NCBI GenBank assembly: GCA_002049455.2
Contig: KV919048.1
Location: 1-64,000 of the forward strand
Reading direction: 5' to 3'
DNA from: Porphyra umbilicalis
Lineage: Eukaryota; Rhodophyta; Bangiophyceae; Bangiales; Bangiaceae
DNA: 64,000 nucleotides
The translations under genes and the position numbers were made by a program. This document shows positions 1-64,000 of this stretch, piece by piece (position 1 is the stretch's first letter; each line of letters starts with the position of its first letter). The notes under the pieces are model-generated. The model was not told the DNA's origin. It was given only the letters and a program-made list of their open reading frames with translations, and ran no database searches.

Positions 1-1561
1 GGTCGTGAGCTCCGTCGTCGCCGCCGTAATAGCCGCCCGCAGTATCCCGGAGGGTGTCCCCACCCACCATGAGGGTGCTCGCCCGCGGCGGGCTTGCGGC
101 CAGGCCGTGCCGCCGCCATTGCCGTCGCCCGACACGCCGCTGGCGGCACCGTGCAGGCGGCGGCCGCGGCAGCGGCGGCGGTTGCGGCGGCTGTGGCGGC
201 AGCGGCAGCGTCTGCCGCCACCCACCGCCGCCGCAGGGGCGTGTCGCGCGGCGGGCCCCGCGGTCGCTGCTGCGGGATATTCCCGGCCGCCCGGCCGACT
301 GCGGCGGCGATGAAAGCGGCGGGTGGGGTGAGGGACGCCATGCCGCACGGCTCCCCGTGGCGGCACGCCGCGGGGCCCTCCGTCGCACTCACGCGGTGGC
401 ACCGCCGCGTCGGGCGGGCGACTTGTGCGCCTGTGGTCGGCGGGGCGCTGCACGGCGGCGGCGACGCGGGAGCTCCATGGCCGACTGACGCTGTCGGTGG
501 CGGTGCTCGTCTTGGGCAGCTTGCTACGCCTCGTGGGGCTGGCGGGGACGAAGCGCCCCTGCAGTGGGCGCCGTGCCCTGTTGCAAGGTCGAGCTGACCC
601 CTCCAGCACGAGGCGGCAGGCGCCTCTGCCAACCAGTGTTGCACGCGGGGGGCAGCGCACCGACCGCGCGGCGCGGCGGTGCGCCCGCCCCACCGATCCG
701 CGAGCTGCCGCGTGGGCGGCAACACCGCGCGCGCGGGCGGCAACCACACCGCGCGGCGGGTTGGACCCGCCGTTGGGCGACCGTGCAGGTGCTGCCGCGG
801 GGCACGTTGCGGGCGGCGGGCGGCCGACAGCGCAGGACGGTGGAGGCGACGCGTGCGTCGGATTCGGTTCGAAGCGACCACTCCTGGCCTTTTTCTTGTT
901 GTGCCGCGTAGCAAGATCGATGGGTGACGGGCAGGGAGAGGACGACGGGCTCTGGCTCTGTTCCTTTGCTGGTTGTGTCGAGTCATCCATTTTACTTTTA
1001 GTTTTCGGTATAGAGATGCCGTGGACTGGGTCCAGGATACCACGACGTGCAGAGTTTGATACGTGCAGCAGAAACAAGCAGCTCTCGCCACTGTACGGAG
1101 CTGCTCGTCTCACTCTCGCGGTGCGCCCATGAGCAACGTTCACACTCAACAAAGGGCTCCAGGACAGGCCGCTGGCCAGTGCGCAGACGAGCGGCCGCAT
1201 AGAGTGGTCCAGCAGGAAGCAAGGCAAACGGAGCTGCTGGTGCTTCCCGTTGGCGACTGAACGAGGGCCGTACGCTTTGAGAAAAGCAGACGGATAGAGC
1301 ATCTGCCACGCCAGAGGGGCAATGAAAGAAAGCAGCAGAAATGTCTTCGAGGCCTCACTAAAAAGGCCGCCGACGCCGGCGCTGAGGCCGGCGCCAAGAA
1401 ACCAACGACGTCGCACAGGTCCGTGCAACATGTGCGGACCGCACAACGACAGCAGCGTCAACGAATCCCCATTTTTTTTATTCGGGCTCTGTGCACACCC
1501 ACGGCGACCCGCCCGAGCAGCAGCGGTAGGGCTCGATGACACGCGCATCACATCGATTCCA
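1..1561. other. GC-rich stretch without a recognisable gene
   Basis: Bases 1-850 are dominated by GCG/CGG triplet-like runs (dense around 160-240), which keep all frames open. None of the translated products shows a domain I recognise; they are Ala/Arg/Pro-rich low-complexity strings. From about 850 to 1560 base composition is more balanced and no convincing coding frame is seen. This is the 3' flank of the minus-strand PAN3 gene. A degenerate or partial gene entering from the left edge cannot be excluded. Confidence 0.5.
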
Positions 1562-3928
1562 TCACATCGAATGGGCGTTGGCCCGCATGCGCAGGTCCTC
1601 CAACGACGTCCGTAAGCACCGCTGCAGCTCGGCGTACGACGCGAGGATGAGCGCGGCACCGTCGCGGGAGCTCAACAGCACCGTCTCTGGGGAGCCCACG
1701 TCCAGGCGGCTGAGGCACTCCATGACGTGGCCGTAATCCAACAATGGCCGCCCGTCGGCGTCCACCTGGTGAAACACGTAGTCCCGGAACAGCTTGAGGA
1801 GATACCGGTCTGCGGTTTCCGACCACGCCGCGTTGCCACCCGTCGCCGCCGACGCGTCGTCCGCCCGCTCGTTGATAAAGCCCAGAAGCGACGACAGGCG
1901 CAGCAGTCGGCTCGCGTCGTATTCCTGGTGGAGCACCGCCTGCGTGGCGTCCGCGTGGGACCACACCGCTGCCGACTCGGCCGCCAGCCGGGGGGCGATA
2001 AAGGAGAGCACGTCCGTCACGGTTGTCCGCGCGCTGCCGCCGACAAGCAGGCTGACCAGGCGGGTCAACTCGGGTGCGCGGCGGCCCGCGTCCGCCGCGC
2101 CGGCGGCGGGCCCCCGGTTCACCAGCGCGCCGAGGAGGCGGCCGAGGTTGCCCAAATCCTCCCGCTGCAACGCCGCCAGCCGCGCGGTGCTTGCCGCGTG
2201 GCCGAGCGCGCCGCCGTCAGCGTCAAACGCGTCCGCTTCGGCCAGGCGCCCGATGCGCACCCGGTGCCGCCCCGTCACCAACACCGCGTCGGGGGAGAGG
2301 GCGGTGCGGAGGACCAGGTTGGCCGCGTGCACGGCGGCCACGGCCGTCAGCAGCTGCGTCGTCAGAGACCACACGGCCGCCTCGGAGAGCGGCCCGTCCA
2401 CTGCATGGAGCGACGATAGGTGCGGGGGCGCCTGCAGCGCCGCCCGCAGCGTCTCAGCCCGCGGGTGCAACTCGTACGCAAACACGAGCTCGTTGGCCGG
2501 GGGCATGGCCGACCGCGCCGGCGCGAAGGCGCGGCTGGTAAAAGCTTCCCGCAACGCCACGACGCCCGGGTGGCGGATGCGCTTCCACGCCTCGACAGAC
2601 GCAACAATGGCGTCGCCGCGCGCGGGGGGGGCACCCAAATACCGCCGCAGTGCGTAGCCGCGCCCATCGTCGGTGGAGACGGCCTTGTACACGACAGATG
2701 GGGGCCCGCCCGTGCTCGACCGCGGGGCTCCAGCGGGGGAAGCCGGGTCCGCCTCGAGCGGCAGCAGCCCATAGTAGTGGTGTACCGCCTCTGGCACCGT
2801 CCCGGGCGTGGCGGTCGACAGGAGGAGGGACGCATCACGCCGGGCGTCCTCCCGAGCGTCGGGGTTGATGTACAGGTCCGCGCTTGCGCGGAGGGCAGCC
2901 AGCGGGTCCATGGCACCCATGCTCCCCACCCCCGAGTTCATGTGTGGCACCACGCCCGGCGGTACGTACCCACCATAGCCGCCACGACCGCCCGCCGCCA
3001 CCGCCTGTGAGTGGGCAGCGTCACTCACCCCGCCGGGGAGAGGCGGAAACGCGCTGTTGCCGCCGACTAGGCCACTCAAATGGCCCGTGCTGCTGCTGCT
3101 GCTGCTGGCACCGCCGCCACCGCCGCCCGCAAAGCCGGTCGCCCCCAACGCCGGGCCCGCATAGTCCCCCACCATCAGCTGGCGCGCCACCGGAAGGTGT
3201 TGGTACTGCTGCATCATGGGCGCCACCTGCGGTGCAAAGTTGTGGCCCTGGCTGCGGTTGACGGGCGCCTTGGCCGCCGCCGCGGGCGCCGGCGGCGGGG
3301 AGCTGGCGGGCGCCGGCGGCGGCGCTTCGCGTGGCGGCGGCGCCTCGCGTGGCGGCGGCGCCTCCCGCGGCGCCGGCGCTTGGCTCACCGGCGACCGCGC
3401 GGGCGGGGCCTTGCCAAACGCCGACGCGAGTCCCCGCCGAAACTCGACCGTCGCCGCCGACGAGGAGGGCGGCGGCTGGTGCGCCACCGGCTGCCGCCGC
3501 TCCTTCTCCGCGCTCGCCTGCTGCCGCAGCGACGGGTGCACCGGGGGGCCCCCGGCGTGGCGCGACGGCGGGGGTGTCGACACGCCGTCGCGGGCGGCGG
3601 CGGCGCCACTGCCGCCGCCGCCGCCACCGCCGCCGCAAGCGCCACTCCCCGGCGACGCTACCGAGCCCGGCACAAACTCGGGCGCGTTGGCCAACCGCTG
3701 CCAGCGGCCGCTGGCCAGCGCCGCCGCCGACGGCGACGCCCGGCCGGCCGCGTCTGGGGAGTGGGGCGGCAGCGCCCGTTGCCGTGGCGGCGGCGACGCG
3801 AGCGCCACGGGCGAGTGCGGTTGCGGTGCGGCCGCCGGGCGGGCGGGCGCAAAGCCGTTGCCCGCCGCCGCGGACCGGGGCACAAACTCGGCGGCTAGGG
3901 CGGAGGGGCGGCCGACGAGTTGCGCCAT
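1562..3928 (-). CDS. PAN3: PAN3, regulatory pseudokinase subunit of the PAN2-PAN3 poly(A) deadenylase
   Basis: PAN3 recruits the PAN2 nuclease to poly(A)-binding protein and mRNA and starts poly(A) shortening in the cytoplasm. The 788-residue product has a disordered Pro/Ala/Gly-rich N-terminal half. Two PAM2-like PABC-binding motifs are visible there, LAAEFVP (about residues 11-17) and LANAPEFVPG (about 79-88). A kinase-like fold follows, with YINPDAREDA, an HYYGLLPLE segment and YALRRYLG. The catalytic loop reads LRTALSPDAVLV, without the HRD of active kinases, as known for PAN3. The C-terminal helical/knob part is highly typical (DASRLLRLSSLLGFINERA, FRDYVFHQVDADGRPLLDYGHV). No N-terminal CCCH zinc finger is visible. 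I chose the ATG at 3928 because upstream the frame, open to 4186, runs through a G31 tract that looks untranslated. The upstream ATG at 4186 remains possible. Confidence 0.93.
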   Translation of the reverse strand: MAQLVGRPSALAAEFVPRSAAAGNGFAPARPAAAPQPHSPVALASPPPRQRALPPHSPDAAGRASPSAAALASGRWQRLANAPEFVPGSVASPGSGACGGGGGGGGSGAAAARDGVSTPPPSRHAGGPPVHPSLRQQASAEKERRQPVAHQPPPSSSAATVEFRRGLASAFGKAPPARSPVSQAPAPREAPPPREAPPPREAPPPAPASSPPPAPAAAAKAPVNRSQGHNFAPQVAPMMQQYQHLPVARQLMVGDYAGPALGATGFAGGGGGGASSSSSSTGHLSGLVGGNSAFPPLPGGVSDAAHSQAVAAGGRGGYGGYVPPGVVPHMNSGVGSMGAMDPLAALRASADLYINPDAREDARRDASLLLSTATPGTVPEAVHHYYGLLPLEADPASPAGAPRSSTGGPPSVVYKAVSTDDGRGYALRRYLGAPPARGDAIVASVEAWKRIRHPGVVALREAFTSRAFAPARSAMPPANELVFAYELHPRAETLRAALQAPPHLSSLHAVDGPLSEAAVWSLTTQLLTAVAAVHAANLVLRTALSPDAVLVTGRHRVRIGRLAEADAFDADGGALGHAASTARLAALQREDLGNLGRLLGALVNRGPAAGAADAGRRAPELTRLVSLLVGGSARTTVTDVLSFIAPRLAAESAAVWSHADATQAVLHQEYDASRLLRLSSLLGFINERADDASAATGGNAAWSETADRYLLKLFRDYVFHQVDADGRPLLDYGHVMECLSRLDVGSPETVLLSSRDGAALILASYAELQRCLRTSLEDLRMRANAHSM

Positions 3929-4013
3929 GGACAGCGCATTTTCAGGCGTGGAAGAGGTGCGGTCCCCGCCTGGCGAGCGATTCTGTGTTTGGGGGGCGCG
4001 ACGGGGGCGGACA

Positions 4014-4045
<32 letters not shown>

Positions 4046-4807
4046 GCGGCAATCGACATGACGGGGCGGGACGATAACAAGCGACGGGCACGCACCGTCC
4101 GGGGGGCGACGCAACAACAAAAAAACAAAAGCCGCCGCCGTAAACACAATAGCAGGAGACGCGCGCAGGACCAGGAACGCCAACAAACAAAAAAAAAACG
4201 CACGCCAAGCGGGCCACTGGCTAATTGGATGGGAACGGCGTCAGACAAACGCGCGCGGGAGGCGGGGTACGGGCGAGCAGGGGCGCCCCGCCGCGGCGCG
4301 ACGAGCGGTGCAGCCCGGGGCCGTCGCGCGCGCGCGCAAAAAAAAACAAGCAGGTTAGACAAACACGCGGAAAGGCGGCAAGACAGTACCGCCATGACAT
4401 CAACGCGCGGGCACTCGGCAGCACAAAGAAACGACGCGGGCGCGGTCACCCGCGCCGCTGCGGGTGGCGCGCGCGCGCGCCACGCGGTTCGGTGGCCACC
4501 CCCGCCTCTGTCCCGCTCTCTTGCCGCGCGTCAACGCGATGCTCGGAACGCCTGGGCACTCCTCAAGTCCGATGCATTCGAAATTAGCAATCTGCAACAA
4601 GGAGACTTGCGGTGGGTGAAACACACCAACGAAGGTAGACGCATGCTACTTTATCAGTTGTTCGAACAGAAGCTTGTCGGTTGAGACATTTCTTGCAAAT
4701 TTCAGTGCATAAGCAGATCTCGACATCTCCTTCCTGCCAGCCGCCTGCACCCGTTTGCGATCGACCCTCCGCTTCCCCGGCTGTGTCTCCGAGTAGACGC
4801 CCCGGCC
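3929..4807. promoter_or_regulatory. Divergent intergenic region between PAN3 and the kinase gene
   Basis: PAN3 is transcribed leftward and the kinase rightward from this 879-bp interval, so both promoters must lie here unless distant 5' exons exist. It holds a run of 31 G (4014-4044), A-rich patches around 4117-4135 and 4189-4200, a short alternating GC tract at 4328-4338 and another at 4468-4480. I see no canonical TATA box that I would commit to. Confidence 0.45.
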
Positions 4808-6882
4808 ATGGCTGCAGGTGTCCCCGCTCTGGTACATGCCACCTTTGTGCCCCTCCTAGGACCAGGCTGCCCGACCGGCACCGCCGTCTCCCCTCGGTCT
4901 CGTCGGGCACGCGGCTTGGCGGGCCGCGCCCGCCTGTGGCCCGCCCGGCGGCCCGCCGCCGCCACCGCCACCAACCGCGCCCGCCCCCCACGATGGCTGG
5001 CGTCGGCAGCGCCACCAGCAGGGGGCGGTCCCCCCCAAGGACAGCCGCCTCCCACTCTGACATTGCACGACGGCGGGGGCGGCGCCACTGGCGGTGACGC
5101 GCCTGGGAGCGGCGGCCGGGATGCCGGCCTCCTGCCGGACGGCACGGTGCTCCACGGCCCGGCGGGCGCCTATGCCATTGAGGGCGTCCTCGGCGTCGGT
5201 GGCGGAAGCGTCACGTACGCCGCGCGCGTCGTACGGGCGGGCCCGCCCGACGCTGCCGCGGCCACCACGGGCGCCCCCCCCCCCCCCCCCCCCCCCCAAC
5301 GTGGGCCCCCCCCCCCCCTCCGCCCCGGCGCGCCCATCGCCGTTGGCGACGCGGTGGCCGTCAAGGCACTCCCCCTGCGGCGCCTCGGCGGGTGGAAGTC
5401 CCTCGACCTCTTCCGCCGCGAAGCCGAGGTGCTCGCGAGCGTCGCCCACCCCGCCATCCCCGCCTACATTGACGCCTGGGCGGACGAGCCCCCCGCCGGG
5501 GACCTCACCTACTGCCTCGTGCAAAGCCGCGCGCCGGGCGTGTCGCTGCAAGCGCTCCTCGGGCGGGCGGGCCGCCTCGGCGCCCCCGAAGTCGTGGCGC
5601 TGCTGCGGCAGCTCCTCGGCGTGGCCGACTACCTCGGCGGCCTCGCGCCGCCGGTCGTGCACCGGGACGTCAAGCCGGAAAATGTGGTGGTGGCGCTCGG
5701 CGCGCCGGCCGCCGCCGGCAGCGCCGGCGCCACGGGGCTGTCGGCCGTCCTTGTCGACTGGGGGTCCGTCACCGCCGGGTGGTCGGCGACCGACGGCGAC
5801 GGCGGTGGCGGGGGCGGTGGCGGGGGCGTGGGGGGGCCCCGACCATGGTCGGCACCTTTGGCTACATGGCGCCCGAGCAGCTGCGCGGCGCCGTCGACGG
5901 CCGGTCCGACCTGTACGCCATTGGCGCGACGGTGCTCGCGGCGCTCGTCGGCGCCGACCCGTCGACGCTCCCGTCGAAACGGCTGCGCGTGGATGTCGAC
6001 GCGGCCGTGCCGCCGTCGCCGTCGGCCGCGCGGCGCGCGCTCGTGGCCGTCGTGCAGCGGCTGGTGGAGCCGGCGCCAGAGGACCGCTACCCGACCGCCG
6101 CCGCCGCGTTGGCGGCGCTCGACGGAGCGCTCGCCGCCCCGCCGCCGGCACCGCCGCCGCTCGTGCGCGCGGGGGCGGCCGCCACCGGCGTGGCGCCCGC
6201 CGCCGCCGTGCCCCGGCGGCCGCCCGACACGTCGGTGGTCGTGGAGCGCGACGCAGGTTCGCTGACGCTCGTCATCCCCGCGTCCGTGTCGGGCGCGCTC
6301 GTCTCCACCGCATCCTTTACGGCGGTGTGGGGGGTGGCCATTGGCGCCTTTACCGCGTCGGCGGTGGCGGCCGCCGCGCCGGTGGCCGCCCTCTTTAGCG
6401 TCCCGTTTTGGGTGGCGGGGGGGGATATGGCGCGCAAGACGGCGGCGCTGCTGCCGGCCAAAACGACACTCACCCTCCGCCGCGGCGGCGACGATGGCGG
6501 CGAGGGGGGGGGGGACGCCCCCGGCTTTGTATTGGTGGAGGAGGGGGTCGGCCGCGCTGGCGCTGCCGGCGCCGTGCGCGGGCCCCTCGACGGGCTTGTG
6601 GTGGAGGTGGAGGCGGTGTCGGGAGCGGCGCCGCCGCCGCTGCCGGCGGCACCCTCCCCGCCCGTGGTGGGGAGCGCGGCGGACTGGCGGGACCGCGACG
6701 GCGGCGACGGGTGGGGCGAGTCGGATGCCCGCGACGCGGGCGCAACGCCGGCGGCGGGCGGCGGGGAGCTGGTGCTCGTCGAGGCCGACGGCACAACGCA
6801 CGTGTTTGGGGCGGCGCTCTCCGAGCGGGAAAAGGCCTACGTCGCGGCGACCGTGGAGTCCTTCCTGGCAGAGGGCAGGTGA
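4808..6882 (+). CDS. Plastid/cyanobacterial-type serine/threonine protein kinase with C-terminal membrane-associated domain (one frame change)
   Basis: The N-terminal 60 residues are rich in Arg/Ala/Ser/Pro and nearly free of acidic residues, like a plastid transit peptide (inference). The kinase domain shows a glycine loop (LGVGGGSVTYAA, about 128-139), the VAVK lysine (186), HRDVKPENV (285-293), DWG in place of DFG (317-319) and GYMAPEQL. Downstream is a region (IPASVSGALVSTASFTAVW... ALFSVPFWVAGG) with two hydrophobic stretches, resembling the C-terminal domain of cyanobacterial and plastid kinases of this type. A 24-base C run at 5274-5297 encodes prolines in frame. The frame changes once in the G-rich tract 5806-5837, just before the APE motif: one base seems missing there, or a tiny intron is present. 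Both halves otherwise read as one kinase. It diverges from PAN3. Confidence 0.8.
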
Positions 6883-7753
6883 CCGGCAACGTGTCTGGGC
6901 GGGGCGGCAGTCATCAACACCACAAGAGCGGGGCAGAGCTTTTGCAGCGCGTTTGAAGAAAGACACAGATGCGACGCTCACAAACAAAAACAATACATCA
7001 GGGACAGGCGACAGGGCCTGCTCACACCGCCCCACTCTCGCACACAGCCATCTTGCCGGTCCCGCAACAGACCACCCCGCCCAGCCGCCGACGGCAAGGG
7101 CGCCACTGCCGTTGCATGGCATGCCTGCACCCACACGACGCCCCAACGAAGCGGCGCCGCGGCAGGCCACACACGGCAGCGACGACAGACACACCGCCGG
7201 TGGTGCAACGTAGCCTTCCGCATCGTCCAACGGCGGGGACCGCCCCCCAACACCCCGCCGCGTGCCCCCCGGCCGGAGCGCCGCGCGCCACGGGAGGCCA
7301 CCAGAGGCGCAACGTGCTCGCCTGCATCGGGGTTGTGCCTGGGGCCGCCGGATGCGGGACCCCGCACCTCCCGGAAGGCCTCAGGTCGGGCGAGCGGCGC
7401 GGTGACGGTGCGGGGGGGGGCGGGGGCACGACTCATGGCGACGGCGGTGGCAACCTTCGGCCACCGGGGGATCCACTGGCCGACGCGACGGCGGCAGCGC
7501 CGCCCGACGCGGGGACGCACCGACACCAGTCGGCCACAGGAGAAGGAAGGAGAGGGCAGAAGAAGATACCGGGTGTCGGGGGTCCGAAAAAGACCACGCC
7601 ACCTGGAAAAGAGACAGCAGGCGAAAAATAACAGGACAACCACGACACGACCGACACTGGCCCGCGACCATGGCGGCTCTCACCCCCACCGCCGCCGCTC
7701 TTCCCCCCCGACGCCTCCGCCACGCCAGCCAACGGCGCGACACGCGCCACGAC
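6883..7753. other. Intergenic region between convergent genes
   Basis: Kinase (+) and TRAPPC4 (-) converge on this 871-bp stretch. It is C-rich on the plus strand, with short A-rich patches (6980-7000, 7590-7630). Open frames exist on both strands but translate to low-complexity Arg/Pro/Thr strings with no motif I recognise. It probably holds both 3' UTRs. Confidence 0.4.
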
Positions 7754-8560
7754 CTAGCCGCTCAACCGCGCATGGCGCTCCACCACCCCCCGCACTGCAC
7801 TCTCCCACCGCTCGCACCGGATGGGCATGTCGAGGACGTAAAAGGGGTTCTTCATCACCACATCCGAGTAGACTCGGTACACCTCGGCAAGCAGCGCACC
7901 GAGGCGCTCCGTGGCCACGTCGGCAGTGACAAAGAATTGAACGCCCGTGGGGGACGTCAACGCCGCCAGGGAGAGGGAGGGCGTCTCGAGGGCGCGGATG
8001 CCCCCGGTGGGGGCGGTGATGCTCTTGGGCAAGGGGGATGGCGACAGCTCCTGAACGAGCAGCTGCATGCTGCGGGGGAGGATGAGCAGACAACGCCACG
8101 AAGACGTACCCAGGAACGAGGGATAGAAGAGTGGTTGGAATGCAACGCAGACACGCAAGGACAGTCAGAGCATGCCAAGCAGTACCAGCCCGTCGTGCAG
8201 TGCGAAAAAGCAGCCGCAAAGGGACCGCATACCAAGCCAATCCCAAGGTAAGGGCACATAGGACGTCAGCAGCTGTACGCCAGCACAATCATCTGCAACG
8301 AGACTCGACAAACAGTGCGAGTACGTTGGGTGCAGGCCAAGTGGACGCGAGCAACAAGTGCCTAGCACACGGCAACGCCCAAGTCTATCCCCTCAACCCA
8401 TCCTCTCCTATCCTCCACTCCCACACGACACGTACCCATGAAAAGTGGACGCCAAGTGCAGATAGTCGTTGGGCGTCAGCCGTGGAGCAGTCTCCCCGTA
8501 CGTGCGTTGAAACATGAGTCCCCCCGCCTTGTTCACCACAAACAGCGATTGGACAGCCAT
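7754..8560 (-). CDS. TRAPPC4: TRAPPC4/Trs23, TRAPP complex core subunit (two exons)
   Basis: TRAPPC4 is a longin-fold core subunit of the TRAPP tethering complexes, which activate Rab1/Ypt1 in ER-Golgi traffic. Exon 1 (8560-8436) encodes MAVQSLFVVNKAGGLMFQ and NDYLHLASTFHG. The intron is 8435-8070 (366 bp; donor GTACGT, acceptor CAG). Exon 2 (8069-7754) encodes the family signature VYSDVVMKNPFYVLDMPIRCE near the C-terminus and the preceding GVQFFVTAD strand. The join is in phase (CAT GG|C ATG) and gives about 146 residues. That fits plant-length homologues. The animal protein is longer by a PDZ-like insertion after strand 2, which is absent here. The ATG at 8560 starts directly at the conserved first strand. 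Confidence 0.92.
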
Positions 8561-9831
8561 GGCGCCCAGAGTCAGGGGACAAATTCGGCCTGCAGCGGCG
8601 GGCTGTGGGTGGGGGGGCAGACCATCCCGTGTCGAACGGCGGCGGCGCTGGGCGGGTGGCGCGGTGAGGCGGGAAGAAGGACGGGACGCCCCCAATGCCG
8701 CGACAATGGCCCCCTCCCCACGTGTTGGGGCCGCGAAAACGTGTTTGAACAAGACCCAGAAAAGCATTGAATAAAGCCTCGAATGGGCCACAAAGCGGCC
8801 GCAGGTGGTCGGAACAAACGGCAAACTTTGAGTAGCCCCCATATATTCCTAATATTGATTTCCATAAAACTTCATCCCGATCATTTTCAGGATATATGTA
8901 GCAATTTTAGAGAGTTCCAAATATTGATGAACAGTTCCGGTGCGAAAAGGTCCATCCAAGATATCGGAGAAGACAAGTGCAGACTTGATTTGACAGCAGG
9001 CAAAGTTCTTTTTCAGTATGCATGTAGTTCCTAATTTTATAAACTCGTCGGCAGGGTGTGTGTGGCGATTCTCATCCAGCGGGGCAAGCTTCACGTATTC
9101 GACCAGCACGGACGGACAGACGGTGGGCCCGCTGCAGCCGTTGCTGTCACCCGGCTGTGCTGCTCGCTTCCTCAACTTATCCGTCTGAGCCCACTTCTTA
9201 AAAACTGGCCTCTGATGAAGACTTATTCTCATCCCCACCGGAAAAGAAAAAAATGACTCGCCTTAGGAGAGTCTCGTGGCGTCGGGGTCTTATCCGTTTC
9301 CGCTGGAGCGCTTTCGCTCTCCTAATGGAAAATGGACGCAAGAAAATTGTCTGTACCAGTTCTTGACAGAATGTGTTCTTATACAAGAACGGGTCGGAAT
9401 AGCGCATTACAGCAATTAAGCTAATTCACGAACTTGGTGTTTGGCCATCTGGGAGCCCCGACTTCCATACTGGTATCGCCTTCCACCACACGAAGGTGCT
9501 TGTGGACAGCGCAAGAAGCATGTGCAGCACAGGACGCTTCGCAGAGGAGGGGCACATGAGTTGCTGGAGTACCACTGGTAAGCGCGGTACCAACAACGTC
9601 CGCATCGAGCCAGTTCCGCATAAAGTAAGAGCGCCACGTATGTCGTCGTGTACGCCTGAGATTGGGTGTCGAGCTACGGCGAGCTCTGTACGAAAGGGTT
9701 CCACAAATGTTCTGACAGACCTAATGTATTTGATGAAAAACGGGGCTACTGTATCAGTTTGTTTGCGGAATGTGAAGGCGACGTTGGTGGTTGCAACTTT
9801 CCAAACTCACGGAACCTTGCATCTGGCATTA
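8561..9831. other. Intergenic stretch of mixed composition
   Basis: The first 200 bp are GC-rich and should include the TRAPPC4 5' UTR and promoter. From about 8780 to 9420 the sequence turns AT-richer (for example the stretch around 8840-8900), unlike the host genes. No frame longer than about 130 codons shows a recognisable domain and I see no clear inverted repeats. It ends at the TA target site of the Tigger-like element that starts at 9832. Confidence 0.4.
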
Positions 9832-12206
9832 CAGTGTGTATCCGTTTATGTGATGGGTGCGTCCAAAAAGTAGCCTACGGAGCGGACCGGTTTGTTGGGG
9901 CCCATGTGAGTTCGTCGGGCCAGAAGTCGCTCGGATAATTCTGATAATTTTGTGCATAAATCTATTGCCTTCGATTGGGCCGGCCGTCGTTGCGCCCAGC
10001 AACCTTTCACAGGACCCCGACCTGCATTGACAGACACACCCGCACCAGACTGTGACAGACGGGCACAGGCGTGTACCCGACTGAAACACACAATATCTCG
10101 CACTCCCCTGGGTTCCGCCACGGACACGAAGAGGCCTCACTCGTCACTCTCACCCGCCAAAACCATGTCAACTGTCTCGTCCACTGCCGCCGCATCATCC
10201 TCCGCCCTCAACCACCGCCGGAGTGCGGACGCGCGGGCACTCTCAGTGAGCCCGTCAAACTTTGCGGCCATGGAGGTGTTGGCCATGAGTGCCACCAACT
10301 CGGAGACGTCCTGGTGGAAGTTCTCCGCCACCAGCTTCACCCCGTGGACCTGCCGGCGCACCTCGGCGGCGGCCTCGGTTGGCAGCACGTCGGCCTTGAG
10401 CCAGCAGTTGGCCAACTGCTCCGCCGAAATCTTATCCCACGCCTCCACGATAATCTTGGCCGCGTCCAACAGGTGCGCCTGGCCGCCCTCGTCCAGGCCG
10501 CCACCTCGTGGCACGCGCGGATGCGACCGCCCCGTCGTTATTAACTGGTCTAAATTTTCCACGACCCGCTGCAGCAGCCGCGTTTTGTACCGCCGCTTCA
10601 GGGCCGCGATGAAACCCGCGTCCAGAGGCTGGTACACGGCGGTGATGTTGGGCGGCAGCTCAATCACTGTCACTTGTGGGTCCGACACGCGGGAATGGGA
10701 CTTGAAATTGTCCAAGATGAGGTCGACTTGGCTGCCCGTCCGCGTCCGCAGCTCGGGGACGAACACCTCTGATAACCACCGCGCAAAAATGTTGCTGTCC
10801 GTCCACGCTGACGCCTGCGAAAAATAGGGGAGGGGTGGCTCGTTGCCGTCGCCGGCGAAGCATATCGGCTGCATGGACTTGCCAATCATAGTAATCGGCA
10901 GCTTGTGCTTCCCGGTCGCATTACAGCACAGCGTCAAGGTCACGCGATCTTTGCTCTTCATGGATTTGGAGCCCCGGGCGGTCCGCCGGTCGTCGGCTGG
11001 GACGTAGGAGCGGGAGGGTAGACCACGAAGTAGAAGCCTCGTCTCGTCGACATTGTAAATCAGATCTGGATCAACACCAGCAAGCTGCCGCCGAATCTCA
11101 TCCATGCGTGCCACCGCCTCCGCTATATTGGCGGAAGCGCCGCACCCGTGCAGGGCCACAATGACAATCCCGTGCCGGCGAGCCCAATTCTGCAAGAAGC
11201 CATTGGATGCTGTGAAGTTGGTAATCTCGAGAGCAGTCGCAATCTGTAGCGCCTTGCACCGCAGGATGGCCAGGGACATCGGCACCCGCTTGCGCCCGCG
11301 AGCCCGAACCGCGTGACACCAGGAAAGTATGCAGGCATCAATTTCGGGATAGGAGGTTGTTCTGGATGTAGGTGACTGCACCGACGCCGCCTCGGCCAGC
11401 CGCGCCAGCACGACCGCTCGCCGTCTGGACGCATTCTTGACGGCGGTCTCGGAGTACCGCCCCCCCAGCTGCTGCACGATCCACCGCCACGACTTGCCGC
11501 CGTCCTTCCACGCGATAATCTGCAGCTTGGTGCCCAGGCGCATCGGCGTGCGCTCCTTGCGGACGCCACCCACACGCCGAGAGGGTGCAGGCGCCGCTGG
11601 CGGGGCCGCCACGATAGCGTTGGCCGTCACAGCGGCTGCCCAAACCGCCGCCCGCAGACCCTGCCCCAGCTGAGGGGCGAGCACTGGGTTGGACCGCACA
11701 AGGCTTGCCTCGGCGGCGGCCGTGGCAGCATCAACCGCCGTGGCAATTGCCGTAGGTTATTGTACCTAGAGGGGCGTCTGGAGAGGGGTGGGGAGAGGGG
11801 CGTGCACGGGTACAGTGAGGGCGACAGACAGATACGCCCAAACAACCCAAATGACAGGGTTTATTACCACGCAACCAGGTCCTGCACGACAAGGGTAGGG
11901 CTCGAGATCCTCACGAGACCACCACCACCGAAGGCGGCGATCGAGAAACCGCGAGCGCGGGAGTGGGAGCTTGAAAGGTGGGTGTGGCGACGACGGTCGC
12001 GGGGGCCGTCGCGGTGGACAGCCTTGCATCAAAAAAGGCAGATCCTCGAAGTATCGCATTCAACTCCCTAACTCCCGTGTGAAATACCCTTCTGTAATAT
12101 TGATGGAGCTTGCGGTCTTCTCTGTGGAGCGTTCTCGTGCTTGGCCCGGCTTGATTTTGTGATGGGGGGTCATATAATCACGCTAGATATAAACGGATAC
12201 AGACTG
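9832..12206 (-). mobile_element. Tigger/pogo-like DNA transposon, ends defined
   Basis: The left end reads CAGTGTGTATCCGTTTAT. The reverse complement of the right end (12206 leftward) reads CAGTCTGTATCCGTTTAT, an 18-bp terminal inverted repeat with one mismatch. TA dinucleotides at 9830-9831 and 12207-12208 are the expected target duplication for the Tc1/mariner-pogo superfamily. The 2375-bp element holds one long minus-strand transposase frame (10137-11699). It is plausibly autonomous. About 550 bp at the right end (11700-12206) could hold promoter and leader. Confidence 0.88.
10137..11699 (-). CDS. Tigger/pogo-like transposase (CENP-B/DDE family)
   Basis: This is the transposase of the surrounding element, which cuts and pastes DNA into TA sites. 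An N-terminal helix-turn-helix-like region (MRLGTKLQIIAWKDGGKSW onward) is followed by a CENP-B-like second DNA-binding part (TASNGFLQNWARRHG). The DDE_1-type catalytic core has YNVDETRLLLRG (first Asp), LILDNFKSHS (second Asp) and YQPLDAGFIAALKRR (third acidic position, Asp in this group). The frame is uninterrupted to its stop at 10137. The open frame extends up to 11699, but the first in-frame ATG is at 11543. Upstream there is a stop, so either the ATG at 11543 is used (469 codons with stop) or a short 5' exon supplies the start. The two transposases of this type in the window differ clearly, so they belong to different families. Confidence 0.9.
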   Translation of the reverse strand: MRSNPVLAPQLGQGLRAAVWAAAVTANAIVAAPPAAPAPSRRVGGVRKERTPMRLGTKLQIIAWKDGGKSWRWIVQQLGGRYSETAVKNASRRRAVVLARLAEAASVQSPTSRTTSYPEIDACILSWCHAVRARGRKRVPMSLAILRCKALQIATALEITNFTASNGFLQNWARRHGIVIVALHGCGASANIAEAVARMDEIRRQLAGVDPDLIYNVDETRLLLRGLPSRSYVPADDRRTARGSKSMKSKDRVTLTLCCNATGKHKLPITMIGKSMQPICFAGDGNEPPLPYFSQASAWTDSNIFARWLSEVFVPELRTRTGSQVDLILDNFKSHSRVSDPQVTVIELPPNITAVYQPLDAGFIAALKRRYKTRLLQRVVENLDQLITTGRSHPRVPRGGGLDEGGQAHLLDAAKIIVEAWDKISAEQLANCWLKADVLPTEAAAEVRRQVHGVKLVAENFHQDVSELVALMANTSMAAKFDGLTESARASALRRWLRAEDDAAAVDETVDMVLAGESDE

Positions 12207-14598
12207 TACCGTGAGAGGAGCGCTGCGTGTCCCCCGTCAATCGTCGTCATTTGAGCGGCCAATCGTCCTTCGATCGTCCTTAACTGGATGACACGGAAGG
12301 GGTTCACACGTCTATTCCAGAGTGAATGTGCGGTCGTTCAGGCGATCGGCCGTCATGAGAGAGACACGTTTTGGGTCACCACGTGCCTCTGAGAGCTCCA
12401 AGCGCCGTCACCTGATCAGAGTTCTGTTTCCTTCGGGTCGACTCGTCTCCGAAGGCGACGGCGACACCTAGGTTGTGGGGCCAGCCGTAGCGCGATGGAC
12501 GAGCCAGAGAACGTCACTCGAGCATCCACTGAGGGCAGGGCACGTGCTCCGCAGTTGACGATGATGGCAACGCCACGCAAAGTCTGTTTGAGCGCCCAGA
12601 AAACTAGTCCAGGATGGCCACTTCTATGCCGCATGACCAGTGGCCGGTGGCGTCGGGTGCGGTGGCGGTGGCGCACCCGCGGCCGCCGACGTGCGGCGGC
12701 GCTGTGCAACGGTGGCGCGACGGTTATCGGCGGTAGTGTCGTCTTCGATGGCGGCCGTCGGCGCCGTCGTCAGTGCGACTTCACATTGTCAGTTGGGAGG
12801 GGGCGGGTCGGGTGATGTCGCACTCTACCAACGGCTGTAGATAGCGACCTACGCCACCCTTCTGGGCGACGTATGTCGCATAGTACTCGCAACGGCGGCC
12901 TGTAGGTAGCACCACTGGCAACACATTTACTTTTTGTATAAAGAGTATCACTATTCTCTGGTGCACTGCTGCTTATGAGTTTTTCACAAGCTCTGCACGC
13001 CGTAGTCCGGCGACTATAGCCTTCTCCCACTCGGTCCCATGACCTGTCTGTCAAGTCTTTGTGTCCGTGGGGGGGAGGAAGGGGCTCACCACAGAACGCG
13101 CACCACGTTGAGAGTGAAGCGTAAAGACAACGGGAGCTGGTTCTCTTTCTCTGCCTCTCCCTCCCCCGCACCCCCCCGGCTTACCTCATGCCGCTATGCT
13201 TTCTCGACTCCTGGCCGCCTGCCCGCTCGCCTCACCCTATCTCAGCGGGGCCATCTGCTCGGGCGCGCGCCCCCGTCGCATGGCTCTGTCCAAAGAACTC
13301 ACCGCGCACCGCGCGTATCGCGCGGCATGCTCATCCGTCGGGGTGTCCCTAGCAGGTGCTGCTTGCGTCTAACTCAAGTGCGCTTGAAGTCCGCCACGCG
13401 TCGCACGGCCATCCTGCCCGCCTTGCATTCCGCAGGCCGGCCCATCGGCAATCCCGCCGGCCGGCGTTGCGGGACTGTCCAACCCTGTCTACGCTACAGA
13501 GGCATGGGGAACGGCCGGCGGATCGACGGGCAGACACAGTTGGCAGTCCCCCGAGTAGGCCACTGCAACATGAGGGATAACAACCATGCCAAAAGAGAAA
13601 AACATCGACTAGAAGGGGAAAAAAACTTTGCCTCACAGCTCTGCGTGGTCATCGACACCCCCAAAAAGCTCGCTCTCTGCCCCAGTAAAGCGCAGAGAGG
13701 CATGCTGCAAAGAGGGCACGTCCGCCTGGAACCTCCGCACGCTCGTCCTTGTCATCACCCACCCCGTCTCTCATGGCCTTCCTGCCAAGCCGTGGCCGGA
13801 GAAAATCTACCATGCAAGATAGGCCCCACGACAGTAGCACGAGGGGGTGGGCGCCACATTGATAGGGGGGCGGCCGTTGGTAGGCGGCGGTGGATGGGCG
13901 GAGGTGCGCGGCCAGACGAGTCGCGTGGCCGGAGAAAATCAACCGCGAAGATGATGGGCCCCACATCAGTGGCATGCGAGGGTGGGCGCAACGTCGGTTG
14001 GCGGGCGGCGGTGGGTGAGAGGCGGTGTGCGGCGGGACGCATCGCGCGCCCGTGCTCGGCCAGGGGTACTTAAACAGCACCCTGGAGCTGCTGCGGACAG
14101 ACTTGGTGACGGCTTCCCCCCCCACCATCGTGGACGCTGATGGGAGCGCAGCCAACACCGCGCCTCCGTCCCCCCAATCGGGCACGCTGATGGGGGTGCA
14201 GCCGTCACCGGCCCCTCGCTTTCGTTGGCTGGTCCGCCAGCAGTGCAGGGCTCCGCATCGCACGCCCACTAGACGCGTGGCGTTGCGCGGTTCCGCCAAA
14301 AGCTTGTGCGCGGCCACCATCCAGCACCACCGGTCGCCACAGCGCCGTGACGCAGTGGAAGTCAATTCAGGTCCACAGCGCATGCCTCCCGATTGGTGCC
14401 CCACGACTCTTTTTCGGCCTCGCGCGACGCGGTGTCATGGCGCTTGACCAAATCCGGCAGTGTGATCGAACGATGCCACACGTGGCGACAATCGCGGTCG
14501 TCCTTGGGCTTCGTTCGGCGTCGTTTCGTCCATGACAGCACTCAGATTCATGTCGAACTTCTCGACACAGTCGCGAACGGGCGCTCGGGATCCGCATA
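12207..14598. other. Intergenic stretch without an identified gene
   Basis: Open frames on both strands (for example 13039-14073 plus, 13649-14404 minus) have no recognisable motif and biased Arg/Pro composition. The only structure I see is a diverged two-copy direct repeat at 13791-14056 and short repeats near 14130-14200 (CGCTGATGGG twice). The stretch ends at the TA site of a short Tc1/pogo-type element. Confidence 0.4.
13791..14056. repeat. Two-copy diverged tandem repeat, period about 133 bp
   Basis: The motif CGTGGCCGGAGAAAATC occurs at 13791 and again at 13924, and both copies continue with related G-rich sequence (GGCCCCAC, GGGTGGGCGC, CGGCGGTGG in the same order). The copies differ by many substitutions and small gaps, so the duplication is not recent. 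Confidence 0.6.
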
Positions 14599-15091
14599 CA
14601 GTGCATTCTCGTTATAACGTCCACGGATACAAGAGACTTACGCGAAACAAAACCGAAGTTGGCGTAGATCATATGCGCGCTGGGTAACGAATTGAGGCGC
14701 CAGATACTGTTCAACAGCCATGGCTTCTGGAGCGGACCGCGTCTGGCAGTTCCAAATTTGGTGGTGCGGGGCCTGGTGGTGTGGGACAGTTCGGCTCCAT
14801 ATCAGACAATGTGATGACGGAGTGAGCCGACAGGTAACGGTCTCAGGATTCTGACTGAGAAAAGACGCTGGGGCAGTGGGGGACGTTGCCAGATAAGTAA
14901 TTATGATCGTGACAACGCTCTTCACGGTCCAATCGCACGCGACAAGACTGAAAGGAAGCCTCGAAAGCCGAGCCGCCGCAGCATAGTTCGAAGGCTTCAA
15001 ATCTCTTCAGCGAATCGGATACAAGCGACTTTAAACTTCAATCTGGCAGATTTATGTGAATCAGGGTGAACGTTATAACGAGAATGCACTG
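14599..15091. mobile_element. Non-autonomous Tc1/pogo-type MITE
   Basis: The left end is CAGTGCATTCTCGTTATAAC and the reverse complement of the right end is identical through 22 bases, with near identity to about base 26. TA flanks both ends (14597-14598 and 15092-15093). The 493-bp element has no coding frame. The CAGT start and TA target match the Tigger-type elements in the window, but the rest of the repeat matches neither of them, so its driver is probably a third family. Confidence 0.85.
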
Positions 15092-15463
15092 TATCGGCCT
15101 TCTATGTCGTGAACGCGCCGGCATTCGCGAATGCTTCCGAGCCCTCTGCCTGCCATCTGGTTGGACTTCGCTCAATCTTCTAAATCGTTTCAGGTGCCTT
15201 TGTGGACAGATCCGTCTCGCTGACGTTGTCGGTGATCAGGCCCGTTCGCAGAAGCTGTGCAGCTGCGTGCATGCATGCACCAATCTGCGAAAGAACTAAT
15301 CGCAGCGTGCAGCTGCGGAAAGTATGTTTCTTCAATTTGGTACACAAAGTATGTAATGGTGTGCCCTCGTCGACGACAGCACATGGGCACTGGCTGAGAG
15401 ACGTGGCCACATACGCTGGTCCCTTTCACACCCTTCAGGTCGTCCACTCATTTGCGCCGCACC

Positions 15464-16390
15464 ATGTTGCCACCCGCATGGCAAACAGTAACGGCGGCGT
15501 TTGCTACCAACGCCGCCGCCGCGATGCATTGCCAACGGGATAGTTTTTCCCTTCCGGTCCCCTCCTCTCCCCTGCCATCAAGATTCCACTCTACCACCAC
15601 CGACCCGGCACCACCGCACTTTTCTACCATCCCCCTGACCGTGAACGACATCCAGACTCGCTATCGTGAGCAGTTTTGTCGAGCCATGCGGATGCCTGTT
15701 GATGAATTCGTGGACCTGGTGGACAGCTTGCGCCAGATGCTGCCTCGCCTGAGACTGTCCCCCGCGTGCCGCACGGCCATTTCCTTGCGGTACCTGGGAG
15801 GAGGGAGCTATTTGGACGTTTGCGCCGCCTTTGGAGTTCATCCTTCGATCATGCACCAGGCGCTCGGGGAGGTTGTTGACGCTGTGAACACTACCCCCTC
15901 GCTTGCGTTTGATTTTGGGCTGGGCAATTGCCAGAGGCGGCTGGACTACGCCGGGGGATTTCAATTCCGGCGGAACTCACCGTTTGGTAAAGTTGTTGGC
16001 GCTCTGGATGGCGTGGCGATAGAGCAAGAGCAGCCGCTTGCCTCGGATATTCAGTGCGTTGCGGACTACTATAACCGCAAAGGCTTTGATGCTCTGAACA
16101 CACAAGCAATCTGTGATGCCGACTATCCTTTCCGCTGGATGAGCTGTTTGAGCCCAGGCTCCAGCCATGACTCCTCGGCCTTTGCTCGCACTGAGATCGG
16201 TCGCGCGCTTCTGGATCCGACCAACGTCCTGACACGTGCCACGGCCGAGGATGGGCACTGCATCGTAGCAGACGAGGCTTGTGCGGCGAGTGAGCTGTTG
16301 GCAGTCCCGTGGCCGGGGTGTGGTCGCGGTGACCGATGGAAAGATAGCTACAACTTTCACCTATCTTCCTGTCGTATTCAAATTGAGTAG
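15464..16390 (+). pseudogene. Harbinger-like transposase, 3'-defective
   Basis: The frame is open from 15452; the first ATG is at 15464. The N-terminal part shows the pattern of Harbinger transposases (MRMPVDEFVDLVDSLRQMLP, TAISLRYLGGGSYLDVCAAFG). The first catalytic Asp lies in VGALDGVAIEQEQP, and YYNRKGFDALNTQAICDADYPF and GSSHDSSAF are in place. The second motif region reads IVADEACAASELLAVPWPG, where family members have a Gly-Tyr-Pro rich block. The frame then leaves the family pattern and stops at 16390 without the last block (VVENSFGLLKGRWR type). I therefore call it inactive, unless an intron after about 16310 restores the end. Length is about 308 residues. Confidence 0.75.
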
Positions 16391-16993
16391 GCTTTCGGGA
16401 TGTTGCCTTAGCGCTGGGGTGTGTCTTGACGGCCCCTCCGTGTTCCTTTTCCCAAGCGGCCGAGCCTGGTTTGCGCCTGTTTTCGTCTGCATAATTTCTG
16501 CCGAGGACACGAGAGTGCGAGAGATTTCTTTACTTGACCGTACGGTACTGATTGCGTTGGAGGGGTTGTGTCTCTGGCACCGAACGACTTCGTGAGCGCT
16601 GATCAGCGTGGGCGGCGTCGTGATTGGGAGCGCTCCCATACTCGAATGAGCATGACGGCTCGAGTGGAGAGTCTGGCGGTGCTGCGGCCGGGTGTGGCTC
16701 CAATGCTCTGAATGCGGCAGCGTCAAAAAGAGTTCCACTGTGCTCCATTCCCGCCTCCTTTTGTATCTGAGCACCATGAGAGTTCAGCATACGTCACCCC
16801 ACCCGCCCCCATTTCCACAAACTTGTCATCATGGAGCCTCTCAATCATGTATCGAGAGTATTGCAAGTCGTACAGCCACCATTTTTGCCCGCACAACGCC
16901 AGAAATACCAAGCCAGAAGATGCAGCAAAAACATGCCACTCACGGACAGCTCTCCGATTCAGACTCGCCCAAGTCAATCGACCCACGAGTCGT

Positions 16994-18373
16994 TCATGCG
17001 GCTGGTGGTGACCCCATAGGCGAAGCAGTACCGCCAACCGCACGGCCAGAGGCACCCTCACGACTAGGGGAGATTGCATCCTCCGCCAACGGCAGAAGGA
17101 GTCGCTCGAGCTTCTTTTCGACAGCCGCGATAAAACGAGGGTCGGCGCTGGCCGCACGGAGATTGCTCAGGGTCTCGGAAACGTTGGCGAGCTCCCTGCT
17201 GTCTGCATCCTTGTAGACGGCGGTAGCCATCTTCTCCGCGTTCGCAGCGAACCGCTCCATTTCGCCAATGTCAGCTTCACGCTTTCGCTGTCCCCGATTT
17301 GACGGCTGCGAGCGGGTCGTGTGACCTGCCAGCGGGGGGATGTCTCCCCCGACCCCCGCCGGACCGACTTCCGGGCTCACGCGCTCGAGCACAACGTCAT
17401 TGCCCTTAAAAAGGTAGAAAAAATGGTCCAGCAACGTATCCCCTTTCGAGAAACTGGCCCATAGGTTAGAGTCGTTCTGCTCTGAGCGCGAAGAGTTATT
17501 GTGGGTTCGCGAAAAAAAGAGAGCTACAAGCCAGCAGTTACAACAGAGATGCACACAATCAATGTGGATGGCCGCGAAAACAATCGACTTAGTCATTGAT
17601 ATGTCACATTGACCAGCTAAGATAACCACACACGCCGCAAACACAAGGTGGATACGAACTCAAGAGGCATCACACAGTCGGTATAGGCAACTCCCTACAT
17701 ACTTCAGACCATTTGGTCTTCAATGTCTCACCGGTACGATGATGCGGGTGAGCGTTAGGGTCGATCTCCCCGTCAGCACACTCGACCGGCACATCAAACA
17801 GGTCCGACCCGTTGAAAATCGGCGCCACAACGACCACCCAGACAGCTCCACGGGACTGACGAGCGTCTTGCTGTTGGCGGGACATACGTCCGCGCGACGT
17901 GATTACTCCCGCCGCAACGTCTGGTGTGCATAAATGTGTGCCAGCCTAGCGCGCGCGTTCTTGGAGAAGGCGGGTGCGCGATCTGCAGCACGAGGTCCGC
18001 CCATAGGTACAACAGCGGCAGCCGCGGCCCCCGCCCCTCCCACCCGTGGAGCACCGCTAACAGGAGGAATCGAGGCCCCCACAGATGCGTCTGGCCCTTG
18101 GGTGGTCCCACGGGTGACTACAAGCGACTGGGATGGCGTGTTAACAGTGACTACCTCTCCCCCACCGCTGGCACGTCCACCGCTGACACCCCTAGCGCTG
18201 ACTGGGGGCGGCACGCGAGTTGCTCCCGTCTCGGCCGTCACTCCAGGTGCACGTTGCAGGGCCACCCCATGCACACGACAGCGCTCGGGCAGATCATCTA
18301 TTCGTCCGCGCGTTGGGGGACCGCGACTGCTCAGGAGAGAGCGCATATCCTCCACCGTAACGCGGGATACCAT
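16994..18373 (-). CDS. Harbinger accessory Myb/SANT-like protein (several exons)
   Basis: Harbinger elements encode a second DNA-binding protein that works with the transposase in nuclear import and end binding. Three minus-strand pieces fit one spliced gene. One is an N-terminal Ser/Gly/Thr-rich piece from the ATG at 18373 down to about 17905. A middle piece (about 17885-17670) has AVWVVVVAPIFNGSDLFDVPVE and HRTGETLKTKWSEVCREL. A C-terminal piece (about 17480-16994) has QNDSNLWASFSKGDTLL and a long charged helix (EKKLERLLLPLAED). Exact splice sites are not settled. The layout mirrors the Myb-like gene of the second Harbinger element. It converges with the transposase. Confidence 0.6.
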
Positions 18374-18811
18374 CCTCAAAAGCCAAAGCCAACCGGGGGC
18401 CTGGGGGTGGTGTGAGGTGAATGGGGGGCAATGGGGGAAAGTGGGGGGCGCGTACAGGCCCGAGAGGCAGCGTGCGCGCAGAGCAAAAGCGCGCGCAATT
18501 CTGGGGATCGGTACGAATCCGGTTGTGGTGGCGGTTGCGTACCGACTTGACTGTTCGTGCTGCCACACGCCCCGCTCCGGAGTGACGACAATCCGAATAT
18601 TGAAAATTTATTGACCTACAGAACAAACTACTAGGATTTCGCTCCCAGCACACCGAATGGGAGGCAGCATGCACCGAGCAAGGACCATTGAACATACGCG
18701 GCCCGTCCGCGTATGTTGGCCGCGCATGCACGGGGCATGCACACCCCAGCCAAGGACGTTGCCGGGTGCATGCATGCGCGGCTTGCGACAAGGGTCTGCG
18801 AACGGGCCTCA

Positions 18812-19651
18812 CTCAGGCTGCATTTTTCCACATATAGCGCCACGTGGAGCCACGTGGGACACGTGGGCCCATATTTTGTGGATGAGGAACGTTGTTGGTA
18901 CCGCTCTAGCGTCAGGAGACACAGAGAGTTGCTGAAAACCAGCATCTAAACAGGGGGCGAGGACAGAGCAGGAGGGAGGGGGGGGGAGGAAGACTGCAGG
19001 CCGAAGACAGCTGATGAAGCGGAGGGTGAACGCTTCGGGAAGAAAAAGGGGCGGCTGAGAGGGTAGGGAATGCCTGCCGGAGGGTGAAGGGTCTATCAGA
19101 TGGATGATACTATGATGTGTAAGGCTGTGCTGGTACCTACGGCACTGGTACAGAGTTGCGCTGTGATGGCTCAAGGCCGAGGGGTACGGGGGGCGATGGA
19201 TAGCCCTGAAAAACCCGCATAGAACAACGCGACCACGAACCTCGGACTATGGAGCATCTCAGCTGAGATGTTCTATAGCCAGAGGCATCTGCAGATGTGC
19301 TGATCACACTTCTTTGTCGACCTTGCGCGAGAAACCTACCCACACGGCCACTACGGGGCTTTGGGGTGCGTCGGGGTGACCTCTCGTCCGCGATCCCAGT
19401 GGTGACCGGGGAGAAAGACGCTCCGCTCGGAATCACTCCCCAAGGGCTATGCGAACGCGGGATTGCAGCGATCGAGCCATGTAATTTTCGCAGCTTTTTT
19501 CCAGCGGAAAATTATGCGCTTTTATGGTCCAGGAGTGCTCCGTTTGAGGCGCACACGGCGTTTTTGGACTGCTGATGAGCTCACGAGTCTAGTGGTTTGA
19601 CTCAGACTGCTTAAGAACTCTTTGATTTTGTTAAATAAACAACGCGTGAAC
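18812..19651. other. Spacer between two Harbinger elements
   Basis: This 840-bp stretch separates the right target duplication of element 1 from the left one of element 2. It has no coding frame that I recognise. The AT-rich patch 19595-19645 lies just before the second element. Confidence 0.4.
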
Positions 19652-20033
19652 TGAGGCCCGTTCGCAGTTGCAAACCGTGTGACGGTATACCGGCGTGACT
19701 GCGGTGTATATCTGCGAAAGACCTTCGGCATACCGTCTCGCACATGAAATCAAGTACATAATAGTTGTCGTCAGAGACGCAGGATTTCTATCGCCATCAG
19801 GCGCGAACAAGACCGACCGTCGAAGCAGCCATGGACCGGCATGGAGCTTGTCAACGCACGGCGACCGCCGACATGGACCCTTTCCCCATCCTACGCGCGG
19901 GCGCCTCCGTGACGTCGCTGGCGGGGATAGTGTACTCTAAACCGAGTGTCATTTTAGCACCCACTCAATACACAACCACTCGCGTTTCTTTTTCCCATGT
20001 GCGGGCTCGTTACGGTCCCACTTTGAGCGCGCA

Positions 20034-20240
20034 GTGCGCATCTCAGACGGCGCGTTTCGTGCCTTGGTGGGCACTTTGCGTCCTCGCTTACCTCGCCCCG
20101 GTTTCTCCGCCCGGGTCCGCACAGCTTTTGCCCTGCGCTACATGGGTGGCGGCAGCTACGTTGACATCTGCATCGTCTTCTGCGTGCACTCGGCAAGTGT
20201 CTACCGCCATTGCGGTCAGCTACCGTGTCGCACGCCGCGA
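20034..20240 (+). pseudogene. Fragment of a Harbinger-like transposase (N-terminal part)
   Basis: The translation ISDGAFRALVGTLRPRLPRP followed by TAFALRYMGGGSYVDICIVF and HSASVYRH matches, position for position, the N-terminal part of the transposase at 15464 (EFVDLVDSLRQMLPRL, TAISLRYLGGGSYLDVCAAFG). After about 20240 the similarity ends and no catalytic block follows. It is a relic, on the strand opposite to the transposase of the surrounding element. Confidence 0.65.
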
Positions 20241-21296
20241 TGGGTGTTCCCAACAGAGGGGGGGTGGGCGGGAACGGTGTGCAGTTTGACAGGGCGGCGG
20301 GTGGGGAGGGTTGCATCGAACAGTGCCATGCAGCGCGGTGCGTCTCGAGTGGGCTGCGGGGTCGACTTCTCAGTGGCCGATTCGGAAATTCAAGGGTGCA
20401 GCACGCTGTGCTCGCCTCTGCTTTGACGATTGATGCGAAAAGCGGCCTTGATTGCTCAATGGAGGGGGACCCCTCCTCGAGGCGTCGCTTTGGGCGCGCC
20501 GTGATGACATCCGTGGTCACCCGATGAAAAATCCGTGCAAAATACAAACGATGTGACGAGAATTGCTTTCAAATCTTCTGTATGCTGCGAGAGGCGTGAA
20601 GTGTCAGCGGCAACTCTGAAGCGGAACGGCCACGCAATCGGCCAGCGGAGGAGCCGTGTCGCACGGAAACTACATTCCGCACCCCTGCTGCTCGCTCGGT
20701 GACCAGTAAGCAATGCCCAGGGGGCAAATCCAGGGGGGCACGACGCGAGCGTGGGCGAATACGTTGCACGCCCCAAGCGCCAGCGAGGAGAGCCCAGCCC
20801 GATGCCGGCCAACGCCGCAACGCTGTCACGGGCATGAGTCGAGCGCCCTCTGTACCTCGTCATGTCTTCACAGTGTACACGGAACCATCTGGAGCCAGCA
20901 ATTTGGTCCAGTGTGGGCGTGGGTACGATGATGCTGCCACAAGAGCGCGTCACGGGGGGTTCCGACCGGTGCACCCAAATGGGCATGCGTGCGCCCACCT
21001 GAGACAGCCGCGGTTGCGGCGCCACGGGCGGTCGCCGGTTGCACATGTAGCTCCCTGCCGAGGGACGAGGCACCGATACCGCTGTATGTGGTGGCCCGTG
21101 CAGCCCGCCCTCTCTCTTCTCGTCTCACGGCGTCTGCGCAAGGGGTCGCTGCCGCTTCGGCTAACCATCTCCCCCCGCATCTGCGCACGTGCGCATTACA
21201 TGCGTCGGGATGATCCCCGTGCTCCTCTCCTCGCGCACCTTCTATCCCCCTTTTTATTCTGCCTCCGGGAGCCACTCATTGTTTGTATCTGCTCCG

Positions 21297-23078
21297 ATGG
21301 AGCCTCCCCCCTCCCCTCCCCCGACTCCCGCCCATGGGACACGCCCTACCCACCCACCCTCTACTTTACCGTCCCACTGTGGCTCGTCGGCACCGGGCGC
21401 TCGCTTTCACTCTCGCTCGTCCCCGCAGAGGAGTGATTCAACGAGCCAGCGACGTTCTGCTGAATCGCGCCGGCCTTCCTCTGACGGCGGTGCTGCCAGC
21501 AATCCGGACAAGCGGCGTAAGATGTCGGTGCTCTTGCCCGTTCACTACTGGCGTGACGACGACTCAAGGATGCTGCTGGAGCTGATGGTGCAATGCATGG
21601 GGAAGCAGGCCGAGTTTAAGAAGGACAACAAGCGGGGCCCGGTAAAGAACTCTGCAACCGACTTTGCCAAGCATCTGTCCAATGAGTTCAACCAGACGTA
21701 CTCGGCCAAGCAGGTGGCGAACAAGATGAGAGCGCTCAAGAAGTAGTGGGAGATTGTGCACAAGCGGGTGTCGAGTATGCGGCACAACTCGTAGGCTAAC
21801 GACGTCAAGCTCGAGACAGGTATGTCCCCGGTTTTCCGATGTCCACTGTAGTGATGCGCGGTTTGGAGATGCATAGTTGGGCGCCTCCTCTCCGCTCTTA
21901 TGTCGCTCTGCATTTTCGTACTCGATTGCTGTCATCGTACCCAATGGACATTCTAGCAACGAAACGCTGTCTATTCGCTCATTGAATGATACTTGCCGTC
22001 GATGTCTTCCTTCGTGTCTGACAGACAAGTTTGTGGACTACGACCTGGGATGTACTCTGTGGATTTTTCAAAACGTGCAGTTGAAGCAAGTATCGCGCTT
22101 GAGCGCGGCCTGCCATCTCGGCGGCGCGAAACCGATCCTACTCGAGGTGCTGTGTCTACCGGCGTGCCTGCTGGACCGCCAAGCGCATCGCGGGCAGGGT
22201 CTACGGCCGCATCGCCTGCTCGGTCGGCTGCCGCGTCACGGACTGCACGGTCGGCTGCTGGGGTGCTCGATGCATCGCCGACAGGTTCACTCGCGGACAC
22301 GCCCACGGACTTCCATGCTGATTTGTCTGACCCCGACGAGCCGACCACGCAGCCCCGCCGCATGGCTGCGATCTAGGGACTCTCCGATGAGGATGACGAC
22401 GCTCCACCCACTGGGTGCGGGGCTGACGAGTCCGATGACTCTCCCCCGAACCCGCCCCTCCAGGCGCCAAGGACCTCTGGTATGGGGCGCGGTGGCATGT
22501 CGTCAGATCGCCGCTCCCCACCCCTTTCTGTAACACACACTTCGACAAAGCTCGTGGTGTCGGCGGGTGCCCTCAAGCGCAAGAAGCCAAACACCTCGAC
22601 GGGCGCCGCCGTAGCCGAGGGCGTCCAGCAGATTGCGGCGCAGCGGGAGTCTATGGCAAAGGACAGGGAGTGCGCGCGGATGGTGTCCGCCCGAGCGACC
22701 GAGCCCAACATGGCCGAGCGCCTGGAGTTGGCCAAAAAGCGTTTGGAAGTGGAGCAGAGCCGCATGGAGGAGGAGAGGAAGGACAAGGACCAAGAGCGCA
22801 TGAGCCGGCAAGAACAGAGCCTGCTGTCGATGATCATCGACCTGGACAGGGCCAATATGCCTATGGAGAGGTTCTTGAAGCAGCGTGAGACCCTGCTCAA
22901 TGCTGGCGCCGGCGGCGTCGCTCTAACGGCTGGATCGGGTGTTGGGGCTCCAGCAGGAGCACCCTCGGGTACCGATGAGTTTGACTGTGGCGATACAATG
23001 GAGCTGGACGACCCCTACCCCCCACCCAAGCCCAGGCAACCGCTGGCGACTGGTGATGAGATTGGAGATGGTGAGTGA
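21297..23078 (+). pseudogene. Harbinger accessory Myb/SANT-like protein, interrupted
   Basis: From the ATG at 21297 (MEPPPSPPPTPAHG) a Ser/Pro-rich leader leads into a Myb/SANT-like domain (VHYWRDDDSRMLLELMVQ, FAKHLSNEFNQTYSAKQVANKMRALKK). The frame then meets a TAG at 21744-21746 directly before WEIVHKRVSS, and a second stop at 21792-21794, just before a plausible donor (AGGTATGT, 21817-21824). A later exon in another frame (about 22482-23078) encodes LKRKKPNTSTGAAVAEGVQQ and a long Arg/Glu/Gln-rich coiled helix (residues of the LELAKKRLEVEQSRMEEERK type), typical of the C-terminus of these partner proteins. The stops suggest loss of function unless read-through or another splice form is used. 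Confidence 0.6.
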
Positions 23079-23387
23079 GGCGCGAGGTCGACGAGACTGT
23101 ACCATTGGCTGGGCAGTCGTGCGTTTAAGAGGATTTGGATTGAATTGTCGATGCAATCGTACTGAGTTGTGTAGGCCAGCTGTTTCTGAGTGATTTTTGT
23201 GATGTACATCTCAGGCCCAGTCTTGACGACTCGTGCACGGCGTGCACCACAGCGTGCTAGCCAATGGGAACACGTCATTCGAATGACGTGATTGGAGCGG
23301 CGCGCCCTCATTGGTTAGACACGCGAACATGCACGTTTGGAGCCTGCCGTCTCGACTGGGCCTCATCCCGGCTTGAATTCCCACACT

Positions 23388-24140
23388 CTAATGATGTTCA
23401 GCCCAGAGATGCTCAACCAACTCATCGCGCAGGCGGAGCGCCATCTGATAGGCGCGTGTGATGCCAACATCTGGATGTACATCTTTCGGTTCGCCGTCAG
23501 TCGCATCCAGCACATCCGCCCACTCTTCCTCCTCGTCGATCAGAAAGTTGTGCAGCAGCGCGCAGGAGTCCACGATGGCCGGCACAAGCTCAATCTCCGC
23601 CGACACCTTGTCATGGAGCACCCTCCAGCGGCCCTTCAGCAAACCGAACGAGTTCTCCACTACGGCGCGTGGGGAAGGGATGCAGTAGTTGTAGAACTTG
23701 CGCTTGGGGGTCAGCTGCTGCTGGGGGTACGGTTTCAACAGCCAATACTCTAGCGATAAACCGCCGTCCAACAGGATGACGTGACCAGGATGGAGCACGC
23801 GGCCGCCAACCGTTTGCTGCCGCTCGTACCACGCGCTTTCTTGGAACGCTCGGCTGTCCCCCAACGAGCCCTGCAAGCCCGACCGAATCCAAATAAATCG
23901 CTTTCTGGCGTCAACGATCCCGAGCAGCAGCACCCCGTAAAAGCACTTTCGGGTGTTATAGGCAGCCGGAGGCGTCTGGACGCGGATCAGCGTCCCGTCA
24001 ATCACGCCGACGACACCAGCAATGCGGCACTCCAGCCGGGAGGGAGGCACGCCGAAGTGGCAGCGTGACGGGGCACGACGGGACATGGGGAGAGTGGCGG
24101 GAGCGTGAGTGACGATCGCCCGCGCTGGGGGGAGGGCCAC
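23388..24140 (-). CDS. Harbinger-like transposase, catalytic core
   Basis: This 250-residue DDE_Tnp_4-type core keeps all three acidic residues: Asp in GVVGVIDGTLI, Asp in HVILLDGGLSLEYWLLKPYP, and Glu in AVVENSFGLLKGRWR. The C-terminal LHNFLIDEEEE block is also typical. The N-terminal helix-turn-helix part seen in the transposase at 15464 is missing from this frame. It should lie upstream (24140-24590), in another exon or lost, and the open frame there showed no convincing match. The start at 24140 is the limit of the open frame, not a demonstrated start. It converges with the Myb-like gene at 21297. Confidence 0.8.
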   Translation of the reverse strand: MALPPARAIVTHAPATLPMSRRAPSRCHFGVPPSRLECRIAGVVGVIDGTLIRVQTPPAAYNTRKCFYGVLLLGIVDARKRFIWIRSGLQGSLGDSRAFQESAWYERQQTVGGRVLHPGHVILLDGGLSLEYWLLKPYPQQQLTPKRKFYNYCIPSPRAVVENSFGLLKGRWRVLHDKVSAEIELVPAIVDSCALLHNFLIDEEEEWADVLDATDGEPKDVHPDVGITRAYQMALRLRDELVEHLWAEHH

Positions 24141-25099
24141 TGGGTGGCGTCCACTGTTTGCTGTGCGCCTGTGGCCTGGTTATTGGGGTTGACAGTGTTG
24201 ACGTGTTGACGTGATGACAGGCGCTCCGGTGGCACAGCCATGACCGTTTCCAATTAGTCGGCTCAAATTAATGTTTCGACAGACATAAATCTTTGTTACG
24301 AGTAGGAGTTGCACGACCGTCACGACCGTCGTCGCTGCTTCATGTGACTGGTGCGCTGCTTCTCGCAGCCTGAGAAGCACGGGAAGCCACGGATTTGGCT
24401 TCACCCTCTTGTGGGGTCGAAAACGCGGCAGCCAGCGTGCGGATCGAAACCAACCGGGATTGCCGAATTGCCTCCAGGCATGTTCGCAGCGGCCACACCG
24501 GCGAGGAGCTTCCGGATCGTCGACAATTCGTTTGACAGTTCTCGCATGAGAGAAACTGTAAACACACGAGACGTGGAGTTCCCCGTTCTCAGACGGTATA
24601 TCGCGGTACAAACATACGCGGGGATCACGCCTAGTTAAGACCCCCCTTCTCCGGACTTTTGGGTTGATTGGTCAATCCTGCTGGCAGCACCCGAATACTA
24701 AAACTCTATTGGTTGAGCGACCTCATGCAAGGTGTTTTTTGAACAACACCAGAACATTGATCAAAGTTCTTGCCGTTGCCACGATTGACGCTGCCATCCA
24801 ATGAGAGATCGATCCCTGCTGAAACAGCAGCCTGTGGTTCTTTTCGTCAGCGCTCTCGCAGGCTGTGACATTGCTTGTGGCAGTAAAACGTTGGGCTGCC
24901 TGGCCCCTGTTTTCAATTTGACTTGGCGTGGGAAGGGTGACTGACGCCGTGCGAAGGTCAAAAATTCGACCTTCACACGCTGCCATGTCACCTGTAGTGC
25001 GACGGAAGATTGCGGTCAAGTCGATGGCAGCCTAACCCAACCACCACAGCCCTGGCCTGGAAGCCACTGATACACTTTTACTGTACGCTCTTCAACTAT

Positions 25100-27906
25100 T
25101 TATTGTGCAGCCGGCGACCCACCCAACATCATCCAGCATGCCGCCTCAGCCGCCTCTGCCGCCGAATAGGCCTCGTGCCAGTCTCCCTCCTCCGACAATG
25201 CATCCCCCACCGGTGCGGGCGCCTCGGTCGAGGTCCAACCAATCCGTCGTCGGTGGGCATCAATTCGCCTCACAGCTTCGCCAAGATTATCCCGCGCGCA
25301 CTTCTCGCAGCTCTCGGCATGCTTTAGGGCACACGCCACCGACTCGCGACGTGGGCACCCCGCCAATGCCTGTCCAGCCACTGTCCGCTTATAATCTGGA
25401 CGTTTCGCGTCGCATGCCCCCGGGCCCGCCCGAGCGGGCTTGCGCCGCTTGCCGCGATCTTGCTCGTCGTCGCCAGGCGCCCGTCCAACTGCCGACCGTC
25501 GCACATAGGTTAGACAGCTATCCAGGAAGGTGTCCTCGGTGTACAGCCTCGAATTCTGGTTAAAGTGTGCGTGCCATGACTCAAGGCCTTGTTCACTGTA
25601 CCGGCCAATGCTCCAAAACAGCTCCAAGAAAGCAGGGGCGTGGTAACACAGAACGTGAAATTTGGGAGTGACAGTTGACCACGGGAAAAAAGTCGTCATG
25701 CCGTCCACAAATCGGGCGGTGTCGTGACGAAACGCCTTCGTCTCGTCCGCCGACGCGGGTCTGGTCCGGTTAAGCACAGGGAGCACTGCCTACCACGCCT
25801 CACACGTCGCGCTGTACGCCTCCGCAGCAGCCACCGGTACGTATCGTGACAGCAATTTGCTGACCATCCCATGCTCCAAAACAGCTCTAAGAAAGCAGGG
25901 GCGAGGCAACACAGAACGTGAAGTTTGGGAGTGACAGTTGACCACGGGAAAAAAGCCGTCATGCCGTCCACAAATCGGGCGGAGTCGCGACGAAACGCCT
26001 TCGTCTCGTCCGCCGACGCGGGTCTGGTCCGGTTCAGCACAGGGAGCACTGCTTGCCACGCCTCACACGCCGCGCTGTACGCCTCCGCAGCAGCCACCGG
26101 TACGTATCGTGACAGCAAATTGCTGACCATCCCCAGCCGCTCGCCAATTTTGTGGCACGCCCGCCCTTCAAACGAGCCGCCAAAATACGGTGCTGCATCC
26201 ACTCCCACACCGTACCGCAGCGTCCGAGCCAAGTTCTGGGAGTAAACATCTGCCAATGGGAGCCCACCGTAGAAGGAAACAGCTTCAATTCCCAGCCGGA
26301 GCAGGTACAAAGTTATTCCGAGCGTCACGTGTAACGGAGCCGGTGCAATATGGGTTGGCTTGACAAGAAGTCATGGGCGCTTGACAATGCAGAAATGGGC
26401 ATCCACCGAGAGCGGAGTATCCAGTGTGGCATTCCCGCCCCCTGCATATCGCGCGGCCGCCTCCTCGTAGTCCGACAGTGTCCGTAACGTGCCGCGCGCC
26501 TGGCTTCCCGCTTGCATATCGCCCCATTGGCCCACGCGCGACCCGTTTGTTCGTGTCCGTCGGAGCACCACTGTACACCACACACAGGGGTGAGTGCTGG
26601 AGTGGCCGGCGTGCTCAAGCCACGTCGAGATGAAACGCAGGTCGCCCGTCACGATGAGACGCACGGCGCGCCGCAGGCCTCCCACGAGCAGCTCGCCTTG
26701 CCGGAGACCGGCCAAATCCGGGGTGTAGACGGCAGCCATCGCTGTCAGCGCCTCGTAGTCATCTTTCGAGGTCGGAAAGACGCCGTACAGAATGGTGTTG
26801 CCACGGCTCGATGGATGGCCTTGGTTACAGTTGGACAGAACAGCTTTACAAGTGCTATGTAGACCGCCCTTGTCCAAACCAAAGCATATCTGCACGTCCC
26901 GCACGCCAGGAGGAGGCAGCGCCGCCGCGCTATCTTGTCCATCAAATGTCTCGTTCGCCTCGATCTGCCGCCCGTCAGCGCCCCGTAGAAGGCGCTCCAG
27001 AAACTGGCCTGTTGCCCCAGCGTGGTCAAACATCGCCTGGAGGGCGGCGCGTGGGCTCAGAAGGTGCGTGCCGCCGCCATTAACTCCCGCCGCGTTCTGC
27101 GGCTCCGCCGCAGCCAGCGTCCGGTCGGCGCGTGGGCGCTCGCGGCTGGCCAAGCCGGCAGCGGGGCCCAAGAGAAGACGCACCCGCTGAAACAGCACCC
27201 CGCTGACATTGTTGTCAATCATAAACTGGGCTTGGAGACGTACTGGGAGCGCGCTCAGCGCGGCGGCCGGAGCCACCGCGACGCCGCCGCAATGCATGGC
27301 GCGGCGGCAGATGTCACTCATCGCCACCGTAATCAACTCAGGCTCCAAACCAAAGATGCGCGCCACCGCCGCCGAGGCATAAGCCCGCCGCCGCTGCATT
27401 TGGCGGTCGGCCACCACGAGTTTACGTGCCTCGATGACTGGCTCGTACGTCCGCACCCGCCCATTATTGAACTTGACCAATATCTTGTTCGGGCGGGTGT
27501 TGGCGAGGTGACGGCTCAAAAACTCCGCCGTGCCGCTACGCGAAGGGGGCACGTCGATCCCCGCCGCTTTAACTACCTGAAGCCAGTCACCAACGCTGGC
27601 TGGGCTGAGGTCGGAAGGCTGCTTGTGGGTGGGGGGTGGTCCTGGTGGGAGCTCCTGGCAGGAGGCAGCTGGGGCACTAGGCGATGCTGGCGTGGCCGTT
27701 CTGCCAGAGGAAAGAGCAATACAAGAACCAGAAGCACGTCGGAGCGGTGCATAGTTAACAGATAGTGTGTCAGCAGCCGCAGTGATTGTAGCCCTTATCA
27801 AGGGCGGGGTGATACATCTCAAGCACAGCCATGCTCCCATAGATCGAATAGAAGGACGTGTACAAGCATGCGGATCAGCGAGGGTATCCGTACCCTTCAA
27901 GAGCAT
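25100..27906 (-). pseudogene. Large DDE-like transposase of element A, interrupted
   Basis: The longest piece (27906-26371) contains GLDKGGLHSTCKAVL, LIVTGDLRFISTWLEHAGHS and a PCVWC knuckle, followed in frame by TGA at 26373-26371. Past it the same frame continues with LHVTLGITLYLLRLGIEAV, YFGGSFEGRACHKIGERLG and FFPWSTVTPKLHVL. A 263-bp tandem duplication then shifts the frame. The last piece ends at 25100. The same motif order occurs in the copy at 39780-42455. Similar proteins are abundant as uncharacterised multicopy genes in aquatic eukaryotes. Conserved Asp residues in GLDKGG and TGD, and the CxxC and H motifs, fit a DDE transposase, but I cannot name the superfamily. Confidence 0.65.
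25611..26136. repeat. Tandem duplication, unit 263 bp, about 95% identical
   Basis: CTCCAAAACAGCT at 25611 recurs at 25874, and the two units match throughout with about 12 differences in 263 bases. The unit lies inside the transposase frame of element A. Its length is not a multiple of three, so it breaks the frame. The high identity makes it a fairly recent event. Confidence 0.9.
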
Positions 27907-28412
27907 CCACCGTACTCACCCGGTCTGGCTCCAGCACCATTCTTGCCGCTGAGGAGGGAAGAGGGGGGCGGAGAAGATGGAGTGTCGTTGGGAGCAGCTA
28001 CAACAGATCTGTGGGTGAGAGAAGGCTGGTGGCTCGTCGTCAAACCCGTGGCCTACTGCGCTTCCTCAAAACAGGGATGGATCTGTTCGAATCATTTTCA
28101 GATGATTTTGGAAAACTTCACGTGGCGCTGTAATGTTCAGACCCAGAAGTCCAACCTTAACTAGGCGTGGGATCCCGCGTATGTCTGCACCGGTATACCG
28201 TCGCGTGACAGGCTCGGCCAATCAAATCAACGTTACGTCGATATACCGTCTCACGGTCTGCAACTGCGAACGGGCCTGAGCCATGGTCGGTTCCGGAGCT
28301 TCCCCAGGAACCCGATTTCATGTGAAAACACTGTGAACTTCCCACACAAGACGGAGTTGCTAAGAACTGGTACGGCGCGTCGCCCAAAGAATGATCGGAT
28401 TTGAAAAACGCT

Positions 28413-28569
28413 CACAGCAAGTCACAGCAGTTCACAGTAGCTCACAGCACAGATTCAAACCTGCTGTGATCGCCCTGGCCTCCCACAGAGCCATCCAGGA
28501 GCCCTCAGCATGCAATTTTATTTCAAAGCACAGTCACAACACGGTCACAGCATGCTGTAACTTGCTGTG
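28413..28569. mobile_element. Short inverted-repeat element (MITE-like)
   Basis: The left end reads CACAGCAAGTCACAGCA. The reverse complement of the right end reads CACAGCAAGTTACAGCA, a 17-bp inverted repeat with one mismatch. Several further CACAG units lie inside both arms. No coding content; no clear target duplication. Confidence 0.5.
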
Positions 28570-30384
28570 GAACTTTCTCGGATCCGATCATTCATTGGCG
28601 ACGCGCCAGACCAGAGTCAAGAACTGTAATCTCGCGATTTGGCGCACCGATAGACGTGCTTTGAGACGTTCCTTCGCGCTGCACTTTCGTCCAGCCGGGC
28701 CAATCCCACGAACGCCAGTTTCTTTTGGGCGAGCTCTGCCCATCGAATCACATTATGAGTCGTTGTGGTTCGATTTGGATTCCAACAGTTATTTGACCCA
28801 TGCTCAATGGGGGCTACGTTGCTCATACGTGTTCTTCACGTGCGGCTCTGGTGCGATGTCATGCGGTCCAATCAAACACCGATGCACATGAAACGCACCG
28901 TTCCTATTGGCTGGAGATAACAGAGATAAGGGGACGCTCCCATTGGCCTGTGTCACAAGTTTGCAGGCTCTGACCCAGATGGCTTTGTCTGTGTAGTTAA
29001 ATAATCAAGTGCTTTTGATCCCGAAGCTGCAACGGCATTTCTTGTTTCTCCATCTTTCTGCTGGGCGACTGTCTCGAAGGCAGAGAGGGTCAGGCCCGGA
29101 ACGTCATGGCAGACGCCGGCACTTCCAGCAACAAAGGAGAACCAGGTTCGACTGGCCAGCACCGTGACACCTCCTGAACGAACAGCGCTCGTGCTCAGTG
29201 CCGGCCCTCCTGCAACTGCACCTGCGTCGAAACGTGCTTGTTGTCTTCCTTTGGAGTTCCCTGGCGTGCGTCACATGAAGGGCCTTCTGCCCAGTGTGCA
29301 CGGGTGACCAGCAGTCGCTCACGTCTCTTTTCGGAACGGAACAATCGGAGCTGTGGGGCACCATCATAGTGCCTGTTTTCGACGGGCCAATGATGGCCCG
29401 TCAAAAACAGCGGATGGCACCGGCACAAACACATGACGCACCCTCCTTCCACCCCGCGGCTGTGCAAGCCACATCTGTCTGATACGGGCACAGATCCCGT
29501 CGAGGATGTCACGATTGCGCAAAGCGGGGCACGGCCGTGTGCCCGGGTTCAGTCCGCAGAAGATTCGGGGCACGCCAGCAAAAATCCTGGGCGACGGCGC
29601 GCATGTCAATCGTCCTCGAGGGAGACACCTCCAGCTTCAACTCGATCACAGCCGCAGCGTTGCCGCCCTGCCACGACCAGTGACAAAAATTTAAGACTGC
29701 CCGGCCACTCGCCGCGCGGCGCGGGGCCCCCACTGGGCCCGGCACGGGGTCCAGCCCCCGCCCCGCGGCCGGTGTCGCGAAGCGGCCAAATCACGGTGGG
29801 CCGGCTCGCCTGTCGCGAGCGCGCCAGCCTGGCCCCATGGTGCCTGTGCGGGGGCGCCGCGCGAGCGCCCCGGTTGAACGTGGAAGCTCCGCGTGCGACG
29901 CGGCGCGCTGGCGCGGAGCGCGGGGAGGGGCGCCTTGAAGGGACGAGAAGCGAGCAGGATGCCGCGGCAAGGCAGCCGCAGCTATCACGAGGCGCCCAGC
30001 GCTCATCAGCCGTACCGTTGTGGGGCACGCAGCCTTTCTTGCGGCTTGGGTAACAACTGTCGCTACAGGCTTGACGCTCTGCCCCTTATCACCATCGTGT
30101 TTGTACCCGCGCTCCGCGTCACCATCGTGTTCGTGCGCGCCCTTCTCCGCAACGCCGCGACCCACTGCAAGTCGACTCCTCACGTCCTTTTGCCGGCCAC
30201 CCCGCCCGCTCCGCCACTCGGCTCGCCCGTGTCCCGCACCGCTTTTTCCCACAGCCAAGAGTCCCCCACCGCCTTATTGCACGCCGCCGCCTGAATGCCC
30301 TTCACCGCGTGCTGCCCGACTGCCTTGCACGGCCCCTGTCTCCTTCCCCACCCTTGTCGCCCTGGATCCGCCGAGCCGCCGCCC
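28570..30384. other. Intergenic stretch without an identified gene
   Basis: The part 28570-29600 is of mixed composition with no recognisable coding motif. From about 29700 the sequence becomes GC-rich, as around host genes, and the frames translate to low-complexity Arg/Ala/Pro strings. The last few hundred bases should include the promoter of the gene starting at 30385. Confidence 0.4.
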
Positions 30385-30667
30385 ATGGACATCATCACCC
30401 CCCCATTGACGAGCCTGCCGCCGGCCCATCGAACGCCATCCCCCTATGGGCGCTCGCTGCCGCGGCTACCCCGCCTCTCCCCTCTCATGGCGGGCCCGCC
30501 AGTCGGCACGCCCGCGACGGCGGGTCTGCCAGGGGCGCCGCCCCCTTTTTGCCCCCGCGTCGAGGGGGGGCGGTGGGCCACCGGCGGCTCCCCGCCGGGT
30601 GGCTGGGGCGTGTCGGGCGGCACCCCGCCGGGCAGCAGCGGGTGGAGTGGCGGCACGGGTGGCAGCA

Positions 30668-30704
<37 letters not shown>

Positions 30705-31540
30705 GCCCTACTTCCTCCCGGCCCTCCCGTCGACGCTCGGGGTCCCCCGCGGGTGGGGCTTGCTGCCGGGTGGCGGCGGTTCGCCGCCGACGCGCGCGCC
30801 CCCCGCCGACCCGTCGCCGCACACGTCGCTGACGTCGCTGCTGCCGCCGCTGCTGCCGCTGGGCAGCGGGTGGGTGACGGGGGCGGCGCAGCCAGCGGCA
30901 CCCGGGGGGGGCGCGCCCGCCGAGCCACCGCCGCGGCCGCGTGCGGCCATGGGTGGCCCGTCGGCAGCCGCGCCCGCCGTCCCATCGTCCATGGCGTACG
31001 CCCCCATGGCGACGTCGGTGCCGCCCGCCGCGCCCGCAACGAGCGGCGGGTGGCCGCCGGCCCTCCCGTCGCCGGTGGGTCCGTCGCCCACCTACACGTG
31101 GCTGCCCCCGACCGGCGGGCGGCCGTCCCCCCCACCCGCCGCGGTTGGACCCCCCCCCCCCCCCACTCCGGCGGCGCCCCCCCCCCCCCCCCCCCCTCGC
31201 CACCCGCCGAGGCGCCCCCCCCCGCCCCGCACACCGCCGCAGCAACGGCGGCGGCGGCCACCAGCGCGGGCGCCGCCCTCGAGACGATCGGCGCGCAGTT
31301 GGCCATCCTCGCCGGCACGGCAACGCCCGACGGGCGCCCCCGCCGCGGCCGCAAGCGGCGGCACCCCAAACCGCCGCCGGTCCTCGCCGGCGACGTGGCC
31401 GCGCTCGAGGCGGCGACCGCGACGCTGGCGGGGGTCCTCGACCAGCAGGCGGCGCTCCGCGGCGCGCTCGTTGCCGAGTGGATGCGCCTGCGGGGGGAGC
31501 TCGTCGCACTCCGCGCGGGGGTGGGGGGGGGGGGGGGGCC
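30385..31540 (+). CDS. Proline/glycine-rich protein of unknown function (frame change at C runs)
   Basis: From the ATG at 30385 (MDIITPPLTSLPPAHRTPSP) about 260 residues rich in Pro, Gly and Ala follow, with a poly-Gly tract from GGC repeats at 30672-30702. Several C runs (31149-31162, 31177-31196) change the frame. Beyond them another frame reads GAALETIGAQLAILAGTATP, a basic patch (GRPRRGRKRRHPKPPP) and VAALEAATATLAGVLDQQAA with WMRLRGELVALRAG. This looks like a nuclear-localisation-type cluster followed by an amphipathic, possibly coiled-coil tail. I do not recognise the family. A G-rich tract from about 31520 blurs the end. Coding nature rests on composition and the ordered C-terminal helix only. 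Confidence 0.4.
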
Positions 31541-32298
31541 GGGGCCGGGTCGTGGGGGGGGGGGGGGGGTTTGCTTGACCGCGATTGGTGGATGGGGGGT
31601 GGGGTGGGGGCAGCGCGGCCGCGCTTCCATTCGCCCCCCGCGGGCGGATGGGTGGGGGTGGGCGATCGGGGGGACGAGCCGCACGACAGCAGACACGCGC
31701 GTCAACAACAGGAGGAAGAGAGGCGGCCTGCTGTGCTTGGCAGGCGCCGCGTCGCGCCTGGGCGCGGCCGCAAAAAAAGTAAACACGAACACAGTGACGG
31801 ACACCCGCCCACACGCCTCGCCGGCAGTGAAAGGACTCGTCTGCTTGTCGTCTCGGCCACTGCGGCGGCGGCAGCCGGTCACGGGCGCAGCGGTGGGGGC
31901 CCCCCATCCCCGCGGTGCACTCGTCTGCCGGCTCTAACAAGCCGGGCGCGGCGTGGCCGTCGCGCCTCATTGGGCGGGGGGCGTGCGACGACCCGTGGGT
32001 GGCTCGCCCGTGCGGACACGGCCCGCGTGCGCGGCCGCCCGTGCGGACGCGGCCCGCGTGCGCGGCGGCCCGCACGCAACCGGGCGCCGTCGTGGACAAT
32101 GGGCAACGCTGCTTGGCGGAAAGTGGCGTCCAGCACACGCGATCGCCAACCGTTGCCGCTGACGGCACCGCACCCAGGGGAGGGGCCGGTGGGGAAGGGA
32201 GCCGAGCGCACACACCCCAGGACGCAACCCCCACGCCCGCTGGACGCGCGCTCCCGTGGTTGCGTGCCCCACCGGCAAACACTTGGCTCCCCGGCTCT
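31541..32298. other. Intergenic region between convergent genes, with a short tandem repeat
   Basis: The proline-rich gene (+) and CRY-DASH (-) converge here. A 31-bp unit starting CGTGCGGACRCGGCCCGCG occurs twice (32009 and 32040). Long antisense frames here contain only Arg/Pro-rich strings. Confidence 0.4.
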
Positions 32299-34286
32299 TC
32301 ATCTCGGCACTCTGGTCACCCGACAGCCGCACGTGCCCAGCCCCAACCAAGGTGCGGCCACACCACCCCCTCCTACGCGGCGGGCTCCTCCACCGACGGC
32401 GCCCGCGTCGGTCCGTCGGCCGCCCCCCCTCCACGCCCACCTCGGCGGCGGCCGCACCGCCCCCCCCCCCTCCCCGCCCACGTCTGGCAGCGTGACGACC
32501 ACCCCCGGCACGGGCCGCGGGTAGTCCACCCCCGGCGTCACCCCAAAGTCGGCCAACTCCGCGTCGCCCATCGCGCCCGGCGCGTGGCACCACGGCATGG
32601 GAATGTCGTACAGCTCGGGGCACCACCGCTTGACGTACAAGCCGGTCGGGTCGACCGCCGCGGCGGCGGCGGCCACATCCACGCGCGCGCTGCGGGGGAT
32701 CAGCAGGCCCGTCGCCCCGCCACTGTCGCCACCACTGCCGTCTGCGGCGGGCGGCGGCAGCGCGGCGGCGACCGCCGCCCAATTGACCGCATTGGCCGCC
32801 GGATCCCAATCGAGGAGCTGCGCGCGGAACCAGGCGGCGCCGAGCCGCCAGTCCCCGCCGAGGTCGTGCACCCAAAAGGACGCTGCGACGCGGCGGGTGG
32901 CGGCGACGAGGTGGCCCGTCGCGTAGAGCTCCCGCATCGCCGCGTCGACGAGCGGCACGCCCGTCATGCCGGTAATCCACCGGTGGAGGGCTTCGGGGGG
33001 GGGGCCCGCCGGTGCTGCAACCGCCGCCGGGGGGGGGGGGCGCCCGCCGCGTCGCCCGCCGCCGTGTCGCCGGCGCTGCCGCCGGCAGGGGCGTCGGCGG
33101 TCGCCGCGTCGGCGGCCGCACCCGCCGCCTCGGCAGCGTCGGCGGCCGCAGCGTCGGCGTCCGCGGCACCGGCCGCCGCCGCCGCGTCTGCCGCCTCGGC
33201 CGCCGCCGCCGACGCGGCGCCGGCTGCTGCGGCAGCGGCGACGGGCGCTTCCGCGGGCACCCCCCCCACGCCCGCCACCCACACCGCCCAGTCGTGGGTG
33301 GCCAACTGCCGCAGCGCCCAGCCGACATTGGCGGCCGCTTTCCCGGCCCCCTCCTCCTCAGCGGTAAACGTGGCGAGCCCCGCCGCCCCCGCGCGGCGCA
33401 CCTCCCGCGCAACCGCCCGCGGCGACACGCAGCCGGCCGCCAGCCACGCGCCCATCTTGGACGAGCCGTCGGGCGCGCCCGCGCCGCCGTCGGCGTGCGC
33501 GGCGGCGCCCGCGAGCGCCCCCTTTTCCCAAAGGTAGGCGCGGAGGCGGTCGGCGGCGGCGGGCGGCCCACCGGCGTGGGCGACCGCCGCCCGCGGGTCG
33601 GGGAAGGGGTGTTCGAGGGGTTTGGCGAGGTTGGCCACCCCGAGGCGGGAGAGCAGGGGGGGGTCCCCGGCCTGCCGGCGCGCGTCGAGAAAGGGGAGGG
33701 GGGGGGGGGGAGCACGGGGGGGGTGGCGTGGGGGGGGGGGGCTCCATCTCGCCCGCCGCCGCCACGTACGCGTCGAGCGTCGGCAGCCCCGCGGCGGGGG
33801 ATGGGGGGAAGGGCGCAACGTCGGGGTGGAGGAGGGTGCCCTCCCACACAAACCGCAGCGCCGGCGGCGGCACCCCGTCGGGCGGCGGCGGGAGGGCGGC
33901 GAGGGCGGCGGCAACGGCCGTTTCGGCAGCCACCTCGGTGGGCGTCACGCCCTTGGTCGCGAGGACGGTTACCCCCCCCCCCCGCCCCCCGCCGCGGCGT
34001 ACGTGGCGGCCAGCTCCGCCAGCACCTCCGCCGCGTCGCCGGTGCGGGCAAAGAGCTCGCTGCGGGCGCCGCGGAGGGCGGTGCGCAGCGCCACCACCGC
34101 CTCGACGGTAAAGGCGGCGCGCCACGCGCCCGTCACCGCCCACTCGCCGCCGACGCCGTACGCCGCCGTGTCCCACACGTAGACGGGGAGGGCGGCGGCG
34201 GCGGTGGCGGCGGCGGCGACGAGCGCCGAGTCGTCGACGCGGAGGTCGCGGCGGAACCAGACGATGGCCAAGCCCCGCCCGTTCAT
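32299..34286 (-). CDS. CRY-DASH cryptochrome/photolyase (several frame changes at homopolymers)
   Basis: CRY-DASH proteins bind FAD and an antenna cofactor, repair UV dimers in single-stranded DNA, and often act in plastids or mitochondria. Conserved blocks appear in order on the minus strand. The photolyase start LAIVWFRRDLRVDDSALV with PVYVWDT lies at 34274-34149. VTVLATKGVTP and LRFVWEGTLLH follow, then SRLGVANLAKPLEHPF, DRLRAYLWEKGAL and SSKMGAWLAAGCVSPRAV. The C-terminal FAD region reads GMTGVPLVDAAMRELYATG, FWVHDLGGDWRLGAAWF and LYVKRWCPELYDIPMPW. The blocks lie in two frames with switches near 33970, 33720 and 33030, all at G or C runs. Homopolymer errors or mini-introns could explain this, but the gene could also be decayed. 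An upstream frame to 34661 (MAFSLGARAPVCPARAHHAR) looks like a transit peptide and could be a first exon. Confidence 0.75.
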
Positions 34287-36539
34287 GTCGACGGCTCGGG
34301 TGGCGGCGGGGTGGAGGGCCTCGCCGAGGGGGGGGGGGGGGGGGGGAGAGGGGGGGGGGTACCCGAAGGGCTGGGGGGGTCCCTCACCACATCGGCGGGG
34401 GGGGGGGAGGGGGAGGGGGGGGGGGGGGGCGGGGCTCACCCGCAGCCGCCGTCCATCGGGGGGGGGTCGTGCTGCAATGTGGGCGGGGGCGGGGGGGGGG
34501 GGGGAGCCCGTGGCGGGCGGCCGCCGCGGCCTCCGCGGCGCCGTGCGGGGCGCGCGGCGCCGCCGGGGGCGGGCGGCGGGAGAAAGGCCGGCACCGACGG
34601 CGCGCGCATGGTGCGCGCGCGCGGGACAGACGGGCGCCCGAGCCCCGAGGGAAAATGCCAAAGAGCGAGAGGAGAGACGGCGGGGGTGGGAAGAGCAAGG
34701 GGGGCCGCAGGGGTGGAGGCGGCCGACCGGGGGGGGTGCGCGCCGTCGCGCGCGACACGGCGGCCGCGTCGCGCGCGCTGCCGTGCATCGGCGGTGGCCG
34801 CGCGTGGCGCCGCGGCGCAGACGACGGCGATCTGGACGGTCTTGATCTGCGCGCCGCGTGCAGTTGTTGTTGGCAGTGGATTGTTGGATGAATTTCCTGG
34901 CCTTTAGGTCAGGTAGGGTTGCACACGACGCCCCTATTTGGGGGGTGCCAGGGGCGCGCGACGGATAAGACGCCTTACTGACGCCCCATTAGGAAGCCAA
35001 AACGCCCTTACGACGCCCCAAGTAGCACCGTCAGTATTCCCCATAAACCGGAAGTGGCACCCACACTGTGCACACATATGTCATTTTCTGTTTCAAGACT
35101 GGGTGCGTGTCCCCAACCAAGGTGCACAGCCGCCACCTGCTGAATCTTGTAGGCCCCCCTGAAGTCTCTCTCTTCGCGACGCATTGCTGACGCCCGTTTG
35201 AGTTGGGGCGTTAGGGGAGTAACGTCAGGGTATCTACCAACATGGTGAAGACCGTTTTTAATTTCTTCCAGAGCTAGTGCACGTTGCGGGAGTACTTGTT
35301 GAGACCGAAAAATACATCATTTTCGCTCCTTCTGCAGCCTGAAAGTTTCGTCACCGCTTCTTTGCACTGGGAACGTTGGTACGCGTGGTCGGGTGCCTCG
35401 TACCAAGTTGCACGCCATGGGGAGTTCTTGTTCGCGCGGACAGTTCGCGACAGTGTTCATAGCGCAAGAAGCTGGATGGAAAGGGTCGTGAGGCGGGGTG
35501 CACGGTCTACGGGGCCCTTCGGTGGTGTGGCACAGAGTAACGTCGATGGTACTTTGAGAGGGGCGGTCTCGGATGTCTCTGAGGGCATTTATTTCCCTGG
35601 CCTTTAGGACAGGGTGCTCTCAAAGTGTAGTGATGCACACATATACTTAGATCAAGAGATGAAAGCGCGTTCGCGAAAACACCCTGGACTTGCGATACGA
35701 AAAAAACAAGACGAAAGATAGGCAGCGTCCGCAGCCGCAAGACGAAGGGTAGGCAGCGTCCGCCGCCGCCATGGCGGACGGCGGCTGCCACTGAAGCACG
35801 GCGGCCACCAGCCGGGAAACGACCGGCCGACGCTGGACGCGCCGCCGCCACCGCCTCCGCTACCGCCGCCGCCGCCACCCAAGCCAGACGGCGACGGCGG
35901 CGGTGCGTCGCCAGCAATCGCGTCCGGGGCAAGGAACACATATGGTTCGGCGAGAGAGGCGGCAGACGGCGCGGCCGCCGCCGCTGCGGCGGCCGTCGTG
36001 CCCCTTCCACACCGGGACAACATCCCTCACGACCGGCGGGGACCGAACAGGTGGTGCCGCGGCTCCACCGGCCGCTGCCGGCGGGCGCGCCAGCTCACCC
36101 GCAGCCCCATGGTGGCAACGTTGAGCGACAGCGACGGCGGCAGCGGCTGTACCGCCGACGCCACCGCCGCCACCGCGGCCGCAACGTCGCCAAGCCCGCC
36201 CGCGCCGTCCGCAAAGCTGCCCGCGCCGTCGGCCAAGCCGCCCGCGCCGTCGGCATGCCCGCCAGTGCTGCCGTCGCCGTCCATCTCCCCCTCACCCGCC
36301 GCCGGTGGCGCGCGCCATGGGCGCCGGAGCCACCACCACCGCGGCGGCTCTTCCCCTCCCTCCGCCACGCCCGCCCCATCCACCGTCGAGTACCCAACGA
36401 GCGCGGCGGCGCAGAGTCCCCCGCAGGCGTCTCCCCCCCACGAGGCCCACGGCCCCCCCGGGGGTCACCCGCACACTGATGGTCCACCCCCCGCCCTCTG
36501 CCCAGCCCCACCCTCGCGCCCGCCGCCGCCGATGCCGCC
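34287..36539. other. Intergenic stretch; GC-rich flanks around a less GC-rich core
   Basis: Up to about 34880 the sequence is G-rich with long G runs (34329-34347, 34356-34365, 34489-34504) and probably belongs to the CRY-DASH 5' region. From 34890 to 35640 it is more balanced. CCTGGCCTTTAGG occurs at both margins (34896 and 35596) in direct orientation, as if bordering an insertion, but nothing inside identifies one. From 35700 on, GC-rich low-complexity frames return on both strands, without a domain I recognise. Confidence 0.4.
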
Positions 36540-36920
36540 GCGGCGGCGGCGGCCTCCCCCAAGAACGTGCGGCGCTCATCCACGGCGACGCGGTAGCCCG
36601 CGGCGGCGGCCACCGCCCGGTGCGCGCGGCCGGCCGGATGCCTGCCTGAACGCCCGCCGATAGGCGGCGCGCGCCCCCCCCTCCGCTTCCGCCGACGCGG
36701 TGAAAACGACGCGACCCCCGCGCCGTATGGCGCGGTCGAGCTCCACCCCCCCCCCGCCAATTGGGGAAGGTCACCACCCCAAACGCGGGCACGGCGACGT
36801 CGACGGCGGTGGCCCGCAGCGGCAGCGCCGAGCCGTCGGCGACCGCCGTGGCGGCGTGGCACCCGTACGCAGGACGCTTCCCGCGACTGCTCCGATCAAG
36901 CTCGCCACCATCACCACCAT
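36540..36920 (-). pseudogene. Possible methyltransferase-like fragment
   Basis: One minus-strand frame reads ATAVADGSALPLRATAVDVAV then FGVVTFPNW (36855-36757), which resembles motif II/III of class I SAM-dependent methyltransferases (a VADGxALPLR...DVAV pattern). A neighbouring frame reads VVFTASAEAEGGARAAYRRA and another AAAAGYRVAVDERRTFLGE, both plausible for the C-terminal part of such an enzyme. The pieces lie in different frames separated by C/G runs, and motif I (the glycine-rich SAM loop) is not seen. Either a gene with sequence errors or introns, or a chance resemblance. Confidence 0.25.
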
Positions 36921-39779
36921 TCATGGCATAGCAGCACAACCACAGCCCATCCGAGGTCAGCCACAGCCCCACGCAAGCGACACCCCTCCATGACGTGTCG
37001 TGCGACCACCACCCTCCCCTCCCCGCGGCTCCCACATGTGGTCGACGTACGCTCAAACGCTCGCGCCCGTGCCCAGGCCGCCCCAACTGCCGCCGCATGC
37101 CGTTGACGCGCGACCTCACAGCTCGCAGCCCGGCTTGTTGCGGTAAAGGACGCGACCACGGAGACCGGCACGCATTCAGCGCCGGCACGACCCCCCGTTT
37201 GAAAACTCAAAACGGACACCTCCCACAGAGCCCCCAGAGTCCGATTTTAACCAACTACCGCGGACTTGTGACGTCATGGCCATTCGTGGCCGCTTCCACC
37301 TGCCCCCACGACCCCGTAAACACCGCACCTGCCCTCACGTACCTTTTTAACCACGATCTGCTCCCTCGAACCGTACGGACGATGAAATTGTCGCCACCTC
37401 GAGCAAACTTGTACGATGGTCGGGCGGACCTATGCGTGTTTTTCCATCGTCACGCGACAAACTGGGGACGTCGCCGGACAACATAGGACGCAAAAAGGCC
37501 CGCCCGAGACGGTTTTGGTCAAGTACTCCCGCAATGTGCACTGGAAAAGGCAACCTATTTTTCATCGTGCGGGTGTGTATAGTACCCTGTACTAAATTCC
37601 AGGGAACTTGCTCTCCGTTTCAGAGGTAGCAGTCTGCATTCGTGTCCTCAGGGATGTGAGGGCGTGTCAGTGTTGGAAGGATCGCGATGACGCTAAAAGC
37701 GAATGGAGTTACGTGGCTGAGAAGGACTGTCCTGCCACAGTGGTCACAGGGCCCGGACGGCGCCTGCCCCCCTGCCCCCCCCCACCGCCCCGAGCTGCTC
37801 GCCGCGACTGCGTGCAGCGACATGCAAGGCTCGACGCGCCCACGATGACCCGCGGCTGATCGTGCCTGCGCGCCGGCTTCCGTTGCGGCGGCTCGTCGGC
37901 GGTTGCTGATGCCATCTAGCGGCGCAGTCAGAGGCGCCCCGTCGCGCAGCGGTCGGTCCCACCCGCCCGCCCGTGCGCCGTGTCGGCCGCCCCTTCCGCC
38001 GTGCGCAGATGCGCGGCGGGGTGACAGCTCCTCCCGTGGTCGTCGCGGGACGCCGGCTGGCCGCCGTCGCTGTGGTGGCGGTGGCGGCATCCCTTTCCCC
38101 GTCCCACGCCCCCCCCGCCACAGCAACGTGGCTGTACGTGCCCCCGTGCGCGCTTCCGGCTATGGAGCCGGCCGGCGTGCCCGGTGTCGATGCGTCGCCG
38201 AGCGCGCCACCGCCCTGAAGGCCAGGGTATTGCACGCACGTGCCTGGAATCTGTCACTTGCACAGTGTGATGTGCGATGACACCAATCACTCGACTCCTC
38301 CGAGACCGCCCGTGCATGCAACACGCCACTGGAGTCACGAACGCTGCAGCTGTGCCCCCGCCGCGACTCCACCTCGCCGGATCCGGAGTCGGTCGTGAGG
38401 ACGGCCGGCTCCAACCGAGGCCCATGCAATTGGCATGCTCCGGAACATATGACTTATCCTTCCAGCAGACCAATTGGATCCAAATTGTTGCGCGGTGTGG
38501 CTAAACCACGTGCGACTGGTAGCCAATCACATGGCCTTTTGGTTTCACACCGGGTTTTCTGAATACGAAACGGCCGAGCCTGCCCAGGATCACACGGTGT
38601 CTCTCGAGCGGGCCATCTCGACTGAAAGGACTCCCGGGCTGAACTCACGCCGAGTTAATACACTGTGGATCGGCTCTTAGAGCTCCTCTGGCTCTCCATT
38701 GGCAGAGGCCCTCAATCCGGACCATCCATTGGCTGGAATCTGTGCTGTCAGATTAATGCCAAACACGAAAGCACTCTGGGCTAAAAGTGCCGTCGAATTC
38801 AACGTGGCTGCTCTGAAGTGCGCCCTTTTTGTGGCTCGGCCGATTCTCAGACGCAAGATGCGTGCAGCAAGCACTCGGAGCGGTCGCACGACTGTCGGGG
38901 TGGCGGACCCCCGCCCGTATGCGCCCACCCCACATGTATGCGGCTACCCTGCCCCCCCGCCCCCGGGCCTACGGATGCCTATGTATCAACGAGGTATGCG
39001 CACCTTTTTGGCCTCCATCTGAGTGCGTTTCTCGTCGGTTGTCCGAGTGCCTCCACCCCCCCGCGGGTTCGTCACCGGTGCACCGTTGCGTCGCGCCCTC
39101 CCTTGCAGCCCACGTCTAGACGTCTCAAGCCTTCCCGTGCCATTGCACCCTTCTCCCTTCCGCCCCCGCTTCTTCTCCCCCCATTCCGCCGCCCCTTGCC
39201 TTCGCCATGCCCCCATCGCTTTGGTTGTGCTCGCTGCATCTTTCCTTTTGCTCCATTACTGCATTGTACCTCGTTGCTGTACCCTCCCACAGCAGAATTG
39301 ACGACCTCCTCCGCCATGCGTCAACAGCCACCCCCCATTGGCATCTGCCTCGTCGCCGTGTCGGCGTGTCGGACAAGCATGCGCCAGTGTCAGTCCTTGA
39401 GAGGAGAGTGCGAGGTATGTGCAGCGGTTGTTACTTGTCTCAACTACCCCTCGTTCTCGTGCCACTTGCACTGCGGCCATTGTCTCTCTGCCTCGCTGTT
39501 GTGTGTGTACCTCTGAGGTCACCGTATGAGTTGGCACACGTCGGACCATCGGTATGGTGCGAGTTGGTGCACGGCGGGGCGCGCTGAGTGTTTGCGGCGC
39601 GGTGTGATCGGTTTCATACACGCCCGAGGTGCTTTCAGCGCCTGACATCCCGTGTTCAGGCAACATACGCTCTTTCGGTCCTGCTTTTCGACTTCTGTTT
39701 TTCTCTTTTCCCTGCCCTCTGCATCCCTCTCTCTGTGTGTCACTACTCGCTCCAGTGCGTGTCGCAAGCGAAATCTTGT
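36921..39779. other. Intergenic stretch without an identified gene
   Basis: No frame shows a recognisable domain. From 37200 on the composition is closer to that of the transposon-rich parts. The end of this stretch should include the 3' terminus of element B, but I found no inverted repeat partner for it. Confidence 0.35.
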
Positions 39780-42455
39780 TTACTCTCTTCGAGCCCACTT
39801 CTCCCTCCTCACGTGCGCGTCGATCGTGTCAGTGGCCACCTCATGCAAATCATCAGCCCACTTCTTTCTATCCTTTCTCTCCTTCTCCTCCTTGGCCACG
39901 CACACAGGAACGTCCTCCCGGTTCGGCCGCAGCCGCTTGTCGCCCACCTTGGTGGCCTTTTGCGCTCCAAGCACGACTGGCTTGCGTGCGGGCCCGTACT
40001 GCGTCAGGTCCGACTCGCACGCCTCCCGCTCGAGCGCCATGGAGCGCATAAACGCCGCTGCTGATGCCAGTTTCGACCCCAGCGAGTACTTACGGGCGCT
40101 CTGCCCGTAGCGCCTGTGCCAGGCCTCTATGGCTTGTTCTCCATATAGGCCAATGCTCCCGTAGAGGTGCATAAAGTCGGCGGCGTGGCAGAGCAACGTG
40201 TGGAGTTTGGGGGAAATGCTCATCCAGGGAAATGAGCGTTTCAGATGAGTAACCAGGGCGGTGGCGTCCGCCCGGAACTGCTTGACCTCCTCGGCCGTGG
40301 CAGTAGCTGCCCGGTTCAGGAGCTTTCGCACTCTGTTCCAGAGCAGCCATGCGCGCTTGTACGCCGTGTGGTACTCCTCCGAGAGCTCTAGCAATAGCAG
40401 CCGGCAGATGGCGTCGCTCCTGTCACCTATGCGGTGACAGTCGCGGCCTATGAATCCCCCGCCGTGGTAGGTGACAGGCGTCACCCCCACCTCCTCCCGT
40501 AGCAGCGCCGCCAGGTGGTGCGTAAACCGCAACCCCGCCGCCGAGCCCTTGCACTTAATTACGCACTCGGTGGCAAGGACGAGGAATCGACCGTTCACCC
40601 CAAGCGTAATGTGCAACAGAATTACCACGATCTGCTTCGGATCAACCGTCAAAAGAGGCGGCAGCTCTACGGACAGATGCGCTTATTGGCGCTCCGACGG
40701 AGTGCCGCTGCTACCGCTGCCATCATTGCCGCTGCCGCTGTGCCCCACCCGTGCGCCGCTGGCAAACTGCGTCGACGAGCGCAACGTCCTTGGGCCCGCC
40801 ACATCCTGGAGTGTCATGTACTTGGCTTCCAGTGCGGAGTGCTTGCGGCTCGGCGACCACGTGCTGAGGCAATTCAGGCACGGCATGGTCGCGCTCGGGC
40901 CCTTGTGCCCTAGCACCGTGCAGAGGGCAGCATAGTCTCCTGTGAGGAACAAGCGCACGGCCCGCTTCGCCCCGTCCACCAGCAGGCCTCCCGCGAGTAG
41001 CGCGGTGATCTGCGGCGCCAGTGTCTTCAGCATCGAGTCCAGGTCGTCGTACTGGTCCTTTTCGCAAGGATACACCGCGGAGAGGATGGAATTGTTGGGG
41101 TTGTTGGGGCGCGCTTGATTGATGATTCCGACCACTATCTTGACGGAGGCAGGTTTGCCTCCCTTGTCGAGGCCAACAGTCACGTGGACGTTGTTCATGT
41201 TGGGCGGGGGGCGACCGGACTGCACGCCCGGTTCGCTCGCGTCCGCTTCCATTAATATGATGGTCTTCGTCACGGGCCGGTAGTTTTCGTCGTACACTTG
41301 ACGCTCCACGAAGCGGCCAGACTCGCAGAGCGCAGACACTCGCTCCTGCAACGCCAGCGAGAGGCTTGCGATGTGGGCGCCAGCGCTGTCTACCTTGATC
41401 TGATTTGCAGGCATCGCCGCGAGGCGCTTGCGGGCCTGGCGCAGCTTGGCGACACTGGCCATGCCAACACGGCTGCCCCCGAAGACACGCCTAATGAGCG
41501 CAAATCCTGGATGACTCAGCCCAGCCACCTCCAGTAGCCCCACCTACTCCTCAGCAGAGGGCACGCCGCTGAGGCTGCCCGACGGCACACGCGATGGCCC
41601 GCCGGTGCGCATTCCAGGATCGGCAGCTGCCACTGGTACCGAGGTGTTGGAGGGACAAGTCACTAGCAATTCCTTGCGGGCGGCAGCCCGGCGTTTGTTT
41701 GCCTGACTTTTCTTGACGGACGCCTTGCAGGGCGACACTCGCCGCGTGTAAATGGCTGCTGCGCCATTGCTGCGGGTCAGCCGCAGCACGTCGGGCGAGC
41801 CACGCAGCAGAACAGCACTGGCAATCCTTCCAAAAATCTCCTTGTCCTCAGCGTTGTCGAATCGTCCAGCCTGCAAGGCTTCAAGAAGCATCTTGCAGGT
41901 TGCAGCAGCAGGGCGGGGGGAGGAGAGGCTGGGGGTACCAGCTGCCTGCTCAACGGGTGTGCTTGGAGGGCGACGAGCCGGCAGATCAGGCGGCTGGGAG
42001 GCCAGCTCACACGCTCCCACCGTCGCGGCCAAAGCACCACCGACCAAAAGGTTAACGCGTCTTAAGGTCCCAACACATGCTGTTGAAGCAGGTGGAGCCA
42101 TTGCCGCGAGGGTGCGCGACACAGGCGGGGGAGGAGGGCGTAAGGTGGGCGTGTGGGGTGGTTTAGATCCACAGGAGGTCCCCCCGTTCGGGAGAGGCGT
42201 GGGTACCGAAGCTGGGGCGCCCACAGGGAGCAGGGGGGAGTAAGGAGAAGCAGAGGGCGTGGAACTGCTTGCCTCGCGGCGCGCCGTTCTCCTTCTATTG
42301 GAAAAACACGTGTCACAAAGACCGTGAGGGGTGCCGCTGCCGTCCCTGCCCAGCTCCTCGGCGCCTTGCTTGCAGGGCACGACCGGAAGATTCGCCACGA
42401 CAGCAGGGAATGAACCGCGAGGGTACGACTGGGCCCAACCTCGCCACTTGTCCAT
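39780..42455 (-). pseudogene. Large DDE-like transposase, element B, with two in-frame stops
   Basis: Second copy of the family seen in element A. From an ATG at 42455 (MDKWRGWAQSYPRG) one frame runs to 39780 over 892 codons, interrupted only by TAG at 41546-41544 and TAA at 40685-40683. The motif order matches element A: VTVGLDKGGKPASVKIV, LFLTGDYAALCTVLGHKG with a PCLNC knuckle, VVILLHITLGVNGRF, YHGGGFIGRDCHRIGDR, FPWMSISPKLHTLL and GLYGEQAIEAWHRRYGQSA. An N-terminal Cys cluster (GLCDTCF) and a basic Lys/Arg-rich region (KKSQANKRRAAARKE) may bind DNA. With only two stops and an otherwise clean frame it decayed recently, or the stops are read through. The element's ends were not found. Confidence 0.7.
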
Positions 42456-42837
42456 TCCCTTCGTTTTTTGAGGAGGAGACGTGAACAGTCGACGCACAGG
42501 TATGCCCACACCGTGCCGTGGAAAGCGAGAACAATGTCTGCTGCTGTTGCCCTGCGTTAAAAATGGAAAAGAGATAGGAAACAGCGGGGAGGACGCACGC
42601 GTATCGAAAGGAGCACTGCTGGTAATAGAGGAGAAGGTTGAGCGTCGAGTCCCTCCTAGTGCCCGGGCCGTAGCGCCCCCCCGCCCCCCCCCCCCCCCCC
42701 ACACGCTCGCGTCCCCCTTGCACGGACAAGTGCAACGACCATACGTGGACAAGATTTACCTCCGCTCTTCATCATTGGCCACCATCTTGAGCCCCACCAC
42801 AGGAAGACGACAACGGCGCAGCGATTGCCCGAGCGCC

Positions 42838-43120
42838 TGTAGAAAATCGACTGCTGGCGACGATGCAGAGGCGAGACATGACCCGCTGATTGCCTATGGA
42901 AAACCGACTGCAGGCGACGGTGCACGGGCAAGACGTGATCCGCGGATCAAGTTAATGCCCACGGCTCATCCTGGATTGTCAGCCACCTCTGTTAGAGAGG
43001 CCTTAGATGCGAAAATTGGGACGCGTCCCACCCTTCTCACAGGGGCCGTAGAGGCAGAATCGGCGACGCGTCGGCGGAATCGGCGACGCGTCCGCAATTC
43101 GTCGTTTGCGGCCTCTGTGA
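42838..43120. repeat. Short tandem repeat followed by an imperfect inverted repeat
   Basis: A unit of about 57 bp (GAAAATCGACTGCTGGCGACGA, then GAAAACCGACTGCAGGCGACGG) occurs twice in 42838-42950. From about 42985 to 43115 two arms related by inversion contain AGAGGCC and GACGCGTCC, with GGCGACGCGTC repeated twice in the centre, so the strand can fold into a long imperfect hairpin. Confidence 0.5.
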
Positions 43121-43255
43121 GAGGGGAATTTTCTCTCGACCACTCACGTTTTTGCACGTCGCAGCTTGTCTTTTCAAACACCCGATGTAAAGCTCAAAGC
43201 CGTAAGAGCTGGCTTAACTCGGCGTGAACTGGGGACTGCGCCATCGGCTGGAAAC

Positions 43256-43405
43256 GCCCATCCAAAGCCCATCCAAAGCTCAGCGGTATCCCATCCAAAA
43301 CTCTGTTGGATGGGCTTGGATGAGCAGGAGAAGCCCATCCGTCAACAACGAAGGAGTGGCGAGACAGCATCCAAGGCCCATCTAAAACCCGTTTGGATGG
43401 GGATT
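43256..43405. repeat. Cluster of CCCATCCAA motifs in both orientations
   Basis: CCCATCCAA or close variants occur about eight times in 150 bp, four or five forward and three reverse, with CCCATCCAAAAC facing TTGGATGGG to give a hairpin. No coding content. Confidence 0.55.
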
Positions 43406-43877
43406 CTGCCGGCCGTGACGATGCCGCCGACACCGGTGGGCGTCCACCGGTGCACAATAATCGAAGGCCGCTGCCAGTCATTGATATGGCTGCCGCTTCT
43501 CAGATACTTATTCTTCGTTAAATCTCTTCCTTTGGTCAGCTGTCATCGTCCCCGCTCCTTATCCGTGCGGCATCACGAGATCTCGACCTAGGGTTCACGA
43601 GGCTAAAAACATAGCCTCCCTGGCCTTGCATTCTTCCCGATTTGGTCAGTGATAAATCGGGTGCTGTCGAGAATCGGGCACATCGGATGCCCCTGATCGA
43701 TACGAATGCGGAAGTGGGCACCAACGGGTGGGATGTGTTGCGCTTCGTGCTCCGTTTTTTTCTTCTGAGGACCCGAGGGCCACCCTCTGATACTTCTATA
43801 AAGTTTGGGGTCGATTGATGTACATGCGCCAAAACCAGAGCCGTTTTGCCATAGGACTAATAAGATGAGATAGACTT

Positions 43878-44180
43878 TAGTGTCTATTCTACCGAGTGCA
43901 TCATTTGATGCCCTGGGCATCATTTGATGCACTTTTGTGTCACCATTTTCCTCGTGCTTCCCAGCCTCGCACGCTCCTTTTGACAACAGAAACGGACTCA
44001 GAGAGGTCTTGTCACACTTGAGGGAACTCGGAGCCATTGTGCTACGGATACAAACGGGGGGTGCTCCAGATGCCGAAAAAAGGGGTGTCGAACCGTCGTT
44101 GTCTGGCCCTATGAGAGGGTGCATCATTTGATGCACCACCTGGCATCATTTGATGCCATTTTACGGTTGATTAGACACTA
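43878..44180. mobile_element. MITE-like element with subterminal palindromes
   Basis: The left end reads TAGTGTCTATTCTACCG and the reverse complement of the right end reads TAGTGTCTAATCAACCG (17 bp, two mismatches). Next to each end are two copies of the palindrome GCATCATTTGATGC or its near-palindromic variant (about 43897-43933 and 44119-44157). The element is about 303 bp and non-coding. If the outer TA is the target site, it would be of Tc1/mariner type, but that is not settled. Confidence 0.6.
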
Positions 44181-44294
44181 GCTAGCGAGGATGCACGCCC
44201 AAGCAGGACGCATCACGGGAGAATGACGACGAAAAACGACCAGAAAAAAAAAGGACGAGACCCCAAAAATGAAGCACACCCTACCGCGCCCGCG

Positions 44295-46841
44295 TCACCG
44301 GACCTTGCCACCCTCGGGCACGCCGTCAGACGACACCCGTACCCCCTCCCCGCCCCCTTGCCTCGGCATCACCCGCAGCGCGTGCGTCTTGTCAAACAGG
44401 ATGTCCCCCTGTTTGCCGACGCGCAGGCGCTTGGCCGCCGCCTGGAATGTTGCCCGGTCGAGTGGCACCGCCGGCAGCGCCACCGTCGCGCCGGCAGGCG
44501 CGACCGCGTCACCCACCGCCGGCGCCACCCCCCCCCCGCCGGCCGCGTCCGCAAAAGCGAGCACGCGCGTCACCTTTTTCTTGTCCGCCGCAAGGATCAT
44601 GGCGCGCGACTGGACGCCCGCGAGCGTCGCGGGCGCCATGTTGCACGCAACGACCACGCGGCGGTCGCGGAGCTCCTCGACGGTGTAGGCGTCGCGGAGG
44701 CCCGCCACCAGCGGCCGCGTCGTCGGCGTACCGTCCGCGTCCGCCTCACCAACGTCGACCGTCGCCACGTACAGGCGGTCCGACTCGGGGTGGGGCGCCA
44801 CCGACGCGACGCGGCCGACGCGGAGGTCCATGACAAACGCGTCGCTGGCGGCGGTGGCGGCGGTGGCGGCGGCGGCGGCCGCGTCGCCGGCCGCCGCCGC
44901 GGGCGCGCCCGCAAAGCGGCCACGGAACGCCTCCGCGTCGGCCGCCGAGATGAGAGAGAAGAGGGGTGTCGGCTTGGCCGCCGTCGCGTGACCCGCCGGC
45001 AGCAGCGGCGGGGAAAAGGTCGTCGGCAGCGCCACCGCCGCGTCGGTCCGGTCGACGCCGAGCCGCGCGAGCGCGGCGGCCGACCAGGCCTGCCCGAGAA
45101 ACGGTTCGAGGAGCGACGCGAGGAGGACAACGACGCTGGCAGAGTAAGCGAGCGCCGACCCCGCCGCCGCCGCGTCCGTCTTGACCGTGTGCCATGGTTT
45201 GGCGGCTTGGAGGAATTGGTTGCCGAGGCGGGAGACAGCCATGGCGCACTTGAGGGCGGCCTTGATGGACAAGCCGTCAAAGGCTTCGAGGTAGGCCGTC
45301 AGCTCCGCGTTGATGGCGGCGGTCGACTCGACGACCGCCGCGTCCGTCGTGTCGAGCGCCGGCACGACCGCGTCAAAAGTGGAGGCCAAGAACGTGGCCG
45401 TCCGGTGCATAAAGTTGCCTAAGTTGTTGAGCAGCTCATCATTGTTCTTGGCCCGCAAGTCAGACCAGGTGAACGTCGCGTCGGCCGTCTCGGGCCGGTT
45501 GACGAGGAGGTAGTAGCGCCACACGGCTCGATCAATGCCCGTTTCGCGAGCGCCGGTGCCAAAGACGCCGACGCCGCGGGACTTGGAGAACTTGCCAGCC
45601 TCGTACTGCAGGTACTCGGTCGTCGACAGGTGCCGTACCATTGTCCACGGGCGGCGGCTGCCCAGCTGGGCCGCGGGGAACACCACCGTGTGGAAGGGCA
45701 CGTTGTCCTTGCCCATAAACTGGATCAGTTCCACCTTGGGCCTGGCGCCCGTCGGGAGTGCGGCGCCCTCCCCGCGAGCACCCGCGGCCGCCTTGGACGC
45801 GGCCGCCCCCGCTTCGTCTGCCGCCGACGACGACGCGACCGTGGGCGTCACCCCCTCCGACGCGGGCGTCGGTGGCAGCGGCGGCCGGTCGCTCGCCTCC
45901 CACCACTCCCGCCAGTGGTCCGGCGCGTACTCGGCGGTGATGCTCAGGTAACCGATAGGCGCGTCAAACCACACGTAAAACACCTTGTCGGTGAAGCCGT
46001 CGAGGGGCACGGGCACCCCCCAGTCGAGGTCCCGCGTAATGCACCGCGGCTGCAGGCCGTCGCGGAGCCACGTTTTGGTCATGGACACGGCGTTGGCCGA
46101 CCAAAAGCCGCCCCCCGCCTGGGTGTCCTTGGACCACCGGTCGACCGCGTCGGCCAACGCGGGCAGGTCGAGAAAGAGGTGGCGGCTGGCCCGCGTCTCG
46201 GGCGTCTGCCCACACGTCGCGCAGCATGGGCGCAGCAGCTCCGCCGGGTTGAGCAACGCGGAGCAGGCATCACACTGGTCCCCGCGGGCGTCCTCGTAGC
46301 CACACATGGGGCACGTGCCGACAACATACCGGTCCGCGAGCGGCCGCTGACACGTCGCCGCGCAGTAGAGCTGGTGCACGTCGTCGGGGAAGACCAGCCC
46401 CGCCTCGTGGAGCGCCCAAAACATCTCGTGCACGATGGCCGTCTGTGAGGGGGTGGACGTGCGGCCAAAGTGGTCGAAGCGGATGTCAAACCAGTCGTAG
46501 ACGCCCGCGTGGAGGGCGGTGAAGCGGTCGCAGATGGTGCGGGGAGTGACTCCCTCCTGTTGCGCCTTGTTTTCCGTCGCTGTCCCGTACTCATCCGTGC
46601 CGCACACGTAGATGACGTTGACGCCCCGCTGGCGCAGGTACCGCGCGTAGACGTCGGCGGAGAGGACGGCGCCGACGAGGTTGCCCAGGTGCGGCACGTT
46701 GTTGCAGTAGGGTAGCGCAGACGTCACCAGGACGTTACGCTGCCCGGCAATGGGGCGGCGGGGGGTGGGGCGAGCAGCCGCAGCGTCAGCCGCGCCGCCG
46801 TTGACGCTCAGGCCCGCCAGCTGATCGCTGGCGGCCTCCAT
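44295..46841 (-). CDS. Methionyl-tRNA synthetase with C-terminal tRNA-binding domain (cytosolic type)
   Basis: Charges tRNA-Met with methionine for translation start and elongation. The 848-residue product has the class I HIGH-type motif as PHLGN (50-54), the GTDEYGTATE active-site block (81-90), zinc knuckles (CAATC 160-164, CPMC 177-180, CDAC 190-193, CCATC 206-210), the DWGVPVPL and FYVWFDAPIGYLS blocks, and the KMSKS-type motif KFSKS (417-421). An anticodon-binding helical domain follows. After an Ala-rich linker, an EMAP-II/Arc1p-type OB fold begins near residue 680 (DLRVGRVASVAPHPESDRLY, LVAGLRDAYTVEELRDRRVV, NMAPATLAGVQSRAMILA). This is the architecture of plant cytosolic MetRS. The ATG at 46841 is used because an open frame slightly upstream lacks an ATG. 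No targeting peptide is visible. One exon. Confidence 0.95.
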   Translation of the reverse strand: MEAASDQLAGLSVNGGAADAAAARPTPRRPIAGQRNVLVTSALPYCNNVPHLGNLVGAVLSADVYARYLRQRGVNVIYVCGTDEYGTATENKAQQEGVTPRTICDRFTALHAGVYDWFDIRFDHFGRTSTPSQTAIVHEMFWALHEAGLVFPDDVHQLYCAATCQRPLADRYVVGTCPMCGYEDARGDQCDACSALLNPAELLRPCCATCGQTPETRASRHLFLDLPALADAVDRWSKDTQAGGGFWSANAVSMTKTWLRDGLQPRCITRDLDWGVPVPLDGFTDKVFYVWFDAPIGYLSITAEYAPDHWREWWEASDRPPLPPTPASEGVTPTVASSSAADEAGAAASKAAAGARGEGAALPTGARPKVELIQFMGKDNVPFHTVVFPAAQLGSRRPWTMVRHLSTTEYLQYEAGKFSKSRGVGVFGTGARETGIDRAVWRYYLLVNRPETADATFTWSDLRAKNNDELLNNLGNFMHRTATFLASTFDAVVPALDTTDAAVVESTAAINAELTAYLEAFDGLSIKAALKCAMAVSRLGNQFLQAAKPWHTVKTDAAAAGSALAYSASVVVLLASLLEPFLGQAWSAAALARLGVDRTDAAVALPTTFSPPLLPAGHATAAKPTPLFSLISAADAEAFRGRFAGAPAAAAGDAAAAAATAATAASDAFVMDLRVGRVASVAPHPESDRLYVATVDVGEADADGTPTTRPLVAGLRDAYTVEELRDRRVVVACNMAPATLAGVQSRAMILAADKKKVTRVLAFADAAGGGGVAPAVGDAVAPAGATVALPAVPLDRATFQAAAKRLRVGKQGDILFDKTHALRVMPRQGGGEGVRVSSDGVPEGGKVR

Positions 46842-47253
46842 GGTTGGCAAACCCCAGGGCTAGCGGCAGCCGACACGAGTTGGAGACGCGGGATGCAGGG
46901 GCGGCGCGGTAGTAGCAAGACGCCGTTGAAACCGGCAGGTCAATGGCAGTGGTAATCGTCAGCGAGGCAAACAGTGGCACGCGCGGAGGCAGTCTGGGGA
47001 GTTCGGGTCGACGTCGTGACGTCGCTGGACGTCGACGTCCTCGACTAGCCCACGGAAAAACTGTCGGGTGGCAATAACATCATCAGAAGTACATACAATT
47101 GATCCGACTTGTCTACCGAAAACCTTTTTATGCCACCGCAGGGAGAGACGACGCACATGTGCCGTAGGACAATTTACCAGAGTGGCCCTGGGCCGACCAG
47201 GCGCCCGCACAGTCTCTGTGACCTCCGTCAAACAACCCATCTTCCCCCGTCTC

Positions 47254-48760
47254 TCAAAGCCCCTCAAACTGTAGCTCCGCCACCGTCTTGTCCCAACTCG
47301 CGGAGAAGATGCTCCCCCCCCCCCCCACGCGACGCCCCGCACAAAGTCTGCGTGGTGGAAGGAGCGCCCGCCCAGACTCCCGTCGCCGAGCTGCAACACG
47401 GTCACCGCCGGACAGTCTGAGCCGCACGCAACCACCCCCCCGCCGACCGCCGCCGTCGGCGCAATCGCCCGCACCGGCCGCCAAAACGCGTCGGTCACCC
47501 ACACCGCCCCGCGGCTCGCCGCCCGCACGTCCCACAGCGCCACGTCGCACCGGTCGGTGGCGACGAGGACGCCCGTGCCGTCGGGCGCGTAGGCCGCCGC
47601 CGTAACCGCGTCGCCGGTGAGGGGCAAGACCATGGCGGGCAGCCGCGAAGCAGACGCGGGGGTGGCCGGCCCCCCGCCGCGCCCGCCATCGCCATCGCCG
47701 CCGCCAGCGCCGCCGGCGCCGAGGCCGCCGCCACCGCCAGTGCCGCCGCCGCCGACACCCCCAACGCCGCTGTCGCCGCCGCCGCCGGCAGCGTCGGAAG
47801 CGCCAAACCGGTCGTCCCACACCGCCGCCCGCCCGTCTTGGGAGGCGGTCAAGAGGCCCCCGCCGCGCGACGCGACCAGCGACGACGGTGGCGGGAAGTC
47901 CACCGCCGTCACCGCGCACGAGTGGCCAATGATACGCGACGGGGCAGCGGCGGGGGAGGCCACATCCCAGACGAGCGCCACCCCGTCTGAGCCGCCAGAC
48001 GCGACGCGCTGGACAGTGCCAGCGTCGCCACCGGCGGCCGAGGCAGGGGAGGAGGCGCCACCTGATGCGGACGCTGGGCTGGCGTCGCCGCCGGGCGACG
48101 TCAGGGGGGAGGAGGAGAGGGCAGCGACGCAGATGGAGGAGCCCCCGTCGTGGCCGCCTGGGAGGGGGAGGATGCCACCTGAGTGGACCACGCGCACGAC
48201 GCCGTCATCGCCGCCGGCGATAAACTGGCCTTCGGCTAGGGTGGCCAAGGAAGAAAGGCCAACCTCTACCTGTGAGGGAGACATGGACCAAGCAGAGGAG
48301 CAGTAAAGCAACCAGACATCGATAAGGGAAACCAGAAGGCGCGTGATACAGACATCAGCCCGGGAAGGACACCACACATGAAACGGAGGGTCAGATGCGC
48401 ACTCCTGAGTGCATCGACAAACAGAGCGTGACTCTTCCTGCATGCATCTTGAACGCAGCCCCCCTCCGTCTCTGATGTACTTGATTTCTTGCACAACCAC
48501 TTGCTTTTCGCAGGACACACCCGCACCACCGTCCTCCGCCGACCTCGCACACCACCAGCGCCAGTGGAACGTACCTCTAATTGCGCTTCGGTCTGCCCGC
48601 CACGGATCAGCCCAATGACCCGCCCATCCCACACCGCCCCCGTCAGCGAGGAAGTGGCTGCCACGGCATTCCCGTCGCCCGCGTAGATGACAGCGTCGAC
48701 ATGCCGGTCCAGCCGCCACACCGTGCCGACGGTGGCGGCAGGTGCGGCGGCGTACGTCAT
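47254..48760 (-). CDS. WDR77/MEP50-like WD40 protein (two exons, one frame change)
   Basis: MEP50 is the WD40 partner of the arginine methyltransferase PRMT5 in the methylosome. Exon 1 (48760-48575) encodes VWRLDRHVDAVIYAGDGNAVAATSSLTGAVWDG, split over the first blade. The intron is 48574-48270 (305 bp; donor GTACGT, acceptor CAG) and the join is in phase. Exon 2 encodes LSSLATLAEGQFIAGGDDG, ASGGSDGVALVWD, LLTASQDGRAAVWDDRF, GVLVATDRCDVALWD and finally HHADFVRGVAW. Block order and the FVRxxxW motif before the last blade match MEP50 well. The frame changes at a run of 13 C (47314-47326). Beyond it the last blade reads IFSASWDKTVAELQFEGL and stops at 47254. A homopolymer error is the likeliest cause. 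Other WD40 proteins are possible but fit less well. Confidence 0.7.
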
Positions 48761-49248
48761 TGCAGCGAGTGCAGAGGGGGCGGGTGGCGGGCACACGCAA
48801 ATGCGACACGTGGACGCACAGACGTTACAGACCAAAGGAGTAGGAGGGAGGGGATATGCCTAGCCCAGAGAGAGAAGGCAGCATAGGCGAGAATGGCGTC
48901 GAGACCAACACAGTAAAGGATCACGCCGTCGGCGACCCGCGAGCCGCACACCCGCTGGTGCTTCGCGTAGCCAATGCATGACAGAGAAGTGGGTACAGTA
49001 TCAATTACATTTGCAAATCCCTCTCGGCTGTTGGCTATGTCCTCCGTGCCGAGGGCCCAAGGGCGGTGCGTCAGCGCGGTCTGCGCTGCAAAACAGCTTT
49101 CCATGCAGTTGGGCTGCCATGCCGCTCTGAGACAAGACCGGCCAAAGCAGGGCCAACACGTCGATGGCCGCATGTTGTCCCCTGTCAGCGGCAGGCGTAC
49201 AAAAAAAAGGAAGAGACAAGAGGAAACAACCACACCAGACGCCCCCAC

Positions 49249-52142
49249 TCAATCCCTCCCCGCTGCGACCGGGTCCCTCGCTGGCCGGCCGGCGCCAGTC
49301 TTGAAGCCCTCGGAAAGGGACTTCCCCTCGGCCGCCTCCGCCTTGCCACTAGCAGCGGCCACGGCGGCGGCGGCCACAGCAGCGGCCGCCTCCAAGCTGC
49401 CGCCAGATGGCGGCACCGCCACCGCCACCCGCGGCGCATCTGCCGGCGTGCCAGATGGTGGCGCAGCGGCGACCACAACTGTCGGCGTGCCAGATGGTGG
49501 CGCAGCGGCGACCACAACTGCCGCCGCAGGTGCGTCCGCAGCCGGCTGCAATGGCCGCCCCGGCACGCCCTTGACTGGCGCCGCGGACGCGGCGGGTGTT
49601 GCGTCGCGCCGTGTCGACCCCGTCGCCATCCGGGTAGACGCCGGCAGGCCCGCCGGCACGGGGGCGCCGCGGGGCGGCCCCGACCCCGACGACACCCCGG
49701 CGGCGCCGCCCGTCGCGGGCACCCGCACGGGCGCCACTGGCGGCGCCTTGCGCAGCGTGCCCGTCGCGGCCAGCCGCACTTCCTCCCCCGTCAGGGTCTC
49801 GTGCTCCAATAGCGACCCCGCGAGCGCGTGGAGCTCTGCAACCTTTTCCCCCAGCAGCGCCTCGGCGCGTGCGTACGACGCGTCGAGGAGCGCCTTGGTT
49901 TCGGCATTGATCACCGCCCGCGTGGCAGACGACTCCTCGGCCTTGTCATACGCCGCCTTGCCGAGCTTGTCACTCATCCCGTAGCGGGTAACCATCGCCT
50001 CGGCCAGCCGGGTGGCCTGCTCAAAGTCCGACGACGCACCGGACGTGACGTGGTCTTCCCCAAAGACCAGCGCCTCGGCCGCGCGACCGGCCATCATCAC
50101 ATCCAAGCGGGCGAGCATCTGCCGCCGGGAGAGAGACGTAGTGTCCCGCTCCGGCAGCTGCATGACCATGCCGAGGGCGCGTCCGCGGGGGACGACCGTC
50201 GCCTTATGGACCGGGTCCGCGCCAGGGGTGTACGTGGCTACGAGCGCGTGGCCGCCCTCGTGGTAAGCCGTCAGCCGCCGGTTTTCGGGGCTGATCTCTG
50301 CGCTCCGCCGCTCCGCGCCCATGAGGATCTTGTCCTTGGCAAACTCAAAGTGCCGGTGCGCGACCTCCTTGCACCCGTTCAGGGCCGCTTGCAACGCGGC
50401 AATGTTGGCCAAGTTGGCCAACTCCGCGCCCGTAAAGCCGGGCGTGCCCCGCGCGAGGACATCCAGCTTGACGTCTGGCCCGAGGGGCATGTGGGAGGTA
50501 TGAAGCTGGAGGATCTCCCCACGGCCACGCACGTCAGGCGGCTGCACGACAACGTTGCGGTCAAAGCGACCGGGCCGCACGAGCGCCTTGTCGAGAGATT
50601 CGGGGAAGTTGGTCGCCCCAATAACAATGATACCGTCCGTCGGAGTAAAGCCGTCGAGCTCCACCAGGAGCTGATTCAGCGTCATCTTCATGTACTGCTG
50701 GTCCTTGGGGTTCCGCTTCCCGCCAATCGCGTCAATCTCGTCAATGAAGACGATGCACGGGGAGGAGCGTTTAGCGGCGGCAAAGAGCTCGCGCACACGA
50801 CGCGCGCCGACGCCCACAAACATCTCCTCAAACTCCGAGCCGGACGCGTAGAAGAAGGGCACCCCCGCTTCGCCAGCAATCGCACGTGCCAGGAGCGTCT
50901 TACCCGTTCCAGGCGGGCCAGTCAGCAGTACGCCCTTAGGCAACCGCCCGCCCAGTCGAGTAAAGGTCTTCGGCGACCGCAGGTACTCAACCATCTCCTC
51001 CAGCTCTGCCTTGGCCTCGTCGCAGCCCTTCACATCCGAAAAGCGCTTGGACGCGGCACCATCTTTGGTCGACTCGGGCTGCACGTTGGTGTTGACGCCG
51101 ACACCCCGCCCGACGCCGCGGTCCTCCATAAAAGCGCCCACGCCGGCGAGGAGCAAAAAAGTCGTACCGAGCGACCGAAACGTGCGCCACGCTTGGGTGG
51201 CCATGGACGGCTCTGCCAGTCGCACATTGACGGGCTCCCCCGCCGCTGACGCCGCCGCCACGGCTGGATTGACGGTCGCCGCGCCGCCTGCGCCGCCCGC
51301 GCCGCCCACACCGCCCGCGCCGCCCACACCGCCCACGCCGCCCGCACCCATGATATTGGTGCTCCACGAGGACATGGAGGGCGCCGCCGCCGAGGCCATC
51401 CCAAACCCACCGACGCGCCCACTAGCAAACCCGCTGGTCTCGGGCGCGACCCCGCCGAAGGACGACGCTGCTGCTCTCTCTGCCTCGTAGCCGGCCGACG
51501 TCGTGCTGACGGCCGGCGCCTCCACCGCCACCGCCGACGCCGGCATCTCACCTGCCGCGCGCTGCAGCACCTGGGGAAGGCGGGTGCGGTCAAAGCGGCC
51601 AGTGGCCACCAGGGCCTTGATGTACTCTTTGGCGACGGGCTCACCAACCGCGTGACGACCGCGGTCTACGCGGCGGAGGACCGCTTCGGGGGAGACTGCG
51701 TTCAGCTCCCGCAAGTAGGCTGCCTGCGCCACTGCATCAGAGGAACGCGCATCCGCTTCACGCTCCAGCCGCGCCAGCCGCCTTGATGCCGTTGAAGCCA
51801 CTGTCGACGAGGTGTACGGCCGCCCTGTCTGACGGACCGTACTCCGAACCAGCAGGCCCAGACTGCAGATGACAGAAGAGCCGAGGGCCAACCGACCACG
51901 AGACAAACAATGAAAAGAGAACGAGCAGGGAAAGGCCATGTCAGTAAAACCTCTGCTCTGCCCCGGGCTCACGAAGCTGGACACGCTGTCTACAGTACAG
52001 ATGAGTGATATGGGGGAGCTTGCGTCTGACGAAGCTCACAGCAAGGAGCCTCCGAAACGTCAATAAGAAGAGGCCAGACCACTTACGGGTGATGTTGCCG
52101 CAAGCGCGCACAAGCGAGGAGCTCCGCACGAGCTGCGGCCAT
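49249..52142 (-). CDS. Mitochondrial i-AAA protease, YME1/FtsH type (two exons)
   Basis: ATP-dependent zinc protease of the inner mitochondrial membrane. Exon 1 (52142-52087) encodes an Arg/Ala-rich presequence ([19 protein letters not shown]). The intron is 52086-51863 (224 bp; donor GTAAGT, acceptor CAG), joining in phase to exon 2 (51862-49249), about 889 residues in all. Visible parts are one membrane segment ([19 protein letters not shown]), Walker A GPPGTGKT, Walker [14 protein letters not shown], the YME1-type stretch [20 protein letters not shown], the arginine finger region RPGRFDR and the zinc motif HEGGH. A Gly-rich linker (GGVGGAGG-like repeats, 51285-51350) precedes the membrane segment. 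The C-terminus carries a 13-residue repeat ([13 protein letters not shown] type, 49444-49521) not usual for the family. The ATG at 52142 is preferred over the open-frame limit at 51984 because of the presequence. Confidence 0.92.
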
Positions 52143-52360
52143 GGTGACCAGGCCGGGCGCGCTAAGGCAAGCCACCAACAAAAAGAGAAACGATCAAGGG
52201 TCCGCTTCGCCACGCCCGAGGTGTCAGGAAAGCATAAAAGATGAGCACACCGCAGTCCAGAGACTGGAAGGAGCACCGTCCCCCTCTGCCCGTACCTACC
52301 TTGGGTGTGGTGACCCGAGGTATGGCAAACGTCGCGGCAGTGTGCTGCTGACGAAGGATA

Positions 52361-55081
52361 CAGTGCAACCCCTCACTTGACCTGGGGTAGGACATGAGAG
52401 TGGCCCTCCGCGTCCGATCCATCATCTTTCAATGACACGCCTTGAGGTGCGTTTCCACGGACAGGCTGTGTCGAACGAGCCTCAATTTTACCAACTAAGT
52501 TCTCGCAAGTTCCGACCAATTGACGACCGAGCGAATCAATTTCGCTCGGCTTGGTTGCTCATGGCTTGTCTCTGTCGGACGCGGCACAGATCCGTCTTGG
52601 TCGTGGTCACCTGTCGAGCCGACTGCCGCTTTGACTTGGCGAACTCAGAGCCACAAGCAGCGACAACCCACTGAACGTGCAATGAGAGAAGCCGCGCGGG
52701 TGCGGACCAGTTGTGGGGGATGGGGGACAACCAATGCGTGTGCTCGGGCCACGCGTGGTCCAGTGCGTGATGTTGCGCACCGCGTCACCTGTCTAAATCA
52801 TGCTGTGCGCCGGAAAACTCCTCCCCCAGCTTGCGTCGGTATGCAAGCTGGCTGCCGCTCAGGCGAGGTCGGCTCAGGCTCCGGTTGGCATCAGATAAGC
52901 GAGATAGAGAAGATAATTTTATCACCACGTCTCGGTCTCCTCACCCACTGCAGCAAAGATAGAATCTGGGCTGGTCTCCTCATCCAACCACTGCACAATA
53001 ACGTCGAGTGCATCTGGGTGAGTCCCCGACACAAAATGATTCGCACTGGGAGCTTCGCCCGCTGCACTGCCGTCCGGCTCGAGACTGCGCGCCTGGCCGA
53101 GCATCGTCACAATCTCCCGGGCATCGTCGACCCGCGGCGCCGCCGGTTCGGGCACGCCCGCCGCCACCGCCTCCAGGCGGGCCCGAATCTTGTCGTGCAC
53201 GTCCACCGGAGTGCAGCTGGCCCGTAGCCAGCAACGCATGATGGACGCGGGAGTCACTGCGTCAAACGCCGCCTTGACGAATTGCATTGCGTCGAGCACA
53301 TGCGGGCTCCGACCATCCGCCACGCCCAAGGCTCCCGGCTTCGCCCGTGTCTCGCGCGCCTTGCGTGCGGCACGCTCGTCCGACGTTTCGTCAAAGTGCT
53401 TGTCAAACGTCGTGAGCATGCCGAGCATCATCTCGCGTCTGTACGTGGTCTTCGTTGCGTTAATCACGCCTTGATCACAGGGTTGAAAACGCGCCGTCGT
53501 GTTCGGCGGCAACCAATCAATGTCGAAGCGGGCATTTTTTGCCGACGCATCGTGACCCGACGCATTGTCCATCACCAGGAAGCCCCGCTTGTTCGTGAAC
53601 GTAGCCCATTCGTCGCTTAGGTCGGTCAACCACTTGGCGTAGACCGTGGAGTCCATCCACCCTTTTCGTTGGGAATAATACCGTACCGGTAGGTCGGAGT
53701 TCCCGCGGAAGCAGACCGGCTGAGCCGCCTTGCCAATGACAGCAATTGACTTGAAGGTTCCTGTCGCATTGACCGTGATGATGAGCGTGATTCGCGCCTT
53801 GGCCCGTTGTAGCTCCGTCCCGCGCGCCTCCTTGGCGTCACACTCGAGAACGTAGGAGTTGGATGGAGCGAGTTGATAAAACAATGCAGCCTCGTCCATG
53901 TTCAGTATACTCTCAGGATCCATACCAACCATCTTCTCCCGCAATACAGCCATCCTCTTCTCTCCCTCCACCAAGTCAATCCCTCCCCCCGACCCATGCA
54001 AATGCACACTCCGTATCGCGTGGCGCTTAACCCATCGGTCCACAAACCCGTTGGAAGCCGCAAAGTGCTTCCCCGGGTAGTGTCGACGAGCGAGCTCGCT
54101 CGCCTTGACTTGCAGAGCATGTCGAGAGATAGGCATCTTTTTGCGGCCCATCGATCGAATACGCATAAACCACTCAAAAAGCAGTTGGTCAACGAGCGGA
54201 AAGCGGCACACTTGGATGCAGCGGGCTCCCAGAGGCACACCGCGGGCGGCGGCCGCCCAGGAGTTGACACGCCCCTGCCACACGCCGTATATCGCCCGCT
54301 TGGTGACACCGTAGCGTGCAGCCAGCGCCTCCCGCGGCACCTTGTCAGCGCACTGCGTGATGATCAACAGCTTCTCCCCCAACAAGAGGGAGCCACGGAT
54401 CTTGCGCTCCTTGCTGGATGGAAGTGTACTCGTTGATGGCGCTGCCACAACCGGCGCAGCCGGAGTCGCGGTCACCGCGAGAGGGGGGGGGGTGGTTGCT
54501 CCCGTGGCCGCGGCGTCTCGCACCGTGTTATGCACGACGCCCAGAGCGGTCGCTGCGGCAGAGTTCAGAGCCTCGATGGCTTCTGAGCTCGCGCCTACGA
54601 CAGCGGAGGCATTGGGAGCCAAAGCCGCCGCCGTGAGCAGAGACGCAATGAAAGAGAGAGGCTGGGATTGGGGGGTGGGGGCGGGAGAAGCACCCTCCAT
54701 CTTACAATGGAGGGGCAAAGGAGATGTCTGGGGATGGCGGAGGAAAAGAACTGTCGGTGCGGGGAAAGACGGTCGACGGCGACCGCTGTTGGCCGCTTGG
54801 TGAGGTGACTGTGGAGGTGGCCAGCTGCGCATGTTGACGTGAGAGGAAAAGTCGGTTGTGCGTGGGGCAGTACCCCAGAAATGAGAGTCAAAAATACAAT
54901 ATGTCCTGCTTTCAAGTACATATGGCCCCCATAAAAGCTGATTCTATGATGCAAACGCACATGCATGGAAGGCGACAAATAAATCCAAAATAGTTTATCT
55001 ATGGGGGCTACTGAGGTGGACCCTCCCCTCAGTTGTGCCGATCGGAACAACTGCGGGACGGTCAAGTGAGGGGTTGCACTG
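52361..55081 (-). mobile_element. Tigger/pogo-like DNA transposon, complete with perfect ends
   Basis: The ends are a perfect 22-bp inverted repeat beginning CAGTGCAACCCCTCACTT (52361-52382 and 55060-55081), flanked by TA on both sides (52359-52360 and 55082-55083). The 2721-bp element holds one uninterrupted transposase frame. It looks whole, and the identical ends point to a recent insertion. It sits 219 bp upstream of the YME1-type start codon, so it may have displaced part of that promoter. Confidence 0.95.
52922..54700 (-). CDS. Tigger/pogo-like transposase (CENP-B/DDE family), intact
   Basis: The N-terminal part is Ala/Ser/Pro-rich. A CENP-B-like helix-turn-helix follows (LLLGEKLLIITQCADKV, REALAARYGVTKRAIYGVWQ), then a second DNA-binding part (HFAASNGFVDRWVKRHAIR). 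The catalytic core keeps Asp in ESILNMDEAALFYQLAP, Asp in GFLVMDNASGHD and Asp in RFQPCDQGVINATK, the DDD form usual for this group. About 592 residues from the ATG at 54700; an in-frame ATG at 54832 would add 44 more. There is no stop or frame change. It differs clearly from the transposase at 10137-11699. Confidence 0.93.
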   Translation of the reverse strand: MEGASPAPTPQSQPLSFIASLLTAAALAPNASAVVGASSEAIEALNSAAATALGVVHNTVRDAAATGATTPPPLAVTATPAAPVVAAPSTSTLPSSKERKIRGSLLLGEKLLIITQCADKVPREALAARYGVTKRAIYGVWQGRVNSWAAAARGVPLGARCIQVCRFPLVDQLLFEWFMRIRSMGRKKMPISRHALQVKASELARRHYPGKHFAASNGFVDRWVKRHAIRSVHLHGSGGGIDLVEGEKRMAVLREKMVGMDPESILNMDEAALFYQLAPSNSYVLECDAKEARGTELQRAKARITLIITVNATGTFKSIAVIGKAAQPVCFRGNSDLPVRYYSQRKGWMDSTVYAKWLTDLSDEWATFTNKRGFLVMDNASGHDASAKNARFDIDWLPPNTTARFQPCDQGVINATKTTYRREMMLGMLTTFDKHFDETSDERAARKARETRAKPGALGVADGRSPHVLDAMQFVKAAFDAVTPASIMRCWLRASCTPVDVHDKIRARLEAVAAGVPEPAAPRVDDAREIVTMLGQARSLEPDGSAAGEAPSANHFVSGTHPDALDVIVQWLDEETSPDSIFAAVGEETETW

Positions 55082-55083
55082 TA

Positions 55084-55499
55084 CGGGACGACGCAGGTCG
55101 TCGTGCGGTGCTGCGCTGGCCGTCTTCCACTACCAAGTCCCTCCTACTGAGGCCGGCAGAGGTGTCAAGTTCCCGTTTAACTACTTGACAGTGCTTGTAT
55201 ACTTAACGTACGGTTGGATTTTTTCTCCTATCCAGGACGCTAATGCCGGGTCTATTCTGGCGCGTGGGGTTGCGGTGGTGCGTGCTCCGAGACACCTCGG
55301 GTGGCCACAACCCGCCTGTGCAGGTATGTGGGGTTACCGCAAGTCGATGGTGGCAGGCTCCTTGCCCTCTCCCCTCCCCAGAGGGCGCCCCGCCGCTTGG
55401 CTGCTTGACTGACTGGCTGCTCATCCCCCACCACCCCCGGGCCTCCTCTCCCAGCTCTGTTCGCAACACCGGCTGCACCGGCATCTCCGTCAGGAGACC
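55084..55499. other. Spacer between the Tigger element and the gag fossil
   Basis: This 416-bp stretch has no gene that I recognise. It may contain leader sequence of the Copia fossil, but I could not identify a long terminal repeat or primer-binding site in it. Confidence 0.35.
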
Positions 55500-57070
55500 A
55501 TGGCCGACTCGGACGCATCGTGGGGCTACGTCGCGCCGCTGGACGACGAATACCCCTCGTGGTCCATCCAGTTTCAAGCGTTCCTGGTGTTTCACGACCT
55601 GTGGGACGTCGTGCAGAACGGGGTCGACGCGGCTCCCGAGCTAGCGGCCGAGAACGCGGCGGCCGACGGCGCGGTGGCCGCCACGGCCGCAGCCGCGGCA
55701 CATGCGGAGCTCGTTCGGCGGGACCGACGGGCGCACGCGGCCATCCTGCTCGGGGTCAAGCAGCGCCACCGGGGCACGGTGTCGGCGGCCAAGACGGCGC
55801 GGGCGGCGTGGCTCGCCCTCGAGGCGGTGGGGCTGAGGACGGCCCGCGCGCGGCGGCAGCGTCTGAACCGTGAGCTCGGCTTCCTCGAGCGCGGGGCGGC
55901 CGAGTCAGCCCTATCCTATGCGCGCCGCGCAAAGGCCCTGGCAGAGGACCTGGTCGCCGTCGGCGAGCTGGAGAAGGTCGCCAACATGATGGCCATATTC
56001 CAAGCGTTGGACGGCGTCGCGGTCGACCACGAGGGCCTCGCCGAAGCCCTCCATTTTGACTTGGATTCCTTGACGTGGGACCGCTTCCTGGCTGCCGTCG
56101 AGCGTGCAGAGACGATGAACGAGATGCGAGCGGCTCGGCGGGGGGGGGAGGGGCTCCTCGGGAGGGGGGCAGCAGCGGCGGCCGCCGGTCGCCGCGTGGC
56201 GCTAAGAGCATTGTTAACAATGAGATGCTATCCCCATATTCAAGCCACGTTGCACAACGTGTCCCATTAAGCACCTGAAGTCCGATGTAACACCACTTTT
56301 TAGACGAAGAAGCCCTTTTTTTTGTTCGGGCCATGGAAATCGAACTACCTACTTGATTCTAGCTTCCGCTGACCAAGAATAGCTTTGCGGCTATCGCTTT
56401 TCTATTTCGAGTCGGAATAGCTTTTAGGATAGCCGAGGCTATCTCACGGGGGCCTCTGATTGGCCCATGTGATGGATCAACGACCCGTTTCACAGCAAAT
56501 AGTAGCACGTGGCTGCAACGTGTGCGCCACGTCTGCAAGATTGACTGCCAGTTTCTTCTGGGCAGAGGTGGTGGGAACGTCCGCAAGAGCTGTCGTGCAT
56601 GGCAATGGTCCTACAGTGACGTCCTTCTAGGCGTGGTCGTCATCAAGTGCTGCACATTTTGACCTGTTTCTTTGTCCGTCTGCCGACGAGCGTTCTCTGC
56701 GCCTTCGTTATGGTTGATACGGCTGCTCACCACAGTTGTCATCTGCCGCTGCAGTGAATCAAGTCCTGGCAGAAAATATCGTCTTGATCGGGCCCAGACA
56801 AGGCCTGGTGTAAGGAAACCTGCGGGTACTTAGGCTCATGACAGCACAGCAGCCAACCGCTGACGTACATGTGGCTGTCTAAGGACGCGGACTTGGTTCT
56901 AGAATGGAATAGCCGATAGCGATAGCCTGAGTTGTTGGCAATGCTCTAAGGCGGTTATGTGTTGGGCGTGCAACAAGCAGGGCCACCGCCGCCGGGACTG
57001 CTGGTCGGTGCACCCTGAGAAGCGGCGCGACGGTGGCGGGCGTGCCATGACGGAGTTGATCATGTGAGCG
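55500..57070 (+). mobile_element. Ty1/Copia-type LTR retrotransposon fossil (gag region), broken
   Basis: A gag-like frame begins at 55500 and shows the pattern of Copia-type gag (UBN2-like): WSIQFQAFLVFHDLWDVVQN, AARAAWLALEAVG and a leucine-rich helical region. A CCHC zinc-knuckle region lies near 56960-57000. The two are separated by a 741-bp MITE. No protease, integrase or reverse transcriptase is visible in the window and no terminal repeats were found. The element is a broken relic; its age cannot be judged without the terminal repeats. Confidence 0.7.
56206..56946. mobile_element. Harbinger-like MITE inserted in the gag fossil
   Basis: The left end reads GAGCATTGTTAACAA and the reverse complement of the right end GAGCATTGCCAACAA. 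A further shared block (GCTATC) follows. TAA flanks both sides (56203-56205 and 56947-56949), the 3-bp target typical of PIF/Harbinger. The 741-bp element is AT-richer than its host, non-coding, and rich in GGCTATC-type motifs inside. Its ends differ from those of the two larger Harbinger elements in the window, so another family mobilised it. Confidence 0.8.
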
Positions 57071-57739
57071 GCCGGCCGGGTGCGTGCCGACGTTGGGGGA
57101 GGGGGGTGACAACAAGGTACCCGTGCCGCCCTCTGTCGTGACGGTGGTGAACCGAGCTGTTGGGGGCATCTCTTGGGTTAGCGGCGCGCGCTCTGGTTGA
57201 GGCCTTCGCGGGGATGGTAGATGCCATAGCACACTCCTGGACAGATGGCAGGGAGGCCCATCGGTGCAGTATTCATGTACTTGTCGTCGGCCACCATGGG
57301 TCGTCAACAGCACACAGCTGTTCCAATACATCTGTAGGCTTTCTGTGTCTTCTTCGTTCATTTCTCGTTTCGATATTGCTGTTGCTGTGATGAAGCGGGA
57401 CGGAGGGGGGGGGTGCAGTTCAACGGCGCCGAGCGTCCCGTCCTCTGTGCCGCCACTTCGTTTTTTTTCCGTCGCACGTGCGTGCCGTCGGGTTCGACAC
57501 CACGGGGATCCCACGCCCCCAGCGCGACGCGGCGCGGCTCACGGTCTACACACTGCCCCATTCGCTCCGGCGCGGGGCGACGCTTCGGAACCCAACACCT
57601 CTCCCGGAACTGGACAGAAAGCACAGCGGTCAAGGGTGTGAGCCAACGTCACAGACAGGAACGCTGGGCACCGGCTCTTCCAACCTACATCTGTACTACA
57701 ATATAATAAATCATACTCGCGGCCTCTTACACATGTGTA
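57071..57739. other. Spacer without an identified gene
   Basis: This stretch follows the gag fossil and precedes the tRNA gene. Its frames are short and show no family motif. A GGATCCCACG-containing GC-rich patch lies near 57508. It may include more of the fossil in unrecognisable form. Confidence 0.35.
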
Positions 57740-57838
57740 GCAGTCGTAGCTCAGTTGGTTTCGAGAGCCCAGCAAGAGCGCGCGCCTCACACGCGCGAGG
57801 TCGTGGGTTCAAGTTCCGTGAAAGTCCCACCGACTGTA
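57740..57838 (+). tRNA. tRNA-Val (CAC) with two introns outside the anticodon loop
   Basis: The mature parts are: acceptor GCAGTCG (57740-57746), TA, D stem GCTC, D loop AGTTGGTT up to 57760, then A and GAGC (57775-57779), G, anticodon stem CGCGC, loop CTCACAC (57786-57792, anticodon CAC at 57788-57790), stem GCGCG, variable loop AGGTC, T stem GTGGG, T loop TTCAAGT (57808-57814), T stem CCCAC (57826-57830), acceptor CGACTGT (57831-57837), discriminator A. Two inserts interrupt this: 14 nt in the D loop (57761-57774) and 11 nt at the 3' edge of the T loop (57815-57825). Without them the stems pair fully (one G-U, at position 1-72) and the length is 74 nt. With them the acceptor stem cannot pair. 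The D-loop insert boundaries could shift by a base. No anticodon-loop intron and no encoded CCA. Confidence 0.85.
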
Positions 57839-57840
57839 TG

Positions 57841-57845
57841 TTTTT
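57841..57845 (+). terminator. RNA polymerase III terminator
   Basis: TTTTT starts three bases after the tRNA discriminator base, as expected for a transcribed tRNA gene. Confidence 0.85.
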
Positions 57846-58917
57846 GTAATTCGCTTGGGAACCCGCGGGCGCGCACTGGGGGGGGAGAGCAAGGGGGGGG
57901 GGGGGGGGGGGGGTGGATATGGGCCGACCGCGACCGCCACCCGGCCACTCTCACCAGGGTTGAGGTTCGTGAGGCGTTGCCCCCGGAAATGCCAGGGGGC
58001 AGGAGAAATGGCGACCAGCTTGCGACACAGTGGGACGGGGCCTCTTCCTTAAAATTTTCTGGAGCCCGGATTGAAATAGGTGAGGGATCATCCGAACGAT
58101 TTGGCCAGGTTGATCTCAGGTTCACGTCAGGATGGGATGGGAGACATCCTCGAAAATATCCCTGGTTGAGCTTGAGACAAGCATGGGATCGTTCGAATGA
58201 GTAGTCCCTTGGAAGATTCCAAACTTGGGATGACGCGATTGCCAGGTCATTCTCCGGATGGACTTGCGGATGAAGCACGGAAGCGCTCATTTGCCGCATA
58301 TTGGATGGACGAGCGAATCATCCACAGGCCTGATTGCGCGAAGGTAAGAAAACAGGCCTTGGGATGGCCGCCGAGATGGACTGCGGGATAAACGTGCGGC
58401 AGGCTGCAGGATAAAACGCCAGATATTTTCCGGAATATTTCCGCTATAGGCCCAAGAATGAGCCTCTGTCGTGCTCTCGGAGAAATCCTGTGCGACGGTA
58501 AGTGTGCGAACAAAAGAGACAGTCTCGCCGACTGTTAAAAGGAAAGAAAATAAAGCGTACTGTCGGATACCCTCGGACACAATCCCCGAGCATGCTCACG
58601 TAGGGGCGTAAACGTGAACATCTGAAGTGATCGTCGAAGTGTCTTCGAAGACATATAGGCACCTGAGAGCTAGGCAAGTACAAAAATATTGCAACTGGAA
58701 TGTTCCTCAACAAAAGCCGGGAACAGTATCTCTTGCGTGCTGGTGGTGGCAGCACCTTACAGCGGGAGATGGCCACGGCAGAGCGGCGAGCACACCTCGC
58801 CGGCGATGTCCCAAGTCGCCTTTCCCAGTTTCGAGGTCTGCTAAGGCCAGTGCGCTTGCCTGCGCCTGCGACTGTCTCCAGGTACCTCCTCACCACTCAG
58901 TCACTCGCCAGGGCACC
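57846..58917. other. Left flank and subterminal region of the CACTA-like element
   Basis: A run of 21 G (57893-57913) lies close to the tRNA. The 58060-58420 part carries repeated GGATGG-type motifs. The left end of the CACTA-like element should fall between the tRNA terminator and about 58060; CACTGGGGGG at 57875 is a candidate, but the matching right end lies outside the window. A donor-like AGGTAAGA at 58337-58344 and an acceptor-like CTCCAG at 58875-58880 hint at a 5' intron. Confidence 0.4.
58060..58420. repeat. Subterminal cluster of GGATGG/GGGAT motifs
   Basis: GGATGG or GGGATG-type units occur about ten times within 360 bp (around 58130-58140, 58187, 58226, 58256, 58302, 58362-58390). 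They are mostly in one orientation, upstream of the transposase gene. CACTA-type elements carry such short subterminal repeats as transposase-binding sites. That role here is an inference. Confidence 0.5.
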
Positions 58918-61794
58918 ATGCCTAGCCATAAGCGACGAAAGCGTCTACCGGCCTACTTCAACTTTAGTGATGCGCTTCTACCTCACGTCGCTCCCATAAG
59001 TTTAGAACGTGGTGCGGGAGCGGTTACTGGGCAGAGTGGTGCTGCAGTCAGTCGTTCGCGCCAGACTCTTACAGCCGAACAATACAGGACAGATCCGACG
59101 AGTGCCCCAGGCCTTCACACCCCCGTTGGCGTCCCCTTATCGGGTGGCAGCGACTCGGACTCTGAGGGCGGTGATGATTCAGACACATCGGCTTTTTCGG
59201 ACGGCGTGGCTGATTGGAGCGGAGCTGAAGACGTGGACTTTTCTTCTGACGAGGAGGAGCCCGCGGGCGGCTTCTCCTCGCGTCGCGAGTTTGTCTGCTT
59301 CGGGTATCTCTTTGGTCGCTCCCGCGTTTCTAAAAGACAGTACGACGTCATGCGTGAAGCAGAGAACGCTTTCGAGCCCGTGGAACCGTGGCCTTCACGC
59401 TTCCGCCTCCACAAGATCCGAAAGGAGATGATGCGTTTCGCTGCACCCGTTAAAGAGGTGAGAACCTCTCGCTACGTACCTATTGGGAAAGGCAAAGAGC
59501 CCCGCAGGTTACCAGATTGCAGCGTCTTCTACACTCCCTTTTCCGACCACATTAAAAGAGACTTCGCTGACGGTGCCACCGCATCATTTTTCCACCAGTC
59601 TGGGGACGCGCGACTTGGAACGCTCGAGCGCCCAACGGAGTTCTTTCAAACAGTTGTCGCACGAGACCCATCACACTTTAACGCTAGGAATGGCTTCCGG
59701 CTAGGTGGCACTCTGTATACGATCGGTTGTGTGGCGACTGTCGACTGCACAGCATCGCAGCAGATCACTGCAACGCTGCAGAGCACTGGCATCGCGGAGC
59801 TTGGTCAAATCACTATCAGCCCGGGCTCGTATGCTCCACCAGACGCGCTTCGAGTTGGTGACTTCATGGCATCTTTCACGGTGAGCGAGAACTCTGTGAT
59901 TCCTCCTCATCTGCGGGAATGCTTCTCGGAGGGCGGTTTATTCACTCTCCGATTTGTGCGGGCAGGAAGTGTGTACATTGCAACTCCAGTGGAGCCTGAT
60001 GGCGAAGAGCCCAGCGCGTGGTTCCTGCTGCCAGGGTCAGAGCCTCTCAAGCTGCTACAAGCGGCAGAAAAGCCGTCACTGTCTGTACCGCAAAAGGATC
60101 CGTACGCCGTGTATGTATCGTTGTATGGTGACGAGTACGCGGTCCACAAGCGCCGACGAGGAAACGTCATGGGCCTGTACGGTGCGTACGCTTCCATTAC
60201 TCTGGAGAACAGGAGGCACTCCGTGCGGCCTTTGGCATACCTTCCTCCCGGAGCAGACGCCGGCCCAGTCGTTAAGGCCATTGTTGAAGACTTGATATCT
60301 CTCGCAAAAGAAGGTGTCGTTGTGTATGACGCTGTCACCAAGAAAGATGTTCTTGTACACGTTTTTCCGTGCATGGGAGTGTTTGACTTTCCAATGGCTG
60401 CAAAGTACTCTAGCTCTATTGGAGCGAGTGGTACCGAGCACTGCACTAGCTGTGACATTGTCCAGCCAAAGACGAGGACAGAGCGACGGGATCGGGCCAA
60501 GAGCAGTGTGGATACGTTCGACGTCAGAGACGTCCGCTTCGCTCGCATACAGGAGCGCACGTCCGCCATCATTTCGAGAGTCAAAGGAACACCGAACCTT
60601 TCTACAGCGGCTATGAAGTGCGCCCTCCTGCTGAATGGCGTGACAGTTGGTACTGGTGACGACTTCTTGCGGTTGACGGAAGGGAGAGGGCCTGGGTCTT
60701 TTGATGTACATGAGCATGTCATCGCAGCGCCTTCCCATCTCATATACTACGGCATGGCGTCACAGCTTCTTGAGGAGGCTTATGGCGCGCTCTCAGTTGA
60801 ACAGCGGGACCTCCTGGTGCGGCAGGTGCGAGCGTGTGCCGCACATGTACCCACGTACACTGTTTTGACCACTTTCGAGCCCGAGAAGATGGGGGGAACG
60901 ACACTCTCAATGTCAGACTACGCCGTCCTACTTACTGTGACTCCGACAGTGCTGGAATCCATACTGAGGGGCGGCACTACAGTGCCGCACCAAGCGGCAC
61001 TTCTCCGGGCACTGTTGTCGCTACGAGGATTTGCGTCGACTCTGTTCTACCACCCTAGCATAGCCTCTGACGGAGAGCATGCCGTTAAGACAAAGCCAAA
61101 TGTGCAGGATCTGCAGCGCCTAGGAGAGCAGGTGATGCAAGATATTAGATCTCTCTCAGTGTTTGGGAAAAGCTGGGAGAAGCCGACCGTTCATCGTTTC
61201 CTCGAGCTCATCTATCGGTCTCTTCCCCTCATACAGCTTGGGCCATCCATGTGCGAGCTCATATTTGAGAAGTTCCATCAGGTATCAAAGCACGCAGTTC
61301 TGCGTAGCAATGGCCACAACTCCGCGGACTACTCGATGAACTATTGGCGAGACGCAGAGCTCATCTCGCGTGCCGTGTCACAGCCCGAAAAGCACGGCCT
61401 ATGCAGGTCGTGGTTCCTCAATCAAAAGGGATCGTTGATGAAGGCAGTAAGTCAGCATCGCCTGGCTGCCGGTGTGCTTGCTGCAGCAGAGCAAACAATT
61501 TTATGGAGAGCAGGCCGTCAGATTCATGGACAGGCTCCTGAGTCAATGTGGATGGATGTCCGGGCTGGGGTGGACCTCCGTTTCTGGAAGACAGCGAGGA
61601 ACCAGAAGAAGAGGTTCACTGTGCGCTCGGGAAGTACAGTGTACGTGCGGCCAACAGAAGAGAACATTGGTGCTTGTGACCAACAGGGGCGCTTCCTTCA
61701 CGTACGCTCCATTGGGTCTATTGATGACAAGCTGCACTTCTGCTGTGCGGCTTGGTCCTTCAAAAACACAAACACCACAGAACCAAACGGCTAA
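58918..61794 (+). CDS. CACTA/EnSpm-like transposase (Transposase_21-type)
   Basis: The 958-residue frame is uninterrupted from the ATG at 58918, which begins with a basic cluster (MPSHKRRKRLP) and an acidic Ser/Asp/Glu region. A central block reads VVKAIVEDLISLAKEGVVVYD, then LVHVFPCMGVFDFPMAAKYSS, then GTEHCTSCD. This follows the CACTA/tnp2 pattern of an LxxELxxLxxGVxTYD block, a DFPAY-like motif and a CxxC knuckle. A late helix with FEKFHQVSKHAVLRSNGHN is typical of the C-terminal part of CACTA/Plavaka-like enzymes. Similarity is clear in order and spacing but not strong, so the related Plavaka or KDZ groups remain possible. An upstream extension of the open frame to 58627 has no ATG. It converges with the JmjC gene, 467 bp away. 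The gap 61795-62261 between them holds only their 3' ends. Confidence 0.7.
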   Translation: MPSHKRRKRLPAYFNFSDALLPHVAPISLERGAGAVTGQSGAAVSRSRQTLTAEQYRTDPTSAPGLHTPVGVPLSGGSDSDSEGGDDSDTSAFSDGVADWSGAEDVDFSSDEEEPAGGFSSRREFVCFGYLFGRSRVSKRQYDVMREAENAFEPVEPWPSRFRLHKIRKEMMRFAAPVKEVRTSRYVPIGKGKEPRRLPDCSVFYTPFSDHIKRDFADGATASFFHQSGDARLGTLERPTEFFQTVVARDPSHFNARNGFRLGGTLYTIGCVATVDCTASQQITATLQSTGIAELGQITISPGSYAPPDALRVGDFMASFTVSENSVIPPHLRECFSEGGLFTLRFVRAGSVYIATPVEPDGEEPSAWFLLPGSEPLKLLQAAEKPSLSVPQKDPYAVYVSLYGDEYAVHKRRRGNVMGLYGAYASITLENRRHSVRPLAYLPPGADAGPVVKAIVEDLISLAKEGVVVYDAVTKKDVLVHVFPCMGVFDFPMAAKYSSSIGASGTEHCTSCDIVQPKTRTERRDRAKSSVDTFDVRDVRFARIQERTSAIISRVKGTPNLSTAAMKCALLLNGVTVGTGDDFLRLTEGRGPGSFDVHEHVIAAPSHLIYYGMASQLLEEAYGALSVEQRDLLVRQVRACAAHVPTYTVLTTFEPEKMGGTTLSMSDYAVLLTVTPTVLESILRGGTTVPHQAALLRALLSLRGFASTLFYHPSIASDGEHAVKTKPNVQDLQRLGEQVMQDIRSLSVFGKSWEKPTVHRFLELIYRSLPLIQLGPSMCELIFEKFHQVSKHAVLRSNGHNSADYSMNYWRDAELISRAVSQPEKHGLCRSWFLNQKGSLMKAVSQHRLAAGVLAAAEQTILWRAGRQIHGQAPESMWMDVRAGVDLRFWKTARNQKKRFTVRSGSTVYVRPTEENIGACDQQGRFLHVRSIGSIDDKLHFCCAAWSFKNTNTTEPNG

Positions 61795-62261
61795 CCATCC
61801 GAGGTGTTGAATGCCACGCCAGAGGTTTTGGAGCTCATTCCTGCGGAGGCAGTCACGGAGCTGGCATGTGTCTTGCCCATTGGAACTCGCCGGCTCCTCT
61901 TTTCCAAGCGCTCCGGCTTCCTCTTCAAGTGCGGCTAGCGACGAGGGATTTGCAGGCAGACAACACCAGCGCTGGTACGATGTTTGCCCTGTTGTCTAGA
62001 TTGGATCTTCTAGCAGTAGTAGTTGCACACTATTCTTGTGTGATTGTCGCAAGGAGGCCAACGATATCATATGCTTGAACACACAACACCCCTTTGCGAG
62101 GGGCAGAAAAGTAGAGGTGCTAAAGAGTTCCGCAAAATGAGCTTCCAAGAGAGCTATTGATCAACATGCAAGGAAAGAAGCGGCTCCATGGAAAAAAAGC
62201 AGGTAGACAAGAAAAACAATAGCTTCAAAAGCAATTCTGTTCCACCTCATGCGCCATACCG

Positions 62262-63977
62262 TCACTGCTCTTGCCCTGCACCTGGCAAAAGGAGCTTCAA
62301 CCTCGAGAGCAGAGCATGGGCCGCCCGCCCGGATAGGCGGTACACCATCAATGGACTGTGTTGGTCCCTTTCGTCAGCGGTGGGAGTCTCCGTGAGGTTC
62401 CAATGGCCGGACCAGTACTGGTCGGACGCGCAACGCCAACAGCAGAGGGGCGCAAGGGCTATGCTGCTTGGCTCGTACGTCTCAATGCATCGAGGGCACA
62501 CAACAACGGTTAGCCAGGCTGCAGCGCCGCAGCAGAAGCACAGCGCGCCGTCTCCAGTTGTGTCCGTGTGGTTGCCATCGGGATGGTCTTCAGAGTCCGT
62601 CTGTGCGGCCCGAGACGCAACGAACTCCTTAACGGGAACTGACGCTTCCGACAGGCTCACGGCCTCCAAGCTGGATCCAAACCAGCTGTGTGACACAGGT
62701 GAGGCTCGCCACGAAAGTACTTCCGCGACGTGCTCAGATAGGTAGGTGACCAGCACGCGCAAGTCTTTCGCAAATGCGTCAGGATCGCATGCCTTCAAGA
62801 CAGCGGGGCTTCCCCACCACCACCGACCGTCCACAAGCAGCTGGCACGAGAGCACAATCAGCTTCTCAAGCGGGAACGGAACTTGACACTGGTTCCTTCG
62901 CGCCTCCGCCGCGTGGGCTATCCCAAACTCGAACCACGCCAGGCATGCGTAGTTGACAGCTGAGGCTCGGTTCACTCCTCGATTGTACCCGCCATGCAGT
63001 CCCCCTGGTCCTGTGACAACCATGTCCCCAACGCGCATTTCGTGGAAGTAGACGCGGATGCCGTTCTTGAGGAAGAGTGTTGCAGGAAAACTGATGGCTT
63101 TCTGCTCGAGGACCTTCCAGACATTCATGCCGGCTGCCTTCAGGACGCAAGGATCCATAAAGGCCAGCAACAGCCTCTCAACTGCGTCGTGTTCACTCTC
63201 GGGAACAAACCACCACACCTTATTGGCACCACTCTCCAGGAAGGAGACGGAGAGCAAGTTGCTGTCCTCCTTGTGCCAGTTGAAGACGGACCCAACAGTT
63301 CCCAGGTAGCACAGATTGGTGTTGATACCCACGTAAGTCGATAAGCTGCGAGCCATGCCTCCCGTGTTGAGGACTCTAGGACTTTCGAGACGGTCACCGG
63401 CCGCTGGTGACTGCCCTTGACCTGTCCAGGCGGGGTCCCCCCGGCTCCTTCCGAGGCCGTCGAGGTCCTCTGGGGCCACATCAGTTGCGTAATACACCTC
63501 AATGGGATTGGACGTCGATCGGGGCATCATCCATGGTACCCTCCCTTCCGAGTCGCGCACTTTCCGTCTCGTGGCACTCTGGTCGTTTATCGTCGCCAGG
63601 AAGCGTGGTGGTGTCAATTCGGAATACGCTTGCTGATGGGCTCTCGCGCTGGCGCGGGATTGCCTATTCAGCTGTCCGAATGACATCCACTTACCACCAA
63701 CTTGTGGCAGGATCTGAGCGAGATCCATGGCGGGGCACTTCGGGGCCACATGGCGGCCCATAAATTGCGAACTAACGCAAGTGGGTCGCTGAGGGTAGCT
63801 CTGCACTCCGACCCAAACTTTTGTTCGATTCGGGATTGAACTTGGGCGGGGTTGAATGCTTGGAGAAATCCGGAACACGTGAGCACCGCAGTTTTTGATC
63901 GATGGCATATTTGTGCGAATTAAGTACGGCAGACCGTAAGTGGGAATGGAATTTACATCCGTGACAGACACTTGCAT
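62262..63977 (-). CDS. JmjC-domain protein, KDM4/KDM5-like histone demethylase
   Basis: JmjC enzymes use Fe(II) and 2-oxoglutarate to demethylate histone lysines in the nucleus. The 571-residue frame opens with an ATG at 63977. An early PSIKNCGAHVFRISPS stretch could be a diverged JmjN-like part. The JmjC core reads YVGINTNLCYLGTVGSVFNWHKEDSNLLSV, then SGANKVWWFVPESEHDAVERLL and MVVTGPGGLHGGYNRGVN. The iron ligands are His and Glu of WHKED and His of GLHGGYN, and the 2-oxoglutarate Lys sits in ANKVWW, so all key residues are kept. A C-terminal cysteine cluster (CFCC, CPRC, CCWRC) resembles a zinc-binding module. Its 5' flank lies outside the window, so a further exon is possible. The neighbouring convergent transposase suggests it may be carried by a mobile element, but it could also be a host gene beside one. 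Confidence 0.8.
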   Translation of the reverse strand: MQVSVTDVNSIPTYGLPYLIRTNMPSIKNCGAHVFRISPSIQPRPSSIPNRTKVWVGVQSYPQRPTCVSSQFMGRHVAPKCPAMDLAQILPQVGGKWMSFGQLNRQSRASARAHQQAYSELTPPRFLATINDQSATRRKVRDSEGRVPWMMPRSTSNPIEVYYATDVAPEDLDGLGRSRGDPAWTGQGQSPAAGDRLESPRVLNTGGMARSLSTYVGINTNLCYLGTVGSVFNWHKEDSNLLSVSFLESGANKVWWFVPESEHDAVERLLLAFMDPCVLKAAGMNVWKVLEQKAISFPATLFLKNGIRVYFHEMRVGDMVVTGPGGLHGGYNRGVNRASAVNYACLAWFEFGIAHAAEARRNQCQVPFPLEKLIVLSCQLLVDGRWWWGSPAVLKACDPDAFAKDLRVLVTYLSEHVAEVLSWRASPVSHSWFGSSLEAVSLSEASVPVKEFVASRAAQTDSEDHPDGNHTDTTGDGALCFCCGAAAWLTVVVCPRCIETYEPSSIALAPLCCWRCASDQYWSGHWNLTETPTADERDQHSPLMVYRLSGRAAHALLSRLKLLLPGAGQEQ

Positions 63978-64000
63978 CGCTGGTGGCGCCGGGGACTTGG

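Follow-up and report, generated by a model that had tools for sequence, protein, structure and literature searches.

Can a 99-nt stretch that ordinary tRNA finders pass over be a working tRNA-Val(CAC) gene, interrupted once in its D loop and again in its T loop by very short introns? The question is raised by a single locus in the window, that is, the whole 64,000-nt stretch of DNA that was analysed, and it deserves attention because two tiny introns in unusual places are rare and would require an unusually permissive tRNA-splicing enzyme. A first-pass annotation of the same DNA had proposed such a gene, and its coordinates, plus strand and anticodon CAC all stand unchanged. The parts of the predicted gene are as follows.

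57740-57838, + strand: tRNA-Val(CAC) gene with two inserts, 99 nt
57740-57760, + strand: exon 1, comprising the 5' acceptor strand, positions 8-9, the 5' D stem and the D loop to 20a
57761-57774, + strand: predicted D-loop intron, 14 nt, at 20a/21, with BHB geometry in 1 of 12 registers
57775-57813, + strand: exon 2, comprising A21, the 3' D stem, the anticodon arm, the variable loop, the 5' T stem and the T loop to 59
57788-57790, + strand: anticodon CAC, inside exon 2
57814-57824, + strand: predicted T-loop intron, 11 nt, at 59/60, with BHB geometry in 1 of 5 registers
57825-57838, + strand: exon 3, comprising position 60, the 3' T stem, the 3' acceptor strand and the discriminator A73

Computational recognition of this locus depends on its two inserts. 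On the raw genomic sequence ARAGORN called 0 tRNA genes in the window and its intron options returned nothing there, and the tRNA locus was unmatched by Rfam at gathering scores; a sub-threshold Rfam tRNA match to the locus scored 27.6 bits where 29 are required; it spans model positions 8-63 of 71 and contains a long insertion in the D loop. Twelve variants were then made by combining each of six D loops (the original and five shortened ones) with each of two T loops (the original and a shortened one). ARAGORN called tRNA-Val(cac) in exactly the five variants whose inserts were both shortened, and the other seven gave no call. All five shortened D loops were called, thus ARAGORN alone cannot pick among them. 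These variants confirm the earlier proposal that removal of 14 nt from the D loop and 11 nt from the T loop leaves a 74-nt cloverleaf, and the fully paired stems with one G-U pair that it described are found as 21 of 21 stem pairs, the G-U being the first acceptor pair. The 74-nt product also carries every one of the 21 bases on a list that we take to represent the tRNA consensus, and A73 is present. The tRNA halves lie in normal order and the locus is thus not circularly permuted; a scan for 37/38-type permuted tRNA genes, which was run without a null, found none in the window.

Where exactly the inserts begin and end was decided by their pairing potential with the flanking exons. BHB splicing cleaves a 3-nt bulge between its second and third bases. 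The motif itself is described as a 4-bp helix with 3-nt bulges (PMC4090602). The boundary of the T insert is ambiguous because AAGT stands at both of its ends (57811-57814 and 57822-57825), and five registers give an identical mature loop. In two of these five the loop can accommodate a 4-nt exon strand, and BHB geometry arises in one, in which exon UUCA (54-57) pairs with intron UGAA between the bulges AG|U and AG|U; the intron is therefore placed at 57814-57824, between 59 and 60. The direct repeat at its ends might reflect the origin of the insert. For the D loop, twelve registers leave 8-10 nt beginning AGUUGG, and again BHB geometry is found in one, pairing exon UUGG (16-19) with intron CCAG between the bulges UU|U and CA|A, which places the intron at 57761-57774, between 20a and 21; in this register the bases A14 and G15, which face the D bulge, remain unpaired. 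A 4-bp exon-intron helix between 3-nt bulges is present at both inserts, in the relaxed form of the motif, and a clear inner helix is absent at both the D and T sites. Among random stretches taken from 56-60 kb, the T helix occurs as Watson-Crick pairs in 0.31% and with G-U in 1.8%, whose counterpart for the D helix with G-U is 5.4%, rising to 19.7% when a cut at any of 4 places is accepted. Because of these rates, the T site makes a persuasive candidate BHB site and the D site is only supportive, the D-loop helix being weak evidence. The predicted position 59/60 exactly matches one known for introns of the C. merolae kind, and 20a/21 adjoins 20/21, another such position; 20/21 and 59/60 are described as junction positions in the permuted pre-tRNAs of C. 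merolae (PMC3978253).

The surroundings of the gene hold two putative transcription signals.

57702-57709, + strand: TATA-like element TATAATAA, 38 to 31 bp upstream of the first tRNA base
57841-57845, + strand: T5, likely polymerase III terminator, starting 3 nt downstream of the gene

With both strands counted, the element TATAATAA occurs a single time in the window, and 4 of 100 shuffles contain it at least once. Of 63984 16-mers, 3 contain at least 15 A/T, including the one that starts at 57700. The TTTTT that had been noted behind the gene does start 3 nt past the discriminator base, but T5 runs abound in the window, whose two strands together hold 150 overlapping matches against 50 expected, and this position is therefore suggestive only. 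Inspected against the A and B box consensus, the gene has an intact A box, and the T insert changes its B box. In C. merolae, tRNA genes are described as preceded by TATA-like sequence and followed by a T stretch, introns of 11-69 bp often split their A and B boxes, and the TFC1 and TFC3 homologues are reported missing (PMC3978253). Both flanking signals of such a transcription unit are present here. A run of 21 G also lies at 57893-57913, approximately 50 nt downstream of the tRNA gene.

We consider it quite probable that the locus is a working nuclear tRNA-Val(CAC) gene, transcribed by polymerase III, whose two ectopic introns are removed by the tRNA-splicing endonuclease. The sequence, its pairing potential, one BHB register per insert and the flanking signals are in hand. 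The ARAGORN variants, the intact tRNA body, the BHB registers and the flanking signals support well the two ectopic introns of the first-pass annotation as far as sequence can, and from these we infer the splicing itself. Transcription by polymerase III would probably be driven by the upstream TATA-like element and would end at T5. In the precursor, folded as a cloverleaf, the short exon-intron helices would prolong the D and T arms and form the relaxed BHB sites, and the tRNA-splicing endonuclease would cut within the bulges at four BHB-type sites. A ligase would join the exons, the ends would be trimmed and CCA added, endonuclease and ligase being the presumed acting enzymes, and the final 74-nt tRNA, once charged, would read GUG, which as GTG is the most frequent valine codon in all five ORFs counted.

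The main rival is that the locus represents a tRNA-Val pseudogene, which gained two small insertions while an intact copy elsewhere does the work. Short D- and T-arm insertions in eukaryotic tRNA genes are described as mostly hitting one of many synonymous genes and as supposed pseudogenes (PMC4090602), and the T insert between two AAGT copies is what a small duplication-type insertion might leave. Decay of this kind would have to have spared everything else, as there is no other damage to the tRNA body (all consensus bases on the list are kept and all stems are paired), would have to have produced two inserts that both suit BHB geometry and known positions, and would have left the gene flanked by the TATA-like and T5 signals. 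We therefore regard a pseudogene as unlikely, though deserving of serious consideration.

Another view of the inserts concerns the precursor itself. It had been claimed that the sequence as it stands has no acceptor stem, and this is wrong for the RNA: the MFE fold of the raw 99-mer is a cloverleaf with 7 of 7 acceptor positions paired, in which pairing with the inserts makes the D and T arms longer. The failure is thus one of recognition by the finders (ARAGORN and Rfam at gathering scores) and not of acceptor pairing. The folding energy of the raw 99-mer has a z-score of -1.91, and an equal or better energy is reached by 7 of 200 shuffles. In MFE folds, which leave out modification and tertiary contacts, neither the spliced 74-mer nor the form lacking the D insert alone takes the standard cloverleaf. 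These two folds weigh against the spliced reading, as do the G-U at the first acceptor pair, the unpaired A14 and G15 and the missing inner helices. The cloverleaf of the precursor would suit a tRNA that functions unspliced with enlarged D and T arms, yet we find this very improbable, since the contact between D loop and T loop shapes the tRNA and the inserts would disturb it, and the match to known splice-junction positions would be left unexplained.

Under rules that use generic tRNA bases and were composed once the finding was already known, a strict cloverleaf scan (D and T inserts of at most 60 nt, no mispairs, at most one G-U per stem) found one match on both strands of the window, the tRNA-Val locus, and none in 2029 order-2 Markov windows (260 Mb of strand), and a looser scan with three insert sites (D at most 40 nt, after position 37 at most 60 nt, T at most 40 nt; at most one mispair and three G-U in total) again found this locus as the sole match in the window and none in 2284 random windows. 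With that reservation on the rules, the counts bear out the earlier remark that the restored cloverleaf is hard to explain by chance. Chance resemblance, or a tRNA-derived repeat such as the transposon genes of the neighbourhood might bring to mind, is extremely improbable: the random windows were empty, no direct or inverted repeat within 57600-58100 reaches 12 nt, and neither scan found a second locus of this type in the window.

How does a working gene with two ectopic introns compare with known systems? The annotation had pointed to ectopic tRNA introns in Cyanidioschyzon-type red algae, in agreement with the descriptions of C. merolae (PMC3978253). There, as here, the introns lie in the D and T arms, several may occur per gene and the BHB motif is relaxed (PMC3978253, PMC4090602, PMC9602550), and their length starts from 11 bp (PMC3978253), compared with the 14 and 11 nt of our locus. 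On the other hand, the genome of C. merolae is small and averages 0.005 introns per gene (PMC3594237), whereas the window carries several transposon genes, and expression and processing were tested in C. merolae, whereas both are predicted for the present gene. In the nucleomorph of Guillardia theta, introns of 3-24 nt are described at non-canonical D- and T-arm positions, with excision confirmed by RT-PCR, and several tRNA genes there have two or three introns, tRNA-Val(AAC) among them (PMC4090602). The very short D- and T-arm introns, their multiple occurrence per gene and the presence of a tRNA-Val are thus shared with our locus, but many of the nucleomorph introns are without a defined BHB motif (PMC3978253), and Cryptomonas nucleomorphs have 24-28% GC (PMC9548191) against 63.7% in the window. 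Archaeal tRNA introns likewise share BHB-type recognition, the positions 20/21 and 59/60 and several introns per gene (PMC4090602), whereas the window encodes eukaryotic nuclear proteins. In a table of 2014 the eukaryote entered for multiple-intron tRNA genes is C. merolae (PMC4033280), and another review of that year adds the Guillardia nucleomorph (PMC4090602). Among the top-ranked literature matches, where subscription journals are thinly covered, we noticed none that describes ectopic tRNA introns from a bangiophyte.

The host of the gene must be judged from the rest of the window, in which the following genes were recognized.

1562-4186, - strand: Pan3 pseudokinase-domain protein, open for 874 codons
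7757-8164, - strand: sybindin-like protein
44298-46859, - strand: methionyl-tRNA synthetase (MetRS) with C-terminal tRNA-binding domain, open for 854 codons
49252-52035, - strand: FtsH-type AAA protease (AAA + M41), open for 928 codons
62262-63977, - strand: JmjC-domain protein
10137-11699, - strand: transposon gene
52922-54832, - strand: transposon gene
15452-16390, + strand: transposon gene
23391-24179, - strand: transposon gene
55413-56267, + strand: transposon gene
58627-61794, + strand: transposon gene

The transposon genes comprise two of DDE_1 with Tc5-type HTH, two of DDE_Tnp_4, one copia-type gag and one weak Transposase_21 below the cut-off. The best PDB match of MetRS, whose catalytic part holds a low-complexity stretch of about 50 residues, is a cytoplasmic methionine-tRNA ligase, and that of the FtsH-type protease is mitochondrial YME1. 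Because of its encoded proteins, including this cytoplasmic-type MetRS and YME1-like protease, a eukaryotic nuclear origin of the window is well supported. An FtsH pattern matched at least 595 stretches in genome_contigs, at least 570 of which encode relatives; the titles of the best 80 of these at least 570 name genera that we take to be alphaproteobacterial, one giving 'Proteobacteria' only. Such relatives would fit a mitochondrial-type FtsH and are silent on the host lineage. Other pattern searches gave no match for a transposase, one match for JmjC that is not a relative, and 0 matches in viral_contigs for a 27-nt exact pattern.

Among bangiophytes, 63.6% GC and 0.7 introns per validated gene are given for Pyropia yezoensis (PMC3594237), and 70.06% GC for Neoporphyra haitanensis (PMC8752119). 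The GC content of the window, its long uninterrupted ORFs (854-928 codons) and its transposons are compatible with the bangiophyte host that the first-pass annotation suggested, these being non-specific traits. C. merolae itself is an unlikely host in view of GC and transposons. A green prasinophyte would presumably also be allowed by the GC content. Green algae, however, are described as almost without atypical tRNA introns (PMC3978253), and a nucleomorph is unlikely at the GC of the window when set beside the Cryptomonas values (PMC9548191).

The gene is an addition to a known kind, that of ectopic BHB-type tRNA introns occurring several per gene as in C. merolae. A wider reading, which we hold to be evenly balanced, is that ectopic BHB introns and TATA-driven tRNA transcription occur in a transposon-bearing red algal nucleus outside Cyanidiophyceae. 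They would then not be peculiar to algae whose genomes are very small or reduced, and many red algae would be expected to possess a permissive splicing endonuclease resembling that of archaea. The splicing endonucleases known from eukaryotes are believed to find position 37/38 by gauging its distance from the tRNA body (PMC3978253), hence D- and T-arm introns must be recognized in some other manner. Interest in the locus rises if its host lies outside Cyanidiophyceae. If the reading is true, this would be a second free-living nuclear genome with such introns, leading one to ask whether they had a single origin in red algae, and whether ectopic introns go with genome reduction, with a missing Sen15 or with missing TFIIIC subunits, both Sen15 and TFIIIC subunits being reported missing in C. 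merolae (PMC3978253). In such genomes, ordinary finders would then report too few tRNA genes, just as ARAGORN passed over tRNA-Val(CAC).
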